46,776 nucleotides of DNA from Zygnema cylindricum. Taxonomy: Eukaryota; Streptophyta; Zygnematophyceae; Zygnematales; Zygnemataceae. Positions within the stretch are counted from its first letter, which is position 1. The number at the start of each line of letters is the position of its first letter. The stretch is taken from contig JBBHKE010000835.1 in assembly GCA_037447655.1 (NCBI GenBank), positions 1 to 46,776 on the forward strand, written 5' to 3'. Position numbers and translations under genes: made by a program. A model generated the notes under the pieces. The model worked only from the letters and a program-made list of their open reading frames with translations. It made no database searches and had not been told where the DNA came from. Below, piece by piece: positions 1 through 46,776 of this stretch.

Positions 1-93
1 AACAAATAATGGATCGCGTAAGTACCTTTTAAAAAAATAGCAGCTGAAAAAAAAAACTCAAGTAATTTACGGTATTTCCAGTTGTAAATCCGT

Positions 94-141
94 CAAAAAA
101 AGAGAAAGAGAGAAAGAGAGAGAGAGAAAGAGAGAAGAGAA
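94..141. repeat. GA-rich microsatellite
   Basis: An imperfect run of GAGA/GAAAG units follows a short A tract. It is read directly from the sequence. It makes long purine-only open frames on one strand, which are not genes. Confidence 0.8.
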
Positions 142-371
142 AATAGAATTTTGACTGTTCCAATATCCAAGCAGAGAGGAAAGATAGCAATGACAAACCC
201 TAAGAAACCGATTTGACACGCTCGGTTCGTTTCGTTTCAAACTCGGTCCTATGACGTCATTTTTATATAGTATGACGCTATATTTATGTATGACGACGCA
301 TTTCCTTTGACCGCAGGCTGAAAAGTGAAAACCCTCATACGGCACGTCGAAGCTTCTCCGATATCTACGTA

Positions 372-1301
372 GGTGGTACAGTACCGCCAATCGCTATTAG
401 CGTACAGGTTTCTTTAGCGTATAGGAATTATTACAGTGATTTACGCTAATTTGGAATTTGAAAATTTTCAAAAAAAACATACATTCTAATTGTTTACTAA
501 TGCTAGTTTGTAGTGTCGGGTATCGGGTAAATTCATATCGCGATAATCGATCGAGCAGACACCTTGATATATCGTATCGGGACCAACATAAGTCATCGCG
601 ATATACATCGCAAAAAATGGGTGTCCGTACAGGTAAAGTAAAGAATATTGTACAAACCCGTCCCCCCCCCCCCCCCCACTGAGCGCGCGCCATGGGGGGG
701 GGGTTGAGAAAAAAATCGGGAAAAAACAAATCGAATAATTATTCGGATATTTAGCTTGTAGGTCCATGGATTCGATAAATCGATTATCGGATGCCTAAAA
801 TTCGATATATATCGAATATCGGCAATAGGTCTTCGATACCCAACACTACAAATTTGGGTCTTTGAAAAAAAAAAAAATCGGTCACAAACATGCTTACACT
901 AATATAGGTACTTGTACAAACACTAACAAATCGTACACATAATGTACATTCACACAGTAAAAACGTGGTTGTTGGACGAATATGTGTGAACGTGATATTT
1001 GACAACCCGATTTCATCCCCTTTTTAGAGTGCATATTCTCATGCGTCCGCGGTTACTAAAACTCATTAATTAAACTTTTTCACTTAAAAAGGTGCAATTT
1101 TGTATGGTCTGACACTTACCGTACACCACACTATTTAAATGACAACGTACTTTCGTTTTTACGCTAATTGGACAAAAAACCCTAAATGGCGTAAAAGAAA
1201 AAACAAAATAAATTATGTTATTTAAGAATTTGGAAAAAAAAAGCGGGACCGAATTAGCGTTTAATACGCTAATAGCGATTGGCAGTGTACTGTAGCCTAC
1301 C
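372..1301. mobile_element. Inverted-repeat (MITE-like) element, copy 1
   Basis: The ends are imperfect terminal inverted repeats. The left end carries GCCAATCGCTATTAGCGTA and the right end carries its complement, each preceded outward by a variant of GGTGGTACAGTA. The interior is AT-rich, holds many GTAC and TATCG words and has no credible ORF. Interior segments near 1085-1150 and 870-1000 recur in the element at 11.68-12.14 kb. This is read from the sequence; the class (non-autonomous DNA transposon) is inferred. I could not settle a clean target-site duplication. Confidence 0.6.
662..703. repeat. C16/G10 homopolymer inverted repeat
   Basis: Sixteen consecutive C (662-677) and ten consecutive G (694-703) are separated by 16 bases containing GCGCGCGC. 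The two runs can pair as a hairpin. Run lengths are likely to vary and may be misread by sequencing. It lies inside the first inverted-repeat element. Confidence 0.75.
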
Positions 1302-1867
1302 CATGGCCAATAAATAAAATAAATCAGTTTATGTCAACGCTATTTTCAATAGTTAAAATGTATGGATGAAAGTCGTCCATGTAAAAATGAAATTACTTAC
1401 AGTAAATGAACTTGACTAAACTAAAATTTTGCCTTTCGGACTCCAAAACATGCGAGGCATTCACACAAAACTTCCATGAAAAGCTTATTTTATGTTTTTT
1501 GAAAAACACAACAAAATTACGATACTGTAATTTTGTAACAACGCCAGCTGAATGCTAACGTTATATGGCATCATAAAAACGTCATGACCAAAAACGTCAT
1601 GCGATCTGTTAAGAAAAGATTTTATTTCCAAGAACACAATGGTAATACCATAAAAGTACAAAACATGATTGTCACTAAAAAGTGTTGATGACCAAACAAA
1701 GGTAAGACCAAAATCCCAAAGGACTAAAAACACAACAAAAATGCGTGAAAAACCTAAAAGGAAAGAAAGAAAGCAAGTACAACAAAACCAAACTATTGAA
1801 ACACTACAAACTAGCCTAGACGCTAAATCCTCAAACTACACCCAACTAAAGATCAAAACTATGGATA
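1302..1867. other. No gene seen
   Basis: AT-rich sequence between an inverted-repeat element and the LINE remnant. Open frames here are short, overlap on both strands and resemble nothing I know. Confidence 0.5.
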
Positions 1868-2571
1868 TCGTCTATATGCGCCGGGTGGTGCGGCGGTAAG
1901 TCTCGCAGTCCTCGGCCATCAGTCACCACCGTGCTTTGTCGGATAATGGCCGAAGCTTGGGAACGTTGAAGGGCGACAAAGATGCGTTGGCGGTAGAAAG
2001 CCGACATGAGAGCTAGAGAAGAACTACCAAGCCCTCTGACTTCGAAAGATCGTCAAGCGCAGTCGCGTAAAAAGTTGTCGAAAGACGAGTCTAAGGTCCC
2101 AAATATCTCCAAAGCAAATGGTGTGAAACTATCAGCTGGGTCTCGGTGCGCGTAGTCACGTTCTTTCGAAGCCGCTGCATCCCGAGCCGCAACTCCAATA
2201 TGTAATGCTACGCGTGAGGAAATATGGGATCCTTTAGGGTCTGTGAGGATTACGTCCCCTAATGTTCTCGCCGCGCCATGTACAAAAACTAGATCCACAC
2301 ATGGACTTCGTGTACCCCTACATTGAGAACGTGGTGGCAATATGTGAGACACCTCGTGATTGACCGTGTACCCCGCTTCAGAACCCACGGTAGCGATTGC
2401 ATCCCGTACCATGTCATGTGTTGTTGATCGCTCCCCATCGTGTGAGCAACGTAGCAAATGTACCCCTTGCTCGTCTATAAGTTGGCCACAAATGCAACGG
2501 GGCTTGCCCAAAAGGGAAAGGTGCGACAAGCCAAGTCGTAAGCGAAACGCAGCGGAAAATTGAGAAGAAGA
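1868..2571 (-). pseudogene. LINE-type reverse transcriptase, C-terminal remnant
   Basis: The minus strand encodes the region after the polymerase domain of a non-LTR retrotransposon protein. Reading down from about 2571, a Leu/Arg-rich lead-in is followed by a zinc-finger-like CxCG...HLLRCxH motif (about 2490-2440). A segment with CVDLVF and DVILTDP then fits the acidic residues of a restriction-like endonuclease fold, and the closing part reads PFALEIFG...FDNFLRDCA. An in-frame TGA at 2053-2055 follows. The same frame then continues with FYRQRIFVALQRSQASAII, a common terminal block of these proteins in plants and algae, so the stop looks like decay. GC content is higher than in the flanks. 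The polymerase part is absent, consistent with 5' truncation. The family is recognised from memory; the exact clade is uncertain. Confidence 0.72.
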
Positions 2572-2599
2572 TAAACGGAGCGAAGAACAAAATCGTAAC

Positions 2600-2960
2600 T
2601 TTGAAATGTGACAGTTGTAGACGTGGGTACAACTTGTGACGATAGAAGACGACTACGAAACTTCATAAAATTGGTGATGTCAAAAACGGCGACGGTTGTA
2701 GACGTCGAGTTTTTTGTGGCATTGTAGATGTTTAGGGTTCTGTGACATTGCGAAGTCATCCTACTTTGTGACGTCATTAAAACGTAAACTTTCCGCCATT
2801 GCTTCTCGATATATTTTTTTATCTTTTGTCACTCTACCTGCCATCAAACTTTTGCCAAAGGCATTCCTAAAAAAGAAAAAAAAACTCTTTCGTTTTATAC
2901 CATTACTGCCATATTTCATTCTGAGAGAAAGGAGAGAGGAGCCGCATGAGGGAGAGAGGA
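2600..2960. repeat. Dispersed repeat R1, copy 1
   Basis: This stretch, with repeated GTTGTAGACG words followed by AAACTTTCCGCMATTG and CTCTACNTGCCATCAAA, recurs in the same orientation at about 35.13-35.50 kb with moderate divergence. It ends in a GA-rich run in both copies. No coding potential is seen and the class is unknown. Confidence 0.55.
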
Positions 2961-3604
2961 ACGGTCGAGCGAGGAAAGGGAGAGACGAGGAGGACGTAAA
3001 CTTTTGTAAGTTCGAGACCCCTACAAACATCATGCTCACTTATGACAACGTCAACGTCGTTATTCTAATATCTTTATACCAAATTTCCCGGTCTTTTTCT
3101 TTCTCTCTATTCATACCCAACGCATTAGAAACAGAAAAACTATTGTTTTAAGGCTTTTGCAATGGACTTGTGAATGAAATTCGAGGTCCAAGATCATTGC
3201 AAAAAATATCACGTGCATACGCCTGACGGGTAAAAAAAAAATAATGTGTAACTTCCATCGTGAAAAAATGCTCAAAGTTGTGTGAAACTTACGAAAAAAA
3301 ATACCATATTCGTTAGTCAAGTGTAACTTTTATTAAAACCTTCTCCCCATATGGGTTGCGTTAGAGTTGAAGATGAGCTCGCAAGATATGGCTGTGGGTC
3401 AAAAAGGGGAAGTTGTCAAACAAAAGCCCATATTAAGTTAAAAAATGATGTAAGTTGTACTTCGATTTTACTGTTTTTTCACACGTTAAAAGAGTTTCGC
3501 AATGCAAAATTTAGTTTTAGAGGAAGATAATAAGAGTAAACCCTTACTTTAGCACATAAGTACATACCATTGGAGGATGTGTATATGTAATTATAATTTA
3601 ACGA
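2961..3604. other. No gene seen
   Basis: AT-rich sequence between repeat R1 and the truncated end of the minus-strand copia pol. No polypurine tract or LTR start could be found here, so the copia element to the right seems to have lost its 3' LTR. Confidence 0.45.
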
Positions 3605-5170
3605 TAAATCATTGTCACACCAGATAGCTTGAGGGCCAGTTTGCATATACCGAAGTTCTTGTATAATGGACTTGACCCATAGGAGCTCCTTCAGGGCGGA
3701 AACTGCTACCATATATTCTGACTCCATTGTGGATTGAGTTGTAACCTTTTGTAATTTGCTACTCCAGCAACAAGTTCCATCTCCAATCTTCAGTACGAAG
3801 CCGGTCGTAGATTTTCGGCTTGGCATGTCCCCATAGCTAGCATCGCTCCACGTCTGGAATGTCACCTCTCCTCCTCCGAGAACAAGCTTGAGATTTCGAG
3901 TACCTGCAAGATATCTCAACACTCTTTTTGCTGCTTCCCAGTCTGCCCTTTTAGGATTTTGCAGACTTCTACTCAAGACTCTCACAGCTACCGCAATGTC
4001 GGGTCTCGTACAATTAATAAAATATATAAGACTTCCAAAAACTTGTCTATATGGCTTTGAAGCCATAAACTCTTCCTCCCCTGTCTCTAGACTCTCACCA
4101 ACAATTATGCCTAAATTTGTATCAATTCCTTCCAATTTCTGCCTGAATTCCATGGGAGTTACGTATCCTTTCACATCTTTCATTTCAAATCTTTTTAGCA
4201 TGTTACCTATTGCTTCTTTCTGAGTCAACATAATCAGCCTCTTGTTTCTGTCTCTTTCTACCTGTATTCCTAAGATATATTTGGCCTCACTGAGGTCGTT
4301 CATCTCGAACCTAGACCTTAAAGCCGCTTTAATACGGTTTATTTCATTCATCGACTTACTTATTAATAATAAGTCATCCACATATACAGCAATGTAAATT
4401 TCCCCATCCTCTCCTTGTAGAACATATATATGATGATCTAAGCTAATTCTCTTAAAACCTAGCCCAGTCAAATACTCATCTAACTTCAGATTCCACTGAC
4501 GCGGGGCTTGTTTTAGCCCATACAAAAATTTCATCAATTTACATACTAATTCTTCCTTTCCTTTTTCAACATACATTTCAGGTTGTTTCATATATATTGT
4601 TTCATCTAACTCTCCATGCAAGAAAGTTGTTCTAACATCCATCGGATGTATTTCCATATTCTCTATAACCGCTAGACTTAGCAAAATTCTGACAGTGGGA
4701 AATTTAACAACTGGGGAGAAACTCTATACCTTCTTTTTGATTATATCCCTTAGCCACTAGTCTGGCCTTATACCTTTCGATGGTGTTGTCCGAGTTCAGT
4801 TTCACCTTGAATACCCATTTGCTGCCGATGGCTTTCCTGCCCGGAGGAAGATCCACCAGCTCCCATATCTGTGCCTCCATAATGGACTTCATTTCATCGT
4901 TTGCCGCCTCGATCCACTGATTTCTCTCAGGTGATTAGAAGGTCTCTTGGATCGTTAGAGGCTCCTCTGTAGTTGCAGAAAAAACAAAGTGAGAGCTTGC
5001 TTGCAGACGGCTGCTAGATCTCTTTCCCCCCGGAAATTCTGAGGCTGAGATTGTCGGCAACCTCTGATTTCGCTGTTTAGTCTGAACCGTAACTTGATCT
5101 GGTACAGAATGTGTAGTAGTTCCTTCCACCTGAGGTGTAGCTTGTGGGGAAGCAGCCTGTAAAGGCACCA
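3605..5170 (-). pseudogene. pol (3' part): copia reverse transcriptase and truncated RNase H (-)
   Basis: From 5170 downward the frame opens with the proline-rich integrase-RT linker, then RT: WELVDLPPGRKAIGSKWVFK (about 4860), RLVAKGYNQKEGI, then a frameshift near 4715. The next frame carries MEIHPMDV, FLHGELDETIYM, YGLKQAPRQW and the catalytic YVDD (about 4375-4386). RNase H follows with TWSDASYGD, TTGFVLK, CCWSS, ESEYMA and WCDN. It breaks off near 3605, where the usual acidic and basic tail of copia RNase H is replaced by unrelated AT-rich sequence. RT copies the RNA genome and RNase H removes the template. The enzymes are recognised by family motifs; the frameshift and truncation are read directly. 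Confidence 0.88.
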
Positions 5171-5219
5171 GAGGAAATGAAGGAAGAGGTGTCCCACTTG
5201 CCGGTGGAAAGGAGACTCG

Positions 5220-6190
5220 CTACGTATGGTGAAAAATGACATATTCTTGCTTTTCTTTTGCCGGTTGATCTGGCACTTTAAATAGGTCAACCGAATCCTG
5301 TTCATCTTTAATTTGGATATTTTTAGAAACAATCACTTTTTGTTTCTCAAGGACAAAAACTCTATATCCTTTCGCATTATCATCATACCCCATAAAAATC
5401 CCAGGGTTTCCTTTAGGTTCCATTTTCCATCTATCCTGTGAAGTATCTAAAATAAAACACTTGCGGACAAAGATCTTAAAGTGACTAACATCAGGTTTTT
5501 CCCTTGTCCAAAGTTCATAAGGTGTAGTGCTAACAGACCTAGAAGCAATTCTATTTTTAAAATAAACAGCACAATTAAGTGCTTCAGCCCATAATTTTAA
5601 ATCTAGCCCTTTATCTGCAAGCATGGACCGAGCACTCTTTGTCAATGTCCTATTTAATCTCTCAAAAACACCATTTTGTTCAGGTGTATATGGAACTGTA
5701 AGATTGTGACTGATACCTTCCTGAAGGAGAAATTCTTCGAATTCCTTCGATGTGTATTCTCCCCCGTTGTCCGATCTTAGCGCCAATATTGGAACCCGGT
5801 GAAGCTTTTCCGCCCACGCTTTGTAGTGTTTGAAGTGAGTAAACACATCACTCATATATAACATGAAGTAAACTTTGGTGTACCTCGAGTATTCATCTGT
5901 GAATGTGACCATATAATGGACACCTCCAGCCGAAGCCACTTGTGAAGGACCAAGAACATCATAATGGATAAGCTGCAAAACTTTTTCTGATCTATGGTAT
6001 GTTTCCTATGGAAATAGCAATTTCTGAATCTTGCCAAGTGAACAACCATCACATGTTTTTATAGGATGAGATGTGAGAGAAACTCCATCAACTTTTCCCG
6101 AGTTCACCATTTTCTTTAGACTATCATAATTCATGTGTCCTAATCTCTTATGTCACAACCCATTATCAGATTTTCGACACTGGAGTAGAG
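5220..6190 (-). pseudogene. pol (integrase): copia integrase (-)
   Basis: The minus strand first shows pieces of the pre-integrase zinc region (a GHMNYDSL-like stretch and CDGCSLGK around 6130-6030), split between frames. The catalytic core follows with HYDVLGP (first Asp, about 5965), RSDNGGEY (second Asp, about 5770) and QNGVFERLNRT, in which the DD35E glutamate is still present. The core continues through LWAEALNCAVY and the C-terminal GYRVFVLEKQKVIVSKN block. The uninterrupted frame runs 5978-5220. Integrase inserts the cDNA into the host chromosome. A stop or frameshift near 5985-6050 separates it from the upstream zinc domain, so no full polyprotein can be read. Confidence 0.87.
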
Positions 6191-6311
6191 AACATCATTT
6201 TCTTTAAATTCAGCCATGTCCATCCGGTACATTTTGCTATGATCTCTAGTTCCTGTTACTGCAACTTTCCCTTTCTTGCTAACAACCTGTCTCCCTCCTT
6301 TCAAAACAACT

Positions 6312-6590
6312 TCAAAGCCTTTGCTTTACCAAAGAAGTTGAAAACATTTTTTTCTTGAAATCTGGAACAGAGATAAGATTGTGAAGAGTTCTCTCAATAG
6401 CCTTTCCTTCTATATTAACTAGCAATGAAACATCACCCACAGCACGTGTCTGTACACTAATACCACAAGCATAGTAGATATTTTTCTCGGGTGTGCATTT
6501 CAAATTTTTGAAAAATATCTTGTTCCAACACATGTGTGCCGACGCTCCTGTATCTATTACCATCCTGTGTCTTTGGCACCCTGCGTTGCT
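6312..6590 (-). pseudogene. pol (protease): copia aspartic protease (-)
   Basis: The frame reads MVIDTGASAHMC near 6560, the catalytic D-T/S-G-A motif of retropepsins, followed by the usual copia spacing to VSLLVNIEGK and the LHNLISVPDF segment that precedes the pre-integrase region. The protease would cut the Gag-Pol polyprotein. The frame closes near 6312. Family recognition is firm; activity cannot be assumed given the broken neighbours. Confidence 0.85.
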
Positions 6591-6599
6591 ACCTCGATA

Positions 6600-7560
6600 G
6601 CAAATAAGTCTTTGTCGTGCTCGTCAAAGAGTGTCAAAGATATGTCCGCGTAAGATGAAGATGTCAAGAATAGTGCATTTCCTCGAGATGTATATCCTGT
6701 GAAGCCTTGATTATACCGACTTTGTTGAAATCCACGCCTGTACAGTCCTATTTCATGAGCTCTCTTAAGCTTAAAATATAACTTATATCCATGACCTTTT
6801 CATTACAATAAAACAATCATTGAAAAATTGTCTATTCCCTCCCTCATTAAACTGTTTAAAATGATTCTGGTTTTGATTAAACTGATTTCTCTACTGATCA
6901 AACTAAGTTTTTTTGTCAAGGTCTGTTTTAAAGGCCTCTACCTGCCTTTTTGCACTGAGATTTTTAGAATCAGCTTCCTCCTCTTATATCAAATTAATAG
7001 CTAATTGTAAAGTCCAACTAGCTTTATCTTTTTGTTTCAGCCTATCAGACATTGCTTTCATAGTATTAATAGTATTACCCCTCATTAGTAATGCAGCTTG
7101 CTGACACTAAGGAAATGATCCACCTGCACAAGCATGATAGTCTATTAGAATATGAAAATTGTTATCATATTCGGCCAGTGTGCCGCATTTGTATTTGTAG
7201 TCCCAAATTTGTCCGGCCAAAAATAGTTCTTCTTCGATATTAGCCTTTTCATTATCATCTTTAAGAGACTTCCAGATATGGATCACCTTTTTCATTATTA
7301 TCCGAGACATAGCCAATTCTTTTGAGATACATAATTTTAGAATAGATCAAACTTGCGAATTTTTCTTTGACCAAGGGGCATCGGTTTTTGCCAGGGAACC
7401 ATCCAAAATATCTAAATGGTTAACATATACGAAGTGTGATTCCACCATATTTGCCCAATAAACATATTTTTCCCTCGAGAAGATAGGAATTCTTTATGAG
7501 AGGCCCATAATCTATTGTTTTATGACCATTGGAGCAGGTGGAGCAGTAGCAGTAGTAGTA
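6600..7560 (-). pseudogene. gag: copia Gag remnant (-)
   Basis: Gag can be followed only in pieces. A likely start is an ATG near 7560 followed by a Thr-rich stretch (TTTATAPPAP). Next come a copia-Gag-like N-terminal domain and the frame at 7316-7107 (IIMKKVIHIWKSLKDD...IDYHACAGGSFP), which fits the UBN2-type capsid core. A CCHC zinc-knuckle-like segment lies near 6810-6780 but is split by a frameshift. The latent DILDGSLAKTDAPW-like stretch around 7440-7370 is in another frame. Assignment rests on position upstream of the protease and weak motifs. Confidence 0.6.
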
Positions 7561-7569
7561 AAAGTATAC

Positions 7570-8100
7570 ATAATTCACTCACAGAAGCTTACGAAGAATC
7601 CCACCAGAGAACTGTTTTCTACAGCACACCAAATCTGACATAAAGGTCCAAACAGTTTCAAACTATACCACAGTAAAAAATTTCAAAAAGAATGACAACT
7701 CCCAAAGTTTCAGACCAATTGATCTAACGTACACCAAGATATGCAACTCATAAGTTTCCCAAAAACAGTTTGCAAATTACACACTCTGGAAGTCTAGATA
7801 CATCAAATGTTATAAGTCGTGAGTTTTATACTAGTAGTGAGTTTCTACTCCTAGTTTTCATATTACATAGTGTTGTATCTCCAATACAAACGTTCACGAG
7901 AGATACGTCCAATATCTTAACTGCCACTAAGATCTAAGTACTCCTAATCATGCTAAAGCTATTTCTACCACTTTACAAAGGGTATTACTGAGAGGTAAAT
8001 ACAACTACTTCGCGCCGGCTTAGGTACAATTGTCCAGATGAGTTCATCCAAGTGTTGCAAAAACACCTACTAGCAGTCACTATGAATCTCGTCCATTGAC
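7570..8100 (-). repeat. Probable 5' LTR of the minus-strand copia element
   Basis: It lies just upstream of the gag start on the minus strand. It shares short blocks with other LTRs in the window, such as GTTTTTGGGAAACT. The outer boundary and target duplication are not resolved, so the extent is approximate. Confidence 0.4.
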
Positions 8101-8339
8101 TTGATTCAGATCAACCAGAACTACGTTGTCTCGTTTTATCATATTCAACATCATCGCAGCTTGTCGCAACCGCATCGCCGCGGTCTTGAAAATGTTTCTT
8201 TGTCCCATACGATTCGCACAAGCTTTGTCTCGCTTAACGCAGACACGCATACGTGGACGCTGCCATTCAAATACTTGTTCGTACTTGCGACGACGCGTAA
8301 CCTTTGGCTAAAATTTACCGCCTTTTCCGCCACACCAAT

Positions 8340-8960
8340 TTATCGAGACCCAAAGCTTCCAAACACTAAACCTTGTTTTTATTGTTGTTCTATAACCACC
8401 GTTGTAAGAGGAGAACCAGCAGTAGTAGTGGAAATAAACATGAACACCAACAGAAACTATCAAAGTACCTACTCAACAGCCAACTTTGAACTGACACAAA
8501 ATATGACTCAGAAGGCCAATGTGCCTCAAATTTGCAAGAGTGATATACAATTCAGTAAACCAACAATTCCTAAAATTGCAGCCCAAATGAATCAGTAAAC
8601 CATAAGATATGATATTTGGAAGTTTCCCAAAAACTGCCCTCATAAAATCATATTCCCAAAACTGGATACTACAAAATTGGCTAAGTCCTAAGTTATATAC
8701 TCACAGTGTGTATCTACTGATCTACACTAATTTGGGTAATTGTTACTAAAACTATTATCCTGACTAACGATAAAGCGATTACTTATACGTAACTGTACCT
8801 AAAAACCCAAATTATTATTTTGTAAAAACCTGATTAATGAAACACTATTTATTTATTTCGCTATACTACAAACCAATGTTATTCAGATATTTACAGATAT
8901 TGAATCGTACACAAAACATTCCAACCGTACACAAAATGTTTCAAAAGCTTAGTCAGCGGT
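8340..8960 (-). repeat. Second LTR/gag-start remnant of the same copia family
   Basis: On the minus strand near 8440-8340 an ATG is followed by TCCACTACTACTGCTGG and a GGTTATAGAACAACAA stretch. This resembles the gag start at about 7560-7500. The sequence above it (8450-8960) resembles the LTR-like stretch above that gag. This suggests a second copy in the same orientation, cut off after the first gag codons. The relationship was judged by eye. Confidence 0.4.
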
Positions 8961-9019
8961 AATCGCTAAAGTCCAGCCGAATGTCGTCTTGTAGGACAGA
9001 GCACCTGAGTGCTTCGTCA

Positions 9020-9088
9020 CTTGTGGTCCCACACAAATCACGTTTGTGGTCCCTCGTGAATCACGCTTGTGGTCCCAAGTGAATCGCG
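9020..9088. repeat. Three tandem 23-bp repeats
   Basis: Three head-to-tail units (9020-9042, 9043-9065, 9066-9088) each read YTTGTGGTCCC followed by a variable middle and AATCRCG. Identity is high but imperfect. Function unknown. Confidence 0.8.
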
Positions 9089-9299
9089 TCCGTTGGAATA
9101 GATTCAATCGACGATGGTACCGTCGAGCTGTACCATATGTTTCTGGAATACTCAGGACAGATCCCGTTCGTCCGATCATGTGAATCGCATCGTCAACTTT
9201 TTGACACGTATGGCTGACTATCGGCGCTACTCCGAAAAACCTGCATACGTTCTTTCGCTGACACCTGTCCCTGCAAAAGTACAATACACTCTACTGTAC

Positions 9300-10320
9300 C
9301 TTTTGCTACTGTAATACTAATTAAGGTAAGTATTACAATAGACTACTAGGAAAAAAATCCTAAGTTATTTTTACCCCTATCGAGTGAAATAAAGATTTAT
9401 AAATTACAACAGCTATCCCATGGGTCACTTCACTGTAGGGGAGTATTCTTCCCTTTTTCGCTTTTGGTCATTTTCACCTTTATGCTTTTTCCTGATGTAT
9501 ACACATTTTTTCCTTCTCTTTCATTTTTCGGTTCTGTAAATGTTTGTGAGCATGACTTTGGTGGTTAGGATTGCTAGTTCACCCTGCTTGTTTCTCATGC
9601 ACGACATATTGGTTTACTCACATATCGTACGTTTTTGCAAAGTGCTATTTATGGGTTTAATATCGTGTTTCCCCAAATATATCATATTATTATGTCAATG
9701 TCATAGAACATGTATTACTTATTAGTCAATAAATATTGCAGAAACAAATTATTACGTCAATTTTCCAAAACAAATCCTAATTATTAGCTTATTCACACGT
9801 TTCAAACAATAAATCAAAAATTTGAATTGCTATTTCAGTTAGAGAAACTTGACCACAATTCAAACAAAACCAAGTCATACACCATGTCCGAATGCAATTT
9901 TTTGGATGTCGGGAACACGATAACAAAGAAGAGGAGCTCACTAGCGGCTTTAATTATTAGTGATCTTTTGTGTGTTAGATCCAACCAAGATCTTTAACAT
10001 GCATTAATTTTTGTTTTGTTTTGTTTTCTAATTATTGTTTTTTTTTTAGTGTTAGTTATATATGTATTTTGTATATTTTTTTCTTTGATTTTTGTTGTAT
10101 TTCACAATTTTTCTCGTGTTTACCTTTTTTATTTCTTAAACCGGAACGCTTATTTTATCAAATTACCAAAGCGTTATATTTGTACCACATTTAGATTTAT
10201 AGATTTTGTGTAATTTTTAAGTTTGAGGTTGAGATTTTGTATAATAGAGTCGAAAATAGGACGAGGTTGTGATTTGATTATTTATATATTTGATACTACA
10301 AAACATTTTTTGGATTTTTT
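9300..10320. other. No gene seen
   Basis: AT-rich, with T-rich stretches near 10010-10130. The short open frames have low-complexity translations. No repeat or RNA gene could be supported. Confidence 0.5.
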
Positions 10321-10329
10321 GCTCATTAT

Positions 10330-11676
10330 TTAAGGACGTGGACTATAACCTACCACGTCTACCACACCTCCTTGCAGTAAATAGTATAATTAATGATAAT
10401 TTTCCATTAACACTACATTGCGAATCGTAAGCAGCGTCATAAACGCTAATTCTGACACCACAAATTTTGACCCAAAAACCTTAAATAGAGTAAATAACTC
10501 TAAATTTTTCTTTACATTATTTAAGGTACTTTTTGAATCAGCGTTAACTACTATACACCACGAATTGTTATTAATGTCAAGAACTCTAATTTGGGTTCTT
10601 AAAATTTTGAGTTTTTTCTTCAAATAGGATACATGATTTAAATTTTTCCTTGGCGTTAATTAAAGTACCGTACAAATTAGCGTAAAGAACAAAAATACAA
10701 TAAAATCCAAGTAGTGCGATGTACGGTCAATGCCAGACCGTACATAATTGTACCTTTTAAAGTGAAAATTTTACAAAAAATGAATTAAATCAGACGCTCA
10801 CGAATAGAAACATGTGCTCAAAAAATGTGATTAGTCTGACATGTAAATTAGTTTGACATGTACGGATATTTAAATTTCACGACGGCGTACGATTTCTAAT
10901 ATTTTGTACGGATATATATATATTAATGTATATAATCGTACGGCGAATATCCCATTTTTGTTGTTCCCAAATTAGCATAAACGCCAAAATTAGAATACAC
11001 CTTTTAAAAAAAAAAACTCAAATTCATATTTAGCATCAATTACGATAAATTTTATTAAACACTATTTAAACTTAACGATTCACGGTGTAGTATATCTCTG
11101 TTTTAAATAGTGTGGCTAACGGTCGATGTCTAGCTGTGCAAAATTGTACTGTATTAACGAAAAAAGTACAAAAAATGATTTAATACATGCCGTTATAATA
11201 TATTTGTATTTTCACAAACCACGTAGTGCAAACGTCATAATGACGTGAAATTGTACGTTTGTCAGATTCTGTTTGTGTACCTAAAAGATATTTAAAGTGG
11301 ATAATTATTACGGATTGAAACCCAAACTAGATAAACTAGAGTAATTTTTTTTTTTTAAAAACGAAAAAATCTAAATTAGAATGGATAACATTATTTATTT
11401 ATTTACGATTATTACGATTTGTTGTGTAATAAATGCTTAACGCTAATAATAAAGAGCGTTGTAATTTTGTACTTTTTCGGTTACGGGAAGGTATGGTTAG
11501 TCGCGAGAAATCGAGTTTTGGTAAACTTTTATTTTCGTAAACCCCGTTCGGTTAACGATTGACAATTTTGGAGCGTGATATAACCCGGCCAGCGTCGGTT
11601 GCTCAAATTTTGAAAAAAAAAACGGTCAGTTTGGGTTATGTAAAATTTTGACTTCTACGACCTTTGGCTCAGACTA
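10330..11676. repeat. Cluster of degenerate inverted-repeat-element sequence
   Basis: Segments near 10700-10790 and 11090-11170 match, in reverse orientation, the interior of the element at 372-1301. The shared core reads GTACGGTNAATGNCAGACCGTAC followed by a TGTACCTTTTAAAGTG-like stretch (a short version of each is seen). They seem to be eroded relatives of the same family. Boundaries are not resolved. Confidence 0.45.
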
Positions 11677-12142
11677 CTACACCGTCAATCGTTATTAAAG
11701 TAAAGGAATAAATAGCGTTAAAAAAAAATTAGTGTTAATAACACTAATCAGGAATTTTATTTTTTTGAAAAAATCATATATACTAATCAATCCCTAACTG
11801 TATTTTGGGTTGTCCTGAGTAATAAATACTCGCCCTTTCGATGTCTATAGTAATATGTGTAACTGTACAAAATCTGACAATTTGTACGCCACACGCTAAC
11901 ATGTTCGATGTTCACACGGTTGACATACGAACATATGTGAACGTGATTTTTTTTCGACGAGCTTGCGTTTCTTTCTTCCAGTGCACATTCACATGTGTGC
12001 GAAATAATGTTAAGGGTCTTTTCATACCTTTGTAATTCAAAAGTACCATTTCGTATGAAGATACCCTGACCGTACGCCACACTATTTCCATCACATTGTA
12101 CTTCCATTGTTTATTAAATCTAATAGCGATTGACGGTGTACC
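11676..12142. mobile_element. Inverted-repeat (MITE-like) element, copy 2
   Basis: Terminal inverted repeats are clear: the left end reads TACACCGTCAATCGTTATTA, and the right end is the complement of TACACCGTCAATCGCTATTA. The element is about 465 bp, half the length of the related copy at 372-1301. The two share interior blocks, including CCACACTATTT near the right end. No ORF is credible. Confidence 0.65.
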
Positions 12143-12199
12143 GATATTGAAAGTCGAAAATCTATCAATCCAATTCAATGCGCATCACTTATTCAGTGG

Positions 12200-13260
12200 G
12201 CCCCACCTCCTAACTCCAGTTTTGGTTGTCCCAACAAGGACCTGTGACAACAAATGTGACAACAAAAGTGCTACAGTAGTACGAATCCGTACACAACCAA
12301 TCCCAAAAGACCAAAAGGACCAAGACACCGTGACTCTTTCCAGTGACAACATGGGGACTGAAAAACACTTACAACAGAGTGAGTTTATTGAAGTAAGAAG
12401 AGTTGGGGAAAGAGATGGGGAATTAATGTTGGAAGTAGAAAATAATGTGGACTTGAAAATTAATGAACTTAGAGAAGGATCGAGAGTAAGTGTTCATGAA
12501 AATAGAGTAAGAGGGGAAGTTCATGAGAGTAAAATAGGTCATAAAAATGAAGAAATTGGGAATATAAGAAGGAAAATTAGGAAGAGGAGAATGCATCTAA
12601 AAGAAAAGGGGATCAAAATGAACATACTTAGGAGGAAAACACTTAAAGGGAGTAGCTAGTCTACCGAAAATGATCAAAAATTAGTGAGAAAAATTACACT
12701 TTCTGGAGGTAATGGGAAGGCAAAACATAGAAAAAGTACAAAGTCTTTTAAGAGACCAGGATGTCATAAGAGAACAAGAAAAAAATACTGGAGAAGAAAC
12801 CTGTTACAAAATCGATCACACCAAAGAACGCTACCGGCAATTTTGAGAGGATGTGTGACAGAAAAATGGAGTGATTTGAACGACTTTTCAGCAAGTTATA
12901 AGAGAATTTGGTGCTGTAAAGCAGGTAACATATATCAAAGGAAGCGTAAGGCGTGGAAGTATTTAATAGGAGAGAAGAGGTCGCAACCATTAAATGAAAG
13001 TGTGTAGAGACGAGATATTTTTGAGACAAATCTGATCACATGGCTAAGTGATGAATACGAGTGGAAATTCGGATGTACTGGAGAGGTGTAGGTGTTATAC
13101 CATTAATGACAGGACAATAAGGCTTTTATGTCTTAGGGGGAGTTGTTACAGGACGATAGTGAAATTTGTAGGAATCTTAGAATTTACAAAAATTAAGGAA
13201 GCAGTTGATAAAGTTTTCATAGAAGTTGAAGAATGTTTGAATATTGAATGACTAATTCAG
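12200..13260 (+). pseudogene. Unidentified purine-rich ORF with one stop
   Basis: One reading frame stays open from before 12200 to 13007 apart from a TAG at 12657-12659. A second open frame runs 13048-13251. The strand is strongly purine-rich and the product would be very Lys/Arg/Glu-rich (for example MNILRRKTLKGSS and HRKSTKSFKRPGCHKRTRKK). The last part, VGILEFTKIKEAVDKVFIEVEECLNIE, has an amphipathic helical look. I do not recognise the protein. It could be the ORF1 of a retroelement, or chance openness from A/G bias. No partner enzymatic domain lies beside it. Confidence 0.3.
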
Positions 13261-13610
13261 CATGGAAATTAAATCTACATAGGGCAGCAAAAGTGGTGAA
13301 ATAGATTTACAGACCTTACTTAATAGGAGGAGATTGCATTGAAAAAAAATATATATATATACACATTTTTTTTATATTTTTGAAGTTAGAAAGAGGCAGC
13401 ATAAGTAATGCAACACTTAGGAAGGACAATTTTTGGAAGAAGGCAGCTGCTAGGAAGGCGAATTTTGGAAAACATGGCAGGAGGCAGCGGGAGCAATGGT
13501 GACGTCAGCGGAAGAAGTGGTGATGTTTGAACGAAAAAAAAAAAAGGAGAAATTTGGAGGTACGGAAAGGTACAGTTACATTTGACACGTTGCATACTTT
13601 ATTTTGGATG

Positions 13611-13660
13611 CACGAAACTAAAATTTTGGGGGAGTGTTGTTTTGAAATGTTAGTTTCGTG
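13611..13660. repeat. Hairpin-forming inverted repeat at an LTR start
   Basis: CACGAAACTAAAATTT and its near complement GAAATGTTAGTTTCGTG flank GGGGGAGTGTTGT. The centre looks like a polypurine tract followed by a TG LTR start, so the hairpin straddles the expected internal/LTR junction. Confidence 0.5.
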
Positions 13661-14829
13661 AGTACGCCATATTTTGTGCGCACACGATGGTTCGTGCGTA
13701 GATTAATACTGAAAATAATGTGGTGGTACAAATGGAGGTTCGAATGGATTTGTGGATTGGGGGGAGTAATTGAACGATTGGAATTAAAGGGACGTGAGGG
13801 AGTAATTGAGTGGCGCGGAATACGTTTGAAAATGGAAGGGGGATCGCGAAGCGATCTGATGTGAAATGTACAAAATGTTGAATATGTACGCCACCGATAC
13901 GGAGCGTCTTATTTGGACAGGTGTACTTTATTTGCGACAAGCGCATTTAGTGCAAAGGACGCAGGTTCAGGACGGAAAATATTTTAAAGGTATGGTTTAA
14001 TTTCGGCAAGTGGGTCATGGTACGTTTGGAGGGCGGACGGCGTCCACCAATATTTTTAAGGGATCGCAATTTTGATGACGTGATATCAAGTGGACCGTAC
14101 GTATGTGATGTCAATTCACTACGTGGTTTCGTCCACAAGTGACTAATCAAGTTCATACTCAGTACGCGGATTTTACGGAAGCGTCAATGTAAATATTTGG
14201 TCGAACAATTGTTTTGTCTTTTTGTGAATTAATTATTAGTGTAGATTTACTCACTCTGAAATACCTTGATGTATTCGGGTATACAAACATTAATAAAGGT
14301 AGCTGGTAGGTAGCGTGCGGCTGGTATGCCTCCGTACATTTAGCAGTAAGCTCTTGTATTTGTTTGTAGGACTTAGTCATTTGAGGTCTTGGGAACTTTC
14401 TGGACCAAAACCTGTTTATGGTGATTTTTGGTAATTTTATCTGAGGATTACTCTCAGATCTGCAAGCAAAAATATTTGAAATTATGCATGTGTGTTCCTC
14501 TTTATATTTTTAAAATCGTCACAAAATTGCAGGCTTATTGTGTGCCTAGTGTGTGTTTTACTTCATTGTGAAGTTGGTCGGTTTATCAAAGTTCTGGCAA
14601 ACTGTTTTTTGTGCAAGTTTGTCTAGATGATGTGATCACTCTCTTTAATATTTTTGTCTGAAACTTTATGAGGTTATTTAATAGCCTAGAAAATATATGT
14701 GATTGTAGTTTCAGCTTGTTGTGTTATTTCTTTCGAATTCTAAGTTGATTCAAAGTATGTTTTTTTTGGGTAGTATGTGGTGCTTCCGAGGGTAAATCCA
14801 TGGCTGAAAATGGCTATGGACAACTATAA
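13634..14829 (+). mobile_element. Family-C LTR copy (+)
   Basis: It starts TGTTG after a G-rich tract and contains the GGATCGC-GAA-GCGATCT hairpin (13841-13857). Its last 600 bases align by eye with the solo LTRs at 22.91-23.94 kb (-) and 26.10-27.15 kb (+). Shared blocks include GTAGGACTTAGTCATTT, TTCATTGTGAAGTTGGTC and the terminal GGTGCTTCCGAGGGTA plus ATGGCTGAAAATGGCTATGG. The left third differs from those copies. Whether it is solo or part of an element is unclear. Confidence 0.65.
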
Positions 14830-14840
14830 CAAATCCGGAT

Positions 14841-15410
14841 GTGACAAATGTCATTGTTTTGGCCATGTATTACAAATACCGTACAAAAAGTACTCCGACA
14901 CTTGTACTTTTATGTACGGCACAGTCCTCTGATGGTCCATACCTTTGTACAAGGGGGTTTAGAGAGGGGTTTAGGACTTATATTATTTTGGTAGATAGCC
15001 GCCTCTCTCCGAGAGAACATCTATATAAAAAAGCTAACTTTCAGCAGCCATAACTATAACCTCAATTGACCATTTTCTGTGATTCTTTTTGCTGCGACCT
15101 CAGGGTAGTCCAAACTACACAAAGGTGTAGTTGTTCAGAGTGTTTGCTTGCCAGGGTGGCTGCATTTCTAAGGGAAAGTCAGAGTGGGGAATGTTATCCA
15201 AACTCATATTCTAACTGTGCATTATATGGTGGAACTGAGCACACAAAAGTCCTATTTCACAGCGGTGACGTTGTATTCGGGTTCTGATTGTCAAAGAGTC
15301 AATCATTTGAGTTTGTATCAACTTGGAGTCAGCACTATCTAGATAAGCTTTTTTGGACCTGCTTTTTTGGACCTGCTTTTCTGGAGATGGCCTCAATATA
15401 GCAGCCGATT
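14841..15410 (+). repeat. Partial LTR, copia family A/B type (+)
   Basis: It holds the second half of the LTR type seen at 16.88, 18.20, 28.16 and 36.65 kb: paired GTAC words, GAGAGGGGTTTAGGACTTA, a TATA-like CTATATAAAA (about 15021) and TTTTTGCTGCGACCTCAGGG. The first part of the LTR, with the antisense tRNA-like block, is missing. It runs straight into reverse transcriptase sequence, so the leader, gag, protease and integrase have been deleted. Confidence 0.65.
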
Positions 15411-16876
15411 TTTAGGAGCTGGTGTATTGTCCACCTAACTGAAAACCAATTGGTTGTAAGTGGGTGTTCAAATTAAAACAAAACCCAGATAACACCATTA
15501 AGATCTACAAGGTTAGTTAGTGGCCAAAGGATTTACACAGAAAGAGGGAATTGACTACGAGGAATTCCCTCCGTCCGCATACTTCTCAGTTTGGCAAAAG
15601 CGGAAGACATGGAGGTTCACCAAATGGGTATCAAGACAACCTTTTTCCATGGAGAATTGGAAGAGGAGAGCTTCATGCGACAACCTGAAGATATTTGGAG
15701 CAAGGAGAGGAGAGTAAGGTATGTCGGCTGATTAAATCTCTTTATGGTTTGAAATAAGCGTCCGACAGTGGAATAAGAAGCTTGAAGAGTTTTTTATCGG
15801 TCAGGGATATATCTGGATCAACCCAGATCACTCAATCTATGTTTTTGAATATGAGAAAGGTGCTGTTTTTATTGCAATTTATGTTGATGATTTGTTTATT
15901 TTAAGTAAATCAATGGACAAAATTAATAAATGAAAACTTACTTAAGGGAAGATTTGAGATAAAGGATATGGGGGAGGCAAAATATATTTTGGGTATTCAA
16001 GATCGAGAAAGAATGATTATAAGATTGACTTAGAAAGAAGGAATAGGAAACAGGTTGGAAAATTTTCAGATAGATAAGGATAACACTTTTACAACTCCAA
16101 GGGAGTTAAAAAAGGGAAGTGAGGGGAGTGCGGAAGAATGAGTCATAATCTTAGACGAGGAATTAGGTCTTGAAAAACAAAAGTTCATGCAGACTATTCC
16201 TTACAGGCAAGTAGTGGGAAGCCTAACCTATTTTATACATTGTACCCAGCCGGATTTAGCTGTAGCTGTAGGAGTGCTGAATAGAAGTCTAAATGCTCCC
16301 ACTAAGAGAGATTGGGAGGCAGCTAAGAGAGTCCTTATATATTTGATAGGAACTAGGGACCTATGGTTGCATTTGGGTGGGGGGAATACTGACATCACTA
16401 CTGTGAGTGATGCTAGTTATGGTGATGCTCCGATGAGGAAATGTACTTGAGGATATGTATTATATGTGGGTGATGGGGCTTGTTGCTGGAATAGCAAACA
16501 GCAAAAGGTTATTGCTCAGTCCATCATTGAGGCTGAGTATATGGCCTCTTGATCCGCTATAAAAGAATTGATGTGGGTCAAGTCTTTGCTTGGTGAGCTT
16601 GGTCACATAAAGATTGGTGTGATTTTTTTTTTTTTGATAATCACGCAGCAATCGCTATTGCTGTCAATCATAAATATCATTTTAAATTCAAACACATGGA
16701 CATTAGACTCAATTTTGATAGAGAGAAGGTAGAAGACAAAATAATTTGTTTAGAGTACAGACTATATAGCGAGATGGAAGCACATATGTTGACCAAACCT
16801 GTGCCGTCCCTTTAGCTAATTTTCTGCAGGGAGAAAAGTGGTCTTAGATTGAAGTGTGACTAGAAAATAAGGGGAG
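15411..16876 (+). pseudogene. pol (3' part): copia reverse transcriptase-RNase H remnant (+)
   Basis: RT begins abruptly near 15411 (ELVYCPP, GCKWVFKLKQNPDNT) and continues with a KGFTQKEGIDYEE stretch. The catalytic YVDD lies at 15879-15890, followed by EAKYILGIQ. RNase H shows IPYRQVVGSLTYF, RPDLAVAV-like and TVSDASYGD blocks and ends at GGGGAG, the polypurine tract before the LTR at 16877. Many stops and frameshifts interrupt it. Parent order gag-PR-IN-RT-RH is known for copia; here everything before RT is gone. Confidence 0.85.
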
Positions 16877-17820
16877 TGTAGAAACTAAAGGTTTTACTTG
16901 TATTTTCTAGGTTTAAAACATGAGCATAAAAAAGCAGAGGCAAAAGAGAGACAGGTAGTAATTTGGTAGGTTTACCAAAAGGAACTTGACGGACCCAAGA
17001 TTTGATCCTAGTACTTGTTGTCTGTTAAGTCAAGCAATAGTCGAGAACATTATCCTATTAGTGCTGAGATAAATAAGGTTTTTTAAATATTTATAGACGT
17101 ATACGTAGACGATTTTATTTAATGCCGCAAACATTCTTTTGACATAGATATAATTTTTGTAAACGTGCGATGTACGGTACTCCAAAAAACTAATACCGCC
17201 CATTTGTTTCGACGAAGAAACAAATACCACGCATCTATTGTCGACGGCTAGAATTAAAAGCCGATCTTGATCGAACGGCCGGGATAGATGCCGATATCGC
17301 AGAATGGGCGCTTTGGCGGATTTCGGTGATCGCCACGTCATTTGACATGTGGCACAATGACATTGGCTTGCGGCATCTTTGGAGAATATGGGAGCCAATC
17401 TAGATATGGTAGACATCGACATTTTGGCCATGCCGTACGATGGCCACAAAGAAAGTACATCGGCACCTGTACTTTTTTGTATGACATAGTAATCTGATTG
17501 GTGTTGTACTCTAATAGTATAGGGTTAAGAGAGGGATTTAGGACTTAGAAAATTTGGTAGGCAGACCCCTCTCTCTCAGAGAGCTCTTGTACAAAAGGTC
17601 AACTTTGACCATTCATAACTTACTGCTCAGTGGAGCAAATTCAGATATTCTTTTTGCAATCGACTCAAAGGAATCTTGTCTTTATAGGGGTGAAGTAGGT
17701 CAAAGTTTTTATCTGTCAGGGTGGTATTAATTCTTGTGGAAACTCAAAGGGGTGAGGGTTATCCTAGGGGATTCTAGTGAGTTGCCTACTCTGAGGGCTG
17801 AGGAAGGTCTCACAATTGTA
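16877..17820 (+). mobile_element. 3' LTR of the copia remnant (+)
   Basis: It starts TGTAGAAACTAAAGG straight after AATAAGGGGAG, a polypurine tract, and ends near ATTGTA, close to the CA/TA end of related LTRs. An antisense tRNA-like block lies near 16985-17065. It also carries the common GTAC, GGACTTA and TTCTTTTTGCNNNNGACTC blocks. Immediately after 17820 another copia RNase H begins in mid-gene, so this element seems to have landed in or recombined with that gene. Confidence 0.75.
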
Positions 17821-18199
17821 AAAAGGTGGTTGCTCAGTCCACTATGGAGGCTAAGTACAGGGCCTCTTGTTACGCTGTGAATGAGTTGATGTGGGTTAAG
17901 TCTTTATTGCAAAAATTGGGGTATATGAAGGAGGGAGTGCATGAAGTGTTTGTGATAATTAGGCTGCCATTATAATTGCAGCGAATCCAAAACATCATTT
18001 AAAGCCAAGCACATGGACATAAGATTAAGCTTTGTGAGGGAAAAGGTTGAAAACAAAATTTTGAATCTTGTGTGTAGGGGTGATGGTGAAATGGTGGCTG
18101 ATATGATGACCGAACCTGTGCCCTCTCCCAAGTAAAAATATTGTAAGGAAAAATGTGGATTAAGGGAGAAATTAAAATTAGACTAGAAAATAAGGGGAG
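17821..18199 (+). pseudogene. pol (RNase H end): copia RNase H 3' end (+)
   Basis: The frame starts at KVVAQSTMEAKY, the active-site Glu region of copia RNase H, and carries ELMWVKSLLQKLGYMKEGVH. It then shows the KAKHMDIRLSFVREKVENKI tail and a DMMTEPVPSPK end, broken by at least two frameshifts. It ends at AAATAAGGGGAG, the polypurine tract before the LTR at 18200. The part before 17821 is missing. Confidence 0.85.
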
Positions 18200-19202
18200 T
18201 GTTGAAATCACTAGATTTAGGAGGTATTTTGTAGGTCTTAATAAATTAAAAGTAAAAAAATAGTACAAGTAGCGTGCCTCCACCTCCTCCCTCTGGCCCC
18301 CATACTTGTTGTAGTCACCGAAGGAAAGTGAGGGAGGTGGAGCTATGGCTGCCTAAGTTCTTTAGGCAGGGCTAAACAGTGACATAAGTCACTCTTTAAC
18401 AAAAAGGTAGAGTCTAGCAAGACTTGAACCTTTGACCGGCAGAGTAAGGTGTAGCCGTCAGCTCTTTCATGTCTGTCGTAAGAGTTTGTTAGACTACATA
18501 CGGTTTGAATGGTAGTTAAACATTTCTTAGAAACTTTGATCCGATTAACGAAATTACACATAAAGAACATAAAGACTAGTTGTAATATAGTGCGAACAGA
18601 ACTCGCACGCAACAAATGTACCAGACATTTGTTTTAACGGCTATTATTAAAAGCCGGTTTGGATCTAATGGCACACATCATCACCAAGATCTTGAAATGG
18701 CCGCTTTGGCAATTTTTGGGCATGACATGACATGGCGCCACGTGGCAAGATAAGATTGGGAAGCGGGAATCCCGGTGAGCATTAGGACAATTCTGAAGGA
18801 GACAGACGTCCACTCCATGGCTCTATCGTACACAGGCCGTACAAAAAAGACATCTGCCATAGTACCTTTCTGTACTTTACAGTTTTTTGATTTGTTTGTA
18901 CATCAGTAGATAGGGGTTGTGAGAGAGGTTTAGGACTTAGAGGATTGAGGAGGTAGCCGCATCTCTCCCAATAAGCTTGTATATATATTGGCATCTTTGC
19001 CACTTTATGATTAACCCCCTGGTTGGGCGTTTTCAGTGATGCTTTTTGTTGTGGACTCAAGGGAGTCGAGACTGCATAGGGTTGCAGTCAGATTCTCTGT
19101 TTGCCTGCTTGGGAAGTAGTGGTTCTAGTTGAAAGGGGGTTAGTCAAAAACTACCTAAAGACATCCTAAATTCTGCAGCCCAATGGGGGACACAAAATTG
19201 CA
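18200..19202 (+). mobile_element. copia family-B 3' LTR (+)
   Basis: About 1,003 bp, starting TGTTGAAATCACT after a polypurine tract and ending ACACAAAATTGCA. It contains the antisense SINE-like module (18270-18500), a TATA-like GTATATATATTGG and the TTCAGTGATGCTTTTTG block. It is closely related to the LTRs at 28160-29167 and 32384-33391. Confidence 0.8.
18270..18500 (-). repeat. Antisense tRNA-headed SINE-like module in LTR
   Basis: On the minus strand a tRNA-like head carries a B-box-like GGTTCAAGTC (complement of 18421-18430) and an A-box-like GAAAGAGCTGACGGC. It is followed by a hairpin whose arms lie at 18328-18342 and 18278-18294, with loop core GTGACTACAACAAGT (18304-18318). The module matches the free copy at 45394-45617. 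Confidence 0.6.
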
Positions 19203-19990
19203 CACTCCGTGTCGTATACTTTATCACCAACACATATTTAGGAGTTTCGAACTCTAGTACCACGGTCAACTGTAGATATATGACTTATGCTGACTAAGCA
19301 TCAATAACACTTTTCGTACGGACGTTTGGTTGGAAATATTTGAGAAATATTTGCTCATAGTTTAGCGCATTATGAAATATTGTTTCATTGCTCTATTAAC
19401 GGCAAGTATCAATTAGGGTTTGGACGTTCCTCATGTACATTAAACGTACATTGTTTTAATCATGTACATTACTTAGTGACACCTGATGCTCTACGATTAG
19501 TGTAGGACCCAATTGGTTACTTTGTGAGTATAAACTTGTAGGGCTTAGTTTATATTAGCACATAGTCAAGTTAATCGAAGTAATGGCAGACTGTTTTTTT
19601 GCAACTTTGACTTGTTGGTGTGATCACTCTGATTGATGTTTTGATGTGAAACTTTGTGAAGATATTTTATAATCTAGAAAATATATGTGTGTGTAGTTTC
19701 AGTTTTTTCAGTTTTCTCCGTAGAAATTTGTGAGAAGTCTACTTGGTTAGTTTGTGAAGTTGTCAGCTGTTTTTGGGAAACTCTGGAGCTTATATCTTCT
19801 AGATTTCTTGGTGGATTTAGCTGTAACTTTGGTATTTTATAGTCTCTTTGGTATAATGCATATTGGTGAAGTTTGAAGTGGTTTTTTTTTTCTGTGGAGT
19901 AATTTGTGCTGTCTAGAACACAGCTGGTTTCAGGGCTAGTCTGTGGTGCTTCCGAGAGTAATCCATGGATGAAATAGGCTATGGACAACA
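19203..19990 (+). repeat. Truncated family-C LTR (+)
   Basis: The right part matches other family-C LTRs: GACTGTTTTTTTGCAACTTTGA, a GTGATCACTCTG stretch and the terminal GTGCTTCCGAGAGTA followed by ATGGATGAAATAGGC and GGACAACA at 19990. It begins at or after the end of the family-B LTR; the left half is missing or too diverged to see. Confidence 0.6.
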
Positions 19991-20249
19991 TCTTGTACTA
20001 TCTTTTGGTTGGTTTTTGCAAAAAAAACATTTGAAAAGACATAATTTTGATTCACAAGGTTTCCCACGGAAATATTATCAGTCTGATTATATTGAGGTTT
20101 TCATCCTCAAAGCAATCGCTTCATCTGTCTTTCTGATGTTGTATCGACCTCACGGAAGGGAGGCCACCATCGAAGTACTTGTAGAACCGCTACTACAGTT
20201 TCACGACATAGACTTGTGCGACGATGGACTACCAACAAAAATTTCACTC

Positions 20250-20366
20250 GTTGCAATGGCCATGAACCTTCTCACAAGGTGGATGCAAATCCACCAAGAA
20301 AAAGTTCACACGTCGCAAAGGCCTCGTGCCTTCTAAGAAGGTGGACGCAAATCCACCAAAATCCAA
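20250..20366. repeat. Imperfect tandem duplication, about 60-bp period
   Basis: Two units end in AGGTGGAYGCAAATCCACCAA; each contains a short GGTGGA...TCCACC inverted repeat. No function is apparent. Confidence 0.55.
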
Positions 20367-20989
20367 CATAAAGTCTTTGCCGTAAGATACCCCGTCAAGC
20401 TCCTTTTGTCTTCCCTTCAACTTCATGGTTTCAATCGACTCGAGTTTTTTGTTTTAAAAGAAAACCAATGACTAAAAATTACAGAGCGAATGCGGAAAAA
20501 AAAAAGGTATATGTGGTATAATGTAATAATGCGCAAATTTTGTAATAGGGTATAATATAAACATGTAAATTTCACATTAAAATTGGTCGGGTGTGTAAAA
20601 TTTTTGAGATTGTATATATTTTGAATTCAACTTACATGGCACCACTTAAATCAAGAAACTTAAGTTAACAAACATTACACGATGTAACCTAGTACTCTAT
20701 ATTACAAAAATATACAACTTTAACCAACATTTTATGATTATTTTTCTCATTGTAAATTTGGAGTGCCCACTCGAGGAAGCTCACAGGTCGTGTTCTACAT
20801 GATTGAGCTTAATTCGATCTGCATCCGGATTAGTCAATTCTTCATATTGACGTTTCCAACGCCTTCAGTACTACGGACCGAAAAGTCAATTTTTTAGAAT
20901 TTATGACTTCCAATTGTGCAATTTTCCAATTATTCCCCTTTGTGAAAGCTTTTTTTTCTTTAACCATTATACTTTCCTTCTCGGCTGAT
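20367..20989. other. No gene seen
   Basis: AT-rich spacer with no recognised repeat or coding motif. Confidence 0.45.
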
Positions 20990-22320
20990 AGTGATTTGGT
21001 CCCTCTCTCCTCTACGCCAAGCACCTGTCAATGCAAACCTTTTAGAGGACTTTTGTTTGTTTTTTCCTAGTTTGAAGCCCTTTGTGCGTCCATTGCGCCT
21101 TTCCTTTTATGCCTTTTCATTTTGCTTGCAGATGATAGGCACATTATTGGCCCTATCAACTAAGTCGTGCCGACATATAATTGTTTTAGGGATCGTTTGG
21201 CCTTTTATTTACTTCCCTTTTTCGTTTTTTAGCTACTCTTTTTTCCGATGGCATTCGTTTGTCGGGTTGTCCACTTCGTTTGGATACTTTGATGACCTAA
21301 TTTTTGATGTTGTTCTCCAAAGAGATTTACCCCATGTGGACGACCTTCAACGCCTTCCCGTCATTTGCTCCTACGTGTTTCCCCCACCGCGCATCTTACT
21401 TTTATACGTACTTTGCATCCCAGTCTAACGTTTGTCCCCTCCCTTTTGCCTTTGATGACCGCCTCATAGACGTCTTTCACAATTGTTAGGTCATGGGGCA
21501 TTTGATTCCGAATTTGCGAAATCGGCTTGCAGAGAAGCATCCATTTTTGACTAGGCAAAGGGATTAGGTTTACAATCGAGAGTTCGTGTTACTCCCTCGG
21601 AATATTTTGGAAGTTAGTGCTTTAATGCCTCCACTCTTGTTTCTCGCTTTTTGGTTGGGGACAACTTCGTTCTTGACACTATGGTCCCTCGAGTTCTAGA
21701 CGGTGTGTCCACCTTCGATCAGTTATTGCTGGTCGCGATACGTTTTTTTCCTCTTTTTGCTTTAGTGAATATCTTGGTTCTTTCCACCCTTGTAACCAAA
21801 TCCGTTGCACGTGATATGAATTAATTTTGAATCGCATTGTCGCCGCCATTAAACTTGGGCTTCTCGAGGTGGTTTTGTTTGATTTTTTGCGTGCGTGCCT
21901 TCTCTCTTGTGGTGGACAAGGTTTTGGGGCTTGGCTATCTGCTACACCAATTTTATCTACTCTACGGTCCACGCTCGCACAATTCACTACGGCCCTTCGA
22001 CTTTGCCTTAGCCTCCGTCATCCTCCATTACTTGGCTCTCTAGTTTGCTTATCCACACCAAAATCATATGCATGGTTTTACTTTGATTTGCAACGAAAAC
22101 TTGGGTGCCCTCTTGCTTGGGTTATTGTTTCATTTTATCGTCATGGTTTTTATGCGGCTTTACAGCGAGTGGAAGCTTTTATCCTCTTTTGATCCCCTAT
22201 TGTGGTTATGGACCGTCGATGACTTCAAGAACTCCCTCAACATGCTCCCGAGCTTATGGAATTACGAGGCTGCTTTTTGTGGATATTTAGTTATGTTGAG
22301 GTCAAGGTTGTAGTGTTCGT
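20990..22320 (+). other. Pyrimidine-rich stretch, possibly decayed coding sequence
   Basis: The plus strand is rich in CTT/TTT/CCC words. Several overlapping open frames give Phe/Leu/Ser-rich translations that look like wrong-frame or low-complexity readings. I recognise no domain on either strand. Composition differs from the AT-rich flanks, so this could be an old coding repeat that has lost its frame. Confidence 0.3.
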
Positions 22321-22539
22321 TTATTTGAATCGCGTTGTTTTTTTTTCGATTTGAGTGCCTTTATTTTATGCGCCATTTTTATGTGTTCTTGTTACTTTTC
22401 TTGGTTTTTTTTCCCTTGCTAATATTTTTTTAGTTTTGGCCATGCCACCCATGTGTACTCTTAAACTCAACTATCACACTATATAATTCACTCTTTTACA
22501 TTGCAAAAATATTTATCCCCGTATAACTACAAAGATGGT

Positions 22540-22770
22540 CTAGCTACGAGATGATCTCATCGCTGGTCCAGCGAGGAGCCTATGTCCTCGCTCACTGTGT
22601 TGTTAGCCGGTTGAGCGTTGAGACCATTTCGTTGCTGGTTCAGCGACAAGCCTGTCTCGTCACCGGTTTTATTGTTGGCTATGGCTCACAATGTTGAAGG
22701 TTTAGCGCCAAGCCCATCTCGTCACTAGATTAGCAACGGTACATACTCATCGCTGGTTGTGTTTGGCGTC
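22540..22770. repeat. Diverged internal repeats with TCGCTGGTYCAGCGA core
   Basis: Four or five related units recur here, with words such as CGCTGGTCCAGCGA, TTGCTGGTTCAGCGA and CAAGCCTGTCTCGTCA. The core is self-complementary. It is clearly repetitive and more GC-rich than its surroundings. No known class is recognised. Confidence 0.5.
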
Positions 22771-22799
22771 TCTCCAACACTCGAGTTTGGCCACGGTTT

Positions 22800-22913
22800 G
22801 TTTTCCAAAAATCACATATTGTGATACTTTTCCCGCCTTTTTGTCCACGTCCATCTGAAATACATGATCTGATTTCTCTTAATCTTTGATTCTATACTTC
22901 TAGAAATGAAGTT
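22800..22913 (-). pseudogene. pol (integrase end): copia integrase C-terminal continuation (-)
   Basis: If the solo LTR at 22914-23942 and one copy of AAGTT are set aside, the minus-strand frame from 23943 seems to continue here as a weakly integrase-linker-like sequence. The match is poor and rests mainly on the target duplication. Confidence 0.35.
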
Positions 22914-23942
22914 TGTTGTTCATAGCCATTTTCAGCCATGAATGTACCCTCGGAAGCACCACAGACTACCCCAAAACAGCCTCCTTTGATTCCACTCAGA
23001 ATTCTACAGAATAGCCAAACCAAGCTGAAACTACTTAACCAGAGATTTTCTAGGCCACTTAGTATTCCCACCAATTTTCATATAACAATACCAAACCGAA
23101 TAATCACAACACTCAGTCAAAGTTGCTGAAAAACAACCTGCCAGAACTTTCATAAATATGACCAACTTCACAATGAATCCCCAAGCAAATCAGACACACA
23201 ATAGGTCTGCAAATTTGAAACAATATTGCAAATACAAGGAGGAACACACATGCAAAATTTCAGATAATTTTGCCAATAGAGCTAAGAGCAATTCTCAGAT
23301 GAAATTCCCAAAAAGGAGCAGAAACAGTTTTTGTCCAAAAAGTTCCTAAGTCTCAAAATGACTAAGTCCTACAAATATACACTACAGCTTACTACTCACT
23401 GTACAGAAGCATACCAGCCGTACGTAATCCATCAACTACCTCTATTAATGTGAGTGTACCAACAGTCTACACTAATAATGAAAACACAGGACAAAACATT
23501 GTTACATATTTAAAAGCCTTACAAATTCTGTAAAATGAATCTGGACCGTCCAAATTAAGTATCATGTGATGGACGCGATTTCGCTTCCCTCACCAAAATG
23601 TCCAAACTGATGCCGCCGCCGTCCGTAGTTCCGGTGGCATCCAATTCACCAAATGTCGACCGCCCTCTAATGTTTCGTATGACCAATTAATATTTCGAAC
23701 ACTAATTATCGGATCGCTTCGCGATCCGCCGTACATTTTTCCGCGTCACTTGAAGTCCAATTTCGTACGTTATAATAGTCTTAGTACTTAGTACGCAGGC
23801 TGCTATGACTGCGATGTGACCACCGCAGAATGGCAGCACAATATCTTTTCCATACATGCTGCTATGGCTGCGGTGTGACCAGCGCAGCATGGCAGCATAG
23901 TAATGTGATATAGAGAGGACTAAAGGTTTCCAATAACCAATA
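22914..23942 (-). mobile_element. Solo LTR, family C (-), inside copia integrase
   Basis: About 1,029 bp, flanked by AAGTT at 22909-22913 and 23943-23947, a 5-bp target-site duplication. On the minus strand it starts TATTGG (TG changed to TA) and runs through GGAAACCTTTAGTCCTC. It contains two related approximately 50-bp units (TGCTATGRCTGCGRTGTGACC) and the GGATCGC-GAA-GCGATCC hairpin (23711-23727), and ends GGCTATGAACAACA. Both flanks are copia integrase-like sequence. It fits LTR-LTR recombination leaving one LTR. Confidence 0.8.
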
Positions 23943-24966
23943 AAGTTCACATTCTTGTCATGTATATATAGGTTATAGCATTTAGATTGGTCATTGTAGC
24001 CGAGTAAGATTCATGCTGCTCCTTTCAGCTCTAGTTTTAATTCATTTGGAGAATTATATAACATTACAACATTACTGCCACATACTCTAAAGTGGCTAAC
24101 TTCTGGTTTAGTTCTTGTCCATACTTCTTAAGTCTCTTCCCTTTTAGTGCTCTAAATTCTATTTCATTTTTAATTTATGTTGCACTATATAAGCCTTCAA
24201 CCCAGAATTACGCATCTATACCTTATTCTCCTATCATTGCCCTAACACTACTTATTAATGTTCTGTTTACTCTTTCCGCTACACCTTATTCTTGCGGGGA
24301 ATATGGAACAAAAACTTAGTGAGATATTCCATTTTATTTCAAATAGTTTATGAAGCGCGGTGATAACAACTTCCCCCCATTGTCCAATCTCAATGTTAGA
24401 ATTGGAACTCCATGAATTTTCTCGCTTCACATTTTAAATTATTTCAAATGAGAAAATACTTCACTTTTCTCCTTTATGAAATTGATTTTTTATTATCTTG
24501 TGAAGTCATCAGTAAATATTACGATGTACCTAATTCCTTATGTACCTAATTCCTCCAGCTGATGGTACTTTAGCCGGTCCCTATACATTTGAGTGAACAA
24601 ATTCTAATACTCTAGTTGCTTTATGGTTGCTTTCAGAAAGAAAATGACTTTTATGTATTTTTATGAGAGAACATCCATCATTAAAATGTTCTTCTTTATT
24701 TGTTAATTTGACACATTTAATCATTCCCTCTTTGACAATTCTATCAAGAATCTCATAGTTGACATGACGAAGTCTTCTATTACAAAGGTCATTCTCAAAA
24801 TAACAGACAAACACAAAACATCTTTTTCATTCATATTGGTACAATCAGTCCTATACATGAGTTTTGGACATATAAGCGCTACTTTTTTTGCTTACTGACT
24901 ATATAAAGGACAGAAAATAAAGTCTTTTTAACCGATTTGCCATCGATGTCCAATTTACGTGTTACT
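23943..24966 (-). pseudogene. pol (integrase): copia pre-integrase/integrase remnant (-)
   Basis: The minus strand carries a pre-integrase zinc region (RRLRHVNYEILDRIVKEGMIKC, a shorter part recognised; about 24780-24700). The integrase core then continues in fragments, through an NRTL-like zone and WTRTKPEVSHFRV to LLGYNDQSKCYN near 23990. Stops and frameshifts are frequent. The upstream end is cut by the LTR piece at 24967, and the downstream end is interrupted by the solo LTR. It comes from a copia family related to the others here. Confidence 0.75.
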
Positions 24967-25266
24967 TGTAGAAACTAAAAGGTTATCTTTAGTAATTTCT
25001 AGGTTTAAACTTGTAAAAGATAAAGTGGAGAGAGAAGTAGAGGCACTCAGCCTGTCACTCCTCTCATCAACTCCCACACTTGTCGCAGTCACTGAAAGTT
25101 GGAGACGAAGCTAGAGCCATGGCTGCCTATGCTATATAGAGGAAGACAGACATAAATTTGGTAGGTTTACTAAAAAGGAACTTGACGGACCCAGGATTTG
25201 ATCCTGGTACCTGCCGTCTATCCTATTAGTAGTCGGCAACTTTGTCTTATTAGTCTAGGAAAAATG
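24967..25266 (+). repeat. 5' part of a copia LTR (+) with antisense tRNA-like block
   Basis: It begins TGTAGAAACTAAAAGG, like the LTR at 16877. It contains the SINE-like module on the minus strand: hairpin arms near 25097-25104 and 25068-25075 with loop GTGACTGCGACAAGT, and a tRNA-like T arm CCAGG-ATCAAAT-CCTGG (25192-25208). It stops where a minus-strand LTR end begins. Confidence 0.7.
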
Positions 25267-25654
25267 TGTAATTCTATGACCTCCATTGGTACACAGAATC
25301 TCCTGCTTATATGAAGCCTATAGGATAGAATATGCACTTTTGAATTTGACAATGAATAAGTCCCACCCTGGGACGTAAAAAGACTAACTGATTACACTTC
25401 TGTGTAGCGTGAACTCCCCTGAGTCTGCTGCAAAAAGAATGAATGAATTTGCTCACCTGAGCATTAAGTTATGGTTGTTCAAAGACAGCATATTTGTACA
25501 GATGGCCTGTAGGAGAGAGAGGACTTTTCAATATTTTTCTAAGTCCTGAAAAACTCCTAATAGCTATTCTAAACCAATCAAAATAGAGTACCCTAACTAT
25601 CGTACATATAAAGTACAGAAGCCGCCGTACTTTATGTACGGATATATTCGGCAC
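25267..25654 (-). repeat. 3' part of a copia LTR (-)
   Basis: Read on the minus strand it carries CCATAACTTAATGCTC, a TTCATTCTTTTTGCAGC stretch, CAGGGGAGTTC and the end CCAATGGAGGTCATAG...TTACA. These match the last 390 bases of the LTRs at 16877 and 36650. It is probably what remains of the 3' LTR of the minus-strand pol that continues at 25819. The LTR start and polypurine tract have been lost. Confidence 0.65.
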
Positions 25655-25818
25655 CCGTACGTAATCCATCAACTACCTCTATTAATGTGAGTGTACCAAC
25701 AGTCTACACTAATAATGAAAACACAGGACAAAACATTGTTACATATTTATAAGCCTTACAAATTCTGTAAAATGAATCTGGACCGTCCAAATTAAGTATC
25801 ATGTGATGGACGCGATTT
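25655..25818. repeat. 164-bp copy of part of the solo LTR at 23.4 kb
   Basis: 25655-25818 matches 23418-23581 in the same orientation with one difference that I can find (ATAAG versus AAAAG). It sits exactly between the cut LTR and the RNase H end, replacing the LTR start and polypurine tract. Confidence 0.85.
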
Positions 25819-26097
25819 ATATTTTAACTTGGGAGAAGGCACTAGTTTTGTCATCATATCAGCCACCATTTCCTCATCAGATCTATATACAAGATTCACA
25901 ATCTTATTCTCAACATTTTCTCTCACATAACTCAATCTTATGTCCATATGCTTAGCCTTGAAATGATGTTTTAGATTAGTTGGAATTACAATTATAGCTT
26001 GATTATCACAAAACACTTCATGCACTCCCTTCTTCATATACCCCAGTTCTTGCAAGAAAGACTAGACCCACATCAACTCTTTCACAGCAAAACAACA
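25819..26097 (-). pseudogene. pol (RNase H end): copia RNase H C-terminal part (-)
   Basis: The minus frame reads VKELMWV, LQELGYMKKGVHEVFCDNQ, KAKHMDIRLSYVRENVENKI and DMMTKLVPSPKLKYK, the copia RNase H end with the family's DNQ and metal-binding Asp. It continues the gene at 27148-28159; the solo LTR at 26098-27147 splits them. The sequence after LKYK is the foreign 164-bp segment. Confidence 0.85.
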
Positions 26098-27147
26098 TGT
26101 TGGTTTTCGGAAACCTTTTGTCCTCTTTATATCACATTGTTATGGTGCCATGCTGCGCTGGTCACAGCAGCATGTATGGAAAAGATATTGCGCTACCCTA
26201 CTACGCTGGTCACATAGCAATCACAGCAACTTGCGTACTAAGTACTAAGATTATTGGAACGTACGAAATTAGACTTCAAGTGACGCGAAGAAACATAGAC
26301 GAAAGTGCGGAATGTGTTGGAGATATGGACGGCGGATCGCGAAGCAATCCAATGATTAATATTCGAAATGATTGAAATTCTACGTCGGCAATACGAAACA
26401 TAATGCAGTGGTCAAACATGTGATGCATTGGACGCCACCGGAGCTACGGACGCCGGCGCCTTCAGTTTCGTGAGGGACGCGGAATCGCGTCCATCACATG
26501 GTATTTATTTTGGATGGTCCATATTCGTTTGACGGAATCGTAAGACTTGTAAATATTTAACAATGTTTGTCCTGTGTATTTATTATTAATATAGATCTCG
26601 GGTAGACTCACATTAATAGAGGTAGTTGATTTATTACGTACGGCTGGTATGTCTCTCTACAGTTAGTAGTAAGCTGTAGTGTATATTTGTAGGACTTAGT
26701 CATTTTTTGACTTGGGAACTTTTTTGACAAAAACTGTTTTGCTCCTTTTTTGTGAATTTCATCTGAGAATTTCTCTCACTTCAATCGGCAGAATTGTCTG
26801 AAATTTTTCATGCATGTTCCTCCTTGTATTGGAAATATTCTGGCAGGTTTTCAGACTTATTGTGTATCTGATTTTCTTGGGGCTTCATTGTGAAGTTGGT
26901 CATATTTATCAAAGTTCTAGCAGGCTGTTTTTCTGCAATTTTGACAGGGTGTTGTGATTACTCGGTTTGGTATTGTTATATTAATATTGGTGGGAGTACT
27001 TAGTGGCCTAGGAACTATCTGGTTGAGTAATTTCAGCTTGGTTTAAATATTTTTTAGAAATCTGAGTGGAATCAAATGAGTTTGTTGTGGGGTAGTCTGT
27101 GGTGCTTCCGAGGGTACATTCATGGCTGAAATCGACTATCAACTACA
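26098..27147 (+). mobile_element. Solo LTR, family C (+), inside copia RNase H
   Basis: About 1,050 bp, TG...CA, with CAACA (26093-26097) on the left and CAAGA (27148-27152) on the right as a one-mismatch target duplication. Removing the LTR and one CAAGA gives a continuous RNase H reading across the site. It carries GGAAACCTTTTGTCCTC near its start, the hairpin at 26334-26350 (one stem base changed) and the common LTR end. It lies in inverted orientation to the solo LTR at 22914-23942. Confidence 0.82.
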
Positions 27148-28159
27148 CAAGAGGCCATGTACTCAGCCTCCATATTGAGCAACCACCTTTTGTTGTTTGC
27201 TGCTCCAAAAGCAAGCACCTTCCCCCACATACAACACATATCCAGAAGTGAATCTTCTCATAGGTGCATCCCCATAACTGGCATCACTCTAAGCAGTGAT
27301 ATCAGTGTGCTTCCCTCCCAAATGCAACCATAACTCTTTGGTTCCTGCTAGATATCTCATGACTCTCTTGGCTGCCTTCTACTCTCTCTTCCTAGGAATG
27401 TTAAGACTCCTACTGAGGACTCCTACTGCTACGGTTATGTCCGGCCTTGTACATTTCATAAAGTAGATCAGACTCCCTAAGACCTATCTATAAGGAATAG
27501 ACTTCATAAACTCTCTCTCTCCTCTGGACTCATTTGATTGTCTAAGATCATCACTCCTCCTTCTACACTACAACCACTTACTTTCTTCAACTCCATGGGA
27601 GTGGTGCAACTGTTTGCCTATTCCACCTAGAATTTCAAGCATATTACCTATTGCTTCTTTCTGAGTAAGTCTGATAGTCCTTTTCCCCCTATCTCTCTCC
27701 ATTTAGATCCCAAAATATATCTTGCCTCCCCTAAATTTTTCATGTCAAATCTGCTTCTAAGATCTTTCTTTAACTTATTAAATTTTTCCAAAGACTTACT
27801 TAACACAAACAGATCATCCACATAAATTGCAATAAAAATGACGCCATTCTCATTTTCAAACATATATATAGAATGGCAAGAGCTGAACGAAATATATCCC
27901 AGAACAGTGAGAAACTCATCTAGATTTATATTCCATTGTCAAGGAGGCTGCTTCACTCCATATAAGGACTTTATGAGCCTGCACACTTTGCTCTCTTCTC
28001 CTTCCTCCACGAACCTTTCTGGTTTCCGCATGAAAATTTCTTCCTCTAACTCGCCATTAAGAAAGGCAGTCTTAATATCCATGTGGTGTATTTCCATGTT
28101 CCCTCCTTTAGGGTGAATCCCTTTGCTACCAATCGAGCCTTATATCTTTCAATGGTATT
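27148..28159 (-). pseudogene. pol (RT/RNase H): copia reverse transcriptase-RNase H (-)
   Basis: On the minus strand: the NTIERYKARLVAKG region (about 28155), MEIHHMDIKTAFLNGELEEE, QPPWQW-like, YVDDLFVLSKS (about 27815), EARYILG, and RNase H blocks to EAEYMASC where the solo LTR enters. Stops and frameshifts disrupt it. The 5' side is cut at about 28160 by a plus-strand LTR. Confidence 0.85.
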
Positions 28160-29167
28160 ATTATAAAAATTACTAAATTAATAGTGTCTTTTCTATGTCT
28201 AAATTGATCAGTAAAATAAAAAAAGAAAAGGGCAGACAACCTGTTTCCACCTCCTCTCTCTAGCCACCATACTTGTTGTAGTCACTGAAAGATAGAGAGG
28301 GTGGTTCAGCCATGGTTGCTTTAGCTCCACATGTTAGACTAAAGAGTGACATACGTCACTCTCAATAAAAAGGTTGAGTCCGGTAGGACTTGAACCTCCG
28401 ACCGGTAGAGCGAGGCATAGCCAACAACTCTAACATGTTTGTCGTAGAAGTCCGATACAATACATGGGGTGTGATATTTATTTAAACGTTGTTTAATGGA
28501 TCTAGTTCAATTAACAAAATAACGGACTGAATACATAGAGATCCGTAAGATCACGGTACAACACGTCACACACAAAACAAATTAAACGGACATTTGTTTG
28601 GATGGCTAATAATGAAACTGAGTTCTGATCCGAGGGCGCGTATCATCGCCGAGATCCCAATATGACCACTTTGGTCGTTTGTAGGCGTGGCATGACTTGG
28701 CGCCACAAGGCTGAATAAATTTGTACGCGTAAATCTCGGGAAGCATAAGGACGAATCATTTGGAGACAAGTGTCCACCCAATGGTCTTATCGTACACAGG
28801 CCGTATAGAAAGTACATCAGCCGTAGTACCTTTCAAAACTTTACAGTCGTATGATTTATCGTATATCAGTAGATAGGGGCTATAAGAGGGGTTTTAGGAC
28901 TTAGGAAATTTTGGTAGATAGACACCACTTCCTTAAAGAGTTATTTATAAACTTGGCATTTTTGCCACCTTATAACTTATCCGCTCGTTGGTCGTCTTCA
29001 GTGATTATTTTTGCTACAGACTCAAGGGAGTCCAAGCTACAAAAGGATGCAATCAGATTGTCAATTAGTTTGCTTGGGCAGCAGTGGCTATGGCTGAGAT
29101 TGGGTTAATTTAAAACTATCTAGAGGCTTCCTGAATTTTGTTGTCCAATGGAAGACACAAAATTTCA
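28160..29167 (+). mobile_element. copia family-B 5' LTR (+), left half of inverted pair
   Basis: About 1,008 bp, the same length as its inverted partner at 32384-33391. The start is degraded and the end reads ACACAAAATTTCA directly before the primer-binding site. It holds the antisense SINE-like module and the usual GTAC, GGACTTA and ATTTATAAA (TATA-like, about 28944) blocks. Confidence 0.75.
28236..28455 (-). repeat. Antisense tRNA-headed SINE-like module in LTR
   Basis: The B-box-like GGTTCAAGTCC is the complement of 28386-28396. The hairpin arms TAGAGAGGGTGG (28293-28304) and CCACCTCCTCTCTCTA (28247-28262) enclose the loop core GTGACTACAACAAGT in complement. Confidence 0.6.
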
Positions 29168-29182
29168 GGTTATGGGCCCACC
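29168..29182 (+). promoter_or_regulatory. Primer-binding site (initiator tRNA-Met 5' half)
   Basis: GGTTATGGGCCCACC follows the LTR end directly and is the exact complement of 15 bases of plant initiator tRNA-Met around its anticodon. The ATG at 29172-29174 opens the gag frame. Confidence 0.75.
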
Positions 29183-30500
29183 CTCTAAGGTGCCCACCTT
29201 CAATCAATCAGGGTTGGTCTAAAGGGAAGCCATGATGACAGGGGATTTGTGCGAAAAACAACACTAGGGTATGGTTTGTGGACAAGTGAAACGTCCACCT
29301 CAGGCAACTCCACTAGGGTTTGGTGGAATAAGGTTTGTTCAAGCAGCAACTGCTGCAGCAGAGGAGGCATATGATGGGGACATTAGTGTGTCCAAAAGTG
29401 GAAAGAGAAGGAGACACCTCTTACTCCAATTGCCCCTATTACCACGGCACAAGAAGCGACAACCATGAAAACCGCGGAGAACGATACCCAAACCTGGGAA
29501 GACATCAACATGGCTGCCAAAAACTTCATTCTAAGACACCTCCATCAGACTTTCGCCACCCCCCATTTTCACATTTACAAGGCCGAGGAGTTGTGGGTAA
29601 GTTTGGTGGAGATCTATAGAGCTCTAACTATTCGGGAGCTCTAGTTGGTAGAGTAGAAGTTAGGGAACTATACTTACAAAGGGGGAAAGATGTTAGATTA
29701 CAGTAATGATCTCTCTTGCTTGTATATGGAGTTGGAGACTATTGGGTGGACACATACAATGAAGATGAAAGTTACACTCTCATCATGAAGTTACCCGACG
29801 AGTATAAAAACATAACACACTAAATAGAGAAAATGACTGACAATTCATGGAAGTGGAACACAGTGGTCCGGATGATACTTGTGCAAGAAAACTCAATTAA
29901 GATTAGGAGAGGGGGAAAGAGCATCCAATATCTAGCTGCAGGAGCAAACCGGTGGGGGAAAGATCCGAAAAAGCCGTACAAAAGAGAGAGATCAGGCTGG
30001 AGGACTGAGCCCCCCAAAGGGTCTTTGTCATTTTTGCAAAAAGTCGGGACACTTCATCGCGGATTGTGTCAAGCTGTCGGAACTGAGGCTCTAAGAGAAC
30101 CGTGGAGAGGGTTCTTTTGGAGGGAATAAGAAAGCACTTGTGGTCACAAAAGTGAAAGGAGAGACCGAGGATGAGTCCTCTGAGGAGGAGGATGGGGAGC
30201 TTCTTCTTGACAAGAGTCTGGAGGAGAAAGAGATCCTTAGGAAATAGAAATGTGCTCTCGAAGCAATTCGAGAAGCTCCATAGGAAGGATGGATAATCGA
30301 CTCAGGTGCATCAATGCATATGTGCCGTGATAAGCATCTCTTTACTAAGATAAGAAAGATCCTTACTGTAGAGATAGAGTATCGGGATGGTAGAGTGGTT
30401 ACTAGAGATCTAGTGGTGTCAATAGTTCTCAAATTCTTAGTGGAGGGTAAGACATCTATACTCACCTTCTCAAATGTACTCTACATTCCTCAACTTCAGG
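29172..30500 (+). pseudogene. gag-pol: copia Gag-protease remnant (+)
   Basis: The frame starts MGPPSKVPTFN inside the primer-binding site and is broken by TAA and TAG within about 100 bases. The Gag core is recognisable in pieces, including a CHFCKKSGHFIADC zinc knuckle near 30030-30070 and an Arg/Glu-rich linker. The protease shows GWIIDSGASMHMC near 30290-30325 (TAG just before) and the VLYIPQL block near 30495. There the sequence jumps to the opposite strand of a second copy. At least five stops are present. Confidence 0.8.
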
Positions 30501-32379
30501 CTTTACTTCTCACTCCAAGCTTTATATTCGTTGAAGTAAATTCGTGTTTTAGACTTATATGTTAGAAAGTAGACTCTAGAGTATCTAGACTAGTCATCCG
30601 TTATTGTCAACATAAACCTCTTTCCTCTAACGGAAGGTACCTTTGCAGGTCCCCAGATATCTCTGTGGACCAGATCTAGTACTTTCTCACCTCTATATGT
30701 GGCGACTTTGGGAAAAGAAAGTCTGTGAGCCTTAACTTGAGCACAACCACTACAATAATCCATCATTTCATTATCCCCAATCTGAATGTCTTCTACTACC
30801 CAAAGCTTTTTCATTTACCTCAACCTTTCAAAATACACACGCCCCAACGGCTTATGCCAAATCATGAACTTTGGAACACCAACATAATATGCATTCTTCT
30901 TTTCATACTCAGGTTAAGCCTAAACATTCCTTGGCTACCCTTATCTGCCCTGAAGTAGATTTCATCCCCATACTTAGCTGTAAAGACTCCTTTTCTATTA
31001 AAGGGATCAAACTCTCTGTCATCTAACAAAGACGAAGAGACAAGATTTTTACTTAGCTGAGGAATGTAGAGTACATATGAGAATGTGAGTATAGAAGTCC
31101 TACCCTCCACTAAGACTTTCAGATCTGCCGACCCCACTAGATCTGTAGTAACCACTCTCCTATCCCCATACTCTATCTCAATAGTAGGGATCTTTCTTAG
31201 CTTAGTAAAGAGATGCTTATCATGACATAAATGCATTGATGCACGTGAATCCATGATCCATCCTTCTTCTAGAGCTTCTCGAATCGCTCGGAGAGCACAC
31301 TTCTGTTTCCGTGGGATCTCTTTTTCCTCAAGAATCTTGTCAAGAAGTAGCTCCCCATCCTTCTCCTTAGAGGACTCGTCCTCAGTCTCTCCTTTCTCTT
31401 TTGTGACCACAAGTGCTTTCTTCTTCCCTCGGGAAGAACCCCCACCATAGTTCTCTTGAAGCCTCACCTCCAACAGCTTAACACAATCCGCGATGTTGTG
31501 TCCCAGCTTTTTGCAAAAATGACAAAGACCATTTGTGGGCCTCAGTCCTCCAGAGAGATGTCTCTCCTTAGTACGGTTTATTTGGATCCTTCCCCCACCG
31601 GTTTGCTCCTGTAGCTAGAGCTTGGATGTTCTTTCCCCCTCTCCTAATCTTAGTGGTGTTCTCCTGCACAAAAATCATTTGGACCACTGTGTTCCACCTC
31701 CATGAACTGTTAGTCATTTCATGTACTCGGTATACTATGTTTTCATACTCGTCGGGTAACTTCATGGTGAGAGTGTTGAATTTCATCTTTATTGTATCTG
31801 TCCACTCGGCACTCTCAATTTCCAAATAGAAACAAAAGAGATCATTACAATAGTCTAACGTCTTTCCCCCTATTTAAGTATAATTCCCTAACTTTTGTTC
31901 GGCCAACTGGAGCTCATGAATAGTACCAGCTCTATAGATTTCCACCAACTCACCCAAAACTCCTAGGCCTTGTGAATGTGAAGATGAGGGGTTGCCAAAG
32001 CCTAAGTGAGGTGTCTTAGAATGAGGTTTTTGGCAGCCATTTTGATGTCTTCCTACTTTTCGGTATCGTTCTCCGCGGTCTTCATAGCCGCCGCTCCAGG
32101 TGCTGTGGTAATAGCAGCAATAAGATTAAAAGGCGTCTCCTTCTCTTTCCCCTATTTGCACACACTGTTGTCCTGATCATCTACCTCCTCTATCGGAGCA
32201 AATGCTGCTGTAAAAAACCTTATTTCACCAAACCCTAGTGGAGTTCCCTAAGGTGGACGTCTCACTTGTCCACTGACAATACCCCAGTATCGTTTCTCAC
32301 ACAAATCCCCCATCATCATGGCTTCCCAATAGATGAACCCAAATCCATTAAAGGTGGGCACCTTAGAGGGTGGGCCCAT
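30501..32379 (-). pseudogene. gag-pol: copia Gag-protease-integrase remnant (-)
   Basis: On the minus strand the frame begins MGPPSKVPTFNG at 32379 in the primer-binding site. It passes through Gag, where stops occur, and a CHFCKKLGHNIADC-like knuckle near 31530-31490, then protease GWIMDSRASMHLC (Gly of DSGA changed to Arg, about 31250). The pre-integrase CSGCAQVK follows (about 30755), then the integrase start HRDIWGP with ITDD. A TAG then lies before SRYSRVYFL. It ends near 30501 at NEYKAWSEK. It is about 85% like the plus copy where they overlap, judged by eye. Confidence 0.82.
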
Positions 32380-32383
32380 AACT
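32369..32383 (-). promoter_or_regulatory. Primer-binding site (initiator tRNA-Met 5' half), (-)
   Basis: On the minus strand AGTTATGGGCCCACC follows the LTR end; 14 of 15 bases match the complement of plant initiator tRNA-Met. The gag ATG lies inside it. Confidence 0.7.
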
Positions 32384-33391
32384 TGCAATTGTGTGTCCTC
32401 CATTAGACTACAAATTCAGGAAGCCTCTAGATAATTTTTAACTAACCCCCTTTCAGCCACAACCACTGCTGCCCAAGTAGACAATTTGACAATATGATTG
32501 CACCTTTATACATTTTGGACTCCCTTGAGCCCGTAGCAAAAAGAATCACTAAAAACGGCCAACCAGCCGATTAGTTATAGGGTGGCAAAAATGGCAATTT
32601 ATACAAACTCTTAATGAGAGAGGTGACTGTCTATAAAAATTATCGAAGTCCTAAATCCCCCCTCACAACCCCTATCTACCATACTGCGATCCAATCAAAT
32701 CACAGTACAGTACAAAAAAGTACTACGCCCTGTACTTCTTGTATAGTTTGTGTATGACAAGGCCATTAAGTTGACGCGTGTCCACTTTTAACTCGTCCTT
32801 GTGTTCACCAGAATTCTCGCAACCGAATGTTATTTCTCCACGTGTCACCAGGTCACCCCACTTGCGAAAACCGCCAAAGTGACCATTTCAGTATTGCGGC
32901 AGCGATATGTGTCGTTAAATCGTAAACCGACATTTAATATTAGCTGTCGAAACAAATGTCCGATTCATTTGTTTCGTGCGATATCAAGTTCGCACTATAT
33001 TAGTTAGTTCTATGTTCTTTCATTCCTCATTCTGTTAATCGGATTTAGGATCATAACATACGTTAAATATTTATCACACCCTATGTTTTTTAACAAACTC
33101 CTACGATAGACAGGTTAGAGCTGACGGCTACGCCTCGCTCTGCTGGTTGGAGGTTTGAGTCTTGCCGGACTTAACCTTTTGTTGAGAGTGACTTTTGTCA
33201 CTCTTTATTTTTGCCTATGGAGCTGAAGCCGCCATGGCTCCACTACTCTCTCTCTCTCTCTCTCTTAATGACTACAACAAGTATGGGGGCTAGAGAGACG
33301 GGATGGAGGCAGACTGTCTGCACTTTTTTTTTCGTTTTCCGCTAAGTTATTTAGACCTATTAAATACCCTATAAATAGAGTAATTTCAAGA
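32384..33391 (-). mobile_element. copia family-B 5' LTR (-), right half of inverted pair
   Basis: About 1,008 bp. On the minus strand it starts TCTTGAAATTAC (TG changed to TC) and ends ACACACAATTGCA before the primer-binding site. It carries the SINE-like module, GTAC pairs and the TTCTTTTTGCTACGGGCTC block. Confidence 0.75.
33105..33335 (+). repeat. tRNA-headed SINE-like module in a minus-strand LTR
   Basis: On the plus strand: GGTTAGAGCTGACGGC (end of a D arm), the B-box-like GGTTTGAGTC (33152-33161), then a hairpin with arms at 33237-33264 (partly a CT microsatellite) and 33291-33310. The loop is ATGACTACAACAAGT and a T run follows. It is antisense to its host LTR, as in all other copies. 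Confidence 0.6.
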
Positions 33392-33412
33392 AAAGAGTAC
33401 TTCCATCTACAT

Positions 33413-34370
33413 TTTAAGGTGACAAATCAAGGTGACATACGACTCATTCTTGGTGTGGAAGCTCTAAGATCTAATAGTAGGGATTTTAAATTGTTGCAAG
33501 TGCAACATTGCCAAAAACTACTGACGAAATTTGTTATGTTGGATTCTAAGCCAGTTTTAACACCATTAGATTCCAAATAACAATATCGCAAATTTTAGGT
33601 GGAGGAGAGCATCCACGTGCTTTATCATGAGGCCATTGGGAGTCTAATGTAATTGAGTGTGGCCACGCGACCAGATATTTTGGCCCCAATTTCAATCGTG
33701 GGCCGATTTTGTCAAGCGCCCAAAAGGATTCATTGGGAGACGGTGAAAAGAATCTCACGTTACCTTGGAGATACTATTGAGATAGGACGATTTTTTCATG
33801 CACCCAAAAAAAATCATTGGGAGAAAATGAAGAGAATCTCACGTTATGTTGGAGATACAATTGAGATCGGATTGTTGTTTCAATCTAGACAGGCGTCTTT
33901 TAGAGAGCGTGGGATATTATGACGCAAATTGGGGTGGCGACTTCGATATAGGAATGTCAACATCTGGTTATTCATTTGTTTTTGGCGGCGCAACAATTTC
34001 TTGGAGTTCACATCTCTAGCCGACTGTCGCATTAAGTTCCACGGAAATTGTGCATGTGGCGACTTGTCACACGTCTAAAGCGTCGATTTGGATTAATGAG
34101 TTACTTGGTGAATTGGGGATTTCTATTTGCTGTTTGAATTTTTTTTTTGATAGTATGAGTTCGATGCTATTGGTGAAGAATATTGTCCTTCATAAAAAGA
34201 CAAAGCATATAAGGATTTAGTGGCATTTTGTGCGAGATTTAGTCGCAGCGAAGGAGGTTGAATTTTTGTACATTTCTATGTTGGAGGTAGCCGCGGATAT
34301 GTTGACAAAAGCCACGGCTCAAGATGTGTTACAGAGGGGGAGACCTAAATCAGGTTTGATGTAATGGTAA
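33413..34370 (+). pseudogene. pol (RNase H): RNase H end of a different copia lineage (+)
   Basis: Fragments read RPDILAPISIVGRFCQAPKRIHWE, a copia RPDI...V..L.R block. YDANWGGD-like, TSGYSFVFGGATISWSS and SSTEIVHVATCHTSKASIWINELL follow, then a KHIRI.WHFVRDLV tail and ADMLTKA near 34310. This resembles the plant-type RNase H ending more than the other copia here. It is full of stops and contains a 28-residue tandem duplication (33704-33871). A G-rich tract near 34345 precedes its presumed LTR. Confidence 0.8.
33704..33871 (+). repeat. 84-bp tandem duplication inside RNase H
   Basis: Units 33704-33787 and 33788-33871 align base by base with scattered differences and encode 28 residues each (HWE.VKRISRYLGDTIEIG versus HWEKMKRISRYVGDTIEIG). 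Confidence 0.85.
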
Positions 34371-34388
34371 CAAATTTGAGAGAGAGAT

Positions 34389-35000
34389 TGTTAGATTCAA
34401 AATTCTAATCGGCCGTCGCGAATCCGTCGCTCGGCGTCTAGTTTGTCTTTTCGTTAAGTGTGTGTCTTGTTTTGTTTGGAGTCATTATCTTTCGTAGATT
34501 TTTTTATAGATTATTGGTCTCGCGTAGATTTGATTTGGCGACGATCAAGATTAGTGGTCCGTTGGTGTGTACGTTTGGTTAGTACTTTGCTACTTTGTTG
34601 TTTCACATATAGAAGTGATTTAATTGGTAAGCGTTTAGTGCGCACTTTATTTTTGGTGTTTCATTTAGTATAATAGATTTCGTTTTGTGTGAACTTCTAT
34701 ATATTCACTCATAAAGGGAGAGGGGAAGTTAATCTTTGTGAATAAAATTTCTATGGAATATATTGGCTTGCGTGGAATGCTCTCTCTTGTGATATTTTAT
34801 GAATGCTTCCGCTGTTACTTGCACTGTGTATTTTGTGTGAGATCGTTTCAATTGAGACTATGAAGTGTCAAATATTGATCAGTTATTAACTTATTGAAAA
34901 ATTTCAAGTGGTCTTTGGCTTTGCAATAATCTTGAGTTTCGAAGGTACACCGCCCTTTTTTGTTACCGCTTAACAAAAATAGCGTAACTGTTGTTTTTAG
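34389..35000 (+). repeat. Probable LTR start after the plant-type copia RNase H
   Basis: TGTTAGATTC begins after GAGAGAGAT, in the right place for a 3' LTR of the RNase H remnant. The end is not resolved, so the right boundary is a guess. Confidence 0.4.
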
Positions 35001-35129
35001 GATTTTGGCACTTTCCGATATAACCGAAACTTAATCTTATTACTTTGTTTTTTAGCGAAGATTTTCCGTACTACTTTCAAAGCATTCCAATGTAAAGAAA
35101 TTAAATCGGTACTATAGTCGTGACGCATG

Positions 35130-35500
35130 TAGACGGGGGTGTCAATTGCGACGGTTGTAGACGACTAAAAAACCTGCGACAATTGATGACGTTTACAAAA
35201 TAGCAAAACTTGTAGACGTCTTGTTTCTTTTGACATCGTAGATGTTTAAGGTTTGTGTCATTTTGACGTCACGCTCAATTATGATAGCGTTGACGTGACT
35301 GATTCTAAAACTTTCCGCAATGGTTTTACTATTTTGTTTTTAAGTCTTTTTGCACTCTACTGTACTTGCCATCAAAATATGCCCAAAGATGGTGAAAAGA
35401 AATTGTCTTTAGAGATCATTCATTTGATACGATTATTGACAATCTTCATTGCAAGAATTGTAAGAAAGACGCAATAATGGGAAAAGGAGAGAGAGAGAAG
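35130..35500. repeat. Dispersed repeat R1, copy 2
   Basis: Shares with 2600-2960 the GTTGTAGACG words, CATCGTAGATGTTTAAGG, AAACTTTCCGCAATGG and GCCATCAAA blocks in the same order, ending in a GAGAGA run. Confidence 0.55.
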
Positions 35501-36032
35501 CGTTTTCATAGACTTCGCTTTGAACAGCGTCTTTTTCGTCCACAACCCATCTACGAAAAATAGCGCACGGAAAAAAAGTCACGCACAGGTTGTAAAGATG
35601 CAGTGGGTTGTTTTTTTGGTACTCCGCACATAAAAGTTTTCAAAACCCTCCGATGCGTGCGACAACCTGTGCCTATTCGCTCACATCATATACCTTTAGT
35701 TAAAATCACCTCGGGAGGTGATTTGAGTAAGTTAGAAGATGATCTAGAGGGACGCGAAAGTGGGTCGAAACGCGCTAGACGACAAACCGCAGTACATTTA
35801 AAGTTTCAAAGTGACCCAAATTGTACTGTGGCAATATCATTTTTTTAGTACGGCTGCAGATTTTCCCGTTGAGGGCTTTGTCACATGGGAAAGTGCCCTT
35901 ATTTACGATATTTTTTGTGTCTTTGCTAAAAAAATAATAGCACGTTGTATTATTTGGGAACTGATCATCACAATGACTATTTTGGTTGCGCGCAGTCAAT
36001 TACGTCACTTGTCAAAGATTATACATTCTAAG
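35501..36032. other. No gene identified
   Basis: One short open frame (35603-35848) has no recognisable domain. GTTGCGCGCAGTCA with a flanking run recurs near 44020, so this is probably repeat-derived. Confidence 0.4.
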
Positions 36033-36649
36033 TGTTGTTTTTGGAAACCTTTAGTCCTCTCTATGCCTTGTATGTGAGGGAGAGGTCTTGGACTTAGTCG
36101 TTTTGGGTGCAGATTGAGTCATCGGAAACCTGAATTAGTGTGATAGTAGCTTGGAAGGGAGTACACAATTTGAGTTAACACCCCGAGAAACCCGTCGATT
36201 CGCGGGAAAGCAAATTTTGTACAGTCCGATTGTTGCAGCGCGGATTCACGTGAGGACCAGATTTACACATGGAAAATCATCGTTTTTGGTGAACGAATAT
36301 GCGGACAGCGGACTGAGACCGTCGACATTTTTGAAGACAAAAGTTGATTGTGCACACTTTCGTTTGACGCGGCAGTCAGTTTACTACGTAGCTGTAAATA
36401 CCGAGTACCGTAGACAGTTGTCTTTTAAGTGTTAGAATTTAGTGTAGATAGTTTACCACAATATCAATGGTACGAGGTAGTTCAGCTGTAGGTTCACTTG
36501 TATATGTGTAGGACATAGATTTTGAGTAGAAATCACTTTTGTAGTAAAAAACCTTTGAATACAATTTTTTTTTTGGGTTTTTGATTTAATAGAACTTTTA
36601 GACCTGTGGGCAAAATATTGTAAAATTCTGCATGTGTGTTCATTGTCAC

Positions 36650-37539
36650 TGTTGAAAAGAGGTAATTAATAGTTCACTACCCTATTTTAGTTTCGCTTTA
36701 AAGAAAGAGAGTGAGGACCAAAGGCGCGCCATGGCTGCCGCCATATTTAGAAAGTGGAAGTTTTTGAGGTAATGGTTATTTTGCTAAAATGATGCCTTGG
36801 TCTAGGTTTGAACCTGAGACCTCTAGATTCCCTATAGCTTAACGCCTTAAAAATTAAGGCGTTACGAAACGATATACGTGACGGGTTTCATAAGTATATA
36901 AACATTAACGAAACAGCTAATTAACAACAGACTAACCAAAAGGAGCAATTTCTGCATGTACGCGAATCTAAACCGAGTAAAATATGTTTTGATCGGACGG
37001 CCGGCATTAAAGCCGCCACGCGGAGTAAGCTTTTTGGCGGCATACGGAGATAGCGTCACGCGGTGCCACGTGGCGCCACATTATTTGATACCGGAGAAGA
37101 TGGGAGGAGGAACCATGGCTTCCGATTTGACAAGCGTCGCCTTGTAGACCTTGTCGTACAATGGTCGTACAATAAGTACATCGCCCATTTTACCTTCTTG
37201 TACTATATAGTGTTCCTATTAGACTAGGGTTTAGTAGTAGGTAGTCGTGAGTAGGCAGACCGAGACTTAGTAATATTTACGTACCTCTCTCTCTAAGAGA
37301 GCTTGTAACTATAAAGGTCATCTTTGACCAGCCATAACTTACTGCTCAGGGGAGCAAATTCAGTGATTCTTTTTGCGTTTGACTCAGGGGAGTCTTGTCC
37401 TCACAGGGGTGAGAGTGGTCAGATTATTTGTCTACCTGGGCGGCGCTTATTCAGCGGGAAAGTAGAAGGGGCAAATATTATTCTAGAGGCTTTACATAGG
37501 CTGCTCATTCTGTGGGTCAATGGAGACCACATAATTTCA
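36650..37539 (+). repeat. 5' LTR
   Basis: 890 bp, from TGTTGAAAAG to ATAATTTCA. In order: an antisense tRNA-like block (36790-36860), two CGTACAA motifs (37155-37161, 37166-37172), the GAGACTTAG block, a TATA-like CTATAAAG (about 37310) and the TTCTTTTTGCGTTTGACTC block shared by all related LTRs here. U3 probably extends to the TATA region. Confidence 0.93.
36790..36860 (-). repeat. Antisense tRNA-like block in the 5' LTR
   Basis: On the minus strand GCCTT...AAGGC outer arms enclose a TTAAGGCGTTAAGC D-arm-like segment and the B-box-like GGTTCAAACC (complement of 36805-36814). The homologous 3' LTR copy is better kept and reads TGGTTAAGGCG, typical of Ser/Leu/Arg-type tRNAs. The SINE hairpin part is largely lost in this family. 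Confidence 0.55.
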
Positions 37540-37554
37540 GGTTATGGGCCCACC
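37540..37554 (+). promoter_or_regulatory. Primer-binding site (initiator tRNA-Met 5' half)
   Basis: GGTTATGGGCCCACC directly abuts the LTR. It pairs over 15 of 15 bases with the initiator tRNA-Met segment GGTGGGCCCATAACC, the anticodon stem and loop of plant tRNA. Pairing stops after base 15. This implies priming from a tRNA cut in the anticodon loop, as described for Drosophila copia, not from the 3' CCA end. Confidence 0.82.
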
Positions 37555-38752
37555 CTCTAGGGTGCCCATATTTGATGGATCAGACTTTCTTTATTGGGAA
37601 ATGATGATGGAGGGAAAACTATTTGAGAAGCATCTATGGGGCATAGTGTCTGGACAAATTTGATGCCCACCTCCACCTGGGTTTGGAGGGACACGTTTTT
37701 CTGGCACCTCCGCCTCTACAGTTGGTAGAACAGCTGCCACCATCACCGAGGATGAAGATGATGAAGGAGAGGAGATTGTCATGGAAAGAGAAAAGGGAGG
37801 AGTTGCAACTCAAGTGACACCATTGCCGAAGGCGATACCGGCAGCACCACCACCAAAAACGGCGACAAGGGTTCAGACCGAAAGATCGGAGTATGAAAAG
37901 TGGAACTACAAAGACAAGGTTGCTAAGCTCTTAATTCTTAAAAGTGAAGCAAAGAGCATTGCCATTCCCCTTATGCATGTCAAATCTTCATCTCAGATTT
38001 GGATATCACTAGTTAACAAATATAAGAGTGGATCATTGCAGCAACAACAGTTGGCCGAAAATAAGATTGCAGCTTATACTTATAAAGGAGGAAGTATGAA
38101 TTATTATTGAAATGATTTAGGAGCATTATTTGGAGAGTTAGAGAGTGCAGGTAACTCATGGTCCGAGAGACAAAGAGTGAACACATTAATGATGAAACTA
38201 CCTGAAGAGTATGAGAATATCATTAACCGATTGAAGGACATGGGAGATAGCAATTGGAATTGGGATGACACAGTGGGAATGATTTTAGTGAAAGAAAGCA
38301 CCATAGAGCTTAAAAGAGGGAGTCCAAGTGTTCAAGTATTCTCTGCAGGAGCTGATTGGCGGAAGCGTGATGAGGAGAGAGGGAAAGATCCTTATCAAAA
38401 CTTTGGTGGAAGAGGACAAGGAGGTGGCAGATTTGATAGACAGGGGAGAGGAACTTCTCGAGGAGGATTATGTCACTTCTGTAAAAAACCGGGACACTAT
38501 ATGGCAGATTGTGTCAAAATTGCATATCTTCGACTGAAAGATGGGCAAGGAACCTCAAGGGATGGAGGAAAGAAAAAGGCTTTCGTGACTCAAGTTCATG
38601 ACGAAGAAGTGGAAGGAAAAATTGAACCAGAAGAGGAGCTTGAGGAGCTTCTTCTTAATCCGAAAAACATTGAAAAGCATGTCGACATTCCACGGAGACA
38701 AAAGTGTGCTTTCGGATGTAAGAGGGATCCACCCGAGGATGGGTGGATCATA
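37544..38752 (+). pseudogene. gag: Gag (broken)
   Basis: I place the start at the ATG inside the primer-binding site. From there the frame reads MGPPSRVPIFDGSDFLYWE, matching the usual copia Gag opening (FDG...W), and stays in frame with the rest. Two TGA codons interrupt it (37661, 38108). The UBN2-type capsid region spans about 37880-38300 (KIAAYTYKGGSM, LMMKLPEEYENII). An Arg/Gly-rich stretch precedes the zinc knuckle CHFCKKPGHYMADC at 38471-38512, which binds genomic RNA. An acidic linker leads to the protease. The frame continues into pol without a break, as in most copia. Confidence 0.88.
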
Positions 38753-39483
38753 GACTCAGGGGCTTCAATGCATATGTGCAAAGATAAGCGGTGGTTCACT
38801 AAACTGAGAAAGATCCCAACAGTTGAGATAGAGTACGGAAATAGTAGAGTAGAAACCACAAGTCTTGTTGGAACTGATGACTTGAAGGTTCTAGTTGATG
38901 GAAAGGCCTCAATTGTAACACTCTCATACGTTCTTTACATTCCACAGCTTAGCAAGAACCTAGTCTCAACAGCTGTCCTATATGAAAAAGAGTTTGAAAC
39001 AGAAACTAGGAAAGGAATCTTCACAGCAAGCTTTGATAATGAGGATTATTTCATAGCTGAGAAGGGTAGTCAAGGAATGTTCAGAATTGTTCTTTGCAAT
39101 GAAAAGAGTGTTCTCTACTTGTGTGCAAGTGAGATGATGCTTTGGCATAAAAGGTTGGGGCATGTACATCTAGATAGATTGAAGAAAATGAAGAAAAAGG
39201 GAATAGTGGAGGGTATTACTTTTGAGGATGATGAGACCTTTGATGATTGTAGTGGATGTGCCCAAGGGAAGATTCATAGACTTCCATTTCCAAAGGCAAC
39301 CACATTTAGGAGAGAGAAAGTATTAGATCTAGTTCACACTGATGTTTGGGGACCTGCTAGGTATGTTTCACATGGCGGGAAGAGATGGATGTTAACCATC
39401 ACAGATGATTGGTCTAGATACACGAAGGTATACTTTCTCAGACATGGTCTAGATACACGAAGGTATACTTTCTAAGACATAAG
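38753..39483 (+). pseudogene. pol (PR-IN): Protease and first part of integrase (broken by duplication)
   Basis: DSGA at 38753-38764 is the retropepsin active site, followed by VLYIPQLSKNLVS. The pre-integrase zinc module has RLGHVHLDRL (about 39155) and CSGCAQGK (about 39247). The integrase core opens with HTDVWGP, first catalytic Asp at 39341. ITDDWSRYTKVYFLR is encoded next. Its tail is then repeated out of frame by a 35-bp tandem duplication (39411-39445 and 39446-39480), so the open frame ends at 39475. Confidence 0.92.
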
Positions 39484-40764
39484 TAAGAGGTATTAAGATG
39501 TTTCAAAGAGTATAAAGTATGGAGTGAAAAACTACACGAAACCTCAATAAAAGATATAAGAAGTGATAATGGGAAAGAATACACCTCAAGGGAATTTGAA
39601 GAATATCTTAAAGAAGAAGGAATTCATCATGAGAAAATTGTTCCCTATAATCCAGAACAAAATGGAGTAGCAAAAAGAGTGAATAGAACTTTAGGAGATA
39701 TGTCCAAAAGTATGTTAACTGATAAGAGGATAGGGTTGCAGTTTTGGGCAGAGTCTATGAACTATGCTAATTTCATCAAAAATAGAGTCCTAACTTCAGC
39801 AAATAAAGAGGAAACTCCGTATGAGAGGTGGACAGGAAGAAAGCCTGATTTGTCTAGTTTGAGAGTGTTCGGAAGTCAAGTCTACAGTTTGGATTCCGAT
39901 AAGACTAAATGGAAGTTAGAGGGGAGAGGGAAGCCAGGATATCTTGTAGGATATGATGAGAGCACAAAAGGATACCGAGTGTATGACTTGAAAAAGAGAG
40001 ATATAATTATGGTAAAACACATAGTGGTGATGAATGAAGAGAAGTCCATTGATCCATTCAAATATAATAGGGAAGTCAAAATCAGATTTGAAACGGATCA
40101 GTTTTCCGACTTTGACTTTGAAAATGAAGAGAAGGGAGAGGGAGAGGGAGAAAAAGAATAATCTGCAGATTTACCAAAGGAGAAGGAGGAAAGGACAACA
40201 TCCGAGGCAACACCACAATACGAAGTGGAAACTGAAGAGGAACTTGATAAGACACCGGAATTGGAAGATAGGGGAGCTGAAAATCTTCCTAAACGAAACC
40301 CAAGGATGCCTTCCATACCTGCGTCCGATTTTGAAGGGGGAAGAAGAAGTAGTAAACGACTTCAAGAAAGACAAGTAAATAACCAACTCACAAAGATGTC
40401 TCACCCAGATGAACCTCAAACATACTTAGTGGCCATAAACACTCTAGAAAGTAGCCGGTGGATCACAGCTATAAATGAAGAAATGGCCTCTATCATGGAA
40501 GCCAATACATGGGAGTTGGTAGATTGTTCACCAGACCGAAAACCGATCGGATGTAAGTGGGTGTTTAAACTTAAATTAAACCCGGATAACACCATAGAGA
40601 GGTATAATACTAGGTTAGTTGCAAAAGGTTATACTCAGAAAAAGGGGATAGACTACGAAGAAACCTTTGCACCTGTAGTCAGATTTCCTTCTGTTAGAAT
40701 CCTTTTAAGTATAGCCGCAGCGGAGGATATGGAAATCCACCAGATGGATATTAAAATTGCCTTT
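39484..40764 (+). pseudogene. pol (IN-RT): Integrase core to start of RT (broken)
   Basis: After the duplication the frame shifts by two and opens with a TAA (39484). RSDNGKEY carries the second catalytic Asp at 39565. The residue 36 codons on, where the DD35E family has Glu, is Lys (AAA, 39673-39675). NRTLGDMSKSML and LQFWAESMNYANF follow. The C-terminal block has GYDESTKGYRVYDLKKRD, then an acidic linker with a TAA at 40159. RT begins with WELVDCSPDRKPIGCKWVFK, an RLVAKGYTQKKGIDYEETFA block and MEIHQMDIKIAF, stopping at TAG 40765. Confidence 0.92.
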
Positions 40765-40767
40765 TAG

Positions 40768-42030
40768 CACGGAGAGTTGGAAGAAGAAATTTACATGAGG
40801 CAACCGGAAGGATTCGTGGAAAGTGGGGAAGAAAACAAAGTTTGCAAACTGATAAAATCACTCTATGGGCTTAAGCAAGCCCCGCGACAGTGGAATATAA
40901 AGCTCGACGAATTTCTGACCGGTTTGGGGTATATCAGAATTAGTTCAGATCACTCTATATATTTATTTGAGGATGAGAATGGAGTGATATTTATTGCTAT
41001 TTATATGGATGATTTGTTGGTCTTAATCAAGTCCTTAGATAAAATTAACAAACTAAAACGGGATCTTAGAAGCAGTTTTGATATGAAAGATATTGGCGAA
41101 GCAAAGTACATTTTGGGAATTCAGATGGAGAGAGATAGAGGGAATAGAATTATAAGACTGACTCAAAAAGAAGCAATCGGTAATATGCTAGAAAAATTTC
41201 AAATGGAGAGAGCAAACGGATGTACTACTCCCATGGATTTGAAGAAAGTGAGTGAGGGGAGTGAAGAGGGAGGAATATTCATCATTAATGATGAGATGGA
41301 TGAGATAGAAAGAAAATTTATGGAAAATATCCCTTATCGGCAGATTGTAGGCAGTTTAATTTATTTTATGAACTGTACCCGTCCGGATATAGCTGCAGCT
41401 GTATGTGTCCTTAGTAGAAATCTAAATGAACCAAAAAAGAGAGACTGGGAGGCTGCCAAAAGGGTGATGAGGTATCTGGTGGGGACAAGGGAATTATGGT
41501 TGCATTTGGGAGGGGAGCACACTGACATCACCACTTGGAGTGATGCCAGTTATGGAGATGTGCCTTTAAGGAGGTGTACGACTGGATATGTGTTGCAAAT
41601 TGCATCCGGTGCATGTTGTTGGAGTAGCAAGCAACAAAAAGTAGTTGCTCAGTCCATTATGGAGGCTGAATACATGGCTTCCTGTGCTGCCACCAAAGAA
41701 TTAATGTGGGTTAAATCTCTTCTTAAAGAACTTGGGTTCATGAAGTCTGGAACTCAAAATGTTTTTTGTGATAATCAAGCTGCTATCTGTATTGCAGCAA
41801 ATCTGAAACATCACTTCAAAGCTAAGCATATGGATATTAGACTAAGCTTTGTCAGAGAGAAGGTAGAAAATAAAATTATTAAACTGGTTCATAAAACTGA
41901 TAGAGAAAATATTGCAGACATGATGACAAAAGTAGTGCCTTCCCCTAAGCTGATTTATTGCAGAGAAAACTGTGGATTAAAATTGAAAAGTGACTATGAA
42001 TTAAGGGGAGTGTTGAAAAGAGGTAATTAA
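40768..42030 (+). pseudogene. pol (RT-RNase H): RT catalytic part and RNase H (open frame)
   Basis: In the same frame as the preceding RT, it carries HGELEEEIYM, LYGLKQAPRQWN and the catalytic box as YMDD (41002-41013), where most copia have YVDD. EAKYILGIQ and LTQKEAIGNML follow. RNase H has TWSDASYGD (Asp), EAEYMAS (Glu), FCDNQAAI (Asp) and a KAKHMDIRLSFVREKVENKI tail with ADMMTK. This is the longest intact frame in the window. Its stop lies 20 bases inside the 3' LTR. With the TAG at 40765 this part could not be made from the upstream start without readthrough. Confidence 0.93.
42003..42010 (+). promoter_or_regulatory. Polypurine tract
   Basis: AAGGGGAG directly before the 3' LTR. The same tract precedes the LTRs at 16877 and 18200. 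It primes plus-strand DNA in LTR retrotransposons. Confidence 0.88.
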
Positions 42031-42900
42031 TAGTTCACTTCCCTATTTTAGTTTCGCTTTAAAGAAAGAGAGTGAGGACCAAAGGCGCGCCATGGCTGCC
42101 GCCATATTTAGAAAGTGGCAGTTTTTGAGGTAATGGTTATTTTGCTAAAATGATGCCTTAGTCTAGGTTTGAACCTGAGACCTCTAGATTCCCTATAGCT
42201 TAACGCCTTAACCATTAAGGCGTTACGAAACGATATACGTGACGGGTTTCATAAATATATAAACATTAACGAAACAACTAATTAACAACAGACTAACCAA
42301 AAGGAGCAATTTCTGCATGTACGCGAATCTGAACCGTGTAAAATATGTTTTGATCGGACGGTCGGCATTATAGCCGCCACGCAAAGTGAGCTTTTTGGCG
42401 GCATACGGAGATAGCGTCACGCGGTGCCACGTGGCGCCACATTATTTGATACCGGAGAAGATGGGAGGAGGAACCATGGCTTCCGATTTGACAAGCGTCG
42501 CCTTGTAGACCTTGTCGTACAATGCTCGTACAATAAGTACATCGCCCATTGTACCTTCTTGAACTATATAGTGTTCCTATTGGACTAGGTTTTAGTAGTA
42601 GGTAGTCGTGAGTAGGCAGACCGAGACTTAGTAATATTTAGGTACCTCTCTGTGTAAGAGAGCTTGTAACTATAAAGGTCACCTTTGACCAGCCATAACT
42701 TACTGCTCAGGGGAGCAAATTCAGTGATTCTTTTTGCGTTTGACTCAAGGGAGTCTTGTCCTCATAGGGGTGAGAGTGGTCAGATTATTTGTGTGCTTGG
42801 GCGGCGCTTATTCAGCGGGAAAGTAGAAGGGGCAAATATTATTCTAGAGGCTTTACATAGGCTGCTCATTCTGTGGGTCAATGGAGACCACATAATTTCA
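42011..42900 (+). repeat. 3' LTR
   Basis: 890 bp, TG...CA, followed by GTCAC. Nearly identical to the 5' LTR. Its antisense tRNA-like block (about 42150-42222) keeps better pairing and reads GCCTTAATGGTTAAGGCG in tRNA sense with the B-box-like GGTTCAAACC. Confidence 0.94.
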
Positions 42901-43129
42901 GTCACATTCCCTATACTGCCATAGATTTCAACACCTAGCGTGTGTTTGGTCTGTGTGCAACTTCATTTTGAAGTTGTGTATTTTATGGTTTTCTGTGAGA
43001 GCTTACTCTCTATATTTTATTTTCTATCATGACTTTTGCTGCAGCCTCTTCTTCTTCTATGGCTGCAGCTGTCACAAATCAGCACTGAGTACACATTGGT
43101 GCAAATTAAAAGAAATACTGTCGAAAGAG

Positions 43130-43165
43130 AAATTGACCTCTACCCTTAAATTGACCTCTACCCTT
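43130..43165. repeat. Two tandem 18-bp repeats
   Basis: AAATTGACCTCTACCCTT occurs twice head to tail (43130-43147 and 43148-43165; first base of the first unit as read). Confidence 0.75.
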
Positions 43166-43259
43166 ACACTAGTGTATCCCGATTTTGCTCGGGAGTTTGA
43201 AGTCTTAATCACACAATACATAAATTGTTGGGTGGGTCGGTCAAAAAGTTGTAAACGTT

Positions 43260-43742
43260 TATTGCTTTTGGGTTGAAATTTAGTGAAAATTATCAATCAA
43301 GAAGTTATTTGCTTTAAGCGTTATTTGCATAATAAAGAATTGCCTGTTCATTGTGATAGTAAAGCACTTTTTATCTATAAAGATTAAGTGATGCACATAT
43401 CATGTTAGGTAGATGCAAACTTGGCATATTTCAAATTCAACGTCAAACATATTCTTGGAAAGACAAATAGAGTGGCGGACCCTTTTGACACATGTTTTGA
43501 AATATTTGTGATGGTGCAGTATGAATTATTTCTTGAAGCAGTTAGAACTGGTTATGATAGAAATCCTTATTTTGTTGTAATTTGCAAAAATATTTATAGA
43601 GGGATTTTTGACCCACTGAATGAGAGGCATGTCAAAAACTTCAAAATAGAGGACGGCTTGCTTTATTTGTAAACAGGGAATAGGTTATGCATTCTAGAAG
43701 TGAGAGATTTAAGAAAACAACTTTTACATGAAGCCCTGTAAA
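43260..43742 (+). pseudogene. pol (gypsy fragment): Ty3/gypsy RNase H and integrase zinc-region fragment
   Basis: The frame first gives a weak RNase H block (RYLHNKELPVHCDSKALFIY, then a stop). From 43421 it reads YFKFNVKHILGKTNRVADPF, the gypsy F.F.I.H..GK.N.VAD motif. The linker and FKIEDGLLYL follow, then a TAA and CILEVRDLRKQLLHEAL, the start of the gypsy integrase HHCC region. This order (RNase H then integrase) is opposite to copia. It ends at about 43742 and is the only gypsy sequence I found here. Confidence 0.75.
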
Positions 43743-45393
43743 CAACATTTTAAATTTTCAATACAGCATACAATAAAAAACGGAGAAGTGAAAAAACCAG
43801 CCACGTAGCAACAACGGTGCTGAACCTACAACCAGCGACCATGCTCCTAAAAAAACAACCAAATTGCCAATTTCGTACATTTTTCCGTACAGCTAAAACT
43901 AAACGATTTTTACGAAATGAATGTAGGTCACAAATAATACATAAATATCAGCAAAAAGTCAAAATCTGTACGAATTAGACATCTATGCTTTTGGGAATTG
44001 TTAATAACAGTGACATTTTTTGTTGCGCGCAGTCACTTGCGTCCATAGAGGTTTCATTCGTACGGATTTTGAATTTTTTACTAAAATGCGTTATTTTTTT
44101 TTAAGTTTTGAACTTTTTGTAAAATTTGTACACTTTCCGTGTATGGATGTAATGTACGAATATAATTTGCTAAATTTTCAAAAAAAGGTTGAAAGTATAT
44201 CGTGAATGGTTTTTTAAGTTAAAAAATCGATACACATCCCCATGTTTTTAGAGTAGACGCGATAGTCTCTGTTAATATATTCGACGCTACATTTGACGCT
44301 TGAACATGTGAGAACAGGTTCGCGCAATTTCCCCTCGTTTTTATGACTTAGAATCAAATCTTATTACGCTTTTCCGTGCGATGCACTCAATTTCCCTCGT
44401 CGACGGCGTTATTTGACACTTATTTTGTACGTCTCTACCAAAAAATGAGCAGTTCTAGTACAGACTCACACATTTCGTACATTACACTTTCTAAAAATTA
44501 TTGGACTTTAGAGTTATTTGCGTTAGTTAAAGATTACCAATATCAACGTAAAAAAAAATGAGTTAGGGTAGAATGAGGTTATTACTGACCGCCGTACAGT
44601 TTTGTACAGTGCCGTACCAGAATTTGATTCTCCAAGGTTATGGGCGTCAACCTTCACCGTCGAAAGCGGAATTACATACGGTACCAATCAAACCTTTTAG
44701 TTTAAAACAAGTGACCTTGATGAGGTCAATATTAAGAGCCTGAACGTATAGCATTGCGCATCGTGGAAATCGAAAAAAATATCCACGATGAAATGTTGAT
44801 TTTTGTGTTAAACAGACCGCAGAAGCCACCCAAACTATCACGTGTTTAGAAATTTGAGCAAAGCTAGGCCAATGAACATTCGTTTGAAATGCATCCTCCA
44901 AATGCGTGTGCAGCAAGTACAATAAGTTCTATGCACCAAACGCATAATAACTACAGTTAGGGTTTTATGAAATAAAGCTTAACAACCCTTCATCACCAAA
45001 AAAACCCTAAGACAAAAGTAAAAACAATGCATATCAAACAAATATATTAATAACATATATAAATAACAATAAATGAATGCGATCTCACATGAACAAAAGT
45101 ATAATCGGAGTACAATCAAATAATCGATATATGACTTAAATGCATGGAGATAATCGACAACCCTAAATTACTACATCTTTGGTCTCAACTTTTCAAGTAA
45201 GGTTTGATGATTAATTCCTAACAAAGCTCTTAGTTATATATACACTTGTGAGCAGTCAACAAATCACTACATGTCAAAATAACCACCGTAACTCACGTAA
45301 CTTCCACTAAGTACTATTTACACGCGTAAGAACAAACTTCAATTAGTCGTAAGTGTACACCTTAAAAGTCAGTCAATATGTGTATTGTTTCTT
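43743..45393. other. No gene seen
   Basis: AT-rich sequence with short, unconvincing open frames on both strands. GTTGCGCGCAGTCA near 44022 matches 35985 and points to repeat remnants. No LTR or RNA gene was recognised. Confidence 0.45.
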
Positions 45394-45617
45394 CAATGCC
45401 TTAGTGGATAAGGCGCAAGGCTACTTGGACGCGTAAGACCTAGGCTCAAATCCTTGGTCCGGCAAGCCATTTTTGGTAACTCTACCAAAACCTGCTCTTT
45501 GTCTCCATGGACAGCTTAGGTAGCCATGGCTCTAACTCTTTCTCTAGTCTTCACTGACTACAACAAGTTTGTGGACTTTGAGAGAGGAGTTAGAGTCAAG
45601 TTGCCTCTTTTTCTTTT
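45394..45617 (+). mobile_element. Free-standing tRNA-derived SINE-like repeat
   Basis: The head looks like an Arg/Leu-type tRNA: GCCTTAGTGGATAAGGCG is the acceptor/D-arm part with an A-box-like TAGTGGATAAGG. GGCTCAAATCC at 45443-45453 is B-box-like, close to the Pol III consensus. A body with GCCATGGCT follows. It then has a 16-bp hairpin, CTCTAACTCTTTCTCT (45530-45545) and GAGAGAGGAGTTAGAG (45580-45595), around TCACTGACTACAACAAGT, and a T-rich 3' end (CTCTTTTTCTTTT). None of the flanking LTR blocks occur nearby, so this copy is not part of an LTR. A target duplication was not resolved. Confidence 0.65.
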
Positions 45618-46230
45618 ATGCCTTTTGTTTATGGCCCGAAAATGCTCAACGAAATCATTAACATTATTCATTCATCAACTCGCCAAGCGCAATTTGGATC
45701 GTTGATGCATTCTATGATACACATCCCTCAGACAAAATATCAAGGACGACAACGACTTCGTTGCCAATTTAGTGTTGTATCGGTAGCCATTTTTCGATAA
45801 CCGACATGTACTGTAGCTTTTTTTGATCTACCAAAGCGGGTCGATGGCCAAACCGACTGTTTCCAAAATTTAACATTCGCCCGACCGAGCATGTCACGCC
45901 CAAAATTGTTAACCGTTACCCAAAGGCGTTTAAAATAAAGCAACCGAAACTCGGTTTCGTACCCGACCGTACCCAAAAGTACAAATATAGTGGTACATCT
46001 CCCCATGCTCCCACATACAACAAGAAAGTGGCCAAAATGTTGATAGTATGGATGGTACCAACCTAACTTTTTCGTTTTGCTTACTCGACCGTAATGGACT
46101 TTTCTATGAATCAACCGCCCGAATCGCCCGCCCCCCTTTACGACCGAATCCGTTCCGGATCCAGCGCGGGCGGTCGGTTAACAGTCGGTCACGGTTTCGG
46201 TTAACCGTTTGCGACCTCTAACCGATGGTC
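45618..46230. other. No gene identified
   Basis: A minus-strand open frame (46114-45740) has no recognisable domain. The stretch 46100-46210 is GC-rich and repeats CGGTTAAC-like words (GGTCGGTTAACAGTCGGTC, TTTCGGTTAACCG). Probably repeat-derived. Confidence 0.35.
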
Positions 46231-46560
46231 GAGATATTCGCTCAATATATTGGTAACGGAATTATCGCGATGGATTTCAAATGCATCGTGATGCATTATC
46301 GATAATTATCTGGCCGATAACGATCGACGATAACTCCGTACTGTGGTATGGAATAGATTGTGACAAATTTTCCAAATTCCCCCCCCTAATTAATTTAGTG
46401 TTAATAATGCTAATTTGTGATTGTGTTAATGTTGTGTATCGGTAAAAAAATTATCGCAATAACACCGATACCGACAGTTATCAGTTATCGAACGGTTAGA
46501 GGTCTTGATATATCGGTCCTAAACCAACAAATTCGATATTGGCGATAACTTTAAAAAAAT
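46231..46560. repeat. TATCG/CGATA-rich segment
   Basis: Dense CGATAA and TTATCG words, including TTATCGATAATTATC and GGCCGATAACGATCGACG. A segment near 46504 (CTTGATATATCGG...CCAACAAATTCGATAT) resembles 560-600 inside the first inverted-repeat element, so this may be the start of a related copy. Confidence 0.5.
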
Positions 46561-46776
46561 ATAATATGTATACAATAGTACTTTATAACATACTGTATTA
46601 TATTATTTACTTTATATAGCGTGGCATGCCACGTAGAAGGATATGTTCCGTATCTTATTAACTGCAATTTATTACGGACAGCGCAGCACATAAACGTTGA
46701 AAAATTTAAAACAATACTTTATTGTTCTAAAACTATAGTATCGAAACGAAAATATTAAATTACATAATAAAGTTGT

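Follow-up and report, generated by a model that had tools for sequence, protein, structure and literature searches.

On the evidence of sequence, the window (the whole 46,776-nt stretch of Zygnema cylindricum DNA analyzed here) holds three copies of what is probably a large Ty1/copia family primed by half of the initiator tRNA-Met at a site abutting the long terminal repeat (LTR), with Gag starting inside the LTR, in U5, usually eight codons before the ATG of the primer-binding site. One of the copies, whose primer-binding site begins at position 37540 (the 37540 copy), extends from 36650 to 42900 on the plus strand, and its two LTRs are 96.9% identical over an 891-nt match (Table 1). Its gag and pol pieces match copia families in Pfam, and the rve and SH3 matches of the integrase part, in 39487-40158, lie upstream of the RVT_2 match of the reverse transcriptase part, in 40768-42027, which is the order of Ty1/copia elements (Pseudoviridae). 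A TG...CA LTR pair together with a 5-bp target duplication was found for this copy only, one of the three in the window; the copy at 29168 and the minus-strand copy were seen to match each other and other LTR-like stretches of the window. Two copies of one copia subfamily, at 28167-30495 (+) and 31055-33386 (−), stand head to head as an approximately 79% identical inverted repeat with about 560 nt between them.

A protein search with the reverse transcriptase piece gave 3,216 matches, the best 120 of which were all 40 to 45% identical, with no close relative among those listed; the listed matches that carried an organism name were all from flowering plants. The corresponding gag search scored 7,991 candidates, none of them at an E value of 1e-5 or below, and an Rfam search returned nothing at gathering scores. 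Bacterial and archaeal records among the matches listed from a genome-contig scan were taken as chance.

TABLE 1 Features of the three copies in the window (negative numbers count from the ATG of the primer-binding site; PBS, primer-binding site)
Feature	Copy	Position	Strand	Basis or remark
Target-site duplication GTCAC (5 bp)	37540	left 36645..36649, right 42901..42905	+	Read at LTR borders
5' LTR, TG...CA	37540	36650..37539	+	Pairs with 42011-42900; ends read
U5-end hairpin region	37540	37507..37535	+	Covariation and single-sequence fold; one pair broken by the TAA change
Upstream in-frame ATG (−24)	37540	37520..37522	+	Present in most junctions and sites (counts in text)
TAA closing the upstream extension	37540	37532..37534	+	Frame reading
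Primer-binding site	37540	37540..37554	+	Exact motif match and complementarity to plant tRNA
ATG within primer-binding site	37540	37544..37546	+	In most copies an internal Met, codon 9 of the extended frame; here the first usable ATG
gag, N-terminal part	37540	37544..38110	+	Retrotran_gag_2 (Pfam); in-frame stops at 37661-37663 and 38108-38110
Remaining gag, Pol_BBD (beta-barrel), gag_pre-integrs	37540	38111..39475	+	Pfam
Integrase part, rve and SH3	37540	39487..40161	+	Pfam; frame differs from gag
Reverse transcriptase part, RVT_2	37540	40768..42030	+	Pfam
3' LTR	37540	42011..42900	+	Same element; ATG...TAA end also present
U5 hairpin region	Second	29135..29163	+	Covariation alignment
Upstream ATG	Second	29148..29150	+	Open to PBS ATG
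Primer-binding site	Second	29168..29182	+	Exact motif
Primer-binding site	Third	32369..32383	−	First base A, not G
U5 hairpin region	Third	32388..32416	−	Covariation alignment
Upstream ATG	Third	32401..32403	−	Open to PBS ATG

The putative primer-binding site at the LTR end

The 14-mer GTTATGGGCCCACC is present exactly at 29169-29182 (+), 32369-32382 (−), and 37541-37554 (+). By chance, 0.17 matches with up to two mismatches would be expected in the window, and 0 of 100 shuffles reached three. A count over the whole assembly (2,689 contigs totaling 352.8 Mb) found 7,512 occurrences of the 14-mer and 9 of the reversed string, and allowing one mismatch gave 11,472 matches against 28 for the reversed control. 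Primer sites of copia elements begin at the first base after the CA end of the LTR. The earlier note had placed the motif with no gap behind three LTR ends, and this was confirmed: each window copy adjoins a CA end, and the base that follows is G, A, and G, respectively. Of 101 distinct junctions, 91 have CA at the LTR end; the base after the LTR is G at 78, A at 17, C at 5, and T at 1.

The sequence GGTTATGGGCCCACC is complementary at 15 of 15 nt to nt 25 to 39 of a plant initiator tRNA-Met, from which that of the host may differ; ARAGORN folded this plant tRNA as tRNA-Met(cat). The whole-tRNA 3'-end site TGGTATCAGAGC gave one window match with two mismatches, which is within chance, and so the Ty1 feature of a primer formed by the 3' end of a whole tRNA was not found, the site fitting nt 25 to 39 of the plant tRNA and not its 3' end. 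The complementarity leads us to infer that the site abutting the LTR most likely binds the 5' half of initiator tRNA-Met as a primer, in agreement with the earlier note. In Drosophila copia, the primer is the 5' half of initiator tRNA-Met and its end lies near nt 39, a likeness to the present site. Such a half-tRNA primer site would be of an already known kind, provided that the host tRNA is as expected. The letters common to the sampled copies are no evidence for a primer site, because the copies were found by those letters. Likewise, AUG is bound to be present in any site complementary to this anticodon loop, and hence finding it there is by itself no evidence of a start codon.

Two further candidate interactions were rejected. 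Longer tRNA pairing downstream of the site gave duplex energies with nt 1 to 24 of the plant tRNA that were no better than those of mononucleotide shuffles (seven copies; lowest fraction, 0.09). A hairpin of the 3' half of the site with codons 5 to 8 was predicted in some of the seven copies and a different one in others, and it is not claimed here.

The upstream ATG and the gag frame

The main sample consisted of the first 100 listed genome places (contigs C1 to C43) and the three window sites, which gave 103 junctions, 101 of them distinct after L150 and L197 had been dropped as duplicates; two extra matches at locus edges were left out. An exact match to the site was the criterion by which all of these junctions were picked. 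Codon variation was read in 72 copies, frames and TATA-like boxes in 91, and ATG density in 71 of these 91, and the gag tree comprised 71 copies. Counts of conserved trinucleotides, AUG context, and frame stops refer to 90 copies (L014 dropped), and hairpin covariation was scored in 79 distinct rows.

An in-frame ATG lies 24 nt upstream of the site's ATG, in the LTR end, at 91 of the 101 distinct junctions, and the frame is open from it to the site in 79. Read by frames only, a gag frame that begins in the LTR and includes the primer-binding site, as in Ty1, was therefore found at 79 of the 101 junctions. Genome-wide, the upstream ATG is present at 6,118 of the 7,512 sites, compared with 7 for the reversed control. 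It is the most conserved trinucleotide from −190 to −5 (81 of 90 copies), and on a tree built from gag only (71 copies), it changes seven times, always on tips. In 71 copies the downstream sequence was long enough for gag to be judged, and in 14 of them gag is open for at least 330 codons; the ATG at −24 is present in each of the 14, and in 12 the frame is open from there. Farther upstream, the frame is closed by a stop between −180 and −25 at 99 of the 101 junctions. The extended frame reads across the primer site as (Q)VMGP, where the ATG of the site normally encodes an internal Met. The upstream ATG of the 37540 copy is likely to represent the ancestral Gag start.

The earlier note had equated the AUG used for Gag with the AUG inside the site. 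For most copies this fails, and a conserved upstream in-frame ATG in intact copies, which it had named as evidence against its reading, is present in every gag-intact copy. Its further claim, that the primer-site ATG opens gag in all three window copies, was not confirmed: MGPPS-K/R-VP is read in each of them, but two of the three are open upstream to the ATG at −24. The 37540 copy is the only window copy with a stop between the two ATGs, and owing to this stop the site's ATG is likely to be the start there.

In a separate search, sites followed by a base other than C were found at 201 places, and 20 loci were retrieved and read. Eleven were variants of the main family, and nine had different downstream sequence; the latter were compared by their junctions. 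An upstream in-frame ATG is present in seven of the nine, at −24 in two near-identical loci (L224 and L225; MENYEFQVMGP...), at −30 in four (L221, L230, L233, and L237; MAENGYGQQVMGP-like), and at −63 in one (L222; MATAGASSSSSGSPVASNQQVMGP...). In L226, the upstream frame is open for 21 codons without an ATG. In L220, a stop closes the upstream frame, which has no ATG; the same holds for L014 of the main sample, which resembles the −30 group. No gag start is recognizable downstream in L220 and L230. Since the ATG distances differ by whole codons, these loci provide the best evidence for translation of the upstream part.

A stop is present in the extension at 12 of the 91 ATG-bearing junctions, either at codon 5 (TAA in seven, TGA in one) or at codon 7 (TAG in three, TAA in one). 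Between −21 and −4, stops are found in 12 of 90 copies in frame 0, in 15 in frame 1, and in 2 in frame 2. At the seven junctions with TAA at codon 5, it stands in place of GAA and disrupts a pair of the hairpin; as the same TAA is seen in two subfamilies, it would be either recurrent or exchanged between lineages. One TAA change in the extension maps to an internal branch of the gag tree, and TAA is also found in the extension of L001, whose branch is short and whose gag is open over at least 465 codons. Together, these two observations imply that the extension is either not essential or provided in trans. In the 37540 element, the ATG...TAA end is found in both LTRs, indicating that the element was probably inserted with the TAA already there.

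At the upstream ATG, position −3 is a purine in 14 of 81 copies. The site's ATG has G at −3 in 101 of 101 junctions and G at +4, both dictated by the search pattern. The mostly poor upstream context, against the good context at the site, would likely allow leakage to the second AUG.

The region preceding the upstream ATG is poor in ATG. From about −350 to −25, ATG density is 0.14 to 0.76 per 100 nt, compared with 1.4 to 2.3 upstream of −350 (71 copies), and in the same copies this stretch holds 102 ATGs versus 275 expected from dinucleotides; CAT, the strand control, occurs 263 times. Between −200 and −28, ATG is absent altogether from 52 of 91 copies. The ATG-poor stretch looks like a scanned leader, in which the AUG at −24, where present, would be the first AUG. 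Of the 30 copies listed, several have TATA-like boxes, placed at about −336, at about −232, or at both. The loss of ATG is sharp and that of CAT smaller, and the onset lies near the TATA-like boxes; ATG loss might serve for mapping the transcript starts of LTR families from sequence alone.

The U5 hairpin and the probable start of Gag

From −37 to −9, a conserved 11-bp hairpin is predicted; it has a bulge, and the upstream ATG lies in its six-base loop, N-AUGGA. In the 79 distinct rows, 89.9% of the pairing cells are paired, versus 76.5% (standard deviation, 0.8) after shuffling, the covariation score is 0.436 versus 0.195 for shuffled rows, and slid versions of the hairpin are at most 50% paired. 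Two cruder measures came out close to those of the shuffles, namely pairs changed on both sides (7 versus 6.5) and further pair types (21 versus 18.1), and RNAalifold alone returned three inner pairs only. On the gag tree, 13 compensatory changes, from standard pair to standard pair with both bases altered, fall on internal branches; changes to non-pairs number 76, with tips and internal branches counted together. Codons 3 and 4 vary at positions 1 and 2, not 3 (72 copies), a pattern attributable to the hairpin that fits it rather than a constraint on protein. Because of the hairpin constraint, the eight extension codons are without a clean protein-coding pattern. The AUG in the loop could be kept for an RNA role.

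In the account that we consider probable, the genomic RNA would be scanned from the cap across the AUG-poor leader to the AUG in the loop of the U5 hairpin. Gag would begin at this AUG and in part at the AUG of the site, eight codons downstream; where a stop closes the extension, the second AUG would serve instead. Inside the particle, the 5' half of initiator tRNA-Met would anneal to the site, and cDNA would start at the LTR end. Translation and priming would then use the same bases: with a Gag start at the LTR AUG, ribosomes would have to cross the bases that anneal to the primer, so that translation and reverse transcription would share a stretch of RNA. With thousands of copies in one genome, the trade-off of coding, structure, and primer pairing becomes measurable.

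Three other readings were weighed against this account. According to one, the site's AUG is itself the Gag start, and initiator tRNA and its half compete for that single AUG. The strong context of the site's AUG would favor such a start, though in the sample the search pattern dictates it, and this AUG is the first usable one in the stop-bearing copies, including both LTRs of the 37540 element and the long-open L001; clear third-position variation, moreover, begins only downstream of the site (90 copies). The upstream in-frame ATG of most junctions and sites and of all 14 gag-intact copies argues in the other direction, as do the in-frame ATGs at other upstream distances in copies with other downstream sequence, and we regard this reading as unlikely. 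One AUG for both uses, as the earlier note had envisaged, is contradicted by the upstream ATG of most copies and could apply at most to copies with a closed extension, or in part through leaky scanning. A different possibility, also improbable in our judgment, is that the upstream AUG is kept only as a loop motif of an RNA hairpin, with possible roles in tRNA capture (AUGG with CCAU of the anticodon loop), dimerization, or packaging, and that Gag starts at the site's AUG by leaky scanning. The covarying hairpin with AUGGA in its loop, the mostly poor −3 context of the upstream AUG, and the stops tolerated in some copies are consistent with a purely structural role; such a role accounts poorly for the depletion of leader ATGs upstream, which is expected where the first AUG matters, and for the in-frame ATGs at −30 and −63 in other copies, the hairpin having been examined in the main family only.

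The remaining reading, that the site is a part of gag conserved as protein (VMGPP) and no half-tRNA primer site, seems very improbable. The site does lie in the gag frame, and the tRNA compared is a plant sequence that may differ from that of the host, but full complementarity to the anticodon arm of this plant tRNA, starting right after the CA end of the LTR, speaks against a constraint on protein alone. Starting from the preferred account of a half-tRNA-primed family with a Gag start in U5, a more elaborate arrangement may be imagined, although we hold it to be doubtful. The last 40 nt of the LTR and the primer site would form one RNA switch around initiator tRNA, in which the AUGG of the loop pairs with the anticodon loop of the intact tRNA, for translation or capture, and the site, a few bases past the stem, pairs with the cleaved half. 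Translation, whether from the loop AUG or from that of the site, and the start of cDNA would then be mutually exclusive on the same RNA, and there would be two N-terminal forms of Gag.

Known systems and other features of the window

Among plant copia lineages, Osser, Bryco, and Gymco-II are reported to have half-tRNA-Met primer sites (PMC6317226), half-tRNA priming helps to define Hemivirus (PMC8515867, PMC1181622), and in Hemivirus-type priming cDNA starts at nt 40 (PMC1181622). The present family shares with these elements the Ty1/copia order, the TG...CA LTRs, and a putative initiator tRNA-Met half site adjoining the LTR, a likeness of features. It differs in that the gag frame crosses the site from an ATG borne by the LTR, on which no statement for those lineages was found in the portions of these sources covered. 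In Saccharomyces Ty1, a 53-nt 5' untranslated region precedes GAG, the primer-binding site (nt 95 to 104) lies inside GAG, and the AUG is in a helix (PMC5454406). Ty1 and the present family would have in common a Gag start upstream of the primer site, a site inside GAG, initiator tRNA-Met, and a structured start codon. Ty1 uses the 3' end of a whole tRNA and has its AUG in a helix, whereas the present family would use the anticodon half and has the AUG in a predicted hairpin loop. Caulimoviridae leaders similarly combine a Met-tRNA primer site and translation signals in one structured leader; in CaMV and RTBV, however, ribosomes shunt around a long leader hairpin, and the primer site lies in the leader, not inside the first long frame (PMC5902531).

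The overlap of coding sequence and primer site is itself known from Ty1, with its whole-tRNA primer; in the present family it would occur together with a half-tRNA primer site and a covarying hairpin that displays the upstream AUG. A search of the open-licence literature, outside which most subscription papers lie, found no description of an LTR-borne Gag start in half-tRNA elements or of a loop AUG. The family would be copia in type, its primer site resembling that of Hemivirus and its gag, which reads through the site, that of Ty1; this combination was not found described in that literature.

Several other features were seen in the window. Another copia element lies at 3479-6623 (−), with matches to RVT_2 (E = 1.9e-53) and rve (E = 1.1e-12); pattern searches of the window found neither a half-tRNA nor a whole-tRNA primer site near it. 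A 199-amino-acid frame, open from stop to stop at 2053-2652 (−), has no Pfam match at an E value of 0.001. The stretch at 18205-19202 is approximately 70 to 72% identical to the LTRs at 28167 and 33389 and is likely to be the 3' LTR of an element whose pol remnants lie at about 15384-18207. An inverted duplicate, 81% identical, is formed by 22914-23940 and 26100-27147, and a 167-nt direct repeat at 23415 and 25652 is 98.8% identical.
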